Assembly (NCBI GenBank): GCA_022072085.1
Contig: JAJVII010000040.1
Coordinates: 1-60,672, forward strand
DNA: 60,672 bases
DNA from: Phycisphaerae bacterium
GTDB lineage: Bacteria; Planctomycetota; Phycisphaerae; JAJVII01
Direction of reading: 5' to 3'
Part shown: piece by piece, positions 1-60,672 of the stretch
How positions within the stretch are numbered: the first letter of the stretch is position 1
Layout: each line of letters starts with the position of its first letter
Translations under genes and position numbers: made by a program
The notes under the pieces: generated by a model
The model's database searches: none
What the model saw: only the letters and a program-made list of their open reading frames with translations
What the model was told of the DNA's origin: nothing

Positions 1-121
1 AGCACGACAATCGACGTGCTCACGGAGAGCCGGATGCAGGGAAACCCGCAAGTCCGGTTCGGAGGGAGGTTCGGGGAAACCTGCCGTCGTAAGGCGGCAA
101 GGCGCCCCGGACCTACCCTAC
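1..121 (+). ncRNA. 3' end of a group II intron (domains V and VI)
   Basis: Positions 27-60 fold as domain V: the outer 8-bp stem GAGCCGGA/TCCGGTTC contains the AGC triad, followed by an inner stem with a GAAA tetraloop and a 2-base bulge (AG) on the 3' side. Positions 64-118 fold as domain VI, whose basal helix GGGAGGT/ACCT-A-CCC leaves A115 bulged. A bulged A seven bases from the end is the usual branch point, which places the 3' splice site after the AC at 120-121. The intron's reverse transcriptase and the upstream RNA domains would lie left of the window. The class (perhaps IIC) cannot be decided from this part. Confidence 0.8.
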
Positions 122-302
122 GATGCTTGGCGCGACCGGCTACGGCCGGTTGCTCGAGGAGGTCGGCCTGTAAGGCTGATGCTAGGCCCCGAAAAATCTC
201 GGAATTCCGGCCGGAATCATGCTTAGCGGGGGCCAGCTTTCCCGGCTGAATGTGTGCAGGCGTAGAGAACGAACCACAGACCACGAACCGAAGGAGACGC
301 AG
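122..302 (+). other. 3' exon of the intron and leader of the next gene
   Basis: Right after the intron end a short frame, ATG 123 to TAA 171-173, reads MLGATGYGRLLEEVGL. It could be the C-terminal tail of a gene split by the intron, with the rest left of the window. Inside it, 135-150 forms a perfect 6-bp hairpin with a TACG tetraloop. The remainder to 302 is leader for the next gene, with an AAGGAG Shine-Dalgarno site near 291. No other feature was seen. Confidence 0.35.
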
Positions 303-800
303 ATGGCCACGACGAAGAACGCGACGCAGACCGCCACGCCGAAGGCCGACCGCACCGAGGTCGACAACGCCCGCAACATCCTGATGCAGGCCGACCTCTA
401 CCGGCGGAACTACGAGAAGGCCCGCGACGAGTTCCTGGCCCGCGCCAAGGACAACCCGGCCGATGCCATCGCCTGGCGCGGCGAGGAGATGGCCATCGCC
501 ACCGCCCAGTACGCCCAGGTCGCCCACTACGACCTGCTGCTGGGCGAGGCGGAGATGGCCTCGATCCTGAGCAACGCGCCGGTCTTCTCGGTCGCCCCCG
601 CCGAGGTCATTGCCCGGGCCGGCAAGATGGTCCGCTACCTGGCCCGCCAGTTGCTGGGCCGCTCGGTCGGCCGGGCAAGCAGCACCGGCCAGTTCCACAA
701 CGCCGTCGACGGCGCGACCGCCGAGGCCTACGCCAGGACCATTCGCGACATGGCTGGCTGCTGCGGGGCGATGGACGTGGCCGAGCTGGTGCGGTTCTGA
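303..800 (+). CDS. hypothetical element protein, 165 aa
   Basis: The start at 303 is chosen because an AAGGAG site lies at the right distance; an in-frame start at 219 lacks one. The protein is soluble, with no signal peptide or membrane segment. Residues about 20-100 are alanine-rich and probably alpha-helical, with charged surfaces; the C-terminal third holds RYLARQLLGRSVGR and a GCCGAMD segment. I do not recognise the family. It is the first of three rightward genes in the left part of the element, convergent with the leftward block, so it may be an accessory or regulatory protein, but nothing in the sequence fixes a role. Confidence 0.7.
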   Translation: MATTKNATQTATPKADRTEVDNARNILMQADLYRRNYEKARDEFLARAKDNPADAIAWRGEEMAIATAQYAQVAHYDLLLGEAEMASILSNAPVFSVAPAEVIARAGKMVRYLARQLLGRSVGRASSTGQFHNAVDGATAEAYARTIRDMAGCCGAMDVAELVRF

Positions 801-809
801 GAGCCGAAA

Positions 810-825
810 CCCGCCGGGCGGCGGG
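810..825 (+). terminator. GC-rich hairpin after the first gene
   Basis: CCCGCC-GGGC-GGCGGG forms a perfect 6-bp stem with a 4-base loop 10 bases past the stop codon. There is no T-tract, so it may be a pause or mRNA-end hairpin rather than a full intrinsic terminator. Confidence 0.3.
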
Positions 826-890
826 TCGCCGGGCCTTGGGCAAGCCGGCCTGATGATGGCAGCCCGGACGCAAACCAGGAGGCAACCTTC

Positions 891-1157
891 ATGGCCAAGG
901 GCAAGGGCAACGAGAACGTGCTGGGCGTCTCGATCGGCAAGGAGCTGATCGCCCGCCTGAAGAAGCAGGCGGTCCGCGAGACGGCCAAATACCAGCGGCC
1001 GGTGACGGTGACCGAGATCGTCAAGTCGGCAGTCGAAGACTACCTGGGCTATTGGGAGACGGGCATCGACGCCGCGGTGCTGCTGGACGACGAGGGCAGG
1101 CCGCAGGCGGCTGAACCGGCCAAGCCCGCCCCGGCCGAGCCGGACTGGCCCGCCTGA
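891..1157 (+). CDS. small ribbon-helix-helix-like protein, 88 aa
   Basis: The start is fixed by an AGGAGG-type site at about 877-882. Residues 10-55 show a strand (LGVSIGKEL), a basic helix (IARLKKQAVRE), then VTVTEIVKSAVEDYL as a second helix, which fits the MetJ/Arc ribbon-helix-helix layout found in many small phage and plasmid regulators. The C-terminal 25 residues are acidic and proline/alanine-rich. If the fold is right it would bind DNA as a dimer, perhaps as a local repressor. It lies between two hypothetical genes with hairpins on either side. The fold is inferred from pattern only. Confidence 0.7.
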   Translation: MAKGKGNENVLGVSIGKELIARLKKQAVRETAKYQRPVTVTEIVKSAVEDYLGYWETGIDAAVLLDDEGRPQAAEPAKPAPAEPDWPA

Positions 1158-1186
1158 CGCGATGGCGGGCGCCGCCCCGCCGTCCC

Positions 1187-1202
1187 GGTCGCTCAAGCGA
1201 CC
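1187..1202 (+). terminator. hairpin between the RHH-like and HARE-HTH genes
   Basis: GGTCGCT-CA-AGCGACC is a perfect 7-bp inverted repeat in the gap after the stop at 1157, with further outer complementarity (CCCGGTCG/CGACCGGG). No T-run follows, so its use as a terminator is uncertain. Confidence 0.35.
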
Positions 1203-1259
1203 GACCGGGACGATGGGTCGGGAGGTCCGGCCCGTGACACCTTTACCGAGGAGCGAATC

Positions 1260-2009
1260 ATGAAGAAGCAGGACGTCCAGGTCGGCGCGAGCTACATCGC
1301 GAAGGTCAGTGGCAAGTTGGCCGAGATCCGCATCACCGGCGAGAGCCGCCACGGCGGCTGGGACGCGGTCAACGTGGCCACGAAGAAGTCGGTCCGCATC
1401 AAGAGCGCCCAGCGGCTGCGGGCGGCCGCCGGCAAGCCGAAGGCCAAAGGCCAGGCGAAGGCCGACGCCCCGGCCGCGCCGGCTCCCGGCGACAACCCGC
1501 TGGTCACCGCCGAGGCCAGCGAGTTCACCGAGCTGCTGGGCAAGGCGAGCATCGACCAACTCCAGGCGGCCTTGTCCTGGGGCTCGCTGCCGGCCAAGAA
1601 GCGCAGCCGCATCGAGGCCGCGCTGAAGACCCGCACCACGCCCCGGCCGGCCGACGACATCGCCAAGACGGTGGCCGCCGTCGAGAAGGGCAACCTGGCC
1701 GACGGCGTCGAGGTGCCCATGCCGCCCAAGACCCGGAAGGCTCGCGCCCCGCGGGCCGACGGCAAGATGAGCGGCCTGGACGCGGCGGCCAAGGTCCTGG
1801 CCGAGTCCAGGGAGCCCCTGAACGCCAAGCAGATCGTCGAACAGGCCGCGGCCAAGGGCTACTGGACCAGCCCCGGCGGCAAGACTCCGCATGCGACCAT
1901 CTACGCCGCGATGATCGTCGAGATCGCCAAGAAGGGCGACCAGGCCCGGTTCAAGAAGGTCGAACGCGGCCTGTTCACCGCGACCGAGGCCGCCAAGCAG
2001 GTTAAGTAG
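1260..2009 (+). CDS. HARE-HTH domain protein, 249 aa
   Basis: The start is preceded by GAGGAG. Residues 1-55 form a beta-rich basic region (VGASYIAKVSGKLAEIRI). The middle is alanine/proline/lysine-rich, with a helix at about 85-125. Residues about 163-240 (SGLDAAAKVLAESREPLNAKQIVEQA, then a TIYAAM segment and a final hairpin FKKVERGLFTAT) match the HB1/ASXL/restriction-endonuclease winged helix (HARE-HTH). In bacteria that domain occurs in restriction enzymes, RNA polymerase delta subunits and phage proteins. It probably binds DNA. The gene converges with the ParB-methyltransferase, only 14 bases away. Confidence 0.8.
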   Translation: MKKQDVQVGASYIAKVSGKLAEIRITGESRHGGWDAVNVATKKSVRIKSAQRLRAAAGKPKAKGQAKADAPAAPAPGDNPLVTAEASEFTELLGKASIDQLQAALSWGSLPAKKRSRIEAALKTRTTPRPADDIAKTVAAVEKGNLADGVEVPMPPKTRKARAPRADGKMSGLDAAAKVLAESREPLNAKQIVEQAAAKGYWTSPGGKTPHATIYAAMIVEIAKKGDQARFKKVERGLFTATEAAKQVK

Positions 2010-2023
2010 GAACGCCAGCCACA

Positions 2024-3442
2024 TCACGCGGCACCCCCTTCCGCCCCGGCCTCGACCAGCGCCGGGGTGTTCTCCGGCCCGACATCGCTCGCCGTGATGC
2101 GCTCAGCCTTCTTGCCGGTAAACTGCTCCCAGCGCTGAACGATCACGTCGCAGTAGAGCGGGTCGAGTTCCATGAGGTAGGCCCGCCGGCCGGTCTGCTC
2201 GCAGCCGATCAAGGTGCTGCCCGATCCGCCGAACAGATCCAGCACGTTCTCGCCACGCCGGGACGAGTACTCGATGGCCCGCGTGGCCAGTTCGACTGGC
2301 TTCTGCGTCAGGTGGACGTAGTCCTGCGGGTTGTCCTTCTTGATGTGCCACAGGTCGGTGGCGTTGTTCGGCCCGAAGAACCGGTGGGCTCCGCCTTCAC
2401 GCCAGCCGTAGAAGCAAATCTCGTAGCAGCCGAGGAAGCTCTTCCGCGTCAGGACCGGCCACATTTTGTCCCACACGATGCCCTGGCTGAAATACAGCTC
2501 GCAGCCCTTGAGCACCGGCGGGTAGTTGCCCAGGTTGGCATAGCCGCCCCAGATGTAGAACGACCCGCCCGGCTCCAGCACGCGGGCGATGTTGCCGAAC
2601 CAGGCGTACAACATCTTGTCGAACTCCTCGTCCGACACGAAGTCGTTGGCCAGAGGCCGGTCCTTGGCCCGCAACTTGTCGTGCGTGGCGATCCCGCTCT
2701 GGGCGCCCGTCGCAACGTCCCTGCCGTGGTGCTTGGACCTCGTCTTCTTCGCTTCCATGCGATGCAGATCGAAGCCCTGGTGGTGGAGCAGGCCCGGCTC
2801 GCCAAACGACGACATGCCTGCGGCGATGGCGTTGTTGCTCCGCGGCTCCACCTTGACGTTGTAGGGCGGATCGGTGTTCACGAGCTGGATGCGGGCGCCG
2901 TCCAGCAGCCGGTCCACGTCGGCCTCGCTGCTGCTGTCGCCGCAGAGCAGCCGGTGGTTGCCCATGATGATCAGGTCGCCACGCTTGGTGGTGGCGGCGT
3001 CGGGCAGTGCCGGGGCCTCGTCCGGGTCGGTCAGGCCGGCCGTGCCCTCAGGCGCCAGCATTGCCGACAGGTCCTCGGCCGAGAAGCCGAGCAGGTCCAG
3101 GTTGAAGTCCATGCCCTGGAGGTCCTTCAGCTCGATCGGCAGCAGGTCCATGTTCCACTCGGCCAGCGTCGCGGTCTGGTTGTCGGCGATGCGGTAGGCC
3201 TTGATCTGCGCGGGCGTCAGGTCCTTGGCCACGTGGACCGGGACCTTCTTGAGCCCCAGCTTGGCCGCCGCCTTCCACCGCGTGTGCCCGACGATGATCA
3301 CCATGTCGGCATCCACCACGATGGGCTGGCGGAACCCGAACTCCCGCAGGCTGGCCGCCACCGACTCGACGGCGGCGTCGTTGATGCGCGGGTTGTTCTC
3401 GTACGGCTTGACCGAATCGATGCTCACGAGCTTGACGTCCAC
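2024..3442 (-). CDS. ParB-like domain / DNA methyltransferase fusion
   Basis: The N-terminal ~120 residues are a ParB/Srx-type domain (KPYENNPR, then GHTRWKAAAKLGLKKVPVHV). The C-terminal part is an amino-methyltransferase with DPPYN near residue 191 (motif IV) and FGGSGST near residue 404 (motif I, SAM binding), so the motif order is the permuted (beta-class) one. Such ParB-methylases are common in phages and modify adenine-N6 or cytosine-N4. The GTG start at 3442 has GGAGGTGA five bases upstream, and the HNH gene ends one base earlier, implying translational coupling. Likely roles are protection of element DNA or regulation. It is not the partition ParB: it lacks that family's HTH and C-terminal dimer domain. 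Confidence 0.9.
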   Translation of the reverse strand: MDVKLVSIDSVKPYENNPRINDAAVESVAASLREFGFRQPIVVDADMVIIVGHTRWKAAAKLGLKKVPVHVAKDLTPAQIKAYRIADNQTATLAEWNMDLLPIELKDLQGMDFNLDLLGFSAEDLSAMLAPEGTAGLTDPDEAPALPDAATTKRGDLIIMGNHRLLCGDSSSEADVDRLLDGARIQLVNTDPPYNVKVEPRSNNAIAAGMSSFGEPGLLHHQGFDLHRMEAKKTRSKHHGRDVATGAQSGIATHDKLRAKDRPLANDFVSDEEFDKMLYAWFGNIARVLEPGGSFYIWGGYANLGNYPPVLKGCELYFSQGIVWDKMWPVLTRKSFLGCYEICFYGWREGGAHRFFGPNNATDLWHIKKDNPQDYVHLTQKPVELATRAIEYSSRRGENVLDLFGGSGSTLIGCEQTGRRAYLMELDPLYCDVIVQRWEQFTGKKAERITASDVGPENTPALVEAGAEGGAA

Positions 3443-3443
3443 G

Positions 3444-3911
3444 TTACTCACCTCCAGGCAGAGAGATTGAATCTGCTGTCGCCGACAGCGACCGTCGCTG
3501 CTGGCGGATTTTCCGTTGGCGGTCACTGCATGCCTGCCGATGGCACGGCTTGCATGCCGAGATGGCCCCGTCGTAGGGGTAGTAGCAGTAGCGGTAGAAC
3601 TCAGTCAGCGGCTTGGTCTGGCCGCACTTGCAGCAGCGCTTGTAGGGGACGCCGTCGCGGGACTCGTATCCTGCGTGAATGTGCCGGTGTTCCGCGGGAG
3701 TCACCAGCTGCAGATTCTCGATCCGGTTATCGCGGTTGTTCCCGTTGACGTGGTGTATGGCCATTCCCTCAGGAATCGGGCCGCGGTTTGCCTCCCATAC
3801 CGCTCGGTGTTCCATGACCAGCCGACCGTTGACGCGGCGGCGTCTCGGCCGTTGACGTTGCCGCTGCCCAAGTCGGTGCGTAACCACTGGCGACCTCCAT
3901 TTCCTGGTCAT
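3444..3911 (-). CDS. HNH endonuclease with zinc finger
   Basis: The HNH core is IHHVNGNNRDNRIENLQLVT (His53-His54 and the Asn pair), followed by EHRHIH around 75-80. A C-terminal zinc-binding region has CCKCG and, about 25 residues later, CKPC. The N-terminus is arginine-rich and basic. I place the start at the ATG whose bases overlap the upstream stop (ATGA); an alternative GTG at 3887 has a better GGAGGT site five bases away. Phage HNH proteins of this size often sit near methylase or terminase genes and nick or cut DNA. The stop is one base before the ParB-methyltransferase start. It might also be a free-standing homing endonuclease. Confidence 0.85.
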   Translation of the reverse strand: MTRKWRSPVVTHRLGQRQRQRPRRRRVNGRLVMEHRAVWEANRGPIPEGMAIHHVNGNNRDNRIENLQLVTPAEHRHIHAGYESRDGVPYKRCCKCGQTKPLTEFYRYCYYPYDGAISACKPCHRQACSDRQRKIRQQRRSLSATADSISLPGGE

Positions 3912-4561
3912 GTTCGGCGCGAAGACAAACAAAGAACTAGCGGCCGGCTGCTCGCCCGGCCCACGGGCGGTTTTTCGGCCAGTAAGGAACCATTCGTCTG
4001 CCACAATGGCAGGCCCGCGACGTTCGCCCCCGTTCGCCCCTGTCGCGTCCGGGCGGGCGCCTTGGCCACGTGCTCGACAGCGGCCGAATCGTTCGCCCGT
4101 GGGCCAACGGGTGGCGTTGGGTGCGAAGGCTCTGTGCTTGCCGCGGACAACGCGGTAGAATGCTCGCCGGTCGGATGCTCCTGCCTATCGCCATGACGCC
4201 CCCCCTCGTCGTGGCAAGCTGGCGTCCGACCTTTTTCATGTACGGCCTGGCCGACTGCGGCGGCGTGGCCTCGCACCACGCTGGGGCTTGTTTTCCCTGC
4301 GCCGCGTGGTGGGAGCGGGGCGGTGACGTACTCGTTGTTGCGCAACGGCCCGCGATACATGGCGCAGTAGAGCCAGTGCTCGGGCTGGTCGCTGCCCAAT
4401 GGGCACGTGTCATATCGCCGGCAGTCACCGCAGCGGCAGAACTTCAGGACGACCACGTCCTGGCCGGCATGGTGCTGGACGACGGGCTGGGGCTGTTCAG
4501 CCGCCGCCGTCGGCCGGTCAGCCTTGGTCGCTGCCGGCGCAGGATGTTTGAATTCGTACAT
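3908..4561 (-). CDS. cysteine-rich small zinc-finger protein
   Basis: The start at 4561 has AGGTGA nearby. Residues about 38-70 carry a cysteine cluster (CRCGDCRRYDTCPLG, then YCAMYRGP) that looks like a metal-binding finger. The rest, to residue 217, is low-complexity, rich in Pro, Ala, His and Arg. No catalytic domain was recognised. The ATGA overlap with the HNH gene suggests co-translation. The C-terminal two-thirds could have arisen by read-through into non-coding GC-rich sequence, because its composition is unlike a folded domain; the N-terminal finger is the well-supported part. Confidence 0.6.
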   Translation of the reverse strand: MYEFKHPAPAATKADRPTAAAEQPQPVVQHHAGQDVVVLKFCRCGDCRRYDTCPLGSDQPEHWLYCAMYRGPLRNNEYVTAPLPPRGAGKTSPSVVRGHAAAVGQAVHEKGRTPACHDEGGRHGDRQEHPTGEHSTALSAASTEPSHPTPPVGPRANDSAAVEHVAKAPARTRQGRTGANVAGLPLWQTNGSLLAEKPPVGRASSRPLVLCLSSRRT

Positions 4562-4585
4562 CTGGTCACCTGCCCTGGTCATCGC

Positions 4586-4784
4586 TGGCACGCGGTGGCA
4601 CGCGATCCACCCGATTGCGCTCTATGCTGCTCAGGCGCGTGCGCGTGTGCGCGCACGCGCGCCTGCGCACATGTGCAAAAGGAGACATCGCGTGCCATCG
4701 CGTGCCAGAAACGTAAGGCTTGATTCATCAATCGCTTACCGATTTCGATATCGCGTGCCACATCGCGTGCCGGAACGCGTGCCA
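4586..4784. repeat. iteron-like repeats, candidate replication origin
   Basis: Seven copies of a 9-11-base word lie in 200 bases without a gene. Two are in one direction (TGGCACGCG at 4586 and TGGCACGCGAT at 4596). Five are inverted relative to these: ATCGCGTGCCA at 4687, 4697 and 4750, a close copy at 4762, and ACGCGTGCCA at 4775. Spacing is 10 bp in the first two groups and 12 bp in the last, about one helix turn. An AT-richer segment (4711-4750) separates the groups, and a Z-DNA-prone tract lies between the inverted sets. The primase-helicase gene ends 31 bases away. This is the layout of iteron origins in plasmids and phages; origin function is inferred. Confidence 0.6.
4635..4676. repeat. 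alternating purine-pyrimidine (Z-DNA-prone) tract
   Basis: Bases 4635-4662 alternate strictly between purine and pyrimidine (mostly GC/GT steps), and after a short break 4664-4676 alternate again. Such tracts flip to Z-DNA under negative supercoiling. It lies inside the candidate origin, between the two groups of iterons. Confidence 0.7.
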
Positions 4785-4814
4785 AGGCCGAAACGACCGT
4801 CTTGGAGGCGGAAA

Positions 4815-7244
4815 TCACCACTTGGCACCCCCCTGCGCGCCCTCTGGCGCAACTGATATTCCCTCGTACCACCGCATCCGAACGCCAGCCAAGCGGGGCT
4901 GTGTGACGCGCAGGCCAGGCATTACGGCCCGCAAATCCCGTCCGAATGTCTGGATCGTGCCCACATGGGTCCGGCCAATGGACTGGCAGTAGTCCCGCCA
5001 GGCGGCGAACAGTTCGTTCATCTCGACGGACTGGCCGTTGCCCACGAGACACCGTTCCCGCACGAACGCACCGACCGGGCTGAACAGGTCCTCCAGGTCG
5101 CCGATCGTGTCCTCGACGCTGGCCGGCTGGACGAACCGCCCACGGGCGTGCAGCCGCTGCCAGCCCTGGAGCGCCCACAGCAGGATGCCGGGCAGCTCGG
5201 CCAGCAGCTTGTTGGTCAACTCGATGTCCTCGCGACCATAGAAGCTCGTGGTGAACCGCAGGACGAGGAATCGGCCGGCGAGCGCCCCGCTGGCGTCGGA
5301 CGCCCCGGGCAACTCGTTGGTCAGGAACATGAACCGCGTGGGCAGCTTCATCGTGACTGATCCGACGTGTTTGCGGTCGATGGTGAGCGTGTCCTCGCCG
5401 CTGATGCACAACAGGCGCTCGACGACGACGGCAATGTCGTCGCCCTTGAACCGGGCGTCCGAGACGATGGCCACGCTCTTGCCGATCAGTGGCTGGAGGC
5501 CGAATGGGCCGGCGAGAGACGATGTGGTCGGGCCCGCGACGTTGCCAGCGCCGACCAGGCGGGTCAGGACGCGCCCGATCGTGCCCTTGCCGCACCGCTT
5601 GGGGCCCAGGAGCAGGAGCATCTTCTGCTGGCTGGTGTCGACGGTCAGGCAGTAGCCGAACCACTCCTGGAGCAGGTCGATGGACTGCTGGTCGTCGGGC
5701 CACAGCTCCTGGAGGAAGGCCAGCCACTTGGCGGGCACGGCCGCGGCCGGGTCGTAGTCGAACTCCAGGGAGTTGATGTTGAACAGGGCCGGCGTCGCCG
5801 GGAAGGTCGTAGCCGTCGGGATGTGCAGGTTCAGCGACCGGCAGGACAGGACGGCCCTGGGGTCCGGCCTGCCCGCGGCGTCGCCCAGCCACGACGGCAG
5901 CGGCATGCTGGCCGGCAGGTGCGTGAGCGTCCGCACCGAGTCCAGCGCCGCGTTGATGCTGGTCGGGTTGGCCGGGAACGGCAGGAGTTCCTGCTCGTGG
6001 GTGCTGCGGTTGTAGACATGGTGGACGGAGTCGTGCAGCCAGGGCTGGAGCAGGTTCTTGACGGTCCCGTCTTCGACTTCGACGTAGCGGTTGCCACGCC
6101 ACTCCATGAGCAGGCCGGCGTAACTGTGCATGGTGCGGCCGTCGGGGTGGGTGCGGAACTCGCGGATGAACGCCTCGGCCGTGGGCAGCGTGCGGCTGGT
6201 GGATAGCACGAGCTTGCCGCTGACCGGGTCCCGCGTGCCCAGGGCGACGGCGGGCACGTCAGCCGGCGACGGCGGCGAGGCGCCGGGGCCGCCCGCGGCA
6301 GCGGCCCGACGCCGACGCTTCTTCGACTGGTACTGCTTGGTGACGAGCTGGAGCGCCTTGGCAATGGTCGCCTGGCCATAGGTCTGCTCACCATGCAGCT
6401 CGTCCCACTTGGGCCGGAACAGCTTGGACTGGCGGAAGAGCCGGTCGAGCTGGACCGGGTCCTTGGTGTAGAAGGCCAGCGTGAAGATGACCGACGAGTC
6501 GGCCTCGCTGGCGCTGTTGAAGTAGTCGTTCCACCGGCCGGCCCACAGCGCGGTGAACTTGGCCCCGTTCTTCTTGCTGCCGGTCGCCAGATTGAGGATC
6601 TCGTCGTCGGTGAGGGTGGCCGGCTCGGCCGGTGCGGGCGGGGTGGCAGACGGTGGCGGGGCCGGCGCCGCCGCGGCAGCCGCCTGCGGCGGGCCGAACA
6701 CCTCGACGTAGAGGGCGTCCAGCTGTCCCTGGCGATCTTCCACGTCGGCGCTGACGCCGTCTAGTCGCTGCCCGGTCACAGTGAAGAACCGGCCGGTGTC
6801 GTAGATTTCCACCTCGCCGTCGTGGTAGCCCTTGCGGCAGCGGTTGCCCGGCTTGCGGCCGCGGATGAAGACCTTCACCCCGCCGCCCGACGGCGAGACC
6901 TCGGTGTAGGAGTCGAGCTGGTCGACGATCTGCCGCCCCCAGGGCTTCAGCTCGCCCGACGCCGGGTCGATGCTGTCGTCCAGGTCCACGCCGCAGAAGC
7001 CGGCTTCGCCCGTGAACACGAACCCGACGCCGGCATACTGGCTGGACGCCTGCCAGGCCGCCATCGCCTGGTCGAACGTCGCCCAGGTGGCCGGATCGGT
7101 CGAGTCCGCCGGCCCGCCCGTCTTGGCGTCCATCGGGCACTTGGTCGGCTTGCCGTCGCGGACGATCACCTTCCAGACCACCCACTGGGGAAGCTGGCGC
7201 AGCGCCGCCGGCACGACCGTAATGTCGAACGGGCGGTCGCTCAC
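4815..7244 (-). CDS. NrS-1-type primase-polymerase / SF3 helicase, 809 aa
   Basis: The GTG start at 7244 has GGAGG six bases upstream and overlaps the RecD-like stop by 4 bases (GTGA). Residues ~15-165 form an archaeo-eukaryotic primase-type domain: metal-binding DLD at 87-89 in GVDLDD, then SPSGGGVKVF and EIYDTGRFFTVTG. Around 205-290 is the helicase-binding domain known from phage NrS-1 polymerase (ADSS..FTLAFYT, then LFRQSKLFRPKWDE). After a proline-rich linker comes a P4/D5-type superfamily 3 helicase, with Walker A GPKRCGKGT (Lys553) and an FLTNELP sensor segment. Known relatives prime and copy DNA de novo and unwind it, so this protein alone could start replication of the element at the adjacent iterons. 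Confidence 0.9.
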   Translation of the reverse strand: MSDRPFDITVVPAALRQLPQWVVWKVIVRDGKPTKCPMDAKTGGPADSTDPATWATFDQAMAAWQASSQYAGVGFVFTGEAGFCGVDLDDSIDPASGELKPWGRQIVDQLDSYTEVSPSGGGVKVFIRGRKPGNRCRKGYHDGEVEIYDTGRFFTVTGQRLDGVSADVEDRQGQLDALYVEVFGPPQAAAAAAPAPPPSATPPAPAEPATLTDDEILNLATGSKKNGAKFTALWAGRWNDYFNSASEADSSVIFTLAFYTKDPVQLDRLFRQSKLFRPKWDELHGEQTYGQATIAKALQLVTKQYQSKKRRRRAAAAGGPGASPPSPADVPAVALGTRDPVSGKLVLSTSRTLPTAEAFIREFRTHPDGRTMHSYAGLLMEWRGNRYVEVEDGTVKNLLQPWLHDSVHHVYNRSTHEQELLPFPANPTSINAALDSVRTLTHLPASMPLPSWLGDAAGRPDPRAVLSCRSLNLHIPTATTFPATPALFNINSLEFDYDPAAAVPAKWLAFLQELWPDDQQSIDLLQEWFGYCLTVDTSQQKMLLLLGPKRCGKGTIGRVLTRLVGAGNVAGPTTSSLAGPFGLQPLIGKSVAIVSDARFKGDDIAVVVERLLCISGEDTLTIDRKHVGSVTMKLPTRFMFLTNELPGASDASGALAGRFLVLRFTTSFYGREDIELTNKLLAELPGILLWALQGWQRLHARGRFVQPASVEDTIGDLEDLFSPVGAFVRERCLVGNGQSVEMNELFAAWRDYCQSIGRTHVGTIQTFGRDLRAVMPGLRVTQPRLAGVRMRWYEGISVAPEGAQGGAKW

Positions 7245-14482: not shown

Positions 14483-15253
14483 CTACGACTCGACCTGCTT
14501 GCGGACCCGGTCCTGGGCCCGGACGAACGTCTTCAGGGCGATGCCCTTCGACTGGCAGAATTCCTTGCGGGACATGCCGCCCTTGCCCCTGGCCCGCTTC
14601 CAGTCGTCCATCAGTTGACGATCAGATTTCGGATCCTGGCGGCGCGGGGCGCCGCGCTTCTTGCTCGACGCAGGAGCCGTCGGTTTGCCTAGGACGCACG
14701 CGATCACCGGCACCGAGTCGACAAAGTGGATAGTGCCAAGCAGCTTGGCCAGCAACTTGGCCTCCATGCGGGCCGTGCCAGCCAGGCGTTCGACTGCAGC
14801 CGGGTCCGAAGAGGAATTCAGGCAGGCCTCGTCCAGGGCGGCGGCCGTCTGCATCAGGTCGGCCAGCTCCGACCGGACGCGATCGGCAATGTCGCGCTGG
14901 CCCGACGCCACCAACCGCGAGACGATGGCCCGGATCACGCCGCGCTCTGCCCCCAAGCCCCACTTGTTGACAGGCGCGGGGTGGCCGTCACAGCCAAGGC
15001 CCTGCTGAGGAGTCATCTTCGCCCACTCCATCAACCCGTCGGCGACGGCATTGAGCGACTCATCAGAGTAGACGTCCAGGTTTTCGTAGCGGCCCAGGGC
15101 GGCGAGGTAGCGGTCGGACCAGGGTGCGGATGGAGGGGAACTGTGGCCAGGTGCCCGGGCGGGACCCGCCTCGACGAACGAATTCCGATGCGTCTGAAGT
15201 TGCTGTTGGTCGTTCAGACGCTGGAGCAAACGCCTGATGCCGTGGCGGTCCAT
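14483..15253 (-). CDS. hypothetical regulator-like protein, 256 aa
   Basis: The protein starts with a basic helix (DRHGIRRLLQRLNDQQQLQTHR), has a mostly helical middle (VIRAIVSRLVASGQRDIADRVRSELADLMQ) and ends in a basic segment, DWKRARGKGGMSRKEFCQSKG followed by IALKTFVRAQDRVRK, which looks like a helix-turn-helix. It is read away from the integrase and excisionase genes, from a good sigma-70-type promoter with a palindrome over its -35 box. That setting is typical of a phage repressor, but the fold is not one I recognise, so the role is inferred from position. Confidence 0.65.
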   Translation of the reverse strand: MDRHGIRRLLQRLNDQQQLQTHRNSFVEAGPARAPGHSSPPSAPWSDRYLAALGRYENLDVYSDESLNAVADGLMEWAKMTPQQGLGCDGHPAPVNKWGLGAERGVIRAIVSRLVASGQRDIADRVRSELADLMQTAAALDEACLNSSSDPAAVERLAGTARMEAKLLAKLLGTIHFVDSVPVIACVLGKPTAPASSKKRGAPRRQDPKSDRQLMDDWKRARGKGGMSRKEFCQSKGIALKTFVRAQDRVRKQVES

Positions 15254-15271
15254 CGCCCTCCGCCATAATCC

Positions 15272-15286
15272 GTTAAGATAGTTAAG
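15272..15286. repeat. GTTAAG direct repeat near the leftward transcription start
   Basis: GTTAAG-ATA-GTTAAG gives two 6-base copies with a 9-bp period, just downstream of the -10 box of the leftward promoter. It could be half-sites for a regulator. Confidence 0.35.
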
Positions 15287-15303
15287 CCAGGATGACGGCG
15301 GGG

Positions 15304-15332
15304 ATTATACCGGCCTAGTTATCGGACAACAA
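15304..15332 (-). promoter_or_regulatory. sigma-70-type promoter for the leftward 256-aa gene
   Basis: On the minus strand TTGTTG (15327-15332) and TATAAT (15304-15309) are separated by 17 bp. The predicted start of transcription is about 40 bases before the start codon at 15253. It is among the best-matching promoters in the element. Confidence 0.6.
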
Positions 15333-15341
15333 GCATCTTGT
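15329..15341. promoter_or_regulatory. candidate operator palindrome
   Basis: ACAAG-CAT-CTTGT is a perfect 5-bp inverted repeat with a 3-base centre that overlaps the -35 box of the leftward promoter. Its place between the leftward regulator and the rightward excisionase/integrase genes fits an operator of a lysogeny-type switch. The rest of the gap, 15342-15655, shows no further clear element. Confidence 0.4.
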
Positions 15342-15655
15342 CAGCATTGTCTTAAGTCATTCTACAGCAACGACATATTGGTTTGGCGTAGGTTATGTCA
15401 CAACGCCCGTCTGAGGCGACACAACGCTGCCTCACCCAGGGCGTGCCGTAAGTCCTTGTACCGTCTCGCATTCTTCACGCGAATCGCTTCCACGCTATTC
15501 TTTCGCTCCACGCAGCACCCGCCATCGAACCTTCGCTGACGGAGGCGCCGCCAGCCCGACACATGATCGGGCCCGCCGGTAGGTAATGGGGACGGCGGGC
15601 GGGTAACGGCCGCCACTGGCTGAACCGCGCCCGAGCCGGAGATGGAGACGCCCCG

Positions 15656-15925
15656 TTGGAACAGACGTGCCCAAACGAGCCGAGGCCAGGCGGGGTCGGG
15701 GCCCCTCCACCAGCGGGTCCGCCTGCGCCGGCCATGTTTACCGCCCAGGACATAGGCCGCATGTTGGCCTGCTCGACGCGGACCATCTATCGCCTGGCCG
15801 ACGCCGGCCAGATGCCCGCGCCCATCCGCCTGGGGTCGCTGGTCCGCTGGCCGCGGGCAGCCGTCGAAACATGGATCGCCGAGGGCTGCCCGGCCGGCCG
15901 GCCATCGCGGCCTCGACGCCGCTGA
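15656..15925 (+). CDS. AlpA/excisionase-like HTH protein
   Basis: The recognisable part, from Met at 15734, is a MerR-type/helix_turn_helix_17 domain: FTAQDIGRMLACSTRTIYRLADAGQMPAPIRLGSLVRWPRAAVETWI. This is the standard AlpA/Xis-like fold that bends DNA or switches integrase toward excision. A TTG start at 15656 has GGAG eight bases upstream and adds a Pro/Ala-rich leader; the ATG at 15734 would give a 63-residue protein of more usual length but has no clear ribosome site. The integrase gene follows about 115 bases later in the same direction, which supports an excisionase role. Confidence 0.8.
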   Translation: MEQTCPNEPRPGGVGAPPPAGPPAPAMFTAQDIGRMLACSTRTIYRLADAGQMPAPIRLGSLVRWPRAAVETWIAEGCPAGRPSRPRRR

Positions 15926-15941
15926 ACGGCCATGTTCGATG

Positions 15942-15973
15942 CAGCCGGAATCCTGGAGATTCCAGCCGGAATC
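15942..15973. repeat. repeats before the integrase gene
   Basis: CAGCCGGAATC occurs at 15942-15952 and again at 15963-15973 (21-bp period, two helix turns), and GGAATC-CTGGA-GATTCC (15947-15963) forms a hairpin across them. The spacing suggests paired protein-binding sites, perhaps for the excisionase or integrase arm domain. A related word, GCCGGAATC, also occurs near 210-218. Confidence 0.35.
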
Positions 15974-16040
15974 TGCTTGAGGTCGGTGCCGGCCCACGGC
16001 TCAGTGTGTCAGGACGACTCGGAATTACGGAGAGACGCCC

Positions 16041-17549
16041 ATGGCAACTGTGTTCAGAAAGACCTACACGCAGCACCTGCCCAAAGGCGCGAAGATCGTC
16101 CAGCGGCAGGGCAAGAAGATGGCCCTCTGGCTGGACGCCAAGGGCCGGCCGCACTACGACGACGTGACGGTCGGCCGGAAGGGCAAGCTCAAGATCATCC
16201 GCCACAGCCCGACGTGGACGGCCCAGTACCGCGACGCCGACGGCAACACCGTCTTCGAGGGCACTGGCTGCCGCGACGAGCAGGCCGCCCGGCACGTGTT
16301 GGCCAAGCTGGTCCAACGCGTCGAGCACATCAAGGCCGGCATCATCACGCCGCAGCAGTACCGCATGGCCGACCACGCCGACCGACCGTTGGCCGAGCAT
16401 GTCGAAGATTATCTGGAGCACCTGAAGGCCAAGACGGTCCGCGGCCGCCGCGTCTCGGCCAAGCACCGCGAGAACGTGAAACGCGAACTGACCCGCGTGG
16501 TCGGCGACTGCCGGTTCCGGCGGCTGGGCGATATCACCCGAGATGCGATGGAACGGTGGATGAACGCCCGCGAGGAAGACGGCATGGGCGCCCGCACGCG
16601 GAACACCTACCGCTCGTCCATCGTCGCATTCTGTAACTGGTGCGTCGAGACCGACCGGATGGCGACAAGCCCCCTGGCCAAGCTCTGCGTGGCCGATGAA
16701 CGCGGCGACCGCCGCCGGGCCCGGCGGGCGCTGACCCAGGACGAGGTCGCCCGCCTGCTGACGGCCGCTCGACTCCGCCCGCTGGCGGAGTTCGGCCGCG
16801 AGACCATCCACCGCCCGGCCAAGGATCGCAAAGGTCGGCGGACGTGGACGAAGGCCCCGCTGGTGTTCGACGACCTGGAGGCGGCCGCCGCCCGGGCCCG
16901 GGCCGTGCTGAAAGACAACCCTGAATTCCTGGAAGAGTTGGAGCGGGTCGGCCGCGAGAGAGCGCTGGCCTACCGGATTATGGTGCTGACCGGCCTGCGG
17001 AAGGGCGAACTGGCCAGCCTGACTGCCGGGCAGCTCGAACTCGACGCCCCCAGCCCGTTCGCCGAGCTGCTGGCCAAGGACGAAAAGGCCGGCCGCGGGG
17101 CGAAGATCCCGCTACGGGCCGACCTGGTCGCTGAAATCCGCGAGCACCTGGCAGACAAGCTCGGCTGCCTCCAGACAGACGCCCGCCGCGGCGGTCAGCC
17201 GGTCCCCGTCCGCCTGCCTGCTGCCACGCGGTTGCTCCGCGTGCCTCGGGATTTCGTGCGTATCCTCGACCGCGACCTGGCCGTTGCCGGGATCGCCAAG
17301 ACCGACGACCGCGGCCGCCGGGTCGATATCCATGCCCTCCGCCACACCTTCGGCACGCACCTGAGTCTGGCCGGCGTCGCCCCCCGCGTCGCCCAGGCCG
17401 CCATGCGGCACTCGACGCTTGAACTGACCATGAACGTCTACACCGACCCGCAACTGCTGGATGTGGCAGGCGCGATTGACTCACTACCGGCGTTCAGTAG
17501 AGCACTTACCCACACGCGCTCAGCACGAATTGCGCCAACTCGCGCATGA
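16041..17549 (+). CDS. tyrosine recombinase (phage-type integrase), 502 aa
   Basis: The start is fixed by GGAGAG just upstream. The N-terminal ~110 residues form an arm-binding-like basic domain, ~120-215 the SAM-like core-binding domain, and ~235-495 the catalytic domain. Catalytic residues are visible: Arg320 in TGLRKGEL, His431 and Arg434 in HALRHTFGTHL, His457 in MRHSTLELT and nucleophile Tyr467 in NVYTD. The protein is longer than the usual 380-400 residues because of inserts around 245-300 and 350-400. It catalyses integration and excision of the element; the gene lies at the element's right end, next to the truncated hsdM, as expected for an attachment site beside int. Confidence 0.95.
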   Translation: MATVFRKTYTQHLPKGAKIVQRQGKKMALWLDAKGRPHYDDVTVGRKGKLKIIRHSPTWTAQYRDADGNTVFEGTGCRDEQAARHVLAKLVQRVEHIKAGIITPQQYRMADHADRPLAEHVEDYLEHLKAKTVRGRRVSAKHRENVKRELTRVVGDCRFRRLGDITRDAMERWMNAREEDGMGARTRNTYRSSIVAFCNWCVETDRMATSPLAKLCVADERGDRRRARRALTQDEVARLLTAARLRPLAEFGRETIHRPAKDRKGRRTWTKAPLVFDDLEAAAARARAVLKDNPEFLEELERVGRERALAYRIMVLTGLRKGELASLTAGQLELDAPSPFAELLAKDEKAGRGAKIPLRADLVAEIREHLADKLGCLQTDARRGGQPVPVRLPAATRLLRVPRDFVRILDRDLAVAGIAKTDDRGRRVDIHALRHTFGTHLSLAGVAPRVAQAAMRHSTLELTMNVYTDPQLLDVAGAIDSLPAFSRALTHTRSARIAPTRA

Positions 17550-17684
17550 ACACTTGTCCGTCAGCATTTCGGTAAGAGGCAGGATGACGCGACCATACTG
17601 CGGCGGCTTCCACGGGCCACGTAGCAGATTGGCAACGCTCCAGATAAAGCTGACCTTCTCGCCGAAATTGCCCGCCGAACGCAC
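17520..17684 (-). pseudogene. hsdM: truncated hsdM (type I restriction methylase), 5' fragment
   Basis: From GTG 17684 the minus strand reads FGEKVSFIWSVANLLRG, then PQYGRVILPLT, which is the conserved N-terminus of HsdM, the N6-adenine methylase of type I restriction systems. The likeness stops after LPLT at 17571, where intact proteins continue with LRRLD. The frame then runs into element sequence and ends at 17520, overlapping the integrase 3' end. So only about 38 codons remain. The fragment lies 36 bases after the subtilisin-like gene in the same direction and frame. The missing part may lie at the element's other end, outside the window. Confidence 0.75.
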
Positions 17685-17720
17685 CTTTCTTGCGTAGCGA
17701 CCAGAATGCGGCCCCAGCGG

Positions 17721-20114
17721 CTAGCGGGTCCGCACAATGATCGGACTGCGAACGGCGACAGGTTGGATCGACAATCTCGTCATGCTCGCCGCGATGGACA
17801 GCGATTGCATCGCTACCTGGGGATCGATCGGCGACTCGCCGAGATCGACGAGTTCCGCGGCAAATGCCACACGCTGACGGGGGTCGAAGTCCATTCCCGG
17901 CGGATACGGGGCGACTTCCTCGTAGGATAGCTCGACAAGCCACATGTCGCCCTCGGCAGCCCGTTCCTTGCCGGGCTTGTAGCGGCTGAGCCTGTACTCT
18001 CGGCAGATTGTGGGAAAGCTGTCGTGACCGCCATGGGGCGCTCTTATTCCGCGAACATCCGGCCCAGGATGAAGAACCGGCGTGATGTGCCGACAAGCCC
18101 ATGTAGCCTGCCCGACTTCACTGACAGGCGGGTCCGCGCAAATCACAATTCGCAGTACTGGCTGCTGTGCTTCGTCCAGCCACGCGACTGGAATCGGTAG
18201 CTGGACCCGCACCTTGTCGGCCGGTGAGTCGATGTATCCTTGCCATATGATCACCGCTGAACCATTTGCAGGAGTGACCAAGCGGCCAACGCTTGCTCGG
18301 CCATGCCCAAGCGTCCGCTCAGCGAGGTCGGCGATTTGTCTGTCATTGACGGGCCGCGTCGCTGTCAGCGTCAGAAACGCTCGTGCTGTCACCGCAAAGG
18401 GCTGCGTGCCTGGCATACAGTATTTCTGAAGTTCGGCCAACGTGATTGCCGACTCGCGGGCTAAAATCGGGGCGGCGTGAGACGTGCCGATGCGATCCTC
18501 GGGCAGACCGGCCCCCGAGAATCCCCATACGCCCATGCCATGCACCGGACGATAGGCGGTGTCAGTATTTCCGCCCGGCGCACAGAACGACGGAATTGGG
18601 GCTGCGCACAAACCTGGGCCGATCCGTGTAAATGGGCTTGGCCAGCCTACAGTTCGCACCAAACCATCGGCCGACGGTCGCGAGACATACGCTCCACAAA
18701 TGAGCGTGTTGAACCCGCATGCCCACGGCCCAAGGGCCCAGCGGGGGTCAGCGTGGTGACCAGGGTACAACGGGTTGGGGACGACACCCGGTTGGGAATT
18801 ACCAGCGGCAACAACAACGATAACATCATTAGCGAAGATGAAGTTATCCAAGTCCTGTAGCAACAGCCGCTTTTCGTGTTTGACCACAGCGTCAAACGCA
18901 TCAAGAGGCCGCGAATCGCCGAAACTCATGTTGAAGACGCGGACATCCGGTGCAGCGCCACGTACGCCGCGCACTGCATCCATCACAATCTTGTCGTTTA
19001 CGCGGTCATTCTGGCCGGACCCATCAGGGTACTCGGCAACCAAAGCGTCATAGAATGTGCAACGGCCTATTGAACTGTTCAGGTCATCGTGAGTGCTGTG
19101 GTCACCAAAGACAATCCGCGACGCCACGAAGGAGCCATGATCTCCCACCGGGCTTGGGGGAGCGTCTTGCGGCACAAACTGGCCTCGACGATACGGGCCA
19201 AGTTGTTTGTGGTTCGCGGGGATACCTAGATCCACAACAGCTACGCATGGAAGCTCGTGGATATTTGGCGGCGGGGGCTGCGGCTGAGCCGCAGATACAG
19301 AACCAGCAAGTGCTCGGACGGCTTTCCCTGCGGCGATTGAGTAGAGGGGAGAGTGGATCGCCTGAACGGAGAAGAAATCCTTGGCGATGCCACGAATTGA
19401 GCGTTGGCTGGCCTCCCCCCTGAACCAATGTCGCCCCGAGAAGTCCGTCCCGGTCCCGGTTAACTTCTCTCCTTCACGCTGCACAAGCAAATCGGCAATT
19501 GCACGAAGGACGGTATCTGCTTCAACGCGCGTCAGGACGGGCTGAAGTTCGATCACCACATCGGTAGTCTCGTTCGACCGAATTCCCTTTAGCCAGTCCG
19601 CGTCAACACGGAGTTGAAGTGGAACCGCGTCGAATGAATCAATCGTCACCCAACGCGATTGTTCGCGGAGGCCAAGCGAGTCGAGAGAAGTCGCACGCTG
19701 CACTAGTTGATCAATACGTTCCTTTTCGGCATGAACGACCGCTTGTCCGATGTCAGTCACTTGTAGCAGGTCGAGGCCCAGTCGGTCAAAGACCCGGCCA
19801 TGTGCCCCGCCGTATTCCGTCTTCTCCTTGAAGGTTCCACTGGGAGCTTTCTTCTTGTTAGTAGATTCCTTCTCCACATCGGCCACGGGCAGCGCCAACA
19901 GGAAATAGCGCCGGTCTTTCAGCGGGTCGTGCGACGCTTCTATGGTTCGCACAGCCCCGTTGAGGCTCCGGCTCAGTTGCCTTGCTTTGGCCGCCCAAGA
20001 AATCCCAGCGTAATGCGGAAGTCGGCCTCCACCGTCCCGCTCCACGGGAGAAAGCTCGTGGCCCTCGTTCAAGAAGAACGTGCGCGGAGAGGGGGATTGT
20101 TCATGTTGAGCCAT
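17721..20114 (-). CDS. subtilisin-like serine protease, IetS-like
   Basis: This S8-family protease has 797 residues. The catalytic triad is Asp295 in VAVVDLGIP, His326 in GDHGSFVAS and Ser545 in GTSHAAP, with the oxyanion Asn in AAGNSQPG. About 280 residues precede the protease domain and about 200 follow it, with no signal peptide, so it is cytoplasmic. The base composition is less GC-extreme than the chromosomal genes, which suggests transfer. An AAA+ ATPase gene ends 4 bases before its start. This ATPase-subtilisin pair is the layout of IetAS, first described as a plasmid stability pair and later listed as an anti-phage system. The assignment is from domain pairing and order only. Confidence 0.88.
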   Translation of the reverse strand: MAQHEQSPSPRTFFLNEGHELSPVERDGGGRLPHYAGISWAAKARQLSRSLNGAVRTIEASHDPLKDRRYFLLALPVADVEKESTNKKKAPSGTFKEKTEYGGAHGRVFDRLGLDLLQVTDIGQAVVHAEKERIDQLVQRATSLDSLGLREQSRWVTIDSFDAVPLQLRVDADWLKGIRSNETTDVVIELQPVLTRVEADTVLRAIADLLVQREGEKLTGTGTDFSGRHWFRGEASQRSIRGIAKDFFSVQAIHSPLYSIAAGKAVRALAGSVSAAQPQPPPPNIHELPCVAVVDLGIPANHKQLGPYRRGQFVPQDAPPSPVGDHGSFVASRIVFGDHSTHDDLNSSIGRCTFYDALVAEYPDGSGQNDRVNDKIVMDAVRGVRGAAPDVRVFNMSFGDSRPLDAFDAVVKHEKRLLLQDLDNFIFANDVIVVVAAGNSQPGVVPNPLYPGHHADPRWALGPWACGFNTLICGAYVSRPSADGLVRTVGWPSPFTRIGPGLCAAPIPSFCAPGGNTDTAYRPVHGMGVWGFSGAGLPEDRIGTSHAAPILARESAITLAELQKYCMPGTQPFAVTARAFLTLTATRPVNDRQIADLAERTLGHGRASVGRLVTPANGSAVIIWQGYIDSPADKVRVQLPIPVAWLDEAQQPVLRIVICADPPVSEVGQATWACRHITPVLHPGPDVRGIRAPHGGHDSFPTICREYRLSRYKPGKERAAEGDMWLVELSYEEVAPYPPGMDFDPRQRVAFAAELVDLGESPIDPQVAMQSLSIAASMTRLSIQPVAVRSPIIVRTR

Positions 20115-20118
20115 GCGG

Positions 20119-21033
20119 TTACCCCACCGTTCGCAAAGCCTGCCGTCTAGCTTCCCCTATAACGATGCCTTCAGCATGCGCAAAACTGTCTGCCGCTGCT
20201 GTGCGACGAAGCACCGAGACGGGAAGCCTTATGCCTTTGGCCCGTGCGAGCCGTTTCGCATAACTGGTCAAGACTTTCCTGGAAGGTGCTTTGAAAAGCA
20301 ACGTCAGATCAAACCTGCGCCAAAGCGCATCGTCTAGGTGCTTAGCGAGATTTGAAGTGCCGATGATCAGTCCAGCTGGCCGCGAGTGCTCAAGCTCCTG
20401 CATCAGCGCAATGACTATCCGATCCAGTTCCCCAACGTCTAGCGGGCTGCCGCGCTTCTTGCCGAGAGCATCTAGTTCGTCCAAGAGCAGGACGCACGGG
20501 GTCGTCTCGGTGAAATGGAACAACTGGCGGAGATGGATTGCAGTCTGGCCGAGATACGCGCCAATGATGGCGTCAAATCGCACAACGAACGTCGGAATTC
20601 CGAGTTCGCGACCGATGGCCCGAGCTGAGAGGCTCTTGCCACAACCGGGCGGGCCGTGAAAAAGCAGTTTTGAGCGGGGTTGGATGCCCCGCTGCTGGAG
20701 CCGCTCGCGATGTCGCCATTCAAGGATTACGGCCTGTAGCTCTTGCCGGGCCTTGGTTGTCAAGACGACATCCTGCAACTGCACATCGGGTGCTAGACGC
20801 ACGAGGCCAGTGGAAAGAAAACCGGTGCTCCCGGGGAACGGTCCCGGCGGACCTTCGGCCTGTGTCAGAGCCCGCCCATTGGGATGCAGCGCCCCACGCA
20901 GGAGGCGAGCGGCGGTCGTGTGACCCTGCCGCTGTTCTGCTTTGCAGATTTCCGTGGCGATTGCGGAGGCGCTGGCGAGGTCCTCGGCAGCGATTGCCCG
21001 GAAAAGTCCTGCTAGTTTGCGAACAGTCGCCAT
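20119..21033 (-). CDS. AAA+ ATPase, IetA-like
   Basis: The N-terminal ~100 residues are helical. The AAA+ module follows: Walker A FHGPPGCGKSLSARAIG (Lys133), Walker B CVLLLDELDALGKKRG, sensor 1 GTSNLAKHLDDALWRRFD with the arginine finger, and a small C-terminal lid domain. I use Met at 21033 rather than the upstream TTG at 21084, which lacks a ribosome site. In IetAS-type pairs the ATPase is thought to sense or remodel a trigger and control the protease. It is the promoter-side gene of a leftward operon, ATPase - protease - hsdM. Confidence 0.86.
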   Translation of the reverse strand: MATVRKLAGLFRAIAAEDLASASAIATEICKAEQRQGHTTAARLLRGALHPNGRALTQAEGPPGPFPGSTGFLSTGLVRLAPDVQLQDVVLTTKARQELQAVILEWRHRERLQQRGIQPRSKLLFHGPPGCGKSLSARAIGRELGIPTFVVRFDAIIGAYLGQTAIHLRQLFHFTETTPCVLLLDELDALGKKRGSPLDVGELDRIVIALMQELEHSRPAGLIIGTSNLAKHLDDALWRRFDLTLLFKAPSRKVLTSYAKRLARAKGIRLPVSVLRRTAAADSFAHAEGIVIGEARRQALRTVG

Positions 21034-21624
21034 CCTGGGCCGATCTCTTATCAGCGCTCGTTCGGCTGTCGTCCTGGCCGACAAGGTCTCAGGACCGTGA
21101 TGTCAGTGGCAGCCGCCGCTAAGTGCCGATGGCGGGCATTATACGTGCGGTTGAGCAAGAATCCAATCCGCCTCTCCGTGTGTGCCCGGCTGTTCTGCGC
21201 CGCCGGTCCAGCCAGCCCAGGATGCACGGTCTGGCGCTCTGCTCGTCCACGATCGTGCCGCGACCCTCGACGGTCACGCGATACTCGGCATCAGGTGACT
21301 GGCCAACCGGGCATGATCCCCCACCCGGCTGCCCACGCGGCCAAACAGGCTCAGGCAGGCGGGGTCGCCCATCGGCACGGCCAGCGGCCTGTCGGCCAGG
21401 CAGGACGCCCCGGGTTGCCGCCTCGCCCTTCGCCTCGCCCCTCGCCTTGCACCTGTACTTGCACTAGTACTTGCACTTCCTACAGTCCATCGTAGACGCT
21501 ATAGACGCTGGTGGCACAGAATCGGCCCTGGCGGGCGGGGGGCGGGGTCGGCCGGAGGGGGCGCAAGTCGCGACGGGGGTACGCGATAGACGCCGGTGTC
21601 CTCAATAGACGCCGGCGTCATGAA
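21034..21624. other. 590-base gap with a possible gene relic and short repeats
   Basis: On the minus strand a frame from ATG 21490 to TAG 21119 is open except for one in-frame TAG after eight codons (MDCRKCKY). Behind it are CKYRC and a segment EYRVTVEGRGTIVDEQSARP that looks protein-like. The stop falls inside a direct repeat (GTGCAAGTAC twice, then GTGCAAGG). It may be a decayed gene or chance in GC-rich DNA. The segment also carries TAGACGC repeats near the tRNA. I see no other gene. Confidence 0.3.
21493..21619. repeat. TAGACGCY repeats
   Basis: The word TAGACGC(T/C) occurs at about 21493, 21502, 21587 and 21606, the last three extended to ATAGACGCYGGYG. The final copy contains the 12-base perfect palindrome GACGCCGGCGTC (21608-21619), just 5 bases from the tRNA 3' end. 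It could be processing or regulatory sites, or the footprint of a mobile element's tRNA end. Confidence 0.4.
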
Positions 21625-21696
<72 letters not shown>

Positions 21697-21723
21697 TCGA
21701 TCGGGTGCACCGCACCCGTCTGC

Positions 21724-21751
21724 AATATAACCTCCCCCGGCCGATTGTCCA
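21724..21751 (-). promoter_or_regulatory. promoter of tRNA-Gly
   Basis: On the minus strand TGGACA (21746-21751) and TATATT (21724-21729) are 16 bp apart and lie about 28 bases upstream of the tRNA. Confidence 0.45.
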
Positions 21752-21771
21752 GCGTCTCCCCGCCGCCGGGG

Positions 21772-24195
21772 TCAATTCTGCGGGTAGATGATCAGCCGAT
21801 CGTGCACGCTCAGGATCACGTCGGGCTTGCCGTCGCCGGTCACGTCGCCGACGGTGATCGCGTGCGGCTCGCCGCCCTCGCGGCGCATCTCCATCGGCCC
21901 GCGCTCGACCTCCTGCGGCTGCTCGAAGACCTTGAACCGCGTCGCCGGCACGAGCTTGCCCTGACCGTCGAACGTCAGCACCACCAGCGTGTGCGTCGCC
22001 TGGTCAGCCAGCAGCACGTCCGGCACGCCGTCGCTGTTGATGTCCCCGATGGTCACCTCGCCCAGCCGAACGCCGGGCTTCTGCGGCTCGTAGTCGGCCA
22101 CCTGCCGCAGGATCTCGGTCCGGGCGACCGCGGGCACGAGCACCAGCCGATCGGCCGCCGCCAACAGCAGGCTGGCCGCCGCCCCGCCGCCGAAGTTGCC
22201 CGACAGCACCTTGCGGGCCGACATCGACCCGACCTCCACCTCGGTCGTGGTGCGATAGGTCCCGTCGGCCTGCTCGGTGAGCACGCAGAGTTGCCCGCGG
22301 GCCGCGTCGTAGGCGACGATGGCCAACCCCTTGCCCGGCGTCAGGCGGGCGGCCGTCGCGGCCACCAGGCTCGAGCGCGGGTCGGCTGACTCGTACTGGT
22401 CCAGCACTTTCCAGCCCTTCTCCCTGTCGAAGACCAGGGCCCGGGCAAAGGTCTTCTGGGCCAGCAGCACCGCGGGCTTGCCGTCGGCCCCCAGGGGCGT
22501 CAGCGAGAAGGCCTTGGGGTAGACGTTGGCCACCAGGCCCGACTGCACATCCTTGCGGGTCATCTGCTCGAACTTGCCCCCCTCGCCCTGCGTGCACAGC
22601 AGCAGCGGCTCGTACGGGCGGAGCACCATCGCGTCGGGCTTGCCGTCGTGGTTGATGTCCCCGATGCAGAGGTCGTTGGGCTTGTCCTTCAGCTCGGTCA
22701 GCTTCAACTCGGGCCCGTCGGCGGCGTCCTTGGCGCCCAGGCTCAACACGGTTCGCAGGTAGAAGTCGCCCTTCTTCTCCGGGTCGCGGGCGACGTAGGC
22801 CAAGTCGAGCTTGCCGTCGCCGTTGATGTCGGCCAGGTCCATCGCAACCGGCTCGCCGGTGATCTTCACCGACTGCGGGAAGGTCAGCCTGCCCTTCTCC
22901 AGGCGGCTGACACCGATGATCTTTTCCTTCTCGCTCATCGCAACGATGGCGTCGGCGCGATCGCCGGCCAGCCGACCGGCGGACAGCTTGCTCATCTCCT
23001 GGAGGCCGGGGAAGCTGTGCGAAGTGCCGAGTTGCGTTCGCGGCTGGGCCTGGAACAGCAGGAACTCGGCCCGCGACGGATCGGAGACGACGACGTCCAG
23101 CAGGCCGTCGCCGTTGACGTCGGCGGCGACGCAGTCGCGCTTCTCGGCGTCGTCGGTCGCCGGCAGCGGGTAGAGATAGACCGGGTAGGTCGCCTGCCGC
23201 GGGTTGGGCGCCAGCGTCGAGATGCGGACGCGGCCGCTCTTGTCGGAGATGGTGACGGCGTAGAGCTTGTCCTTTCGGCCCAGGCTGCTCAACTCGAATG
23301 CCCGCGGGGCGGGCAGCTCGAAGCGAACCTCCGGGCCGAGCTGGCCGTCGGGCGTCTGGAAGCGGACGCGGAACGGCTCGTTGCCGGTCGGCGAAAGCAT
23401 CACCAGGTCGCCGCGCCCGTCGCCATCCACATCGGCGATGTTCAGCAGTCCGACTGCGGAGCTGTTGCCCTGGCTGGCGGGATACTTCTGCGGCCGGGCC
23501 ATCGAGCCGTCGGCGTTCTGGAGGACAACGAGCACGCCGTCGGGGGCCAGCAGCGCCGCGTCGGCACGGCCGTCGCCGTTGAGGTCGCCGGCGGCCAGCA
23601 CGTTCTCGCCCTCGGCGCCGTCGCGAATGTCGACCTTGCGGGCGGGCAGCCAGGCGGGCTCGGCCGGGCTGGCGGCGGCGGCTGGCTTGGCCTTGGGCGG
23701 ATTCTGGAGGATGACGTAGACGCCCTCGCCCTTGGTGTGGAACGCCAGGTCGCACCAGCCGTCGTTGTTCAGGTCGGTCACGACCATGCTCGCGGCGGCG
23801 ACGTCCAGCGGCACGCTGGAGCGTTTGAAACGCCAGGCCTGCTCCTTGCCGAACATGTCGTTGATGTCCTCGCCGGTCGGGGTCAACTGCACCTTGGACG
23901 GATCGAAGCCATTCTTCTGGAGCATCACGTCGATGTGCGATTTGGCGTTGTCCACGATGACCATGTCGTTCAGGCCGTCGCGGTTGACGTCGGCGACGAT
24001 GGGGCGGCTGACGCCCCAGCGCAGCTTGAGTATCTCCATGTCGCCGAAGCCGTAGTACTGGGCCAGGGGCGAGTCCTCGTCGGCCTGCGTGGCGGCGGAC
24101 TGGGTGGTCGGCACGTCCGCGGCGGCGGCCGACGAACCCGAAAGGCAGGCGACCAGCAGGGCGGCCGGGAGGCTGAACGCGGCGTTGCGCATCAT
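21772..24195 (-). CDS. secreted FG-GAP/VCBS repeat protein, 807 aa
   Basis: The N-terminus AFSLPAALLVACLSGSSAAAA is a signal peptide, followed by a PTTQSAATQ linker. The rest is a string of beta-propeller repeats with calcium-binding-like loops: DVNRDGLNDMV, DLNNDGWCDLA, DLNGDGRADAA, DVDGDGRGDLV, DVNGDGLLDVV, DINGDGKLDLA, DINHDGKPDAM, DINSDGVPDVL and DVTGDGKPDVI. Such proteins are exported and often mediate binding or adhesion, but no enzyme domain is present. The gene is divergent from the S1C-type protease gene across a 146-base gap. Exact function unknown. Confidence 0.9.
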   Translation of the reverse strand: MMRNAAFSLPAALLVACLSGSSAAAADVPTTQSAATQADEDSPLAQYYGFGDMEILKLRWGVSRPIVADVNRDGLNDMVIVDNAKSHIDVMLQKNGFDPSKVQLTPTGEDINDMFGKEQAWRFKRSSVPLDVAAASMVVTDLNNDGWCDLAFHTKGEGVYVILQNPPKAKPAAAASPAEPAWLPARKVDIRDGAEGENVLAAGDLNGDGRADAALLAPDGVLVVLQNADGSMARPQKYPASQGNSSAVGLLNIADVDGDGRGDLVMLSPTGNEPFRVRFQTPDGQLGPEVRFELPAPRAFELSSLGRKDKLYAVTISDKSGRVRISTLAPNPRQATYPVYLYPLPATDDAEKRDCVAADVNGDGLLDVVVSDPSRAEFLLFQAQPRTQLGTSHSFPGLQEMSKLSAGRLAGDRADAIVAMSEKEKIIGVSRLEKGRLTFPQSVKITGEPVAMDLADINGDGKLDLAYVARDPEKKGDFYLRTVLSLGAKDAADGPELKLTELKDKPNDLCIGDINHDGKPDAMVLRPYEPLLLCTQGEGGKFEQMTRKDVQSGLVANVYPKAFSLTPLGADGKPAVLLAQKTFARALVFDREKGWKVLDQYESADPRSSLVAATAARLTPGKGLAIVAYDAARGQLCVLTEQADGTYRTTTEVEVGSMSARKVLSGNFGGGAAASLLLAAADRLVLVPAVARTEILRQVADYEPQKPGVRLGEVTIGDINSDGVPDVLLADQATHTLVVLTFDGQGKLVPATRFKVFEQPQEVERGPMEMRREGGEPHAITVGDVTGDGKPDVILSVHDRLIIYPQN

Positions 24196-24275
24196 CGATC
24201 CCCTTTGCAGTCGGTGTTCGAAAAGCCGGTCAGCCGCTGCGCCGCTGGCCGGCGAGGCGGCGTAAGGATACGCTC

Positions 24276-24304
24276 TTGTTTGACCATTTTCAATCTCTTA
24301 TAAT
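24276..24304 (+). promoter_or_regulatory. sigma-70-type promoter of the S1C protease gene
   Basis: TTGTTT (24276-24281) and TATAAT (24299-24304) are exactly 17 bp apart. The predicted transcript starts about 30 bases before the GTG start codon. This AT-rich patch stands out sharply in its surroundings. Confidence 0.65.
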
Positions 24305-24341
24305 CGTCGCGGTGAGTCGTCACTAGCGTAAGGGGAACCGC

Positions 24342-25346
24342 GTGAGCAAGCTTCGATTCGCTGTGCTGGCCGCTCTGGCATTGCCCCCGGTCGCCGCCGT
24401 CTCGCGGGCCGACACCGTCGTGCTCAAGGGCGGATACGAGGTCACCGGGGAGGTGCTCAAGCAGGACGCTCAGTCGGTGGTCGTTGACATCGGCGTCACC
24501 GTGCTGCGCGTGCCGCGGGCGCAGATCGCAGCCATCCGCAAGGGCGAAGCCGAGGCCCCAACGACGCAGCCGGCCGAGGCAGCCGCCGACGCCGACAAGT
24601 GGCAGCTCTTCCGCACCGCCAAGCCGGCCAAGGGGACCATCGAGCAGGTGGCCGCCCGCAACAGCGAAGCCGTCGTCATGGTCACCAGCCCCGGCGGGCT
24701 GGGCTCGGGGTTCATCATTAACCCCGACGGGTACCTGATCACCAACTACCACGTGATCGCCAACGAGACCCGCATCAAGGTGACGGTGTTCCGCAAGACG
24801 GACACGGGGTTCGAGAACCACCACTTCAAGAAGGTCCGCATCGTCGCGATCAACCCCTTCGTGGACCTGGCGCTGCTGCGGATCGAGGACGAGCACGAGC
24901 CGTTCAAGTTCGTCTACCTCGCCGACATCGGCGAGGTCGAGGTCGGACAGGACGTGTTCGCGATCGGCAACCCGCTGGGCCTGACCCGCACGGTCAGCCA
25001 GGGGATCGTCTCGACCAAGAACCGCAACTTCGAAGGACGCCTCTACATCCAGACGACGACCGACATCAACCCGGGCAACAGCGGCGGACCGCTGTTTAAC
25101 CTGCGAGGCGAGGTGATCGGCGTCACTTCGATGGGCTACATTTACCTGGGCGGATTGAACTTCGCGATTCCCGTGGACGTCGTGCGGCGGTTCATCCTCA
25201 ACCGCGACGCCTTCGCCTATGACGAGGACAACCCCAACGCCGGCTTCCGCTACCTTCAGCCGGCCGGCCGCGTCAGCCGGGGCAACCCGCCTGCAGGCCG
25301 CGTGCCGACCGCCGACGACGCCGCACCGCCCGACGCCCCCAAGTGA
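24342..25346 (+). CDS. exported trypsin-like serine protease (S1C/HtrA type, no PDZ)
   Basis: The GTG start has AAGGGG at a good distance. A signal peptide (LRFAVLAALALPPVAAVSRA) is followed by a ~45-residue beta domain (VVLKGGYEVTGEVLKQD..VRVPRAQIAAIRKGE style), common at the front of planctomycete envelope proteins, and a PTTQPAEAAAD linker. The protease domain has His137 (TNYHVIAN), Asp175 (FVDLALLRI) and Ser247 (NPGNSGGPL). There is no PDZ domain; the C-terminus is a short proline-rich tail. It probably degrades or refolds damaged proteins in the periplasm. Confidence 0.92.
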   Translation: MSKLRFAVLAALALPPVAAVSRADTVVLKGGYEVTGEVLKQDAQSVVVDIGVTVLRVPRAQIAAIRKGEAEAPTTQPAEAAADADKWQLFRTAKPAKGTIEQVAARNSEAVVMVTSPGGLGSGFIINPDGYLITNYHVIANETRIKVTVFRKTDTGFENHHFKKVRIVAINPFVDLALLRIEDEHEPFKFVYLADIGEVEVGQDVFAIGNPLGLTRTVSQGIVSTKNRNFEGRLYIQTTTDINPGNSGGPLFNLRGEVIGVTSMGYIYLGGLNFAIPVDVVRRFILNRDAFAYDEDNPNAGFRYLQPAGRVSRGNPPAGRVPTADDAAPPDAPK

Positions 25347-25474
25347 GAGCCGCCCGGCCGGGCTTTAGATGTAACCGCCCGCCGGTCGATAGGGTATGAA
25401 TTGTATCGGATGAGATCGGCTGCATCGTCCCCCGGCAGGGCCCGCGGGCCCGCACTCAAGAAAGGAATCTTCCC

Positions 25475-27433
25475 ATGCGAGCGAACCGCCGTCCGTTCAC
25501 CATCGCCGGCCGCTGGTTGCTGGCAGCCCTGTTTGTCTGCGGGCTGATCGCCACGGCTCCCACCGTCCGGGCCGCGGACGACCCGGCCTCGGTCCTGCCG
25601 GACGACACCCTCCTCTATCTGGTCGTCCCCAGCGTGGACAAGCTCAAGGCCGACTTCAAGAAGACGAACGTCTACGGGCTCTACAAGGATCCGGCGATGC
25701 AGCCGTTCGTGGGACCGGCCGAGGCCAAGATCCGGGCCAAAGTCGACGAGAAGCTGGCCGAGGCCTGGAAGAAGATGGGCCTGGAAGAGCCGCCCAAGGA
25801 AGTGCCCGTCCCGACCGGCCGCGTCGCCCTCGGATTGCGCATGGTGCTCAAGAAGAAGTCGTTCACCTTTACGCAGTATGACGACGACGGCAAGCCGTTC
25901 CAGAAGACCCAGGAGTACACCGCGCCCGAGCCCGAGTTCGTGATCTGGGCCCAGATGGGCGATCGGCTGGCGACGGCCAAGCAGCTCATTGAGAAGGCCG
26001 CCGAGAAGTCGGTCAACGACGAGGGCTACCGCCGCCAGACCGACAACATCCGCGGGACCGACGTCGTGATCCTCACCCCGCCGGCGCCGGACAAGGACAA
26101 GGGGAACAGCAAGGACGAGCCCGTCTGCTACGCCATCCGCGGCGACACGATCGTCGCGAGCAACAGCGAGGAGTTCTTCCGCAACACCATCGCCCGCATC
26201 GGCGGCGCCGAGGCGGGTGCGACGCTGGCCGACAACGCCGGCTTCAAGAGCATCAGCCGCAAGCTCGGCGCCGACTCGGCCAACGTGCTCCTGTTCGTCA
26301 ACGCCCAGGCCATCATCAAGATGGTCCGCGACAAGGCCGGCGAGAAGGGCCGCGAGCAGATCGAGAAGGTGATCGGCACGCTGGGACTGGACGGACTGAC
26401 CGGGCTGGGCGTCGCCATGAACGTCGGCGCCTCGCCGGTCGAGGACTTCCGCGTCCGCGCCCTCGTGGGGATGCGCGGCGAGCGCAAGGGCGTGCTGGCG
26501 CTGCTGACGCCGGCCAGCCGACCGGTCCGCGGGCAGAAGATGCTCACCAGCGACCTGGTCGGCTTCCTTGTCGCCAACTACGACATCGGGCGCATCGTCA
26601 CCGAGGGCGCCAAGTTGGCCGAGGCCCTCACCGGCCAGCCCGTCGGCCAGATGATGCAGGGCGCGATGGAGCAGACGGCCGAGGGCGAGGGCGGTCGGCC
26701 AGCCGTCAATCTCCAGCAGGAGTTGCTCGGCCAGATGTCCGGTCCGGTCCAGGTGCTGGTGTGGGCCCACAAACCCTACGCCGCCCCGGACAGCATGCAG
26801 TTGCTGGTCACGCTGGGCCTGCGCGACGCAAAGACCTTCGCCACCGCGCTGGGCCGCATCCACACCACGTTCATTGCCCAGGGCAACAAAGAGACCCAGC
26901 AGGACTTCCAGGGCACGACGATTTTCCTGCTCAAGAGCCTGCCGATCCCGGGCCTGGGCGGCGCAGTCCAGAAGGACAACCCGATCTCGATGGCCGTCTC
27001 AGGCTCGGACCTGCTGCTGGGCGGACTGAAGCGCGTGCAGCAGTCGATCCGCGACGGCGGGCGGCAGGACCTCAAGAGCATCGAGGCCGACGCGATGTAT
27101 CAGCACGCGGCCCGCATGCTCCCGCCACAGGCCGGCCTGGTGTTCTATGAGAACGGCGTCGTCGCCGGCGAGCGCTCGTGGGTTCAGCTTAAGCAGTTGG
27201 CCAAGAAGGCCGCCCAGGGCGGCGAGGGCGGCGAGGGCGGCGACGACGGCCCGTCCGGTTTCAACCCGATGGTCCAGGTCGTCAAGGAGATTCAGAAGTA
27301 CGCGGACTTCAACGCTCTGCCCGACTTCGGCGCCGTCAAGAAATACTTCGGCGCCTCGGTCGGCTACCTCGTGGACACCGACGAGGGGCTGCTTCTGGAC
27401 ATGGTCAGCGTCAAGCCGCCGGCCGGCAACTGA
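25475..27433 (+). CDS. exported protein of planctomycete DUF3352-like type, 652 aa
   Basis: The start has AAAGGA upstream. The signal peptide is RWLLAALFVCGLIATAPTVRAA. The mature part opens with VLPDDTLLYLVVPSVDKLKADF, which resembles DUF3352-type proteins common in planctomycetes, where PDDTLLY-type openings recur. The body is mixed alpha/beta with lysine-rich helices and a glycine-rich stretch near residue 590 (GGEGGEGGDDG). No enzyme motif was seen. It is probably an envelope protein of unknown role. A strong palindromic terminator follows the stop by about 30 bases. Confidence 0.85.
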   Translation: MRANRRPFTIAGRWLLAALFVCGLIATAPTVRAADDPASVLPDDTLLYLVVPSVDKLKADFKKTNVYGLYKDPAMQPFVGPAEAKIRAKVDEKLAEAWKKMGLEEPPKEVPVPTGRVALGLRMVLKKKSFTFTQYDDDGKPFQKTQEYTAPEPEFVIWAQMGDRLATAKQLIEKAAEKSVNDEGYRRQTDNIRGTDVVILTPPAPDKDKGNSKDEPVCYAIRGDTIVASNSEEFFRNTIARIGGAEAGATLADNAGFKSISRKLGADSANVLLFVNAQAIIKMVRDKAGEKGREQIEKVIGTLGLDGLTGLGVAMNVGASPVEDFRVRALVGMRGERKGVLALLTPASRPVRGQKMLTSDLVGFLVANYDIGRIVTEGAKLAEALTGQPVGQMMQGAMEQTAEGEGGRPAVNLQQELLGQMSGPVQVLVWAHKPYAAPDSMQLLVTLGLRDAKTFATALGRIHTTFIAQGNKETQQDFQGTTIFLLKSLPIPGLGGAVQKDNPISMAVSGSDLLLGGLKRVQQSIRDGGRQDLKSIEADAMYQHAARMLPPQAGLVFYENGVVAGERSWVQLKQLAKKAAQGGEGGEGGDDGPSGFNPMVQVVKEIQKYADFNALPDFGAVKKYFGASVGYLVDTDEGLLLDMVSVKPPAGN

Positions 27434-27464
27434 AAGTAAGAAGGCCGTCCGCGACACAGACACC

Positions 27465-27490
27465 GGGCCCGGCTCACGTGAGCCGGGCCC
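27465..27490 (+). terminator. perfect 26-base palindrome followed by TTCTTC
   Basis: GGGCCCGGCTCAC and its exact complement GTGAGCCGGGCCC abut, giving a 13-bp inverted repeat (11 bp or more in RNA) followed by a pyrimidine run. It ends the transcript of the gene at 25,475-27,433. Confidence 0.75.
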
Positions 27491-27536
27491 TTCTTCTGCG
27501 CCGACGCGCCTCCCTGCACCGCCGCCCGCGCGCCGA

Positions 27537-27552
27537 TGTTCCACGTGGAACA
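27537..27552. promoter_or_regulatory. parS-type centromere site 1
   Basis: TGTTCCACGTGGAACA is a perfect 16-base palindrome identical to the high-GC form of the chromosomal ParB binding site parS known from Pseudomonas. ParB loads here and spreads to organise the origin region. Confidence 0.85.
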
Positions 27553-27577
27553 CTCGGCCGCCCGACTGCGCGCAGAA

Positions 27578-27593
27578 TGTTCCACGTGGAACA
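27578..27593. promoter_or_regulatory. parS-type centromere site 2
   Basis: This is a second exact copy of the 16-base palindrome, whose centre is 41 bp from the first. Its symmetry extends to 22 bases (27575-27596, GAAT...ATTC). Two exact copies so close together argue against chance. Confidence 0.85.
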
Positions 27594-27596
27594 TTC

Positions 27597-27965
27597 TGAA
27601 TTTTGAAAACCTTCTCCGTCGGCGCAGGGGGCGAAAGTCCTATCTTCTTACCGCAAGTCCAGTATCTCCGCGCGTGCCCCCCTCGAATTCTCCGGAAGAT
27701 CGCCGCGAGAATGCTGAACGCCGCGCCCGATTGCTTGAGATGCACACGACTTCACCCGACATCGCACCGGGAAGATAGGACTCTGCATTCGCCTGCGTCG
27801 GCCTGTATCCGCCTGCGTCGACGCTTCGCAGGTCCTCTGCTATTCCGGCGCGGGGTCGCCCCGGGAGAGGATACCCCGCAACCGCGTACAGGCTGTCGGC
27901 TCTTGCCTCAGCGCCTCCGCGACTCAGCGGCGATCTCTTCCGAGCGACAGCGGGACCGGGTCGTC
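27597..27965. other. 370-base gap without a gene
   Basis: The gap follows the parS pair and precedes the stop of a leftward gene. It contains a GCCTGCGTCG word repeated at about 27,791 and 27,811, and an imperfect CTCAGCGCCTCCGCG / ACTCAGCGGCGA repeat at 27,907-27,935 that recurs in inverted form near 35,731 and 37,484. No gene was recognised. Confidence 0.4.
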
Positions 27966-30368
27966 TCAGGGGATGATGATGCCGCCGCCGTCGGGCGGGG
28001 TTGACGCCGGGCCACCGGGGATGATGATGCCGCCGTCGTCCGGCTGCGTCGCGGGGCCCTCTTCCGGCTGCGTGGTCGGCGGGACGGGTTTGGGCTTGTC
28101 CATCATCGCGTAGAGCACCACGTTGGCGGCCACCTGGGCCGCCGACGGCGTCAGGTAAGTCCGCGCCCCCCAGGCCATGTGGCCGTCCAGACTGTCGTGC
28201 ACGCCGTAGCGCGACAGCAGGATCCGCGGCCAGTCGCTCTCGACGTACGCCGTCAGGGGCCCGCCGACGATCGGCTCGTCCAGCCGCCACTGCTGGGCCC
28301 GCCGCAGCTTGACCAGCGGCAGGCCGCGGTAGCGGTCGGCGTACTTGCCGGTCATGAGCATCGACTCGCTGGACAGGCCGGTCGCGACCGCGCCCCCGCC
28401 GTAGCCGACCTGGCGGATCAGCCGCTCAGCCGCCGCGCTGAAGGCCTCCGCCCCGCCGATGGCGTCGAGATAGATCGTGCCGCCGCCGTCGAGGTAGGCC
28501 CGCAGCGCCGCCGCCTGGGCATCGGTGAGCTTGAAGTCGCCCACGCCGGTGAACCAGAGCAGGCGGTAGGGCGCCAGCGTGTCCTTGCCGATCTCGACGC
28601 CGGTCGTGACATCGAGGGCAACGTAGTTCTCGGCGCGAAGCTTCTGGTCGAGGTAGTCCAGCGCGTAGGGCTGGGTGTGCCAGTTGCCCTCGTGCTTGAT
28701 CCAGGCGACCTTGCAGGTTTCGCGAGCGTCGCGGTCGCCGCCGGGGAATACCGGCCTCATGTGCGTCGCCAGCGTGTTGGAGCCGGTGGTGTAGCGGAAC
28801 AGGTTCACGCCGACGCCGAAGTGGTCGGGGCTTTGCACGATGGCGTAGCGCTGCCAGGTGCAGCCGAGGTCAGCGCCGCTGACCAGCGCAACCATCCGCG
28901 TGCCGTCGGAGACGCCCCAGAAGGGCTCGTTCCTGGGCCCGTCGGCGATCTTGGCGTAGGCGGTGTAGATCGGATGGTCCGCCGGGAGTTGGGCCAGCTC
29001 GAAGCAGCCGGGGGCGTCCTTCTTCTGCGCGGCGTAGAGGCCAGCCAGCTTCGTCTTGACGTCGGCCAGGAACGGCGGGTCCACGCCGACGGGCATGAAC
29101 AGCAGCGTCCCGCCGCGCAGGGAGTATTCGCGCAGCTTGTCCCACTGGGCGTCGGTGAGCTCGAGCGGCTTGCGCCCGGAGATCAGCAGGATCGGGGCGT
29201 CCAGCAGCAGGCGGAGGTCGTCGTTGATGTCAACCACCTGCCAGCGCATCCGCTCCTCGGTGGTGCGGCGCATGTACTCGGCGAAGCGGGCGACCTCGCG
29301 CGGGCGGGCGTCCCACTCGGCCGGCTCACCGTGGATGACCTTGTTGAACACCAGCGGGATGCGTCCGCGGGCCAGGAAGATCAGTTCGAGCGACGCCCGC
29401 ACGTCCGGGCCCCACTGCCCTCGGAAGCTGGGCCCCGCCGGGCTGGGTTTGACCAGTTCCCCGGCCCCCATCGCGAACCAGTCCTTGTCGCCGAGGAACT
29501 TCCGCCCGCTGGCCATGCCGACGCGCTGGATGCAGAACGCGAGGTACTCGTTGTCGATGTAGTTCGGCTTGAGCCCGTCGGTGAGATACTTCAAGCCGGC
29601 GTCGACCTGCTTCTGGGCGGCGAAGGGGGCGTCGCAGTTCATCCCGACGATGGCGTCCTGGATGAGGTAGAGGCTGGCCACGCCGGCCGCGGTCATCGGC
29701 ATGGTGCTTTCGCCGAGGTTGCCCGGCTGGCCGGAGTAGGTCCACCCGCCGTCTGGCTTCTGGCGGGCGATCCACTGCCGCTGGATCGACAGCAGGAGGT
29801 CCTGGGGGATTTCCTCGGCCGCCCGCGCCGCCTCGTGCAGCGCCAGCAGGGCGAACTGCGAGCAGGAGTTGTCGCCGCTCCGGTCGGCGCCGGTGTAGGT
29901 CCAGGCGCCGTTGGCCTTGGAGTTCCTGCCCAGCCAGCGCAGGTCGTCCAGGAAGACCTTGCGGTACTGCTCGGGCATGTCGCGTCCGCCCATTTCGGCA
30001 ATGGCCATGATCCGCAGCGAGCGGACGTAGCAGTTGGCGTTGGCGACGGCGCAGACGGCGTCCAGTCCCTTGCGAATCTCGTCGCGTCCGGGCTGCTCGC
30101 CGGCCTCCATCAGGGCGAACAGGGCCAGGGCCGTCGTGCCGCCGGCGGGGAGCTGCGTGTAGTTGGGCCACTGCCCGTTGGCCAGTTGGCGGCCATAGAG
30201 CCAGCGGACGTCGCGTTCGATGGCGCGGTCGACGTCCTCGTCCATGACGTCGCGCATCTGGCCCTTGGGCGGTGTCCGCTGGGCGGTGAGGCGCGCCGGC
30301 CAGGCCGCCAGGGCAGCCGCCAGGACCGCCGTCAGGATCGCCGCTCTGCCGGCTCGTGCTGCGGTCAT
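27966..30368 (-). CDS. exported toroid (terpene-cyclase-like repeat) protein with DUF4159-type domain
   Basis: A signal peptide (AAILTAVLAAALAAWPARLTA) leads into an alpha/alpha toroid of squalene-cyclase/prenyltransferase type (VRWLYGRQLANGQWPNY, QFALLALHEAAR, QKPDGGWTYSG) up to about residue 340, then a DUF4159-type domain (DAPILLISGRKPLELTDAQWDKLREYSLRGGTLL motif style, with ADHPIY and GADLGCTWQRY). The cyclase catalytic DxDD motif is not seen, so it is probably not a cyclase. The tail repeats DGGIIIP and GGGIIIP after PTTQP and ATQP linkers. The start overlaps the TPR-like gene's stop by 4 bases. A paralogue lies at 46,228-48,594. Function unknown. Confidence 0.88.
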   Translation of the reverse strand: MTAARAGRAAILTAVLAAALAAWPARLTAQRTPPKGQMRDVMDEDVDRAIERDVRWLYGRQLANGQWPNYTQLPAGGTTALALFALMEAGEQPGRDEIRKGLDAVCAVANANCYVRSLRIMAIAEMGGRDMPEQYRKVFLDDLRWLGRNSKANGAWTYTGADRSGDNSCSQFALLALHEAARAAEEIPQDLLLSIQRQWIARQKPDGGWTYSGQPGNLGESTMPMTAAGVASLYLIQDAIVGMNCDAPFAAQKQVDAGLKYLTDGLKPNYIDNEYLAFCIQRVGMASGRKFLGDKDWFAMGAGELVKPSPAGPSFRGQWGPDVRASLELIFLARGRIPLVFNKVIHGEPAEWDARPREVARFAEYMRRTTEERMRWQVVDINDDLRLLLDAPILLISGRKPLELTDAQWDKLREYSLRGGTLLFMPVGVDPPFLADVKTKLAGLYAAQKKDAPGCFELAQLPADHPIYTAYAKIADGPRNEPFWGVSDGTRMVALVSGADLGCTWQRYAIVQSPDHFGVGVNLFRYTTGSNTLATHMRPVFPGGDRDARETCKVAWIKHEGNWHTQPYALDYLDQKLRAENYVALDVTTGVEIGKDTLAPYRLLWFTGVGDFKLTDAQAAALRAYLDGGGTIYLDAIGGAEAFSAAAERLIRQVGYGGGAVATGLSSESMLMTGKYADRYRGLPLVKLRRAQQWRLDEPIVGGPLTAYVESDWPRILLSRYGVHDSLDGHMAWGARTYLTPSAAQVAANVVLYAMMDKPKPVPPTTQPEEGPATQPDDGGIIIPGGPASTPPDGGGIIIP

Positions 30369-33007
30369 TGCTTCCGTGCCCTTTCGCGTGCCTTCTCGAT
30401 GCGGTCGTTCAACAGGTCGCGCGGCTTGGAGGCCGGGTAGGCTCCGTTCAGCGTCGTCTGCATGGTCAGCGCCCGTCGGTCCCGCCGGGCCAGGTAGTGC
30501 TCGCCCAGCCGCTGGAGCAGATCCGGACGCAGGAAGTGCGCCCGCGGGATCAGCCGGAGGTACTCGTTCAACGTGTCGTCGTACTTGTCGTCGGCGCCGG
30601 CATGGTAGGCGGCGGCGAGCAGGGTGCGATAGGCCAGGTCGGGCGGGTTGGTCCGCTTGACGATGTCCATGAGATAGGGCACGGCGCGGGAGGTCGGCTT
30701 GCTGGGCCCGTCGGCGGTGGCGAACATGCTGGCCAGCATCGAGTCGGCGGCGTCCAGATCCCAGTGCCAGTCGTACATCGCCAGCAGACGATCGCCCAGG
30801 GCCTTGCCCTGCGAGACCTTCTTCAACTCGCCGAACGCCGAGCCCAGTTGCGGCAGGAAGCCCCGCTCGCGGTAGCCCGACCAGCGCGGGCGCGGCTCGC
30901 CGGTGAGCCGGCCGGCGGCGGCGACGGCCTTGTCGTTCTCTTTGGACTGGAGGAAGAGGTAGATGTCGTCGAACTGGTAGGCCTGGGCGAGGCTGGGGTT
31001 GATCTTCTGCTCGCGCAACCGCTTGCTGACGGCCTGGGCCTGGTCCCAGTCGCGGGCGTTCTCGAAGCAGGCCCGGGCCTGGGCCAGGCAGTAGAGACCC
31101 AGGTGCGTGTCGCCGGCCAGGTCGGCCCAGTTCATCCAGCCCTTGCCCAGCGTCACGTAGCGGTCCTCGCCCTCCTTGGCCGGCAGGGCCTGCATGATCA
31201 GTTGCAGGCTGTAGAGGTGTCCGCGCCGGGCGGCCGGTCCCAACTCAGCCAGCATGAGGTCGTACTTGCCCTGGGCGTCCTTGGCCGCCTCGAAGGCCTT
31301 GACCCGCAGGTCCACCCAGCGGCGGCGCAGGTGCGAGGAGGAGAACCGCCGCAGGGCCAGGTCCGTATCGGTAGCCAGCTTGTCGTAGTTGGCCTCGGCG
31401 TTGTCGGCGGTGCAACGCTTGTCGATGACGTCCTCGGTGCGCGGATGGCTGTTGTAGGTCGCGATCATGCGGTCCATCCAGGCGTCGCGCTCCTTGGGCA
31501 TCACCTGCGAGAAGTAATACTCGCACATCCGGGCGACGGCCTCGATGGTCTCGGCCGCCTCGGTGTGCTTGGTGAACATCTCGGTGGCGTCCTCCTCGGC
31601 GAAGCGCATCTGTCCGTCCTTGATGCGTCCGTCCAGCCGGGCGGCCAGCTTGGCGGCCTCGCCGTTGGGATCGGGCGCGGGGATCATGTAGCGCTTCACC
31701 GCGAGGTCCAGCCCGGGCTTGAGCACGCCGTATTTGGCGGCCAGTTTGCGGGCGTCGTTGTAGATGTCCGTGCTCCACATCGCCGGGTCCAGCAGGCCGT
31801 TGAACAGCGCTACCGCGCGGTCCGGCTGGTTGACGGTCATCGCCAGCTCGATCATCTGCTCCAGCTTGGCCGCCTTCTCCGGCGGAGTGCAGTCCCTGGC
31901 GTCCTCGTCGAGCATTTCGAAGGCCCGCTTGCACATCTCGGCGTCCTTGGGGGCCAGCTCCATCGCCCGCTTGATCAGCAGCCCGCGCACCGACGTGCCC
32001 CACTGCGTGCTGGCGTATCGCTTCACGAACGGGTCGGCCATCGCGACCAGATCCTTGGCGCCGTCGGGCTTGGCGGCCAGGAAGGTCGCGACGCGGTAGC
32101 CGGCCTCGCCGGCGCCGTTGTCGGTGGTGCCCTCCCACCGCTTCATGATCGTCGCGTAGATTTCCTGGGCCTTGTCGGCCTGCTTGAGTTCCTCCAGATA
32201 CTGCGACTTGCTCCACCACAACCGGCAGCAGTCCAGGTCGTCGCCCCAGTACTTGTCGTACGCGGCGAAGGCCTTGTCGGCTTCGTCGTCTCGGCCGGCG
32301 CGGTAGAGCAGTTCGCAGTGCCCCCAGTGCCACTGGGCCGGCAGGTAGCCCGGGCCCTTCTTGAACGTCGCGGCCAGCAGCGTCACGATCTGCTCGGCGG
32401 TATCCTTATTCGCCTTGGCCAGGTTCTGGAACAGGTCCAGCGTATCGCGGGCGTAATACTGGAACGGGCCCGCAAGGTTCTCGCGGTAGTAATAGCTGCG
32501 CGGGTCGAGCATGAAGTGGTCCAGCGCCTTGGCGCCGGTCGGGCCGGTCATCTCCTTGACCACCGTCAGGAAGTTGTCGGCGTCCTTCTTGGAAACGTAG
32601 AAGCTCATGCGTCCGATGTCGGCGAGCATCTCGGCCTCGGTGCCGGCATAAAGGCGGGAGATGTCCTCCAGCAGTTTGTTCGCATCGTCGTCGAGGTTCT
32701 GGGCCCGCAGGCAGACGGCCTTGTAGAGCCGGGCGTCGGGGATGTTCTCGTTGGTGCCGTAGCGGGCGATCATCTGGTCAAACAGGTCGTTGGCCTGCTG
32801 CCACTGCCGCACGTGCATCTGGCTGAGGGCGTCCTTGAAGACTTTCGCGGCCTTGTCAGCCAGCGTCTCCTTGTCAGCGGGCGCCGGGGCGGCTGCCGCC
32901 GCGCAGGCAGCCACGCACAGGATCGCGCATGCCGCGATCGCCGGCCGCATGGGCCTCGTTCGGCGTCCGCGCGGGGTCGACACGCTCTGGAATGTGATGG
33001 GGTGCAT
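30365..33007 (-). CDS. exported TPR-like helical-repeat protein, 880 aa
   Basis: The start at 33007 has GAGGAG close upstream; a signal-peptide core (IAACAILCVAACAAAAA) follows Met20. The body is nearly all helical, with repeated pairs such as WQQANDLFDQMIARYG, DADKLLEDISRLYAG-type and ADKAQEIYATIMKRW, in keeping with tetratricopeptide-like repeats that bind partner proteins. No enzyme motif is present. It is translated together with the toroid/DUF4159 protein (ATGA overlap), so the two may form one envelope complex. Confidence 0.85.
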   Translation of the reverse strand: MHPITFQSVSTPRGRRTRPMRPAIAACAILCVAACAAAAAPAPADKETLADKAAKVFKDALSQMHVRQWQQANDLFDQMIARYGTNENIPDARLYKAVCLRAQNLDDDANKLLEDISRLYAGTEAEMLADIGRMSFYVSKKDADNFLTVVKEMTGPTGAKALDHFMLDPRSYYYRENLAGPFQYYARDTLDLFQNLAKANKDTAEQIVTLLAATFKKGPGYLPAQWHWGHCELLYRAGRDDEADKAFAAYDKYWGDDLDCCRLWWSKSQYLEELKQADKAQEIYATIMKRWEGTTDNGAGEAGYRVATFLAAKPDGAKDLVAMADPFVKRYASTQWGTSVRGLLIKRAMELAPKDAEMCKRAFEMLDEDARDCTPPEKAAKLEQMIELAMTVNQPDRAVALFNGLLDPAMWSTDIYNDARKLAAKYGVLKPGLDLAVKRYMIPAPDPNGEAAKLAARLDGRIKDGQMRFAEEDATEMFTKHTEAAETIEAVARMCEYYFSQVMPKERDAWMDRMIATYNSHPRTEDVIDKRCTADNAEANYDKLATDTDLALRRFSSSHLRRRWVDLRVKAFEAAKDAQGKYDLMLAELGPAARRGHLYSLQLIMQALPAKEGEDRYVTLGKGWMNWADLAGDTHLGLYCLAQARACFENARDWDQAQAVSKRLREQKINPSLAQAYQFDDIYLFLQSKENDKAVAAAGRLTGEPRPRWSGYRERGFLPQLGSAFGELKKVSQGKALGDRLLAMYDWHWDLDAADSMLASMFATADGPSKPTSRAVPYLMDIVKRTNPPDLAYRTLLAAAYHAGADDKYDDTLNEYLRLIPRAHFLRPDLLQRLGEHYLARRDRRALTMQTTLNGAYPASKPRDLLNDRIEKARERARKQ

Positions 33008-33237
33008 GGGCTCCTCGCATTGGGCGACGGGCGGACGGGGTGTGCCGGTCGGCCGACGACGGGTGGATAAACCCGAGTCGCCGCCAAAGGTTTCCCGCGC
33101 CCGGAGCCGCGTCGCCCGGGGTCTCGCGCAGCGTCAGAGTACAACGCCATTGTAGCGCATCTTTAGACACACGCAATGGCTGTGCGTTGGCCGACAGGGC
33201 CGCTTTTCCGCCTGTCGCACGCCGCGGCAGGGGCGGG

Positions 33238-33243
33238 TATAAT
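33238..33243 (+). promoter_or_regulatory. possible -10 box before the acylphosphatase gene
   Basis: TATAAT stands out in a GC-rich gap about 60 bases before the start at 33306, but no convincing -35 hexamer lies 16-18 bp upstream. The rest of the gap (33,008-33,305) shows nothing further. Confidence 0.3.
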
Positions 33244-33305
33244 CTCTTCGTGTCGCGTCGGTTCCTGTCTCGGCCGCCGCCTGGTCGGCCGACCGGAGAG
33301 TTGCC

Positions 33306-33716
33306 ATGAAAGTCTCAGGCCGCACGTTGCTGGCCGCGGCGTGTCTCGGCGTGTTCCTGCTCGGCGGCTGCACGCAACGGGCGACGCCCGCGCCCCAGCC
33401 GCCGGCCGCCGCGCCGGTTACCCCCGCTGCCCCGGCCGCCACGCCGATCGTCCGCCGCCACGCCTTCGTCAGCGGGCGCGTGCAGGGCGTGGGCTTCCGC
33501 GTCTTCACGATGCAGCAGGCCCGCATCCTGGGCGTCGTCGGCTGGGTGCGCAACCTCGACGACGGGCGCGTCGAAGCGGTGATGCAGGGTACGCCCGACG
33601 CGGTCGGCAAACTGGTCGAGAAAGTCCGCGTCGGCCCGTCGCCGGCGCGGGTGGACAAGGTGGAACTGACCGACGAGCCCGTCGGCGAAGAGTTCACGAC
33701 CTTCAACACGCGGTGA
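33306..33716 (+). CDS. lipoprotein with acylphosphatase domain
   Basis: The start has GGAGAG upstream. A lipoprotein signal with lipobox LLGGC (Cys22) is followed by a ~25-residue Pro/Ala linker. Residues ~51-136 form a full acylphosphatase: SGRVQGVGFRVF with the phosphate-binding Arg65, and GWVRNLDDGRVEAVMQG with catalytic Asn83. Acylphosphatases hydrolyse carboxyl-phosphate bonds and are normally free cytoplasmic proteins, so a membrane-anchored periplasmic form is unusual. The next gene starts 13 bases later. Confidence 0.9.
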   Translation: MKVSGRTLLAAACLGVFLLGGCTQRATPAPQPPAAAPVTPAAPAATPIVRRHAFVSGRVQGVGFRVFTMQQARILGVVGWVRNLDDGRVEAVMQGTPDAVGKLVEKVRVGPSPARVDKVELTDEPVGEEFTTFNTR

Positions 33717-33729
33717 CCGCGGAGCGGAC

Positions 33730-35679
33730 ATGAGGCGCTGCTGCCTGCTGACGGCATTGCTCGCGACGGCCTGGCTGGCCGACCCCGCGGCTGCGCTGAT
33801 CGAGCGGCTCTACTCGCTGCACGACGTGCTCAACGACTCGACGCACGTGCTGGTCGGCCGACTCGCGCTGGTCGACGCCGAGCGGCAGATCGCGGTGATC
33901 GACGTCGAGCGCGCCGCCAAGGGCCGCAAGGAATTCGACCGCGTCAAGGTCTCCCTCCGCGACGCCGCCGAGGACCACCGCGCCTGCCTGTTGCGGCGGC
34001 TGAAGGAGAAGAACCCGGTCCTGCTCTTCTGCCGCCGTGACGGCAACGGCGTGGCCGCCCTCGCCTACGCCGGCGGGGCGTGGTTCCAGCTCTTCCTGCC
34101 CGCCGATCAGCCCGGCCCGCAGCAGAACGCCTGGTGGCAGTTCACCGTCGTCGAACTGCACATGACCCGCACCTATCGCGGGCCCGCCGCCGAGTTGGTC
34201 AAGCTGACCGACGCCGTCATCGCCGGCCGGGCCGAGGCCCCGCCGACCGACGCCAAGGCCCCGTCGCTTGACCTCAAGGCCGACCCCGCCGCCGACGACG
34301 CCCCGCCCTCCAACACGTTCGCCCTGGTCGCGTCGCTGCCCTGCCCCGCCGCCGACGGCCCGGGCCAATTGGCCGGCCGCGACATCGACGGCGACGGCCG
34401 ACCCGAGTTGTTCGCCGCCCGGCCCGGCGGCGACCTGCTGCTGCGGCTGGAACAGCGCGGCCACGCATGGGCCTGCTCTGTCATCAAGCCGCCGCACGCG
34501 CCGCAGACCCGCTCGCGGTCAGCCGACCTGGCCGACCTCGACGCCGACGGCCGACTCGACCTGCTGACCACCGACGCCGCCGGGGCGCTGTGGACGCAGT
34601 CGGAGGACGGCTTCGCCGCGGCTGCCCTGCTGCCGGCGGCCGCGGACCTGCGCAGCGTCGCGTGGATCGACGCCGACAACGACGGCCTGCCCGACGCCCT
34701 GCTGGCCGATGCCGCGTCGCTTCGACTGTTCCGCAACGCCGGCGCCGGCCCGCAGCGGTTCGCCGAGATCACAGACAAGGCCGGCCTGGCCGACAAGGGC
34801 CCCGGCGACGCCGGCGGCAAGGACGACGCCCGCATCGTCAGCCTGGTCGACGCGGACAACGACGGGCGGACCGACCTGTTCTACAACCTCGGGTCGGGGC
34901 GGCTCTATCACAACCGGGGCGATGGCACGTTCGGCCTGTCGCCCAAGTGCGGCATCGACCTGCCCGGCGGCGGCGACTGGCCCCGCCGTCTCGCCTGGGC
35001 CGACTACGACAACGACGGCGACGCCGACCTGTTCGTCCCCGCGCCCGGCAAGGCCCGGCTCTACCGCAACAACGGCGACGGCTCGTTCACCGACGTCAGC
35101 GCCGCCGCGGGCGACCTGGCCAAGGCCGACGCCCCCAGCGTCGCCGCCGCCTGGGGCGACGTGGACGGCGACGGCAACCTCGACCTGTTCGTCTGCCACA
35201 CCCGCGGCGGCGGACGGCTCTACCTCGGCGACGGCAAGGGCGGCTTCCGCGACGCGACCGAGGCGACCGGCGTCGCGAAGCTCTCGCCGGCTGACGCCGC
35301 CGTCCGCGCGGCCGTCCTGGCCGACCTCGACGGCGACGGTCGGCTGGACCTGGCGATCGACCTGGCCGACCGCGTCGTCGTCGCGATCAGCAGCCTGCCG
35401 CAGGCCGACGGGCGCGCGGCGCTGTCCGTTCGGCTGGCCGTCGCCCGCGGCGCGACGGGCGCCACCGCCCGGCTGGCCGACACGCAAGGCCGCCTCCTGG
35501 GGTCGCGGGCCGAGCCGCTGTCGATGCACTGGGCTGTTCCGTCCGACGTCGAATGCCGCCTGCTGGTCCGCCTGGCCGACGGCCGAACCGCCACCCCCCG
35601 CTTCGCCCCGACCGCCCGCCCCCAGAGCGTCGTTCTGGACGACGAAGACTTCCGCGCAGCCCCTCCCGCCCCGCACTGA
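33730..35679 (+). CDS. secreted FG-GAP/VCBS repeat protein, 649 aa
   Basis: The start has GGAG five bases upstream. A signal peptide (LLTALLATAWLADPAAA) precedes a ~170-residue beta-rich domain (YSLHDVLNDSTHVLVGRLALVD), then FG-GAP repeats with acidic loops: DIDGDGRPEL, DLDADGRLDLL, DADNDGLPDAL, DADNDGRTDLF, DYDNDGDADLF, DVDGDGNLDLF and DLDGDGRLDLA. It ends in a small domain without repeats. It is probably a surface or periplasmic propeller. It is close behind the lipoprotein-acylphosphatase gene and likely shares its transcript. Confidence 0.9.
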   Translation: MRRCCLLTALLATAWLADPAAALIERLYSLHDVLNDSTHVLVGRLALVDAERQIAVIDVERAAKGRKEFDRVKVSLRDAAEDHRACLLRRLKEKNPVLLFCRRDGNGVAALAYAGGAWFQLFLPADQPGPQQNAWWQFTVVELHMTRTYRGPAAELVKLTDAVIAGRAEAPPTDAKAPSLDLKADPAADDAPPSNTFALVASLPCPAADGPGQLAGRDIDGDGRPELFAARPGGDLLLRLEQRGHAWACSVIKPPHAPQTRSRSADLADLDADGRLDLLTTDAAGALWTQSEDGFAAAALLPAAADLRSVAWIDADNDGLPDALLADAASLRLFRNAGAGPQRFAEITDKAGLADKGPGDAGGKDDARIVSLVDADNDGRTDLFYNLGSGRLYHNRGDGTFGLSPKCGIDLPGGGDWPRRLAWADYDNDGDADLFVPAPGKARLYRNNGDGSFTDVSAAAGDLAKADAPSVAAAWGDVDGDGNLDLFVCHTRGGGRLYLGDGKGGFRDATEATGVAKLSPADAAVRAAVLADLDGDGRLDLAIDLADRVVVAISSLPQADGRAALSVRLAVARGATGATARLADTQGRLLGSRAEPLSMHWAVPSDVECRLLVRLADGRTATPRFAPTARPQSVVLDDEDFRAAPPAPH

Positions 35680-35700
35680 CCCCGGCTGCGGATCGCGTCT

Positions 35701-35875
35701 GGGCCACAGATGGGCACAGATGGCCCGAAGTCTCGCCGCGGAGGCGCTGAGTGGGACGCGGACGAGGGGGGCTGGAGGCTAGGGGACAGGGGTCAGGAAA
35801 AGCAGAGGCCGCGGACTCTTCTTCTCGCTGCCCCTCTAACCTCTAACCCCTGACCCCTGGCCTCTATCCCCCAGG
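35701..35875. repeat. word-repeat cluster: ACAGATGGGC arm and inverted GGGGTCAGG arms
   Basis: Bases 35701-35726 hold GCCACAGATGGGCACAGATGGC (two ACAGATG words). 35731-35751 hold TCTCGCCGCGGAGGCGCTGAG, which recurs near 37,484. 35766-35797 (GGAGGCTAGGGGACAGGGGTCAGG) faces its degenerate inverted copy at 35831-35875 (CCTCTAACCCCTGACCCCTGG). It fills the whole gap between two rightward genes. Confidence 0.6.
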
Positions 35876-35918
35876 TACTTCTAAACCCGCTCGCCCGCAG
35901 CGCCGATGATGCTGCTGC

Positions 35919-37439
35919 ATGACTATGGATACGCCACGATCCAACAGGAATCCGCAGGCCACCGGTTCGGCGGCGGCTGGGAGCGGCACCGGGAGCTTCG
36001 AGCTTCCGCCGGCGTTCCCGGGCTACATCGCCGTGCCAGCGGCGGTCATTGGCGGCCAGGCCCCGCTGGATTTCTGCGTGTCGATCAAGAACCCGCAGGG
36101 CGAAATCGCCCCCTGCCTGCCCGCCGGCCAGCCGCCCGACGCCGCCAAACTCGCGGCAGCCGAGTCGGCCAACCCGGGCTACGCCTACGTCACCGACGCC
36201 GACTATCCGAAATACCGCCTCCGCGCCGAGTCGGGCATCCCGGCCCTGCTGGCTGACGAACAGATCGGCCCGCACCGGTTCCGCCTGGCCTTCGAGCTGC
36301 TGACGCAGTTGGCTGACGAGCTGCTGGAGTCGTCCGAGCAGGCCCAGGCCGGCGGGACGCTCGACCGCGTCGTGGCCGTCTGCAAGCTGCTGGCTGAATT
36401 GGCCACCGGGCGGCTGGATCAGCTTCGCACGCTGGCCGGCAGCGCGGACAACGACTGGTCGGCGGCCCAGCACATGGTCAGCGTCGCGATCGGCGGCCTG
36501 CGGCTGGCCCGGGCGCTGGGGCTGGACTCCAAGAGCTGGGACCGGATCGCGCTGGCCTGCTGGCTGCACGACATCGGCATGGCCGGCGTGCCCGCGTCGC
36601 TCCAGATCAAGGAAGGCCGACTCAGCGAGGCCGAGTGGCAGCTCCTGCACGACCACCCGGCCCGCGGCCGCGAGTGGCTGGCCAACCAGGGGCGGTTCGA
36701 CGCCGCGGTGGTGGCCGTGCCCGACCAGCACCACGAGCAGCACAACGGCAAGGGCTATCCGCAGGGCCTCTCGGGCGATTCGATTCACCCCTGGGCCCGG
36801 CTGTGCGCAATCGTGGACACGTACGACCAGCTCGTGAACAGCCGGCCTTTCCGCGACGGCCTGACGCCGCAGCGGGCGGTCTGGCTGATCAACGCCGAAG
36901 CCGGCGAGCGATTCGACCCGATGATGTGCGTGGTCTGGCAGAACGAGATTCTCGAACCCGCGCCGCAGCCCGAAGCCGACGGGGACAAGGCCCCCGCGCC
37001 GCAGCAGGTGAGGATGGACAGCGAGACGGTCAGCCGAATCCTCGCGGCCACGCCGCAGTCGCCAATCCCGCTGGAGGGCTACCTGCCGCTGCCGCCGCTG
37101 GCGCCGGCGGTGCAGACGCGGCGGACCAGCATCTACATCCGCAAGGACGAGCGGCGGAACTTCGAACGGTTCCCCTTCGTCCGCGACTGCCGCGTCCGCA
37201 TCGTCAACCCCGAGAACGCGGAGCAGCGTATCAGCTTCTGGGCCAGCACCGTCGAGCTGTCGCGCGGCGGGCTGCGTTTCGCCCACGCCCGGCCGATCGG
37301 CATCGGCCAGGTGGTCTCGATCTTCCTGCCCGACCGCGGCGGCACGACCGGCAAGAACCTGCTGGCCATGGTCGCCCACTGCCGGATGAGCCCCGACAAC
37401 GTCTACCACGTCGGCTGCCGGTTTGATTTCCCGGAGTAG
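35919..37439 (+). CDS. HD-GYP phosphodiesterase with PilZ domain, 506 aa
   Basis: The N-terminal ~170 residues are uncharacterised. The HD-GYP domain follows (~185-330), with catalytic HD at 217-218 (CWLHDIGM), HDHP, and the GYP segment 279-281 inside HNGKGYPQGLSG. After a linker, residues ~405-506 form a PilZ c-di-GMP-binding domain (RKDERRNFERFPF, then STVELSRGGLRF). HD-GYP enzymes degrade c-di-GMP, and the PilZ part would bind the same nucleotide, so the protein may sense and remove it. No transmembrane segment is seen. The start could also be Met3, six bases downstream. Confidence 0.92.
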   Translation: MTMDTPRSNRNPQATGSAAAGSGTGSFELPPAFPGYIAVPAAVIGGQAPLDFCVSIKNPQGEIAPCLPAGQPPDAAKLAAAESANPGYAYVTDADYPKYRLRAESGIPALLADEQIGPHRFRLAFELLTQLADELLESSEQAQAGGTLDRVVAVCKLLAELATGRLDQLRTLAGSADNDWSAAQHMVSVAIGGLRLARALGLDSKSWDRIALACWLHDIGMAGVPASLQIKEGRLSEAEWQLLHDHPARGREWLANQGRFDAAVVAVPDQHHEQHNGKGYPQGLSGDSIHPWARLCAIVDTYDQLVNSRPFRDGLTPQRAVWLINAEAGERFDPMMCVVWQNEILEPAPQPEADGDKAPAPQQVRMDSETVSRILAATPQSPIPLEGYLPLPPLAPAVQTRRTSIYIRKDERRNFERFPFVRDCRVRIVNPENAEQRISFWASTVELSRGGLRFAHARPIGIGQVVSIFLPDRGGTTGKNLLAMVAHCRMSPDNVYHVGCRFDFPE

Positions 37440-37481
37440 CGAAGCAAGACCCGTCCAAGCAGCAGACGGACACGGACATCA

Positions 37482-37640
37482 GAGGTCTCGCCGCTGAGGC
37501 GCTGAGGCGCTGAAGGGACGGGGATCAGGAGTCAGAAGATAGGAGATAGGAGTCGGCCTGACTGCCCCTGCCCCCGGCTACCAGCCCCTAGCAACGAACC
37601 ACTAGCCACGGACCACAGACCACTGCCCCCTGCCCCCTCA
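37482..37640. repeat. word-repeat cluster between convergent genes
   Basis: GCCGCTGAGGCGCTGAGGCGCTGA (GAGGCGCT repeated) is followed by GGGATCAGGAGTCAGAAGATAGGAGATAGGAG and then pyrimidine-rich words (CTACCAGCCCCTAGC, CCACTAGCCACGGACCACAGACCAC, CCCCCTGCCCCCT). The two halves are roughly complementary, so a long imperfect hairpin could form at the end of both convergent transcripts. Confidence 0.55.
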
Positions 37641-38153
37641 CCTCAACGCGTGCAGGCCGGCGGATTGGCGGGCGGCGTTCACCTTGGCCAGCGCGGCGGG
37701 CTCAGCCGCCAGGAACTTCACCAGTTGCGTCGGCGTGCAGCCCAGGGCGTCGGCTGTCGCCCGCGGGTCCATCGCGCGTTCGGCCAGCACGTCCATCGCC
37801 TCAGCCAACAGCGCCGGGAAGTCCGCGTGGGACGGGTTGCAGACGATCCGCCCGCCGACGCAGCGCGACCGCCACAGATCGCTGGACCCGAACGACAGGC
37901 CGATCGGACGGCGATGCTCGATCGCCAGCCTCACCCGCAGCCGCCACAGGGCCCGCGTGCGGTTCTCGTGCTGGCTGCGCCGCTCGGAGGCCTGGGCCGC
38001 CAGCCCGGTCGGCCGATGCGTGACGGTGACGGCCGTCTCGACCTTGTTGCGGTGCTGCCCGCCCGGGCCGGACGCGCGGGTCCGCCGCACGTCGCACTCG
38101 GCCAGCAGGCGCGGCTCGTCCCAGGCGGCTGGATGTTCGTGCGTCGCGCTCAT
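37638..38153 (-). CDS. release-factor-like peptidyl-tRNA hydrolase (GGQ domain)
   Basis: The protein has 171 residues. The RF-1 type domain has RASGPGGQHRNKVETAVTVTH with the catalytic GGQ near residue 33, followed by AQASERRSQHENRTRAL, as in the ArfB/Pth4 group of codon-independent release factors. The C-terminal part (LGCTPTQLVKFLAAEPAAL) is a helical tail that differs from the basic ArfB tail. It lacks the codon-recognition domains of RF1/RF2. It probably rescues stalled ribosomes. Confidence 0.87.
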   Translation of the reverse strand: MSATHEHPAAWDEPRLLAECDVRRTRASGPGGQHRNKVETAVTVTHRPTGLAAQASERRSQHENRTRALWRLRVRLAIEHRRPIGLSFGSSDLWRSRCVGGRIVCNPSHADFPALLAEAMDVLAERAMDPRATADALGCTPTQLVKFLAAEPAALAKVNAARQSAGLHALR

Positions 38154-38186
38154 GCGGGCATCATAGCAGAACCCGCGACACCCGGA

Positions 38187-38336
38187 GGAACACGGATTGC
38201 ACGGGCAAGACGGATTGCACGGAGGGAGACTCGACGGAAACCGGGGTCAGCCGCATTCACGGATGCCGAGAATCTCCTTTCCTATGTCCTGTTTGCCCTC
38301 CGTGTAATCCGTGTCAATCCGTGCAATCCGTGTTCC
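38187..38336. repeat. inverted word repeat (ACGGATTGC family)
   Basis: The left arm 38187-38226 is GGAACACGGATTGCACGG plus a second ACGGATTGCACGGAGGG; the right arm 38296-38336 is its near-exact inverted copy, with three AATCCGTG words. The ~70-base centre has no gene. As RNA it would form a long hairpin. It lies between a leftward and a rightward gene. Confidence 0.75.
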
Positions 38337-38404
38337 TCTTCTCTTCCCGCAGCCGTTGCCCCTTGTCGAAATCGCCCGCGGCCTCTATGCTGGACTGTTG
38401 CACT

Positions 38405-38779
38405 ATGGTCCGAACCGCACTGGTCATCCTGCTGTCCGCCCTGCTTCCGGTTGCCACCGGCTGCATGTGGGATTGGAACTCGCCCGACAACCGCACCGGC
38501 GACGAGCAGCGGATGGTCTACCCCAGCGACCCGACGCCCGGCGAGGCGACCCGCTTCGTCGCGGTCCACGACGACGACACCGTCAGCGACCAGATCGACG
38601 CAGTCGGCCAGCCCGGCGAGCCGGTGCTCCAGGCCCCGCGGGTGACGGCCCAGCCGATCCTCCCAGCCGGCGGCGTTGTCCAGCCCCAGCCCGGCAGCGA
38701 GGGCGTCCTGATCGAGGCCCCGCCGGAGGACGGCGCCCAGCCTCAAGACAACCCCACCACGGCCCCCGACCGGCCGTGA
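38405..38779 (+). CDS. small lipoprotein, 124 aa
   Basis: The start at 38405 gives a clean lipoprotein signal (MVRTALVILLSALLPVATGC, Cys at position 20); the longer frame from 38321 would add residues that come from the preceding repeat. The mature part is short, acidic and proline-rich (VQPQPGSEGVLIEAPPEDG), ending in a PTTAPDRP tail. It is probably unstructured and anchored to a membrane. No family was recognised. Confidence 0.7.
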   Translation: MVRTALVILLSALLPVATGCMWDWNSPDNRTGDEQRMVYPSDPTPGEATRFVAVHDDDTVSDQIDAVGQPGEPVLQAPRVTAQPILPAGGVVQPQPGSEGVLIEAPPEDGAQPQDNPTTAPDRP

Positions 38780-38848
38780 TCAGGGGTCAAGGATCGGGGG
38801 CCAGGGGCCAGTCAGACCGACCCCCGATCCCCGACGCCCGATCGCCCC
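38780..38848. repeat. inverted word repeat (GATCGGGGGCC family)
   Basis: GATCAGGGGTCAAGGATCGGGGG and CCAGGGGCCAG (38778-38810) face CCCCCGATCCCCGACGCCCGATCG (38820-38844), which is complementary in several blocks. It begins directly after the lipoprotein stop and may end its transcript. Confidence 0.55.
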
Positions 38849-38887
38849 CAAATCGACCTTCCCAGTATTGAAATTTGTGATTACCGC

Positions 38888-38917
38888 TTGCTACCGCGTC
38901 CGATAAAGAAGTATCAT
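38888..38917 (+). promoter_or_regulatory. promoter of the ParA-CBM48 gene
   Basis: TTGCTA (38888-38893) and TATCAT (38912-38917) are 18 bp apart, in an AT-richer patch. It leaves a leader of about 130 bases before the start codon at 39054, which has AAGGAGGAGG upstream. No riboswitch fold was recognised in the leader. Confidence 0.4.
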
Positions 38918-39053
38918 CGTCGGCGTGCAGGGCGGTTGTGCGAGGCCGGTTTCGGAGGATCCGGGCCGGCGCGGGCGGGGATGAGCCCGCGGCACAAACT
39001 GAAGTTGCCGTTCCAGCGCCGGCCTGAGCATCGCATCTCTCAAGGAGGAGGTT

Positions 39054-40277
39054 ATGCGCACGATTGCAGTGGCCAATCAGAAGGGCGGTTGCGGCAAGAC
39101 GACCGTCAGCATCAACCTGGCGGCCTGCCTGGCCAACCAGGGCCACCGGACACTACTAGTCGACGCCGACCCCCAGGGCCACTGCGCCGTGGGGCTGGGC
39201 GTTCCCGAAGCCGAGGTCCGCCACTCGGTCTATCACCTGCTCTGCCCGCCGGATGGCGACACGATCCCCCTGCACGAAGTCGTCTGGCAGATCGCCGCCA
39301 ACCTCGACCTGGCGCCGTCGAACCTGGAGTTGGCCAAGTTCGAGACGGCCATGGCCGCCCGCGCCGGCCGCGAGAAACTGCTGGCCGAGGCCCTAACCGC
39401 CGCCCAGGGGCGCTACGACTTCGTCATCATCGACTGCCCGCCGAGCCTGTCGCTGCTGACCTTCAATGCGCTGTGCGCCGCCGACGAGGTGCTCATCCCC
39501 GTCGAGGCCGGATACTTCGCCCTGCACGGGCTGGGCCGGCAGCTCGAGGTCATCGAGAGCCTCCAGGTGCTCACCGGCCGACGGCTGGGCGTGCGGCTGG
39601 TCTGCAACCTCTACGACATCCGCACCAAGGCCGCCCGCAAGATCAACAACCAGCTCCGCGAGCACTTCGGCGACCTGATCACCCACAGCGCGATCAACCT
39701 GAACACCAAGCTCAAGAGCGCCGCCGCGGTCGGCCAGCCGATCACCGAGTTCGACCGCACGAGCATCGGCTACCACGACTTCACCGCCCTGGCCCGCGAG
39801 ATCGCCGAAACCCCGGCCGCCGTCGAGCCCCTGTTGGCCGACGACACGCTGCTGGAGCAGGCCAACTCGATCAGCCGGCAGGCCGAGCAATTGCTCGCCG
39901 ACAGCGCCCGGCTGGTCAGCGGCTCGGTGGCCGACCGCATCGGCGGCGACCCGCTGCGGGCGATCGAGGGCATGACGCTGGAGCAGAAGCTGGAGGAGTT
40001 CTACGGCGTGCGCCAGATGCCCACCGGCACGGTCTTCGCCGTCCGCGCCCCCGAGGCCGAGTCGGTCTTCGTCGCCGGCGACTTCAACAACTGGTCGCCC
40101 CACGCCATGCCCCTGGACCGCGACGGCAGCGGGCGATGGGCCGGCGCGACGCTGCTGGCCCCGGGGACGTATCGCTACCGCCTCGTCGTGGACGGCCAAT
40201 GGATGCACGACCCCCACAACGACCGCCGCGAAGGCAACCCCTTCGGCGAACTGAATTCCGTGTTTGAGGTCCGATGA
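39054..40277 (+). CDS. ParA/MinD-type ATPase fused to a CBM48-like domain
   Basis: Residues 1-265 are a complete ParA: deviant Walker A QKGGCGKTT (Lys10 and Lys15), VDADPQG, and Walker B IIDCPPSLSLLT, resembling chromosomal Soj. After a helical linker (about 270-320), residues ~325-407 form a glycogen-binding/AMPK-beta-like early-set domain: FAVRAPEAESVFVAGDFNNW, then GTYRYRLVVDGQWMHDP and NSVFEV. CBM48 modules bind alpha-glucans or act in protein contacts; on a ParA they are unusual. The fusion could link a gradient-forming ATPase to storage granules. No parB gene lies beside it. Confidence 0.93.
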   Translation: MRTIAVANQKGGCGKTTVSINLAACLANQGHRTLLVDADPQGHCAVGLGVPEAEVRHSVYHLLCPPDGDTIPLHEVVWQIAANLDLAPSNLELAKFETAMAARAGREKLLAEALTAAQGRYDFVIIDCPPSLSLLTFNALCAADEVLIPVEAGYFALHGLGRQLEVIESLQVLTGRRLGVRLVCNLYDIRTKAARKINNQLREHFGDLITHSAINLNTKLKSAAAVGQPITEFDRTSIGYHDFTALAREIAETPAAVEPLLADDTLLEQANSISRQAEQLLADSARLVSGSVADRIGGDPLRAIEGMTLEQKLEEFYGVRQMPTGTVFAVRAPEAESVFVAGDFNNWSPHAMPLDRDGSGRWAGATLLAPGTYRYRLVVDGQWMHDPHNDRREGNPFGELNSVFEVR

Positions 40278-40326
40278 CCCCCGGCTCAGACGCTGCAACA
40301 CGCGTCGGTCCCGCGAAGAAGGAACT

Positions 40327-40450
40327 GGCCACGGATGTACACGGATGCCCACGGATATCCCGATCGCTCGGCCGGTCCCGACTGCCTCGCAGATCGCCCC
40401 GGGCCGGCGCGTTCCTCAATCATCCGTATACATCTGTGTCCATCTGTGGC
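40327..40450. repeat. inverted word repeat (CACGGATG / CATCTGTG family)
   Basis: Left arm GCCACGGATGTACACGGATGCCCACGGAT (40327-40356, three ACGGAT words) and right arm 40421-40450 (ATCCGTATACATCTGTG, then TCCATCTGTGGC) are complementary. The arms are about 60 bases apart. Single arms of the same family occur near 35,704 and 53,441. Confidence 0.7.
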
Positions 40451-40480
40451 TTCAACCCGGCATCGCAGCGATAGACGGCT

Positions 40481-42085
40481 ATGAGCTTTCCCGATCTGCC
40501 CTCGCATCCGCACGCTTCGCCGGCGCCGCTCAGCCGCCGCGGCCGCGATCTGCTGGCCGCCGTCCGCCGCGTCGCCGACGATGACGCCGCCGACCTCGCC
40601 GCCGACGCCGCGCCCAAGCCGGCTGAGCCGATCGCCGTCTGCTACCTCGCCCCCGCAGACCCCGACATCGACGCCGAGGCGGCTGCGCTGGCGCTGGCCC
40701 GGCGGCTCGAACCCGAATCTGTCGGCCAGGCCGCCGCGCCCGGAGTGGCGTTGCTCATGCTCGATCCGCTGGGGGCGACGCTTCGACGGATCACGGCTGC
40801 CGCCCCGGCGCCGCGCCGCGTTTCGCCGCAGCGACGCGTCGCCAGCCGCGACGAGTGGAACGGACTGCTTTCCCCGCTGCTGGCAGCCGACCGGCCGGGC
40901 CTGCTGCTCGTGCTGGACACCACCGGCGACCAGTTCCGGCTCACGCCCGACGAGGGCGCCGCGCCGACGGCCGTCGTGCTCGCGTCCGCGGGATCGGCCG
41001 GCCGCGTCGCCGCCTATCGCACCATCAAGCAACTCGACCAGGCCGGCGCCGGCGAGATCGGCGTCTACTTCGCTGTCCCCCTCGCCCAGACCGACGACGC
41101 CGAGTCGGCCGACGCCGCGCCGGTGGACGACTTTGCCCGGCTGGCCGCCGCCGCGGAAGAGTTCCTCGGCCGCCGTCTCGTCAACTTCGGCCAGGCCGAC
41201 GACGCCGCGCCCGCCTTCCACGCCGAGATGCTGGGCCAGCGGCCGCGCGTCGGCGGGCAGGAGAACCGCGTCGAGCTGACCGCGTGGCTGGCCGACCACA
41301 CCCGGCCGCTCGCCTGCCGCGGGCCGGCACTGGCCTCGGTCCCGGCGGCCGGCACGCTGGACGCCGACGAGTTGAAGTTGGCGTCGGTGACGGGGAACGC
41401 AACGACTGACGCCGAAAGCAAAGAACCCTCACCCCAACCCTCTCCCTGGGAGGGAGAGGGGGAAGAGGAGACGCCGACGGCGGTCGTCGAGCTAACTGGC
41501 GAGGGACGCGCCATCGATCCCTCTCCCTCGTCCGAGGGAGAGGGTGGACCCGCCGCAGCGTCAGCGAAGGCGGGGCCGGGCTCGCCACGGCGAAGCCCTG
41601 CGAAGCCGGGTGAGGGTGTCGGGGCGCGGGTGACGCCGCTGGCGGCCTGGCCCGCGGATGCCGCCGGGTTGGCCGACCTCATCGCCCGCTGCCTGGGGCA
41701 GATCGCGCCCGGGGCGACGCCGCTGGACTTCCGTCCGCCGGCCGACGCTGCGATCCTGTTGGCCCATCGCGACCGGCAACTGCTGCTGGTCCGCGCCGCC
41801 GGCGCGTCGGCAGCCGATCAGAGCGAGGCGTTGCTCTCGCTGCTGGAGGCCCGGGCGTGGGCCGACGCCCATTGGCCGCTGCTGCGGAACGCCTACGCCC
41901 TGGCCCAGTTCCCGCCCGAGCCGGCGGCGACGCTCACGCTCGCCTGCGAGTCCCCCACGCCGGCCCTGCGCCGGCTGGCCGCCGCGTCGATCCCAGTCGC
42001 GCTGGTCGAGCTGATCCGCCTGGACCTGTCGGCTGCGTCCCCAGCCACCCCCGTCGGCCTGCTCGTCCGGCCGATCGACGGCTGA
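40481..42085 (+). CDS. hypothetical protein, possibly a degenerate P-loop companion of ParA
   Basis: This 534-residue soluble protein follows the ParA-CBM48 gene. Its N-terminal part has strand patterns of a Rossmann-like ATPase (PIAVCYLAPADPDIDAEAAALALA, GVALLMLDPLG, LLLVLDTTGD, then GEIGVYFAVP) but no Walker A motif, so it would not bind ATP in the usual way. Residues ~314-380 are an obvious insertion (KEPSPQPSPWEGEGEE and DPSPSSEGEGG) encoded by a palindromic element. The C-terminal domain (RDRQLLLVRAAGASAADQ) is alpha/beta. Likeness to MinD/FlhG-type proteins is a guess from strand pattern. Confidence 0.8.
   Translation: MSFPDLPSHPHASPAPLSRRGRDLLAAVRRVADDDAADLAADAAPKPAEPIAVCYLAPADPDIDAEAAALALARRLEPESVGQAAAPGVALLMLDPLGATLRRITAAAPAPRRVSPQRRVASRDEWNGLLSPLLAADRPGLLLVLDTTGDQFRLTPDEGAAPTAVVLASAGSAGRVAAYRTIKQLDQAGAGEIGVYFAVPLAQTDDAESADAAPVDDFARLAAAAEEFLGRRLVNFGQADDAAPAFHAEMLGQRPRVGGQENRVELTAWLADHTRPLACRGPALASVPAAGTLDADELKLASVTGNATTDAESKEPSPQPSPWEGEGEEETPTAVVELTGEGRAIDPSPSSEGEGGPAAASAKAGPGSPRRSPAKPGEGVGARVTPLAAWPADAAGLADLIARCLGQIAPGATPLDFRPPADAAILLAHRDRQLLLVRAAGASAADQSEALLSLLEARAWADAHWPLLRNAYALAQFPPEPAATLTLACESPTPALRRLAAASIPVALVELIRLDLSAASPATPVGLLVRPIDG
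41424..41617. repeat. in-frame palindromic element inside a coding sequence
   Basis: Outer arms CCCTCACCC (41426-41434) and GGGTGAGGG (41608-41616) enclose two hairpins: CCCTCTCCC/GGGAGAGGG (41438-41460) and the 12-bp-arm palindrome at 41519-41544. The ~194-base unit stays in frame with the gene and encodes a Pro/Ser/Glu/Gly-rich insert. The layout recalls palindromic elements that insert within genes of some bacteria. Confidence 0.75.
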
Positions 42086-42163
42086 GACCCGGCCAGCCCC
42101 TTACCAGACCTGTCGCCGCCGCATGGGTTCTGGTATGATGCACTCAACTAGTGGGGACTCGTC

Positions 42164-42502
42164 ATGTCTGCCTTGGCTGGATTTCTTGTCGCCGCGTTCG
42201 TGATGATTGCGGCATTGGTGGACTGCTACGGCCTCATTTGCCTGGCCTATTCATACACCCCCGAAGGCGGATTGACGTGGACGGCGGCGATACCGGCCGG
42301 CGCGGCGCTGGTCGCGTGGCTGGCGATCATGATCCCGCGGCGAATCCGAAACCGGGCGGGCCATCCGCGGTTCGGCTGGTATCTCGGGGCCGCGCTGGGC
42401 GCGACGGCGGAGTTGGCCTGGGCCCTGGCCACGCATCTCGCTCAGCAGCCCTCGCGGCCCGCCCGCCCGATCGACGCCGGCCTGGGCCTGGGGAGGATGT
42501 GA
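42164..42502 (+). CDS. small membrane protein, 112 aa
   Basis: Three hydrophobic helices are visible: ~4-28 (AGFLVAAFVMIAALVDCYGL), ~38-56 (WTAAIPAGAALVAWLAIMI) and ~70-90 (YLGAALGATAELAWALA), with basic loops between them. The C-terminus is a short arginine/proline tail. The next gene starts one base after its stop, so the two are probably translated together. No family was recognised. Confidence 0.75.
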   Translation: MSALAGFLVAAFVMIAALVDCYGLICLAYSYTPEGGLTWTAAIPAGAALVAWLAIMIPRRIRNRAGHPRFGWYLGAALGATAELAWALATHLAQQPSRPARPIDAGLGLGRM

Positions 42503-42503
42503 G

Positions 42504-43223
42504 ATGGCGGGGACAGGCTATCGTTATCGCATCTGGCAGGCCGTCGCGCTGCTGGCGGCGGCGGGGCTGGTGGCGGCAGGGGTGCACTACTACAAGGATT
42601 ACCGCAGAGGCATTGCGTACTTCAACGAGATGCTTACGGCGCGATTCAACGGGCCAATAGTGGACCTGTCCAGGCCCGGCGTGACCGCGGGCGACCTGGA
42701 GTTCTCCCGCGAGTACCGGCTGGGTACCGAGGTCATGCTGGAGATGCCGGACAACGAGGCGTTCCGGGCGATGGACTGGCAGGAGAAGGACCGGCTCCTG
42801 GAGGGCCTCCAGATGAAGATCGAACTGTCCAGGCCTGCCGAGCGACCGGTCTGGGCGGCCGATCAGGCGCGTGCCCGATGGAGAGCATACTACTGGCTGG
42901 ATGGCTGGCGGCTCATCCCCGGACAAGGCGGAGGATGGAACAAGGATCCTGACATCCCCGCCGGGACACTGCCGGATGGAACCTATCGTGTCACGGTCAC
43001 GGTGATTGAACCGGCATCGAGGTTGGCCGGCCAGCCGGTGCGGGTTGTGCTGCGTCCGCATTGTTCCGATTACAACATCGACGACTTCATAGGCGGCCTG
43101 GGCGGCATGGTGGTTTGCCTGGCCGGCCTGTTTCTTCTTGTCATCGTCTACACGATCGCTGCAGCAATAAGGGCGTTCATGGTGCGGGCGGCAGCAGCGA
43201 AAGCAGCGGCGCCACATTCCTGA
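42504..43223 (+). CDS. membrane protein with periplasmic domain, 239 aa
   Basis: The start has GGGAGG seven bases upstream. One transmembrane helix near the N-terminus (WQAVALLAAAGLVAAGVHY) and one near the C-terminus (GGMVVCLAGLFLLVIVYTIAAAI) flank a ~165-residue soluble domain with beta-strand character (GTYRVTVTVIEP, VRVVLRPHCSDYNI). The soluble part probably faces the periplasm. It is likely a partner of the small membrane protein encoded just before it. Function unknown. Confidence 0.75.
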   Translation: MAGTGYRYRIWQAVALLAAAGLVAAGVHYYKDYRRGIAYFNEMLTARFNGPIVDLSRPGVTAGDLEFSREYRLGTEVMLEMPDNEAFRAMDWQEKDRLLEGLQMKIELSRPAERPVWAADQARARWRAYYWLDGWRLIPGQGGGWNKDPDIPAGTLPDGTYRVTVTVIEPASRLAGQPVRVVLRPHCSDYNIDDFIGGLGGMVVCLAGLFLLVIVYTIAAAIRAFMVRAAAAKAAAPHS

Positions 43224-43362
43224 CGCGTGATTGACAGGGAAGGTTCACGCGACCCTGTGTCGTTGGAGGAGTTGAGCGGCCCGGGAACGGCCGGCAGGGA
43301 TCGGACGCGGCACGTTCGCGAAGGTCGCGAGGACCTGTCGGGCCTATGGGCCTCAGACCAAG

Positions 43363-43405
43363 CCCCCTTGGCGGCCTTGGCGGGCCCCCCTTGGCGGCTT
43401 GGCGG
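43363..43405. repeat. tandem CCCCCTTGGCGGC(C)TTGGCGG repeat
   Basis: A 20-21-base unit occurs twice in tandem between two convergent genes, the copies differing by one C. Each unit repeats TTGGCGG internally. It may act at the 3' ends of the two transcripts. Confidence 0.55.
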
Positions 43406-43416
43406 TTCCCCTCTTC

Positions 43417-44307
43417 TCACTCGTCGCCGGACGCCGGCTGCGGGTCTTCGCTCTTGTGCTTGCGGTCCATCAGGAGGTGGACGCGGGCGAGGTCGGCAGG
43501 GGCAAGCGTCTTCTTGAGGGCCCGGCGGGCGGTGAGCATCCCGCTGCGGCGGGTCAGGTGCGTGAGCACGACGGCCTGGGCTCGCGTCGTCGCCAGCAGC
43601 CGCGGCAGGTCGGTGACGTGGACGTGGCAACCGGCGCGGGCCCGGCTGACGTGGTCAGCGTCGACGAAGGTGCACTCGGCCATCAGCACGCGGGCGTCGG
43701 CCAGCAGCGGAACCGTCGTCAGGTCGAAGACCTGCGAGTCGCCGAGGTAGGCCACCAGCGGAACCTCGGTCGCGAAGGTGACCTCCGCGCCCTTGTTCTT
43801 GAGGGCGACGATCTCCGGCCCGGTCAGGCCGGCCAACTCGGGGCGGAGCTTCCGCCGCACTTCGTAGACGAGGTAGCCCAGCGCCGGGACCTGGCGGCCG
43901 TGCGGGACGTCGAAGGCCTGGATGAACAGGTCGCGGCGGACCTCGTAGCGGTCGCCGGACTGCATGGGCAGCAGCTCGAACGGGGCGAGGTGGCCCTCGA
44001 CGGCGGCCCAGTCGCGGAGCATCCGCTCGACCGGGGCGTGCAGTTCGCGCGGCAGCAGGACGCGTCCGCCGGGGTTGTCCTGGAAATCGCGCTGCCAGAA
44101 GTAGTAGGCCAGCCCGGCGGCGTGGTCCATGTGCCCGTGGGTCAGGCAGACGTGGTTGAGGCTGAGCAGTTGCCGCGGGGCCTTGCCGATGTCGAACATC
44201 ACGTCCAGCTCGGGCACGCCGACGACGCTCTCTTCGCCGGCGACCGAGTAGCCGAGCAGATGCACCGGCGGATCGCCGACTTCCAGGCTGCTGAGGTTCT
44301 CTGCCAT
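43417..44307 (-). CDS. metallo-beta-lactamase-fold hydrolase (RNase Z-like)
   Basis: The metal-binding signature THGHMDHAAG holds His57, His59, Asp61 and His62; further ligands are likely in DVPHGRQVPALGY, VAYLGDSQ and the C-terminal LTHLTRRSG. The layout resembles bacterial RNase Z-like proteins and their plant relatives rather than lactamases. Substrate unknown; tRNA 3' processing or phosphodiester hydrolysis is possible. The 574-residue toroid-like gene lies 15 bases upstream in the same direction. Confidence 0.87.
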   Translation of the reverse strand: MAENLSSLEVGDPPVHLLGYSVAGEESVVGVPELDVMFDIGKAPRQLLSLNHVCLTHGHMDHAAGLAYYFWQRDFQDNPGGRVLLPRELHAPVERMLRDWAAVEGHLAPFELLPMQSGDRYEVRRDLFIQAFDVPHGRQVPALGYLVYEVRRKLRPELAGLTGPEIVALKNKGAEVTFATEVPLVAYLGDSQVFDLTTVPLLADARVLMAECTFVDADHVSRARAGCHVHVTDLPRLLATTRAQAVVLTHLTRRSGMLTARRALKKTLAPADLARVHLLMDRKHKSEDPQPASGDE

Positions 44308-44322
44308 CGCGCTCCGTTGGGG

Positions 44323-46047
44323 TCAGGACTGTCGCCGCATGCGGACGGTCAACTCCGCGCGGCGGTTGGTCACGGGAATCGAAACGACGGCCACGCCGCC
44401 GGTGACCTGGCCCGGCGAGGGGGCGTAGGGAACGACCGGGTAACGCAGCGACGCGTCGGCCGGCAGTTCGATCCGCCAGCGCCCCTGCCCGATCCAGCCG
44501 CCGATCTGCTTGCCGTTCAACTCCAGCGGCAGATTCTCGGTCAGGTTGATGCGCAGGCCCGCGCCGGTCGTCAGCGGCTGGCCCGCGTCCAGCAGCACGT
44601 TGGGGTTGAAGGTGACCGGGTCGTTGACCGGGAGGGTCGCGGCCTCGGCCCAGACGCGGCAGGCGGTGGCGTCGACGATCTCGGCGGAGAGCGTCGCGTC
44701 GTAGCCCCAGTAATCCAGCTCCAGCGAGCCGCCGCGGTCGTTGATGCGGGCGACGGAGGCCACCGGCAGGCAGGCGTCGTCGGCGGTGCGGGCGTCAATG
44801 AGGGCGTGCGGGTCGCGGCCGATCCGGCCATGGAACGTCGCGGCCGTCGGGCGGTCGCGGTCGCCGCCGCCGCCGAGGACCAGGCCCGCGCCGTCGTGCC
44901 AGACCGACAGCAGGTTCTGGCGGTCCAGCGTGTAGCGGTGCGGGCGCGACCGGCTGGGGATGCCCGAGAGCACGACCGTCCACCCGCCGCGGCGGGCGGC
45001 GCCGGCGGGCAGGTCGGTCAGCCGCCACTGTGCGGCGTCGGCGCGGCAGAGCGGCTGCTGGACCGGCCCGGGCTGGTAGTAGAGGTAGTCAGTGACCAAG
45101 CGACCGAGTTGGCCCGGGCGGTATTCGCGGGCCAGCGCGGGCAGCGCGGCGGCGGCAATAGCCTCGGCCAATCCGCGGCCGGCGGGCGCGCGGCTGAGGG
45201 CGAACAGCGAAAAGATCGAAGGCTCGGCGCGATAGCGAACGCGCTGGTCGATGGTTTCGATGCAGGCGCCGGAGGGATAGGACCAGCGCTGGTGGAAGTT
45301 GATCGCGCGGCGGAGGGCCTCGAGGAACTCCGGCTCGCCGGTGTACTGGTGGAAGAGCCCGACGGCGGCAGTGGTAATGTGGTTGTAGGAGGTCGTCGGC
45401 CCGTGCGTCTCGGGCCAGTAGCCGTCGGGGTGCTGATTGGCGACGATGCGGCGGGCGCACTCCATGCCCAGGGCGACGTGCTCGGGCCGGTCGAAGACCT
45501 GGCCGAGGCGGATCAGGTTGACCACGAAGTAGGCGAAGTGGTTGGTCGATATCTTGAGGTTGGGGCTGGAGAGCCGCCGCAGCGGCCGACCCAGCCGGCA
45601 ATAGCGGGCGAAGTCGGAGGCCGAGTCGGCCAACGCCTCGGTCCACGGGGCGGCCAGGTCATCATGCCCGGCGTCGCGGAGGAGCATCCAGGCGGCCAGC
45701 CAGTGCTCGATGAGCCACTCGTGGACGCGGTTGCCGTCGTACCATCCGCCGCGGCGATTGGTTGCGTCGGAGTCGTAGAAGTGCTCAACGATGGCCCGGC
45801 CGGTCCGCTCGATGAGACCGCGGACACGCGGGTCGCCCTGGTAGGGGCTGTCGGGCAGCGGGCGGGTATAGGCCAGCGCCAGCGCCAGCAGGTCCCACCA
45901 GGCGATGTAATCGCGTTCGCTATCGCAGCCCAGAGCGCCGTCGGGCCCGCACAGGTCGAGCAGGCGGCCGACACCGGTGACGATCGGCGGCAGCAGCGCA
46001 TCGGGCAGGCGGGCGGCGACGGGAGCGGCGGTAACGGACTCGGTCAT
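44323..46047 (-). CDS. alpha/alpha-toroid protein of glycan-lyase type, 574 aa
   Basis: The start has GGAGG upstream. The N-terminal ~340 residues form repeated helical hairpins with conserved-looking aromatic and His/Asn residues (HEWLIEHWLAAWMLLRDAG, STNHFAYFVVNLIRLGQV, HPDGYWPETHGPTTSYN), typical of (alpha/alpha)6 barrels of polysaccharide lyases and glycoside hydrolases. The C-terminal ~230 residues are beta-rich (RYTLDRQNLLSVWHDG, LELDYWGYDATLSAEI), as in heparinase II/III-like enzymes. No signal peptide is seen, so it would act in the cytoplasm. The exact family is unknown. Confidence 0.82.
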   Translation of the reverse strand: MTESVTAAPVAARLPDALLPPIVTGVGRLLDLCGPDGALGCDSERDYIAWWDLLALALAYTRPLPDSPYQGDPRVRGLIERTGRAIVEHFYDSDATNRRGGWYDGNRVHEWLIEHWLAAWMLLRDAGHDDLAAPWTEALADSASDFARYCRLGRPLRRLSSPNLKISTNHFAYFVVNLIRLGQVFDRPEHVALGMECARRIVANQHPDGYWPETHGPTTSYNHITTAAVGLFHQYTGEPEFLEALRRAINFHQRWSYPSGACIETIDQRVRYRAEPSIFSLFALSRAPAGRGLAEAIAAAALPALAREYRPGQLGRLVTDYLYYQPGPVQQPLCRADAAQWRLTDLPAGAARRGGWTVVLSGIPSRSRPHRYTLDRQNLLSVWHDGAGLVLGGGGDRDRPTAATFHGRIGRDPHALIDARTADDACLPVASVARINDRGGSLELDYWGYDATLSAEIVDATACRVWAEAATLPVNDPVTFNPNVLLDAGQPLTTGAGLRINLTENLPLELNGKQIGGWIGQGRWRIELPADASLRYPVVPYAPSPGQVTGGVAVVSIPVTNRRAELTVRMRRQS

Positions 46048-46227
46048 GGGATCCTCCAGTTAAGCAAGACAGGGGATGATAATCCAGAATGCCGCCGCCG
46101 CCAAGTGCCGGCCGCGTCCGGCCAGGCCGAGGCGTCCGCGGTCGCCCGGTGGACAAGGGGGCGAATCGAGGTTATTCTGAAAACGCCCGCTGTGACCGAA
46201 GTCGCGCTGAATAATCTCGGAGGCGTC

Positions 46228-48594
46228 ATGCGTTTGAAATGGCACGCAGCGGCGGCCGTCCTCCTGGTCTTTGGAGTGCTCGTCGCGGCGCCTGCATCCG
46301 CCCATGCCCAGAAGAAGCCCGCCAAACCCGCCAAGTGGACCGATCAGCCGCTCAGCGACGAGCTGGTGGACGAGGCGATCGCCAAGGCGATCAAGCACAT
46401 CTGGTCGCAGCAGGACCCCAAGGAATTCAGTTGGGAGGGGACGAACTACGCGCAGTGGAAGAAGGAATTCGACCCGAAGGTCTGGACCGGCTACAACGGT
46501 CCGGGCTGCTTCACGGGCGGGTCGGCGCTGACGCTGCTGGCGCTGACCAAGGCCGGCGAGAGCCAGGAGCAGGAGCGGTTCCGCAAGGCGATGGAGTTCA
46601 TCGCGCAGATCCAGCCGACGCAGACCTACGCCCGCGGACTGCGGGCGGCGCTGTGGTCGAGCCTGGACCCTTTTAAGGCCCGGACAGAGCTGATGAAGCA
46701 GGAGGGGGAGTGGCTGCTCAACGCCGCCTACGCCGACGGCACGTTCGGCTATTACAGCCCGCCGAACATGGACATCCGCAAGAAGCTGAGCGGGCCTCGG
46801 GACCTCTCCAACACGCAATACGGCATCCTGGGGCTCTGGTTCCTCAGCGACGCGGGGGCGGAAATTCCCGACAGCTACTGGGAGACGATCCTCAAAACGC
46901 TCTGCAAGCTCCAGTGCGACGACGGCGGATGGGGCTACGGCATCGGCCCCAATCAGAAGTCGACCCACTCGATGACCATGGCCGCGATGGCCAGTCTGTT
47001 CCTGGTCTGGGACAAACTCTACACGCAGCGATGCGACCAGAAGCCCGACCCGGCGATGCTGCACGCCATCCGCCGCGGCGGGGAATGGATGAACAAGCAA
47101 TTCGCCGCCGTCCCGCAGGGCGAGTGGCGATACTACGCCATGTACGGCACCGAGCGGGTCGGCGTGGCCAGCGGCATGAAATACCTGGGCGGCAAGAACT
47201 GGTACGACCAGGGCGCCCGATTCCTGCTCTGGAGCCAGAAGGACAACGGAAGCTGGGATCCGATGGGACACAATAACGTCGCCCACAAGGTCCTGAATAC
47301 CTGTTACGCACTGCTGTTCCTCTCCTACGGCCGGGCGCCGGTGGTCTTCAACAAGCTGGCCTACGGCGACCTGTCCAACTGGGACAGCCGCCCGCGCGAC
47401 CTGGCCCGCCTGACCGCATGGATGGGTAAGCGATTCGAGAAGCTGTTCAACTGGCAGGTGATGCCCATCGACCGGCCCATCGAGGAACTGAGGGACGCCC
47501 CGATCCTGCTGATGAGCGGCAGGCAGGCGATCCAGTTGAACGACGAGCAGAAGGACAAGCTCAGGGAATACACGCTCGGCGGCGGACTGCTGCTGGGCGA
47601 GGCAGCCGACAACAACACCGCCTTCGTCGGCGCCTTCCGCAAGCTGATGACCGATCTGTTTCCCGAGTTGGAGATGGTCGAACTGCCCAAGGACCATCCG
47701 ATTTACACGGTCCAGTTCCCTCTGGGCGCCGCCGCCCGCGGGCAGCGCCCCCTGCCGGCGATGTTCGCCCTGAGCAACGGCATCCGCACGATGGCCCTGC
47801 TGAGCACCGGCGACCTGGGCTGCACCTGGCAACGGCATGACGTCGTCCGCGGCGAGGCCTACTTCAACTTCGCCGCCAACCTCATGCAGTACGTCTCCGA
47901 CCGCGGCACCGGCCTGCGCGGACGCGGGCAGAGCTACATGACCCTCGACGAAGGTTTCAAACCGGCCGCCACGATCACCGTCGGCCGACTCGTCTGGGGC
48001 AGCAAGTGGCAGTGGAACCCCGAGCCGCAGGCCTGGAAGCGGATGGACATCGTATTGCGCAACGCCCATCTGGCCGGTGTCGCGACCAAGGACCTGGACT
48101 TCAAGGCCGCGGTCAACCCGGCCGATGTGCCGCTGGTTCACCTGACCGGCGTGGGCCCGATCGTGCTGACCGAGGAGCAGCAGAAGAACCTTCAGGCCTA
48201 CCTCAAGGGCGGCGGGCTGCTGCTGGCCGACGCCGCCGGCGGCAGCAAGGCCTTCGCCGACAGCTTCACCAGGCTGATGGAGACGGCACAGTGCCCCCTG
48301 GTCCCGGCGGTGACGCCCCTGAACGAGTCCGTCGGACAGGGCGGCAAGGTCTGGATGCGGCACGTCGACAACCTGCCCAAGCTGCTCAGGCCGCTCCAGG
48401 TGATGGCCCACCGCGACAACGACCGCTGGGACGTGCTGTTCCTGCCCTACGACCTGACCGCGGCGATGACGGGCTATTCCAACGTCGAGCCGGTCGGCCT
48501 GACGCCGGAGTCGGCCGACCTGTTCGTCAAGGCCCTGCTCCAGTGGAAGTTCGGCGACGTGCTCAAGATCGCCGACCAGGGCGTCAAGCACTGA
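46228..48594 (+). CDS. exported toroid/DUF4159-type protein, 788 aa (paralogue)
   Basis: The start at 46228 (GGAGG seven bases upstream) gives a signal peptide (AAAAVLLVFGVLVAAPASAHA). The toroid part has QCDDGGWGYG, GGSALTLLALTKAG and WSQKDNGSWDPMG repeats to about residue 380; the second half is the DUF4159-type domain (DAPILLMSGRQAIQLNDEQKD, KDHPIYTV, GDLGCTWQRHDV). It shares domain order and many segments with the product of 27,966-30,368 but lacks the GGIIIP tail. An open frame continues upstream to 43,399, but that part is antisense to two solid genes and is rejected. Function unknown. Confidence 0.9.
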   Translation: MRLKWHAAAAVLLVFGVLVAAPASAHAQKKPAKPAKWTDQPLSDELVDEAIAKAIKHIWSQQDPKEFSWEGTNYAQWKKEFDPKVWTGYNGPGCFTGGSALTLLALTKAGESQEQERFRKAMEFIAQIQPTQTYARGLRAALWSSLDPFKARTELMKQEGEWLLNAAYADGTFGYYSPPNMDIRKKLSGPRDLSNTQYGILGLWFLSDAGAEIPDSYWETILKTLCKLQCDDGGWGYGIGPNQKSTHSMTMAAMASLFLVWDKLYTQRCDQKPDPAMLHAIRRGGEWMNKQFAAVPQGEWRYYAMYGTERVGVASGMKYLGGKNWYDQGARFLLWSQKDNGSWDPMGHNNVAHKVLNTCYALLFLSYGRAPVVFNKLAYGDLSNWDSRPRDLARLTAWMGKRFEKLFNWQVMPIDRPIEELRDAPILLMSGRQAIQLNDEQKDKLREYTLGGGLLLGEAADNNTAFVGAFRKLMTDLFPELEMVELPKDHPIYTVQFPLGAAARGQRPLPAMFALSNGIRTMALLSTGDLGCTWQRHDVVRGEAYFNFAANLMQYVSDRGTGLRGRGQSYMTLDEGFKPAATITVGRLVWGSKWQWNPEPQAWKRMDIVLRNAHLAGVATKDLDFKAAVNPADVPLVHLTGVGPIVLTEEQQKNLQAYLKGGGLLLADAAGGSKAFADSFTRLMETAQCPLVPAVTPLNESVGQGGKVWMRHVDNLPKLLRPLQVMAHRDNDRWDVLFLPYDLTAAMTGYSNVEPVGLTPESADLFVKALLQWKFGDVLKIADQGVKH

Positions 48595-48850
48595 CGTGCC
48601 GGTGCAGCCAGATCAGCGTCCCGGCCAGAGCCGCCAGCAGCGCGATGTCCATGATTTCCCAGATGAAACGACGCGGCGAGATCCGCAGCAACTGCACCAG
48701 CAGATACTGCCGGGCCATGGATGTGTAGCGGCTGGGTCCGGTCAGGCGGCCGTACCACAGCATCGCCGACTGCGCCAGCCGGATGACGGCGTACAGCGTG
48801 CAGGCGATCACGAGGATCCGCCGCCACAGGAAGAACAGGTCAAATTGCAT
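48584..48850 (-). CDS. small membrane protein, 88 aa
   Basis: There is a hydrophobic segment at ~8-28 (WRRILVIACTLYAVIRLAQSA) and another at ~65-82 (IMDIALLAALAGTLIWL), with basic residues between them. It overlaps the 3' end of the convergent toroid gene by 11 bases. The family was not recognised. Confidence 0.7.
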   Translation of the reverse strand: MQFDLFFLWRRILVIACTLYAVIRLAQSAMLWYGRLTGPSRYTSMARQYLLVQLLRISPRRFIWEIMDIALLAALAGTLIWLHRHVSA

Positions 48851-48875
48851 CCGCTTGCGCCCCGGGCCTGGGGGG

Positions 48876-49598
48876 TCAGGCGAAGATGGCCGACCCCACC
48901 CGCACGATCGTCGCCCCCTCCTCGATCGCCACCTCGAAGTCCTGGCTCATGCCCATCGACAAATGCCTGAAGCCCGGCCCGACGCGGCCGGACCGGGCGA
49001 TGTCCTCGAAGATCTCCCGCATCCGCACGAAAGTCGGCCGGGCCTCCTCCGCATCCTCCACCCGCGGCGCCATCGTCATCGTGCCCAGCAGATCGACGTG
49101 GCGCAGCGTGCTGATCTGCTCGGCCAGGCACTCGGCCGCTCCCACCGGCACGCCGTTCTTCTGCTTCTCGCCAGAGCAGTTTACTTCCATCAGCACCGGC
49201 ACGACGCGGTTCAGCCGGGCCGCCTGCTGGTCGATCGTCTCGGCCAGCCGCAGCGTGTCCACCGAGTGGACCGCGTGCACGACCGGCAGGAGGGTCTTCA
49301 CCTTGTTGCGCTGGAGGTGGCCGATCATGTGCCAGTGGATGCCGGGGTGGACGCCTTCGCTCCGTCGGGCGAGAAACTCGCCGACCGAGGCGATGCGCTC
49401 CTGGAGGTCCTGCACGCGGCTCTCGCCCAGTTCAATTTCGCCCAGGTCGATGGCGTTGCAGACCGCGGCGATCGGCTGGTCCTTGGTCACGACGACGAGC
49501 TGGGCGCAGCCCTCGCTGCGGCGGGCGCGGGCCGCGGCCGACGCCATCCGCTCCCGCACGCGCTTGAGGTTGTCGCGAATGTTGCTCCTGGTGGCCAA
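48876..49598 (-). CDS. yggS: YggS/PLPBP family PLP-binding protein
   Basis: The TTG start at 49598 with GGGAGG upstream gives 240 residues, the usual family length; a start at 49709 would add residues encoded by a repeat. Lys39 in LVVVTKDQP binds pyridoxal phosphate; other family blocks are ELGESRVQD, WHMIGHLQRNK, VHSVDTLRLAETI, EVNCSGEKQKNG, and the C-terminal LSMGMSQDFEVAIEEGAT. The protein keeps cellular PLP balance and has no known catalytic activity. Confidence 0.94.
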   Translation of the reverse strand: MATRSNIRDNLKRVRERMASAAARARRSEGCAQLVVVTKDQPIAAVCNAIDLGEIELGESRVQDLQERIASVGEFLARRSEGVHPGIHWHMIGHLQRNKVKTLLPVVHAVHSVDTLRLAETIDQQAARLNRVVPVLMEVNCSGEKQKNGVPVGAAECLAEQISTLRHVDLLGTMTMAPRVEDAEEARPTFVRMREIFEDIARSGRVGPGFRHLSMGMSQDFEVAIEEGATIVRVGSAIFA

Positions 49599-49695
49599 TG
49601 TCCCTCCCGCGCTCGTTGCGGTCCGCCACATTATAAGAGACGGGGGTTCGCCGTCCAGCCCGGGCTCCTGCACACGACGGGCGGCGACGAAGAAG

Positions 49696-49811
49696 AACAT
49701 GGATTTCACGGGCAGCCGCGGATTTCACTTGGGGAAGGGACGTCGGGCAAGTGGGATTCCAGACTCGTTCTCCGTCCGTGAAATTCGCGTCAGTCCGTGA
49801 AATCCGTCTTC
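49696..49811. repeat. inverted word repeat (GGATTTCACGG family)
   Basis: The left arm has ATGGATTTCACGGGCAG and CGCGGATTTCACTTGG (49700-49733); the right arm has GTCCGTGAAATTCGCG and TCAGTCCGTGAAATCCG (49773-49806), complementary to it. It sits between divergent genes. Confidence 0.7.
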
Positions 49812-49842
49812 CGGCCGATCTCCCTCGCGCCGCGTTCAAAAA

Positions 49843-49873
49843 TTGTTTGCGGCCGCCACTTGTCCCCTATAAT
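49843..49873 (+). promoter_or_regulatory. promoter of the ferredoxin gene
   Basis: TATAAT at 49868-49873 is a perfect -10 box; the best -35 candidate, TTGTTT at 49843-49848, is 19 bp away, a little long. The start codon is 55 bases downstream. Confidence 0.45.
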
Positions 49874-49927
49874 AATGCCGTCCTATGATGGCCGAGGTGA
49901 TTGGCCCCTGGGTCCAAGGAGGATGCA

Positions 49928-50194
49928 ATGTCGCATTATATCGGCTCGCCCTGCATCGGCACCAAGGACACCGCGTGTGTCGACGTTTGCCCGGTGGACT
50001 GCATCCACCCGCGCAAGGACGAACCGGATTTCGAAGCCGAGAAGATGCTCTACATCGACCCCGACACCTGCATCGACTGTGGGCTGTGCGTCGACGAGTG
50101 CCCCGTGTCGGCCATCTGGCCCGAGGAAGAGCTGCCCGAGGAAGAGAAGCAGTACATCCCCGTCAACAAGGCCTACTACGCCAACAAGCAGTAG
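49928..50194 (+). CDS. two-cluster ferredoxin, 88 aa
   Basis: The start at 49928 has AAGGAGG upstream. Cys9, Cys17, Cys21 and Cys25 (the seven-residue gap after Cys9 suggests a 3Fe-4S or modified cluster) and Cys48, Cys51, Cys54 and Cys58 (CIDCGLCVDECP) hold two iron-sulfur clusters. Size and spacing fit the bacterial 7Fe/8Fe FdxA type with an acidic C-terminal extension. It carries electrons for unknown partners. Confidence 0.94.
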   Translation: MSHYIGSPCIGTKDTACVDVCPVDCIHPRKDEPDFEAEKMLYIDPDTCIDCGLCVDECPVSAIWPEEELPEEEKQYIPVNKAYYANKQ

Positions 50195-50202
50195 TGCGAA
50201 CC

Positions 50203-50305
50203 CGGAATTTCAGATTGCAGATTGTGGATTTCGGATTGAAGGACGGGAGAGGCCTTCTCCTTCCGTCTCTTCAATTTGAGTTCTGCAATTCAATTTGCGA
50301 TTCCC
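50203..50305. repeat. inverted word repeat (CAGATTGCAGATT family)
   Basis: Left arm ATTTCAGATTGCAGATTG plus GGATTTCGGATTGAAGG (50207-50242) and right arm TTCAATTTGAG, TTCTGCAATTCAATTTGC and GATTCCCG (50270-50305) are complementary in blocks. It follows the ferredoxin stop and precedes the AsmA-like gene. A second copy lies at 56,623-56,720. Confidence 0.65.
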
Positions 50306-50338
50306 GCTCCCCTCTCCCGCGCGTTATCCTGACCCGCC

Positions 50339-51988
50339 ATGAGACCCACCCGCCGCACCGTCCGCCGACTGGTCATCGCCCTGATGATCGCCGCCGGGCC
50401 CCTGCCCTGGGCCGCGGTGTTCGGCGCGGGCCTCTACCTCCGCTCGCCCCTCTACCACGCCCGCGTTGAACGCGAGCTGAGCGCCTTCTTCCACCTTCCC
50501 ACGCGCGTCGGGCAGATCACGCCCCTTTCCCTCCGCCAGCGGCTGCTCACTGACGTCGAAATCTTCCTGCCCGACGCCGCAGGCCAACCGCGGCTGGATG
50601 CCCGCATCGCCTCCTGCAAGCTGGCACGCTGGGTCAGCAGCGACCAGCCCGGCATGCACGACCTGGAGATATACGGCGGACGCCTCGACCTGTCGCCGGC
50701 AAGCTGGGCCAAGGGCGACTTTGACCAGATGGAGGCCTCGCTCCGGCACGACTATCGCCGCGTGCGGCTGAACGAAGTCCGCATCTTCAGTTCCGCCGTC
50801 CGCTGGGGCCGCGAGGATTTCGAGCTGCTGCTCGGCGGCGCGGGCGGGACCATCACCTTCGTCGGCGGCGACGAGGAACCCGACGGGCTGGCCGACCTGA
50901 GCGCCACCACGCTCAACGGCACGCCGGCCGACGTGCACATCACCGCCCTGTTCGACCCGCTGACCGAACGCTCCCTGGCCGACGCCCACGCCAACGGCCT
51001 GGTCCGCCGATTCGACCTGGACACCGGCAAGCAGGCAATCCCGCTGGCGCAGTTCCGCCTCGATCCGCTGATGGACGGGCCGGTCGACCGCGGGCGGTTT
51101 CGCGGCCGACTGGAATACGTCGCCCGCCGCCCCGGCCAGGTCGAGCGGTTCACCCTGCGCGACGCCCAGCTCACCGACGTGGACCTGTCGCAGGTGACGC
51201 GGCCGCTGCCCGGCGGGCCGATCCCCGGCACGCTGAACCTGGACGTCCGCGAGCTGAGCGTCGAGGACGGCTGCGTCGCGCGGCTGCACTTCGCGGGCGA
51301 TCTGATCGAACTCGACCTGCCGGCGGCGCTGAGGGCCGCCAGGGCCCCACTGCGGCTGGACGGGCGGGTCACGCTGCACGTGGACGACTTCGACCTGGCG
51401 CCCGGCCCCATCCGCAGCCTGAAAGTCACCGGCCGCGGCGGGCCGTTCGACCTGGCCCAGCTCTCGGCGCTGTGGCCGGATCGGCCCGGCGGAGGCCTCG
51501 TCCACGGGCAGGCCGACCTGCAACTGGCTAAGCTCCTGATCACCGACGGCCGACTGACCGCCCTGGAGGCCGACATCACCGCGCCCCCGTCGGCCGACCT
51601 CAAGGGCCAGACCATCGACCGCTCGCTGCTGTCGGGGCTTTATGAGAAGATGACCGGCGGGCCGCTCAAGGCCGACCTGCCCGAGCAGGTCGCGTGGCGG
51701 AAGCTAGGCCTGCACGTCGCCGACGACGGGCCGGTGAGCCTGAGGCTGATCGGCATCGGCGGCGTCGGCGGGGCGGCCGCCATCACGTTGCTGGTCCCCA
51801 AGCGGCTGCCCTACGTCGGCATGACCGACATCCCCATCGACGTGCCCGCGCCGGCCAACCCGATCGCCATCACCGAGTTGGCCGACCTGATCGCCCGCCC
51901 CTTCGAGCCGATCCCCCTGCTCTCTGTCAGCCGCCAGATTCGCGAGCGACTGACTTCCGCGCCGACAACACAGCCCGACCACCATTGA
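50339..51988 (+). CDS. AsmA/TamB-like membrane-anchored protein, 549 aa
   Basis: An N-terminal anchor (LVIALMIAAGPLPWAAVFGAGLYL) is followed by a long beta-rich domain with repeated strands (LTDVEIFLPDAAGQPRLDARI, LRDAQLTDVDLSQV, GTLNLDVRELSVEDG, LDGRVTLHVDDFDLAPG), like the groove-forming AsmA-type lipid-transfer proteins. It ends with a PTTQPDHH tail. It would face the periplasm. The fold assignment is from pattern; direct family membership is unproven. Confidence 0.8.
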   Translation: MRPTRRTVRRLVIALMIAAGPLPWAAVFGAGLYLRSPLYHARVERELSAFFHLPTRVGQITPLSLRQRLLTDVEIFLPDAAGQPRLDARIASCKLARWVSSDQPGMHDLEIYGGRLDLSPASWAKGDFDQMEASLRHDYRRVRLNEVRIFSSAVRWGREDFELLLGGAGGTITFVGGDEEPDGLADLSATTLNGTPADVHITALFDPLTERSLADAHANGLVRRFDLDTGKQAIPLAQFRLDPLMDGPVDRGRFRGRLEYVARRPGQVERFTLRDAQLTDVDLSQVTRPLPGGPIPGTLNLDVRELSVEDGCVARLHFAGDLIELDLPAALRAARAPLRLDGRVTLHVDDFDLAPGPIRSLKVTGRGGPFDLAQLSALWPDRPGGGLVHGQADLQLAKLLITDGRLTALEADITAPPSADLKGQTIDRSLLSGLYEKMTGGPLKADLPEQVAWRKLGLHVADDGPVSLRLIGIGGVGGAAAITLLVPKRLPYVGMTDIPIDVPAPANPIAITELADLIARPFEPIPLLSVSRQIRERLTSAPTTQPDHH

Positions 51989-52040
51989 GTTGAAGAAAGC
52001 ACGCGCGTTCGCGGCGCCGCGGCAACGGAGCGTTGAAATC

Positions 52041-52139
52041 AACCACAGAGACACAGAGAGGTCAAGGAGAGAGGATATCGTTCTGACTCCTCATGACTTC
52101 GGTTTCATCTTCTCTGCGTCTCTGTGCCTCCGCGGTGAA
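52041..52139. repeat. inverted word repeat (CACAGAGACACAGAG family)
   Basis: Left arm ACCACAGAGACACAGAGAGG (52042-52061) and right arm TCTCTGCGTCTCTGTGCC plus TCCGCGGTGAAT (52111-52139) are complementary in blocks. It separates convergent genes. From memory, similar CACAGAG words occur between genes in many unrelated bacteria. Confidence 0.7.
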
Positions 52140-52196
52140 TATTTCTTGGAGAGGACTCAGCCACGGCGACTCGAAGGGGAGCGCGCCGTCCGGCGA

Positions 52197-53417
52197 CTAC
52201 TTTGCGCCCACCCCCCGCTCGCGGGCGGCGGACAGAGCATCGAGCAGGCGGGTCGGGGCGTCGGGAGGCAGGCCGTCCATCACCGACAGCCGCAGCCGCG
52301 ACGTGCCGCGCGGGACCGTCGGCGGGCGGATCGCCGCCGCCAGCACGCCGCGGTCCAGCAGCACGCGCTGGGCTTCCATCGCACGCGACGCGCCGCCCCA
52401 TGCGATCGGGATAATCTGGCTGACCGACGGGCTGACGTCCCAGCCGGCCTCGGCGAGCATCGCCCGCAGGCTGGCGGCCGCAGCGAGCAGCCGCCCGCGG
52501 CGCTGCGGCTCGGACCGCACGATCTCGACCGCCGCGACGACCGCCGCCGCAGCCGCCGCCGGCGGGGCCGTCGAGTAGACGAACGGCCGGGCGGTGTTGC
52601 GCAGGGCGTCGATCAGCACGCGGTCGCCGGCGACGAAGCCCCCCGCCCCGCCCAGCGACTTGGAGCAGGTGCCGACGGTCACGTCCACGGCATCGGAAAC
52701 TTCCAGCAGTTCGGCAACGCCCCGGCCCGTGCGTCCGAACACGCCGATCGCGTGGGCCTCGTCGACGATCAGCGTGAAGGGGTGTCGACTCTTGAGGGCC
52801 GCGATCTCGCGCAGCGGGGCGAAGTCGCCGTCCATCGAGAAGAGCGAGTCGGTGAGCACGAAGCGCCGGCCGGTCCCGTCGGCCCGCGCCAGCAGGTCGG
52901 CCAGCCGGTCCACGTCGCCGTGCGGATAAGTGCGCAGCCGCGCCCCGCACTGGCGGGCGGCGTCGATCAGCGAGGCGTGGTCGAGCTTGTCCAGCAGCAC
53001 CGTATCGCCACGGCCGGCCAGCGCGGTCGCGACAGCGACGTTGGCCATGTAGCCAGTGCTCAGCAGCAGGGCGTCATCGGCGCCCATGAAGTCGGCCAGT
53101 GCGGCCTCGGCCTGGCGGTGCGGCGAAGTCGTCCCGCTGATGAGCCGCGACGCCCCGCTGCCGACGCCCCACCGCTCGACCGCGTCGCGGGCCGCGGCGA
53201 TCACTCGCGGGTCGGCCGCCAGGTTGAGGTAATTGTTCGAGCAGAAGTTCAGCAGTTCGCGCCGCCGGCCCGCGTCATCGACGACCGTCAGCACCGGCCC
53301 CTGGGCCGACTCGACGGTGAACGGTCGGCGGATCAGGTCGGCGTCGGCCAGTTCGTCGAGGCGCAGCCGCAGCCAGTCGAATCGGCCTTCGGCGTCGTGG
53401 TCGTGGGGAAAGGTCAT
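52197..53417 (-). CDS. PLP-dependent alpha-oxoamine synthase (BioF/Kbl type)
   Basis: The protein has 406 residues from Met at 53417; the earlier start lies in a repeat arm. Motifs: NFCSNNYLNLAADPRV, GSGASRLISGTTSPH, DHASLIDAAR, DEAHAIGVFGRTGRG (219-222 DEAH) and the PLP lysine 253 in TCSKSLGGAGGF. The family condenses an acyl-CoA with an amino acid: BioF makes the biotin precursor, Kbl cleaves 2-amino-3-ketobutyrate, and SPT makes sphingoid bases. The sequence alone does not separate these. No other biotin gene is nearby. Confidence 0.9.
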   Translation of the reverse strand: MTFPHDHDAEGRFDWLRLRLDELADADLIRRPFTVESAQGPVLTVVDDAGRRRELLNFCSNNYLNLAADPRVIAAARDAVERWGVGSGASRLISGTTSPHRQAEAALADFMGADDALLLSTGYMANVAVATALAGRGDTVLLDKLDHASLIDAARQCGARLRTYPHGDVDRLADLLARADGTGRRFVLTDSLFSMDGDFAPLREIAALKSRHPFTLIVDEAHAIGVFGRTGRGVAELLEVSDAVDVTVGTCSKSLGGAGGFVAGDRVLIDALRNTARPFVYSTAPPAAAAAAVVAAVEIVRSEPQRRGRLLAAAASLRAMLAEAGWDVSPSVSQIIPIAWGGASRAMEAQRVLLDRGVLAAAIRPPTVPRGTSRLRLSVMDGLPPDAPTRLLDALSAARERGVGAK

Positions 53418-53440
53418 GGGGCATGCCGGATCACTTGTGC

Positions 53441-53467
53441 GCATCTGTGTCCATCTGTGGCGTCAAC
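53441..53467. repeat. single arm of the CATCTGTG word repeat
   Basis: GCATCTGTGTCCATCTGTGG (53441-53460) matches the right arm of the repeat at 40,421-40,450, but no facing arm is present. It lies in the gap between two leftward genes. Confidence 0.6.
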
Positions 53468-53489
53468 TCAGCCTCGCGCCAATGAGCCG

Positions 53490-54059
53490 TCACGGGTAGT
53501 TCGCGTAGACGCGCTCGTAGACGGGCACGTTCTTGTCGTCCGACCGGTAGCGGGCGAAGTCGAAGCCCTGGGGGTCGTCCTGCCAGCCGTCTGCCTGGCG
53601 GAAGGCCGTCCCGGTCAGCCGCACGACGTAGCCGGCGACGGCAATCTGGCTCTGGCAGGTGACGGCGTAGGTGTCGCGGGCGACCGGCCCGCTGGTCAGA
53701 ACGACAGTGTAGACGTTGTCCTGGCTGTGAACCTCCTGGTCGGCGACCGAGAAGGTGTGGCCGGTGCTGTCGTTGAAGCGGACCAGCGTGATCCGCGGCA
53801 TCGACCCCTCCTCGACGCCGACCGGCCGCGGGCGTGCCCCGGGCGCGGGGTCCGCGCCGTACTTGAAGGTAAACGTGAAGCGGACCTGGTCGCCGCCGAT
53901 CGGGGCGACCTCGGCCAGCCGACCGGCCCGCGGCATCCAGTCGGTGTCGTCGCTCATCCAGTGGCCCATCCACTCCGGCTGCGAGCAGCCGCCCAGCGCC
54001 AGCGCCGCAGCCAGCGTCAGCAGCAGCCTGCCCACGTGCGTCCGGTGATGTCGCGTCAT
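53490..54059 (-). CDS. lipoprotein, 189 aa
   Basis: The start at 54059 overlaps the previous stop as ATGA and gives a lipoprotein signal (LLLTLAAALALGGC). The mature domain is beta-rich (QVRFTFTFKYGADP, NVYTVVLTSGPVARDTYAVTC, YVVRLTGTAF). No known family was recognised. It is co-translated with the epimerase-like protein encoded before it. Confidence 0.75.
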   Translation of the reverse strand: MTRHHRTHVGRLLLTLAAALALGGCSQPEWMGHWMSDDTDWMPRAGRLAEVAPIGGDQVRFTFTFKYGADPAPGARPRPVGVEEGSMPRITLVRFNDSTGHTFSVADQEVHSQDNVYTVVLTSGPVARDTYAVTCQSQIAVAGYVVRLTGTAFRQADGWQDDPQGFDFARYRSDDKNVPVYERVYANYP

Positions 54060-54916
54060 GGCGTCACGCGTCCTTCCGTTCCCGACCCCGGCGAAGGAAT
54101 CGGCCTCGGGTCCAGTTTCAGCGTCCGGCGCACCCGGTCGATCCACTGCGGCGTGACGCGGCGGCTGACTTCGGCGGCGTCCAGGAAGACCTCGAACATG
54201 AACGGCCCGTCGAATCCCATCCGCTTCAGCTCGCGTCCGACGCCGGTCCAGTTCACCGTGCCCTCGAAGCAGAGCCCATGCCCGTCCAGCCTGCCGTCGT
54301 TGTCGCTGGCGTGGACGATCCGTAGCAGCGAGCCTACCGACGCCAGGGCCGCGACCTCGTCGCCGGCCATGTGGGCGTGTCCGGTGTCGAAGCAGAAGCC
54401 GATGTTCGCCTGCCGGCAGCTCTGCACCGCGGCCACCAGCTCGGCCGTGTCCGAGCCGATCGGGTGATAGGGCGGCTGGTTCTCAATGAGATACTCGACG
54501 CCCAGCGACTGGCCGATCTCGCTCAGCTCGTTGATTGACCGGGCAAGCTGCCGCCAGCGCGTCCGGCGGTCCAGGCCGTCGTATTGCGGCATCGCCGGCG
54601 CCGGGTGGACGACGATCATCGGCCCGCCCAGGGCCAACGCCAGGTCGCCCTCGGCCCGGTAGGCGTCGACGGAACGGCGGCGGACCTGCTCGTCGGGGCT
54701 GGAGGGGTCGAACTGCGGGCCGAAGATGCCGTGGATGGAGTCGAAGGTCAGTTCAGCCTGGGCGGCCCATGCGAGCATCTGCTCGACGGTAGGCTCCTTC
54801 TCCGGGTTGCGATAACCCTGCACGGTCTGGACGCCGGCCAGCCTGGCCCAGGCCGACAGCGTCTCCCCGGGCTGGGGATCAGCGAAACCGAAGGTGCCGA
54901 TGACCGACAGGTACAT
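54056..54916 (-). CDS. sugar phosphate isomerase/epimerase-like TIM barrel
   Basis: ATG 54916 has GGAG five bases upstream. The AP-endonuclease-2/xylose-isomerase-like fold is shown by DSIHGIFGP, MIVVHPAPAMPQY, VEYLIENQPPYH (metal-binding Glu), GFCFDTGHAHMAG (Asp and His ligands), IVHASDNDG and FEVFLDAAE. These metal-dependent barrels act on sugars or inositols. The substrate is unknown. It is followed by a lipoprotein gene with a 4-base overlap. Confidence 0.88.
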   Translation of the reverse strand: MYLSVIGTFGFADPQPGETLSAWARLAGVQTVQGYRNPEKEPTVEQMLAWAAQAELTFDSIHGIFGPQFDPSSPDEQVRRRSVDAYRAEGDLALALGGPMIVVHPAPAMPQYDGLDRRTRWRQLARSINELSEIGQSLGVEYLIENQPPYHPIGSDTAELVAAVQSCRQANIGFCFDTGHAHMAGDEVAALASVGSLLRIVHASDNDGRLDGHGLCFEGTVNWTGVGRELKRMGFDGPFMFEVFLDAAEVSRRVTPQWIDRVRRTLKLDPRPIPSPGSGTEGRVTP

Positions 54917-54963
54917 TCGCACTCCAGTCAACGGCGCAACCGGCCCCGGCGCTGCAAGTCGGG

Positions 54964-56028
54964 TTACTGCCCCGGGCTGGCCGACAGCCTGGAGCGGACG
55001 AATTCAGCGCGCGCCACGCGGCGGGCCTGTTCTTCGAGCTTCTGTCCGCGAATCCTTTGCAGGTGGGCCGGCTGAGTCAAGAGGAACAGCTCGTTGATCA
55101 CTTCCAGCGGCACCCCGCGGATTCGGCCGAGATTCACCCCCAGCCGAACGTGCGAAAGCAGGTAGAGCGTCTCCTCGCTGCTGATCTGCCGGGCCGTCCG
55201 CAGCACGCCCAGGGCGCGGTGGACCTTGTCGTCGAGCATGACCTGCTTTTGATCGCACAGCGCCTCGCGGGCGCGGTGCTCGTATTCCACGAACCGCGGA
55301 ATGATCTCGTGGCCAAACTGGCCCAGCAGGTCCTGCTCGCCCCTGCCCAGCGTGGTCTGGTTGGAAATCTGGTAGAAGTCGCCGGTGGCCTCGGTGCCCT
55401 CGCCGTAGAGCCCGCGCACCGCCAGCCGAAGCTCCTTGGCCGCCGCGAACATCTTGGGCAGTTCCTCGGTGATGCGCATCCCCGGCAGGTGCAGCATGAC
55501 GCTGACGCGCATCCCCGTACCGACGTTGGTCGGGCAGGCGGTCAGGTAACCCAGCGTCGAATCGAAGGCGTACTCCAGCTCGCCGCCCAGCCGGTTGTCC
55601 AGCTCGTCGATGCGGGTCCAGCAGTCCTCGATCTGGAGGCCGCTGCGGAGCACCTGGATGCGCAGGTGGTCCTCCTCGTTGACCATGACGGCTTCGGTTT
55701 CCCCGGGGCTCAGCGCCAGCCCGCGGTCGCCCTCGCCCTCGGCGTGCTGCTTGCTGATGAGGTGCCGCTCGACCAGGAGCTGGCGGTCCATCTCGCCGAG
55801 CTTGTCAATGTCCAGGTAGCTGAGGCTGCCGTCGCCCTTGACCGCGGTGATCGCCCCGCGGATCAGGTCGCTCAGTTCGCGGCGCTGATCGTTGTCGGCC
55901 CGCGTGAGGAAGGGGTAGCCCGCCAGGTTGCGGGCCAGGCGGATGCGCGAGGAGATGACCACGTCGCTCATCGGCCCGGAGCCGCGGAGCCATTCGCCGG
56001 CCTGGCTGGACAGATCGGACAGGTCCAT
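54964..56028 (-). CDS. mcsB: protein arginine kinase McsB
   Basis: The protein has 354 residues, the usual length. It belongs to the phosphagen-kinase fold: SSRIRLARNLAGYPF, the NEED motif in VMVNEEDHLRIQVL, the nucleotide-binding TACPTNVGTGMRVSVMLHLP and ISNQTTLGRGEQDLL. McsB phosphorylates protein arginines and marks proteins for ClpCP. The start at 56028 is 5 bases after the mcsA stop, so McsA and McsB are made together, as in Firmicutes. Confidence 0.95.
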   Translation of the reverse strand: MDLSDLSSQAGEWLRGSGPMSDVVISSRIRLARNLAGYPFLTRADNDQRRELSDLIRGAITAVKGDGSLSYLDIDKLGEMDRQLLVERHLISKQHAEGEGDRGLALSPGETEAVMVNEEDHLRIQVLRSGLQIEDCWTRIDELDNRLGGELEYAFDSTLGYLTACPTNVGTGMRVSVMLHLPGMRITEELPKMFAAAKELRLAVRGLYGEGTEATGDFYQISNQTTLGRGEQDLLGQFGHEIIPRFVEYEHRAREALCDQKQVMLDDKVHRALGVLRTARQISSEETLYLLSHVRLGVNLGRIRGVPLEVINELFLLTQPAHLQRIRGQKLEEQARRVARAEFVRSRLSASPGQ

Positions 56029-56033
56029 CCGGT

Positions 56034-56528
56034 TCAGTTCTCCAGTTCGCTGATGCGGTCGCGAAGCTGGGCGGCCTGCTCGTACTGCTCGGTGGCCACC
56101 GCGTCGCGCAGCCGCCGCCGCAGGTCGACCAGTTCGTACTGCCGCCGCTGCGTCTTGTCCATCGTCGAGGGGACCTTGCCGACGTGGTGCGTCGCGTTGC
56201 CGTGGGCCCGCGAGATCAGGGGCATCAGCACCTGCTCGAAGGCCTTGTAGCAGGCCGGGCAACCCAGCAGGCCGCGCTGGCGGAACTCGGCGAAGGTCAT
56301 GCCGCACGAACCGCAGACCATCTCGCCGGTCTTGGCGGCTGCGGCCCCGGACTGCTGCATCACGAAGTTCTGAAGCCACTCGTTCAGCGACACCGGGGTC
56401 TTGCCCGTGGTGATGCCCTCCCCCGCGGCGCACTCCTCGCACAGGTGCTTCTCCCGCTTCTCACCGCCGATGATCTCAGTGAGATGAACGGTCGCCGGAT
56501 TGTTGCATTTGGGGCTCTGGCACTTCAT
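56034..56528 (-). CDS. mcsA: McsA, activator of McsB
   Basis: The start at 56528 gives 164 residues. Cysteine pairs CQSPKC, CEEC, CGSC and CPAC hold zinc. The C-terminal QYELVDLRRRLRDAVATEQ continues into YEQAAQLRDRISELE, a UVR/UvrB-type helical hairpin. McsA binds and activates McsB. It lies directly upstream of mcsB. Confidence 0.94.
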   Translation of the reverse strand: MKCQSPKCNNPATVHLTEIIGGEKREKHLCEECAAGEGITTGKTPVSLNEWLQNFVMQQSGAAAAKTGEMVCGSCGMTFAEFRQRGLLGCPACYKAFEQVLMPLISRAHGNATHHVGKVPSTMDKTQRRQYELVDLRRRLRDAVATEQYEQAAQLRDRISELEN

Positions 56529-56622
56529 CGCCGTCGGTCCTTCGGGGCAGAATGCCCCCGTCCGACACATCTTAGATTCAGCCGCCAACACCGTCAAGCA
56601 ACGCGGCCGGCGGCGCCATTGC

Positions 56623-56720
56623 TGACTGAAGATTGCAGATCGAAGATTGGGGGAGAGAAGCCCGCCCTGCCATTCCTCTCTTCAATCTGAAATCTGCAAT
56701 GGTCAATCTGCAATTCCCGG
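56623..56720. repeat. inverted word repeat (second CAGATTGAAGATT copy)
   Basis: Left arm CTGAAGATTGCAGATCGAAG (56625-56644) and right arm TTCAATCTGAAATCTGCAAT followed by GGTCAATCTGCAATTCCCGG (56681-56720) are complementary. The family is the same as at 50,203-50,305. It lies between two leftward genes. Confidence 0.65.
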
Positions 56721-56722
56721 CT

Positions 56723-57091
56723 TCACTCCGGGATGTAGCTCGCCCGGCAGCCGGCCGCCTCGCCCACGGTCACGCGGACGAGCCGCACGCCTTCGCCCAG
56801 CGCCGCCTCCAGTTCCAGCGCGATGTGCCGGGCGACGTGCTCAGCCGACGGGTTGGCCGGCCCGAGCGTGGGGTGTTCGCCGAGGTTCGTGCCCTCCAGC
56901 GGGCAGAGCACGCCGGCCAGCTTCTTCTGGAGGTCGTGGAAATCCACCAGGCAGCCCGCGGCGTCGGTGTGCGGACCGGCGACGACGACCGTGACCGGCC
57001 AATCGTGTCCGTGCAGCGGTTCGAGGCTGCCGTCAGCCAGCCGCAACTGGTGCGTCGCGGCGAACGCGGCGTCGATCTGGACTTCGTACAT
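56723..57091 (-). CDS. 6-pyruvoyl-tetrahydropterin synthase family, PTPS-III-like
   Basis: The protein has 122 residues. The zinc-binding pattern is FAATHQL and HGHDW (His14, His27, His29); VDFHDLQKKL, NPSAEHVARHIA and E..GCRASY follow. In place of the CxxxHGH motif of QueD it has EPLHGH, with Glu24 three residues before His27 and no cysteine. That ExxHGH pattern is the mark of PTPS-III, which bypasses FolB in folate synthesis. The assignment rests on this motif from memory. Confidence 0.88.
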   Translation of the reverse strand: MYEVQIDAAFAATHQLRLADGSLEPLHGHDWPVTVVVAGPHTDAAGCLVDFHDLQKKLAGVLCPLEGTNLGEHPTLGPANPSAEHVARHIALELEAALGEGVRLVRVTVGEAAGCRASYIPE

Positions 57092-57210
57092 CCGTCGGCA
57101 TCCTTTCGCGGGCCGGTGCGGGCCTCTGCTTTATTCTAAGAGGCCCGTCCCCGCCTGACCAGCGCCGGCGCGAGCATCTCCACCTGACGCCCGGCGTCCG
57201 GGTGACTACA

Positions 57211-57510
57211 ATGGAGGCGATGAGCTTCGAGGATGACGACTTCGACGACCCGCTGACCGAGGACGAGTGGCCTGACGCCTCGGACCGCGACGACGACCCG
57301 GCCGACGCATCGGCTGACTGTCCTTACTGCGGCGGCGAAGTTCACGAGGACGCCCAGCGCTGCCCGCACTGCGGCAACTGGATCATTGACGACAACCGGC
57401 CAGCCGAATGCGGGCGAGCGTCGCGTGGCGTCTGGGTCTTCCTGGTTGCAACGGCGGCCGTGCTGCTGTTTCTGGCGATTGCCGCCGTGGTCCAGGGATT
57501 GTCCGATTGA
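57211..57510 (+). CDS. zinc-ribbon protein with one membrane helix
   Basis: The N-terminal ~35 residues are very acidic (FEDDDFDDPLTEDEW). A zinc ribbon CPYCGGEVHEDAQRCPHCGNW follows, then a single transmembrane helix (GVWVFLVATAAVLLFLAIAAVV) near the C-terminus. It is probably tail-anchored with the ribbon in the cytoplasm. The start is uncertain (57202, 57211 or 57220). It is divergent from the PTPS-like gene. Confidence 0.75.
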   Translation: MEAMSFEDDDFDDPLTEDEWPDASDRDDDPADASADCPYCGGEVHEDAQRCPHCGNWIIDDNRPAECGRASRGVWVFLVATAAVLLFLAIAAVVQGLSD

Positions 57511-57569
57511 CCCGCGGCGCGCGAGCCGATAGGGTGTGAGCCGAGCCGATCAACCAAGGCAGGTGACAC

Positions 57570-58556
57570 ATGGCTTTCCCGATCCATCGCATGCGGCGAC
57601 TCCGCGCGACCGAAGGCCTCCGCCGCATGGTCCGCGAGACGCACCTCTCGACCGACGACTTGGTCATGCCGCTGTTCGTCCGCCCCGGCCAGGGCATCGA
57701 CGCGCCCATCGCCTCGATGCCCGGCCAGTCGCAGCTCTCGATCGACCGCCTGCTGCACCGCTGCGGCCAGATCCACGAGCTGGGCGTCCCGGCGGTCCTG
57801 CTGTTCGGCCTGCCCGAGAGCAAGGACGAAGTCGGCAGCAGCGCGTGGGACGACAACGGCATCGTCCAGCAGGCGACGCGGGCGATCAAGAAGTCGCTGC
57901 CCGAACTCGTGGTCATCGCCGATGTCTGCTTCTGCGAATACACCGACCACGGCCACTGCGGCGTGCTCTCCGGCTCGGGGGCCGGCCGAACGGTCGATAA
58001 CGACGCGACGCTGGTGAACCTGGCGCGGCAGTCGGTGTCGCTGGCGCGTGCGGGGGTGGACATCATCGCCCCGTCGGACATGATGGATGGCCGCGTCGGC
58101 GCGATCCGCCGCGGGCTGGACGAGGCCGGCTTGGCCGACACGCCGATCATGAGCTACGCCGCGAAGTATGCCAGCGGGTTCTACGGGCCCTTCCGTGACG
58201 CCGCCGAGAGCGCCCCGGCCTTCGGCGACCGCCGCAGCTACCAGATGGACCCCGCCAACGGCGACGAGGCCCTCCGCGAGGTCGCCCTGGACGTCGAGGA
58301 AGGCGCCGACATCGTCATGGTCAAGCCGGCGCTGGCCTATCTCGACATTATCCGCCGCGTCAAGGAGACGTTCCGCCTGCCCACGGCCGCCTACCACGTC
58401 AGCGGCGAATACTCGATGATCAAGGCCGCCGCCGAGCGCGGCTGGCTGGACGAGCGGCGGATCGTGATGGAGACCCTCACCGCAATCAAGCGGGCCGGCG
58501 CCGACATCCTCATCACCTACTACGCCCCCGAAGCCGCCGCCTGGATCGAGGAATGA
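57570..58556 (+). CDS. hemB: porphobilinogen synthase (HemB)
   Basis: The protein has 328 residues. It joins two 5-aminolevulinate molecules to porphobilinogen in heme synthesis. Catalytic zinc cysteines are 120, 122 and 130 in [13 protein letters not shown]; the Schiff-base lysines are Lys199 ([17 protein letters not shown]) and Lys252 (VMVKPA). The start has an AGG-type site (AAGGCAGG) upstream. The next gene overlaps the stop by 4 bases. Confidence 0.97.
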
Positions 58557-59380
58557 CCGCGCCCGTCGAATCAGCCAGCTACGTCGTTCACCGCCTGGGC
58601 CCGTGGGCGCCGGCTGACATTTCGCTGCGTTTCGTCGATGAGCCCTTCGCGCCGCCGCCGGACGTGCAGACGCTGGCTGAGCAGAACTTCGCCGACGAGC
58701 AGGCCAAGGCCCAGGCCGTCGGGCGGAAGCTGTTCAACGGCCTGCTGGCCCGCGTGCGGTCGATCGACGGGCCGCCCGCTGACCCGCCGGCGATGACGCT
58801 GCACCAGACCGACTACAAGATCTTCCTGACGACCAACCTGCTGAGCCCCGACCGGTTCGCCGCCGACGCCCGGGCCAACGTGCTGGGCGTGTCGGCCATC
58901 CTGCGCAGCAGCGACGGCCTGCTCGTGCTCGGCCGGCGCAGCCAGAAGGTGACCTACAACCGCGGCAAGGTCCACACCCTGGGCGGCGTGGCCGAGTGGC
59001 TGCGCATCCCGCCCGGCGGCGCGTGCGACGGCGGCTGGCTGGTCGAGGTGCTGCTCAAGGAGTTGTTCGAGGAACTGGGCCTGGAGCCGGAGCAGGCCCA
59101 GCCGCCGCAGGCGATGGCCCTGCTCGCCGACCGCCGCATCGGCCAGCCGGAGGTCGTCCACGCCGTGCAACTGGAGCTGTCGTCGGCGGCGCTGGAGCGG
59201 GCCTTCGGGCGCGAGGGCGACATCGAGCACTCGGCGCTGTGGACCTGCGCGGATTCGCCGGCGGCCGTGCTGGCCGAGTTGGAGCGCGGGCCGGCCCGCT
59301 TCTCCCCCGTCGCCGTCGCGACGCTGCTGGCCTGGCTGACCCTGCACCACGGCCCCGACGCCCTGGCGGCGATGAAGTGA
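58553..59380 (+). CDS. Nudix-like hydrolase, 275 aa
   Basis: It starts in an ATGA overlap with hemB. The C-terminal part has a Nudix box (GGVAEW, then [15 protein letters not shown] with the two catalytic Glu), longer in its middle than the standard spacing and with Lys for Arg. The N-terminal ~110 residues resemble those of plant-type Nudix proteins ([12 protein letters not shown]). It likely hydrolyses a nucleoside-diphosphate-linked substrate. Coupling to hemB may be only economy of space. Confidence 0.82.
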
Positions 59381-59470
59381 TCGATAGCGCGTCCCTGTTT
59401 GAATCCGCCCGCTACCTCGGATAGACTTGGGCAGCCGGCGAGAGCCCCGACGTCCCCGATAAGGAGCGGC

Positions 59471-60241
59471 ATGCGTTCACTGGTCGCCATTCCCGTCTTC
59501 AACGAAATCCGGCATGTGGACGACGTGCTGGACGAAGTGCTCGGCCTGCATGACGACGTGCTGGTCATCGACGACGGCTCGACCGACGGAACCAGCGACG
59601 CGCTGGCCGCCCGCCGCGACATCCGGCTTCTGCGTCACCCCGAGAATCGCGGCTACGGCCAGAGCCTGATCGACGCCTTCTCCTACGCCCGGCGACACCG
59701 GTTCGACTGGCTGATCACGATGGACTGCGACCGCCAGCACCAGCCGGCCCAGATCAACCAGTTCCTCGAGCTGGCGACCTATTGTGACTGCGACCTGGTC
59801 AGCGGCAGCCGCTACATGATCGACATGCCCGGCAACGACCGCCCGCCGCTGGACCGCCAGAGCATCAACGGCCGAATCACCGTCCTGGTCAACGACGTGC
59901 TGGGCCTGGAGATCACCGACGCGTTCTGCGGCTACAAGGCCTACCAGGTGCCGGCGCTCAAGTGGCTGGCCCCGACGATCCCCGGCTATGCCTTCCCGAT
60001 GCAGCACTGGGTACAGGTGGCCCGCGCGGGGTTCAAGATGCGCGAGCTGCCCGTGCCGATCATCTACAACGACCCGAAGCGCCACTTCGGCGGCCTGCTG
60101 GACGACCCCTCGGTCCGCGAGCAGCACTACCTGGACGTGATGCTGCTGGAGTTGATCCAGCCGCGGCAGGCCCCCTGGCAGATGATGCGCCTGGAGCGCG
60201 ACTGGACCGACCTGCCCATCGGCGCGGCCATCTTAGACTGA
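59471..60241 (+). CDS. family 2 glycosyltransferase (DPM1-like)
   Basis: The start at 59471 has AAGGAG upstream. The GT-A fold opens with LVAIPVFNEIRHVDDVL and VLVIDDGSTDGT; the DxD motif is Asp85-Cys-Asp87 (LITMDCDRQHQ); GSRY and DAFCGYKAY are further family blocks. No transmembrane helix is seen, so it resembles soluble dolichol-phosphate-mannose synthase-like enzymes that charge lipid carriers. The sugar is unknown. Confidence 0.9.
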   Translation: MRSLVAIPVFNEIRHVDDVLDEVLGLHDDVLVIDDGSTDGTSDALAARRDIRLLRHPENRGYGQSLIDAFSYARRHRFDWLITMDCDRQHQPAQINQFLELATYCDCDLVSGSRYMIDMPGNDRPPLDRQSINGRITVLVNDVLGLEITDAFCGYKAYQVPALKWLAPTIPGYAFPMQHWVQVARAGFKMRELPVPIIYNDPKRHFGGLLDDPSVREQHYLDVMLLELIQPRQAPWQMMRLERDWTDLPIGAAILD

Positions 60242-60256
60242 TCCGGCTGCGACTCG

Positions 60257-60325
60257 CAAACCATGAATCTCATTCCGCCTCTTCTTCCCTCACTCGCAAC
60301 TCGAAACTCGCAACTTGAAACTTGC
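60257..60325. repeat. ACTCGCAACT word repeats
   Basis: CACTCGCAACTCGAAACTCG and CAACTTGAAACTTGC (60291-60325) repeat a ~10-base word four times with drift. A possible facing arm, GCGACTCGCAAACC (60249-60262), is direct rather than inverted. The gap holds no gene. Confidence 0.5.
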
Positions 60326-60367
60326 TTGGCTTGATCGCCGGCACCTTCGCGGATTTAATAGCCTCGC

Positions 60368-60672
60368 ATGAACGAACCGGCTGCATGGCAACTCCAGACG
60401 CCGGCCGATGACGGCCAGGTTCTGCTCTGGCCCGACCCGCGGCGGTGGCGCGAATTGGCCGACCGGCCCGCGCCGGGCGGCGGCGCTCTGCTCGGGCGGC
60501 CGCTGCCTGACGTCCGCCGCCAGGCCCGCGCGGGGCTCGCCCTGCTGGCGGGGCCCTCGCCCGACCCCGACGCCCCCTGGATCGTTACCGGGCACCAGAC
60601 CTTCTTCTATCACGCCGGGGTGTGGGCCAAGAACGCCGCCATCGACGCCGCCCGCGCGGCGTTGGGGGCCGC
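60368..60672 (+). CDS. partial gene, BshC-like fragment (runs off the window)
   Basis: The frame is open from ATG 60368 to the window end, about 101 residues. The segment WIVTGHQTFFYHAGVWAKNAAI recalls the VTGQQ/GPLY-type block of BshC, the last enzyme of bacillithiol synthesis, but only distantly. The rest is Pro/Ala/Arg-rich. Too little is present to name the protein. Confidence 0.65.
   Translation, partial: MNEPAAWQLQTPADDGQVLLWPDPRRWRELADRPAPGGGALLGRPLPDVRRQARAGLALLAGPSPDPDAPWIVTGHQTFFYHAGVWAKNAAIDAARAALGA

What the first reader, a model, noticed from the sequence alone, without database searches (positions are those of the whole stretch)
4586..4784. Iteron array with a Z-DNA tract: candidate origin of the element
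Seven copies of (A)TCGCGTGCCA in two opposed groups, with helical-turn spacing of 10 and 12 bp, flank a 42-base alternating purine-pyrimidine tract and an AT-rich stretch, 31 bases past a primase-polymerase/helicase gene. Iteron origins are well known, but an origin tied to an NrS-1-type replicase would be new to me.
Basis: partly seen in the sequence, partly recalled or inferred. Interest (0 to 1): 0.78.

Follow-up and report, generated by a model that had tools for sequence, protein, structure and literature searches.

The report
Prophage replication origin read by its replicase
The repeat cluster is very probably the start site for copying a virus-like element built into a planctomycete chromosome: related elements carry the same layout at the same place with a different repeat word, and in the closer relatives the word changes together with a small loop of the copying enzyme's DNA-binding tail.

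Summary
Seven copies of CGCGTGCC lie in 4586-4784 in two opposed groups, between the stop of an NrS-1-like primase-polymerase/SF3-helicase (4815-7244, minus) and the next gene (start 4561, minus). They flank the two longest alternating purine-pyrimidine runs of the window (28 and 14 nt).

Across 82 replicase homologues, 59 have the same two-fold layout right after the replicase stop (tandem 9-10 bp word pair, about 85 bp, inverted pair), against 0 of 1640 shuffles and 0 of 820 control windows. The word itself differs (TGGCACGCG, ACTGTCGCG, ACCTGCGCG, TGTACCGCG and others). In 42 replicases with an N5+CGCG word, the variable half tracks residues 780-791 of the replicase, the wing of its C-terminal winged helix, and not the PrimPol or most of the helicase. 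That domain matches RFX (which reads bases with its wing) and the phage P4 origin-binding domain.

Best reading: an iteron origin bound by the replicase itself, equivalent to P4 crr or a SaPI ori, on a prophage cut by the contig end. The Z-DNA tract occurs in about half of the relatives and is not essential. A new variant of a known kind. Replication and binding are inferred; the wing-word link replicated only partly in an independent set.

The parts
4815..7244 (-). Replicase: NrS-1-like PrimPol + helix-bundle domain + SF3 helicase + C-terminal winged helix (809 aa)
   Evidence: Pfam NrS1-1_pol-like_HBD 1.3e-22, DUF5906 1.2e-13, Prim-Pol 1.8e-4 (below cut-off); phrog_1829 8e-132; PDB NrS-1 primase 6a9w 1.6e-36
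4845..5099 (-). C-terminal winged-helix domain of the replicase (residues 716-800), putative origin-binding domain
   Evidence: AF2 of residues 705-809 pLDDT 78; RFX1-DBD 1dp7 Z 11.2, P4 OBD 1ka8 Z 8.8; Pfam Pox_D5 and RFX_DNA_binding
4872..4907 (-). Wing of the winged helix (residues 780-791, V-T-Q-P-R...), the segment that tracks the repeat word
4586..4595 (-). Iteron copy 1 (CCGCGTGCCA, 1 mismatch)
4596..4605 (-). Iteron copy 2 (TCGCGTGCCA)
4688..4697 (+). Iteron copy 3 (TCGCGTGCCA)
4698..4707 (+). Iteron copy 4 (TCGCGTGCCA)
4751..4760 (+). Iteron copy 5 (TCGCGTGCCA)
4763..4772 (+). Iteron copy 6 (TCGCGTGCCG)
4775..4784 (+). Iteron copy 7 (ACGCGTGCCA)
4585..4708 (.). Core dyad: inverted tandem pairs (22-nt arms 4585-4606 and 4687-4708, 80 nt between); the part conserved in relatives
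4635..4677 (.). Alternating purine-pyrimidine tract, 28 + 14 nt with one break; can also form a hairpin
4707..4751 (.). AT-rich stretch (62% AT in a 66% GC element), candidate melting site
4610..4619 (-). Inner element CGCAATCGGG; relatives often have CAATRGG here, next to the iterons, independent of the word
   Evidence: CAATRGG in 12 of 64 against 0.3 expected; inverted CCATTGC elements on both sides
3908..4561 (-). Next gene downstream (MYEF..., unknown function); its start bounds the intergenic origin region 4562-4814
   Evidence: read; no Pfam or PHROG match when scanned as 3908-4591
7241..13792 (-). Replication/recombination module of the same element: RecD-like helicase, ERCC4 nuclease, DUF669/SSB-like, Sak4-like, PD-(D/E)XK exonuclease
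16041..17549 (+). Tyrosine integrase of the element
   Evidence: Pfam Phage_integrase 1e-12

Best explanation
The array is the cis-acting replication origin of an integrated temperate-phage-like element. Subunits of the element's own replicase (PrimPol, SF3 helicase, RFX/P4-type winged helix) bind the tandem words through the C-terminal winged helix, with its wing reading the variable half of the word. The two opposed groups then load two helicase rings facing each other; the AT-rich and alternating stretch between and beside them opens, the ring unwinds it and the PrimPol domain primes. Shown here: the array, its conserved two-fold layout and position in relatives, the diversification of the word, and co-variation of word and wing in the near family. 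Inferred: physical binding, hexamer loading, melting and priming.
For: (1) Array real and far above chance. (2) Layout statistic of 44 or more right after the replicase stop in 59 of 82 homologues, 0 of 1640 shuffles, 0 of 820 control windows, and in 38 of 90 more distant IMG/VR homologues. (3) Word differs between relatives; in 42 replicases its variable half tracks residues 780-791 after stratifying by helicase identity (top columns 782, 783, 780, 785); partial r 0.62 for residues 781-805 against about 0 for PrimPol. On trees the word needs 18 changes with 19 wing residues, 23 with the whole helicase, and at least 21 with any of 25 helicase segments of equal length. (4) The domain is RFX- and P4-OBD-like in fold and sequence, and RFX1 reads bases with its wing (PMC4333399). 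(5) Same position and arrangement as P4 crr. (6) Paired switches: L099 against L100/L101 (helicase 79-81% identical) QPR/TGGCA against YPR, RLR/TGGTC; the same word and QPR in replicases only 42-48% identical, such as L027 and L037.
Against: No binding or replication data. In the independent set B the crude wing-word correlation is not significant (partial r 0.035), and nearest-neighbour prediction by wing is hardly better than by helicase (6.2 against 6.0 of 9). About a quarter of the homologues show no array at the stop; one has it 1.7 kb away (L018). Set A is phylogenetically structured. Several lytic phages with a distant homologue lack an array.
Confidence: 0.85

Rival explanations
1. Stem-loop (cruciform) origin of the pRN1 kind: the opposed copies matter because the arms pair with each other, and the word is just stem sequence.
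For: 22-nt arms 95% complementary; the 211-nt region folds better than all 200 shuffles (z -5.3); the pRN1 origin is described as a 21-nt stem and 58-nt loop 3' of orf904, and a compensatory stem mutant restored replication (PMC4234260). Stem register slightly preferred over crossed register in relatives.
Against: The preference is tiny (16.4 against 16.3 of 18, p about 0.04-0.06); three of the seven window copies have no partner; extra unpaired copies occur in many relatives; the word tracks a DNA-reading loop of the replicase. The pRN1 arms are themselves tandem 9-bp repeats, so pRN1 may be the same thing.
Confidence: 0.15
2. Transcriptional operator: the array is bound by the replicase or another regulator to control the genes downstream (4561 leftwards), not to start replication.
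For: The array lies directly upstream of a co-oriented gene, and iterons often double as operators (general knowledge).
Against: Position is conserved relative to the replicase stop; two-fold layout with a roughly 85-bp spacer is unusual for an operator; no sigma-70-like promoter found in 4300-5100 (weak evidence in this phylum); equivalent regions in P4, SaPIs and pRN1 are origins.
Confidence: 0.12
3. Partition (parS-like) site used by the ParB_N-methyltransferase protein (2024-3526).
For: ParB_N domain nearby in the same module.
Against: The ParB_N domain is fused to a methyltransferase; no ParA or ParB-HTH found among the proteins scanned; the word co-varies with the replicase.
Confidence: 0.04
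4. Chance or low-complexity artefact of a GC-rich genome.
For: GC-rich alternating words such as GCGTGC are common in such genomes (two-mismatch matches are no more frequent than in shuffles).
Against: Shuffles and control windows from the same loci never reach the score; the layout is kept with AT-rich or unrelated words (L042, L046, L117).
Confidence: 0.01

Closest known systems
Satellite phage P4: alpha primase-helicase with crr/ori type-1 iterons
   Same: Iterons immediately 3' of the initiator gene; tandem pair (9-bp step) and inverted copies; primase and SF3 helicase in one protein with a C-terminal winged helix; predicted fold similar to the solved P4 origin-binding domain (Z 8.8)
   Different: P4 alpha has a Toprim-type primase (PMC4234260) rather than an AEP PrimPol; P4 also needs a distant ori1, and no second cluster was seen here; word and spacer differ
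SaPI Rep and SCCmec Cch2 with downstream iterons
   Same: Initiator helicase whose C-terminal domain binds short repeats just 3' of its gene, thought to bind as two hexamers (PMC7581432)
   Different: Separate primase; Gram-positive islands; no wing-word relation known to us
pRN1/pRN2 plasmids (ORF904 and stem-loop origin)
   Same: PrimPol-SF3-winged-helix replicase; tested origin about 54 bp 3' of the gene; arms that on inspection are tandem 9-bp repeats inverted across 58 nt
   Different: Interpreted as a structural stem-loop; tail fold reported as different from P4-OBD/RFX (PMC10516667); archaeal
NrS-1 phage polymerase
   Same: N-terminal PrimPol and helix-bundle domain related by sequence
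   Different: NrS-1 uses an 8-nt template site with two copies in the genome (PMC7102993); TTTGGTTA is absent from this window; tail domain reported as a different fold

Membership tests
P4/SaPI-type iteron origin (initiator helicase binding repeats 3' of its own gene) | Cluster of short repeats directly 3' of the initiator gene, tandem and inverted | tested here: met
   P4 crr shown for comparison
P4/SaPI-type iteron origin (initiator helicase binding repeats 3' of its own gene) | Initiator with SF3 helicase and C-terminal winged-helix origin-binding domain | tested here: met
   DUF5906 and phrog primase/helicase families; winged helix matching P4 OBD 1ka8 Z 8.8, rmsd 2.7 over 80 residues
P4/SaPI-type iteron origin (initiator helicase binding repeats 3' of its own gene) | Initiator binds the repeats; repeats required for replication | not testable with these tools
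   only indirect support from co-variation
P4/SaPI-type iteron origin (initiator helicase binding repeats 3' of its own gene) | Second, distant origin region (P4 ori1) | tested here: inconclusive
   only one isolated exact copy elsewhere in the window (13056), but the element is cut at window position 1
NrS-1-type PrimPol replicase | PrimPol and NrS-1 helix-bundle domain | tested here: met
   PF22763 1.3e-22; PDB 6a9w and 6k9a about 1.5e-36
NrS-1-type PrimPol replicase | 8-nt recognition site TTTGGTTA in the element | tested here: not met
   0 matches in the window; the site may differ between family members
RFX-type winged helix | Fold and sequence similarity to the RFX DNA-binding domain | tested here: met
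   1dp7 Z 11.2, rmsd 1.9, 76 of 76 residues; Pfam RFX_DNA_binding in 11 of 12 members, best 6.5e-5, below the gathering cut-off for the window protein; RFX5 E 0.0034 by profile
RFX-type winged helix | Base reading by the wing in the major groove | tested here: inconclusive
   word tracks wing residues in set A; set B correlation not significant, though the QPR rule holds in set B at p = 0.003
pRN1-type stem-loop origin | Arms that must pair with each other | tested here: inconclusive
   weak preference for stem register

The most novel reading that the evidence does not exclude
Prophage and satellite replicases of the PrimPol-SF3 class carry a readable origin code: a dozen residues of the RFX-type wing specify the variable half of a 9-10-bp iteron, so the two diversify together and make closely related replicons mutually blind. 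The long-puzzling pRN1 'stem-loop' origins would then be inverted tandem iterons of the same kind.
Probability: 0.5. Interest if true: 0.8.

Novelty: new variant of a known kind. Interest (0 to 1): 0.62.

Why it matters
[quoted passage not shown] Here nearly a hundred matched replicase-origin pairs give the words directly and point to the loop that should read them, so the question can be tested by gel shift and wing swaps. If the code holds, origins and compatibility groups of uncultured phages and plasmids could be predicted from sequence.

Tried and rejected
Whole-replicase AlphaFold model: poor (pLDDT 52), so only the winged helix was modelled alone. Nearest-neighbour prediction of the word from the wing in the independent set: little better than from the helicase. 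Rank-based partial correlation over all words: weak in set A (0.17) and not significant in set B (0.035); most of those words are unrelated to each other and the distant proteins align poorly. Some set B motif rules (QVR/QHR, RRRATGN) were widened after seeing set B and are not counted as independent tests; QPR and RRRGTG were fixed beforehand. RRRGTG holds 4 of 4, but those replicases are close to the training set. Z-DNA as a required part: rejected, absent in about half. sigma-70 promoter or terminator in the region: none found. A single DnaA-box-like match (TTTTGCACA, 4672-4680, the only one in the window) was not pursued; it overlaps an inner element that in relatives reads CATTGCACGCG. 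GC skew shows no switch at the array.

Full report
The observation. The window holds seven copies of CGCGTGCC in 4586-4784: two on the minus strand (4586, 4596) and five on the plus strand (4688, 4698, 4751, 4763, 4775), with steps of 10, 10, 12 and 12 bp. The exact 10-mer TCGCGTGCCA is expected 0.41 times in the whole window and occurs four times here and once elsewhere (13056). In the 5.49-Mb genome ATCGCGTGCCA occurs 11 times, 4 of them here. The first two pairs make a 22-nt inverted repeat. Between them lie alternating purine-pyrimidine runs of 28 and 14 nt, the two longest in the window, and at 4707-4751 an AT-rich stretch. The array fills the gap between the stop of 4815-7244 and the likely start (4561) of the next gene on the same strand.

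The neighbour. 4815-7244 encodes 809 residues: an NrS-1-like PrimPol and helix-bundle domain (Pfam PF22763 1.3e-22; PDB NrS-1 entries about 1e-36), an SF3 helicase (DUF5906) and a C-terminal tail. Around it are a RecD-like helicase, ERCC4 nuclease, SSB-like, Sak4-like and exonuclease genes, a ParB_N-methyltransferase, an HNH gene and a tyrosine integrase. The window is contig C40 from its first base, so the element is cut on the left. In relatives L019 and L022 a terminase large subunit gene lies several kilobases downstream of the replicase and array, past an HNH gene (L019) or a methyltransferase gene (L022), so the element is most likely a prophage or a derivative of one. Named relatives are planctomycete MAGs and IMG/VR viral contigs.

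The array in relatives. 82 non-redundant homologues with downstream sequence were collected. A simple count of the best 9-mer beats all 40 dinucleotide shuffles in 48 of 82. A statistic for the layout itself (tandem pair, 45-140 bp, inverted tandem pair) reaches 44 or more in 59 of 82, in 0 of 1640 shuffles and in 0 of 820 random windows of the same loci. In a further 90 more distant IMG/VR homologues it is reached in 38. Over the 97 positives the step is 10 or 9 bp in nearly all cases and the spacer has median 85 bp. Several named phages and plasmids outside the planctomycetes also have arrays after their primase/helicase gene (Lactobacillus CR28, Streptomyces virginiae plasmid, Streptococcus satellite Javan723), while lytic phages such as 9NA do not.

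The word changes, the layout does not. Near relatives use N5+CGCG with N5 = TGGCA (window), TGGAA, TGTCA, TGGTC, TGTAC, AGTAC, ACCGT, ACTGT, ACCTG, ACCAG, ACCAA, ACAAG, ACCGA and others; more distant ones use unrelated words. Constant inner elements (CCATTGC on either side, CAATRGG beside the right group) recur independently of the word. The alternating tract is present as a run of 12 nt or more in 30 of 64.

Which part of the replicase goes with the word. In 42 replicases of the N5+CGCG group, pairs with the same word were compared with pairs with different words within bins of helicase identity. The best columns are 782, 783, 780 and 785 of the window protein, and the best 15-residue window starts at 780 (mean 0.30; median window -0.02, 95th percentile 0.06). 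Partial correlation of word distance with segment distance, given helicase identity, is 0.62 for 781-805, at most 0.23 before residue 741, and about 0 for the PrimPol. Parsimony gives 18 word changes on a tree of the 19 wing residues, 23 on the 385-residue helicase tree, 23 on the winged helix without the wing, and 21 or more on 25 random 19-residue helicase segments. Natural swaps fit: L099 and L100/L101 are 79-81% identical in the helicase but differ in wing (QPR against YPR, RLR) and word (TGGCA against TGGTC), and replicases only 42-48% identical share QPR and TGGCA.

The domain. AlphaFold2 of residues 705-809 (pLDDT 78) gives a winged helix in which 782-791 is the loop between strands 779-781 and 792-798. 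The best PDB match is the RFX1 DNA-binding domain on its X-box (1dp7: Z 11.2, rmsd 1.9, 76 of 76); the African swine fever virus PrimPol tail and the P4 origin-binding domain follow. By sequence the aligned tails match Pox_D5 (12 of 12) and RFX_DNA_binding (11 of 12), weakly for the window protein itself, and RFX5 by profile (E 0.0034). RFX1 is the known exception among winged helices that reads bases with its wing (PMC4333399, PMC2533330), which fits the co-variation. PMC10516667 reports that the tails of NrS-1 polymerase and pRN1 ORF904 differ from this fold.

Independent check and its limits. In 91 replicases from later IMG/VR scans, the pre-set rule QPR -> TGGCACGC holds in 3 of 7 against 2 of 84 without QPR (p = 0.003), and RRRGTG -> ACTGTCGC in 4 of 4 against 0 of 87, though the latter are close relatives of the training set. 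A general correlation over all words is not significant in that set, and nearest-neighbour prediction is hardly better than from the helicase. The wing-word link is therefore well supported in the near family and unproven beyond it.

Comparison with known origins. P4 has its crr repeats directly 3' of alpha, as a tandem pair and inverted copies. SaPI and SCCmec origins lie just downstream of their initiator helicase genes and are bound by its C-terminal domain (PMC7581432). The pRN1 origin, shown by deletion to suffice with its operon, is described as a 21-nt stem with a 58-nt loop (PMC4234260); its arms TTATGTCCATAGTGTCCAACT are a 9-bp tandem pair, and pRN2 is alike, so it shares the anatomy seen here. 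What appears new, within the papers that could be searched, is such an origin tied to an NrS-1-type PrimPol with an RFX/P4-type tail, the very wide diversification of its word, and the pointer to the wing as the reading element.

Verdict. The array is most probably the replicase-bound origin of a prophage-type element (0.85). It is a new variant of a known kind.

Noticed in passing
window 17721-21084: Subtilase plus AAA ATPase pair matching the IetAS defence system (PADLOC IetS 5e-32, IetA 2e-60), between the integrase and a tRNA-Gly: probable cargo of the element.
   Followed up: partly
window 21453-21697: tRNA-Gly(CCC) at 21624-21697 (-); its 3' half plus adjacent sequence, 214 bp in all, recurs at 94% in contig C34 near 52.6 kb: possible attachment site of this or a related element.
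   Followed up: partly
window 10404-10479: ARAGORN calls a tRNA with a four-base anticodon (cata) inside the replication module.
   Followed up: no
L045 (G037:C1 near 874.8 kb): A remnant that keeps only the winged-helix tail and three or more TGGCACGC copies beside an integrase; the rest of the replicase is gone.
   Followed up: partly
L319, L320 (pRN1, pRN2): The arms of the published stem-loop origins are themselves tandem 9-bp repeats, so the 'stem' may be inverted initiator sites.
   Followed up: partly
L018: No array at the replicase stop, but ACCTGCGCG repeats 1.7-1.9 kb downstream, the word used by other replicases with a similar wing: origin displaced by an insertion.
   Followed up: partly
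L016, L026: PrimPol half like the window's but no matching helicase half, with their own arrays (AACCCCGCA, AACCTCGCC): the PrimPol and initiator halves are exchanged as modules.
   Followed up: no
window 4672-4680: The only DnaA-box-like TTWTNCACA match in the window lies in the middle of the array region; it overlaps a constant inner element of the family.
   Followed up: partly

Follow-up and report, generated by a model that had tools for sequence, protein, structure and literature searches.

A parS pair in a Phycisphaerae genome, probably one of several dispersed copies carried by intergenic repeats

Examination of a 60,672-nucleotide stretch from a Phycisphaerae bacterium, referred to here as the window, revealed two closely spaced copies of a palindrome matching parS, the chromosomal binding site of ParB. 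These copies are exact parS sequences, the repeats carrying them have substantial copies solely at parS loci, and in a relative of this bacterium short modules are shuffled with parS as their junction. The most likely explanation of the window pair is therefore that it is a genuine parS and one of several dispersed loci copied within short, non-coding repeats between genes. What is strong and new in this finding is the amplification of parS at the family level, which is most marked in the relative and less so in the window itself. The window is contig C40 of a draft assembly of 5.49 Mb in 72 contigs, estimated as 97% complete. The relative, designated G001, is another genus of the same family, also in draft form, and was the only other genome of the same order that we compared.

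A motif search of the window located exact copies of TGTTCCACGTGGAACA at 27537-27552 and 27578-27593 (neither assigned to a strand), and no further match with up to 3 mismatches in the rest of the window. Base composition predicts approximately 5 × 10⁻⁶ exact copies per window, and shuffled windows gave a mean of 0.09 matches at up to 3 mismatches and never reached two, such that a chance origin of the two exact copies is excluded. The distance of 41 bp given in the initial annotation holds when measured from start to start and equals a gap of 25 bp. The first copy is a palindrome of 16 bp; the second, earlier described as 22 bases, was measured as a perfect palindrome of 26 bp, CAGAATGTTCCACGTGGAACATTCTG, at 27573-27598. 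The pair occupies a 539-bp intergenic space between convergent genes, the left one encoding 652 aa without a Pfam match (25475-27430, forward strand) and the right one a DUF4159 protein (27969-30368, reverse strand). Linkage to parAB is usual for chromosomal parS, but not required of every site. It was not found here, as the window is without parB and neither parB nor parA lies directly beside the pair.

Other features of the window were also recorded. Between the end of the 652-aa gene and the parS pair lies GGGCCCGGCTCACGTGAGCCGGGCCC (27465-27490), a palindrome of 26 bp centred on CACGTG that looks like an intrinsic terminator. Positions 1-17546 are phage-like, with genes for a ParB_N-methyltransferase, a RecD2-type helicase, a PD-(D/E)XK nuclease, an AAA_24 protein and a tyrosine integrase (16041-17546). 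On the reverse strand at 17724-21084, in a stretch of lower GC content, a subtilase-like gene and an AAA ATPase gene match the PADLOC models for the IetS and IetA defence proteins.

Both window copies match the 16-bp palindrome consensus exactly and are letter-for-letter the same as parS2/parS3 of Pseudomonas aeruginosa, whose occupancy by ParB in vivo was confirmed by ChIP (PMC5098823). Since the motif is identical to P. aeruginosa parS, adjoins parB in most members of the class, and in the sister genus stands beside a ParB of the RXXG form, its identity as parS, which the initial annotation had proposed, is well supported by these sequence comparisons. The arrangement differs from that of P. 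aeruginosa, in which four parS are bound in vivo near oriC (PMC5098823), whereas the sites of the present genome and its relative lie in repeats and on many contigs. The pairing alone was dropped as an unusual sign; at least 118 stretches from across the bacteria hold pairs with gaps of 57-87 bp. Paired parS with gaps of 57-87 bp were likewise seen in four IMG/VR viral contigs (L231-L234), and a Bacillota MAG holds sixteen parS-type sites within approximately 2.2 kb, adjoining parA-parB (L131, 5633-7836).

A genome-wide count of the motif, suggested earlier as a check, gave 13 sites, 11 of them exact, on six contigs: one on C3, two each on C24, C31, C40 (the window) and C53, and four on C58. 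The reversed motif, used as a control, gave 0 matches in the same genome at 1 mismatch and 3 at 2 mismatches. In G001 we found 107 sites with at most one mismatch, 82 of which were exact, and the reversed motif gave zero. Among 101 genomes of the class, a typical member has 0-3 exact parS-type sites, usually near parB, and ParB was detected above the curated cut-off in 99. The parS sites beside parB in the class are mostly spaced by 36-47 bp, into which the 41 bp of the window pair fits; many members thus have pairs like that of the window, but with parB adjacent, whereas the window pair has no adjacent parB. In a draw of 392 genomes of the phylum, the top site counts were 13, 12, and the 11 of the present genome. 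Many parS per chromosome, as here, are also known from Myxococcus xanthus, with 22 (PMC3899335), and from Streptomyces coelicolor and Listeria innocua, for which a review gives up to 20-23 (PMC7333895). The sites in these bacteria are reported to lie near the origin, whereas those described here are in dispersed mosaic modules, and they are fewer than the 107 of G001, which amount to approximately four times the maximum reported for other bacteria (20-24).

A serious possibility, although one we would sooner bet against, is that these sites form an ordinary origin-proximal array, that is, a single partition domain spanning a few hundred kb, which was multiplied locally and is special in number alone. 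From their summed sizes, the six parS contigs could span no less than approximately 257 kb, and a domain of that size would be smaller than the 650-kb competence zone of P. aeruginosa (PMC5098823). Orthologs (at least 60% identity) from five parS contigs of G001 fell on parS contigs of the present genome in 5 of 5 cases, and the 577 kb read from other contigs held none of them (chance by bases approximately 0.02); this small sample hints that the parS loci may be confined to a common domain, of no less than 257 kb. Against such an array, C54 and C48, the contigs that carry the two dnaA genes, have no parS; the relative has 107 sites as opposed to the 20-23 reported elsewhere (PMC7333895); and the sites occur in shuffled repeats rather than as independent motifs. 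The placement of the segment as probably near the origin in the initial annotation is not supported by this analysis, given the spread of parS over six contigs, the dnaA contigs without it, and the variable distance between parB and dnaA, which is approximately 25-50 kb in some complete genomes of the class but exceeds 1 Mb in others. No usable origin emerged when GC skew was sampled at 20 x 20 kb in each of two complete genomes of the class.

The evidence that parS was copied within repeats comes from the flanks of the sites. Alignment revealed a family I repeat common to the parS loci on C40, C31 and C3, which in the window extends from 27537 to 27817 on the forward strand. It includes an 11-bp inverted repeat whose left arm, AGTCCTATCTT (27636-27646, forward strand), is kept at C3 and has one change at C31, and whose right arm is AAGATAGGACT (27772-27782, forward strand), with AGATAGGACTCTG kept at all three loci. 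A second repeat of approximately 400 bp is common to the parS loci on C53, C58 and C24. When both were searched by BLAST against the genome, substantial copies were found solely at parS loci, and the remaining matches were of 29-39 bp. A search of the parS loci against Rfam found nothing. The sister genus does not have parS at the position of the window pair: the ortholog of the left flanking gene is on G001 contig C28, where parS is present but placed elsewhere.

Of the 65 G001 sites that were read, 41 belong to one network of shared flanks. For 122 pairs of sites one flank was at least 80% alike, and in 100 of these the other flank was at background. Since the similarity switches at parS, the G001 modules appear to have been shuffled with parS as the junction. 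Within the contigs read, every module motif observed adjoined parS, and the seven parS beside parB lie outside the modules.

BIME and REP repeats of enterobacteria are short intergenic mosaics round a palindrome, often between convergent genes. The parS repeats resemble them, being intergenic mosaics of short modules that in G001 are joined at the palindrome in varying order and in the present genome form two repeat families, and 11 of 26 scored parS clusters lie between convergent genes. It could be argued from this likeness that the element is a REP/BIME-like or mobile intergenic repeat whose palindrome is parS by accident, most copies being selfish or structural and the link to ParB incidental or merely tolerated. 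We regard this as rather unlikely, because the palindrome matches the parS consensus exactly and has been retained even as the modules diverged, and because the seven sites on the parB side are outside the modules. The parS repeats differ from BIME and REP in that their palindrome is parS and their copies are far fewer. Searches of open-access papers turned up no description of parS borne on dispersed or REP-like repeats.

The parB gene of G001 encodes 357 aa, and seven parS are situated between it and queE. The protein has the GERRWRA CTP-binding stretch as well as ENLHRADLNPIE, and could be aligned to structures of Spo0J and ParB. At the four specificity positions (R173, Y179, D184 and G201, placed by alignment to Noc and ParB) it reads R-Y-D-G, in keeping with the RXXG form, which ParB orthologs are reported to share without exception (PMC7383237), and judged by its sequence the protein is a canonical ParB with parS-type residues. 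In the assembly under study, a genome search found no canonical ParB, and no trace of the sister ParB was seen in the 1.03 Mb of the genome read. Contig C58 carries queE and, on the flank that parB occupies in G001, parS at 462 and 904; the contig ends 460 bp beyond parS in sequence holding a repeat. Because the contig ends at the expected parB locus, an assembly gap is the likelier reason for the absent gene, and the simplest reading is that parB likely exists but is unassembled. The initial annotation had listed an organism without ParB as telling against its proposal; formally this is the state of the assembly, but a gap is likelier because C58 breaks off where parB is expected. A repeat of approximately 135 bp at this contig end, beside parS and queE (L063, C58 125-261), has copies on C21, C20 and C7 that are 85-96% alike.

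Several ParB_N matches were considered as candidates for the partition protein. Those in the window (2027-3526, reverse strand), on C15 and on C50 were rejected because they are fusions to a DNA methyltransferase, and the C32 protein was rejected as a different, larger one that does not match canonical ParB. A role of the motif as the target of some other ParB-like or HTH regulator, and not in segregation, is highly improbable, for although the assembly lacks a canonical ParB and does hold ParB_N-methyltransferase proteins, in these a methyltransferase domain replaces the ParB HTH, and the sister ParB is canonical and adjoins seven copies of the motif.

The window also encodes a ParA ATPase (AAA_31) with a C-terminal AMPK1_CBM/CBM_48 domain (39054-40274, forward strand). 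This gene lies 11.5 kb from the parS pair, as noted before, but its description as unusual does not stand, as a match is present in all 101 class genomes, aligning along the whole length in 27. By these matches, the ParA-CBM48 is a trait of the class and not an oddity of the parS site. G001 has a second ParA gene (L106, 1203-2300) approximately 700 bp from a parS pair (L106, 396-493), whose product is 73% identical to a ParA on C57 of the present genome.

If the window pair is a repeat-borne parS, it would act as a site for nucleation and CTP loading of ParB. The ParB expected to be encoded beside queE would bind the pair, close into a sliding clamp, and then spread over nearby DNA. The locus would thereby join a partition domain of multiple sites, and ParB bound there would perhaps load SMC. 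The copying of parS through the genome would have taken place inside the intergenic repeats, whose spread might have come about by recombination from one parS copy to another, by a trans-acting transposase, or in some other way.

A 2020 review named as an open question why parS number varies and why the sites cluster (PMC7333895). We tentatively suggest, while leaning to the doubtful side, that parS may be the joining palindrome of a spreading repeat, and that the approximately 100 sites over a wide domain may constitute a distributed rather than a single-point centromere. This family, in which one genus has 13 sites and a second has 107, offers a natural experiment on the number, placement and multiplication of parS, and on how many ParB loading sites one chromosome tolerates.
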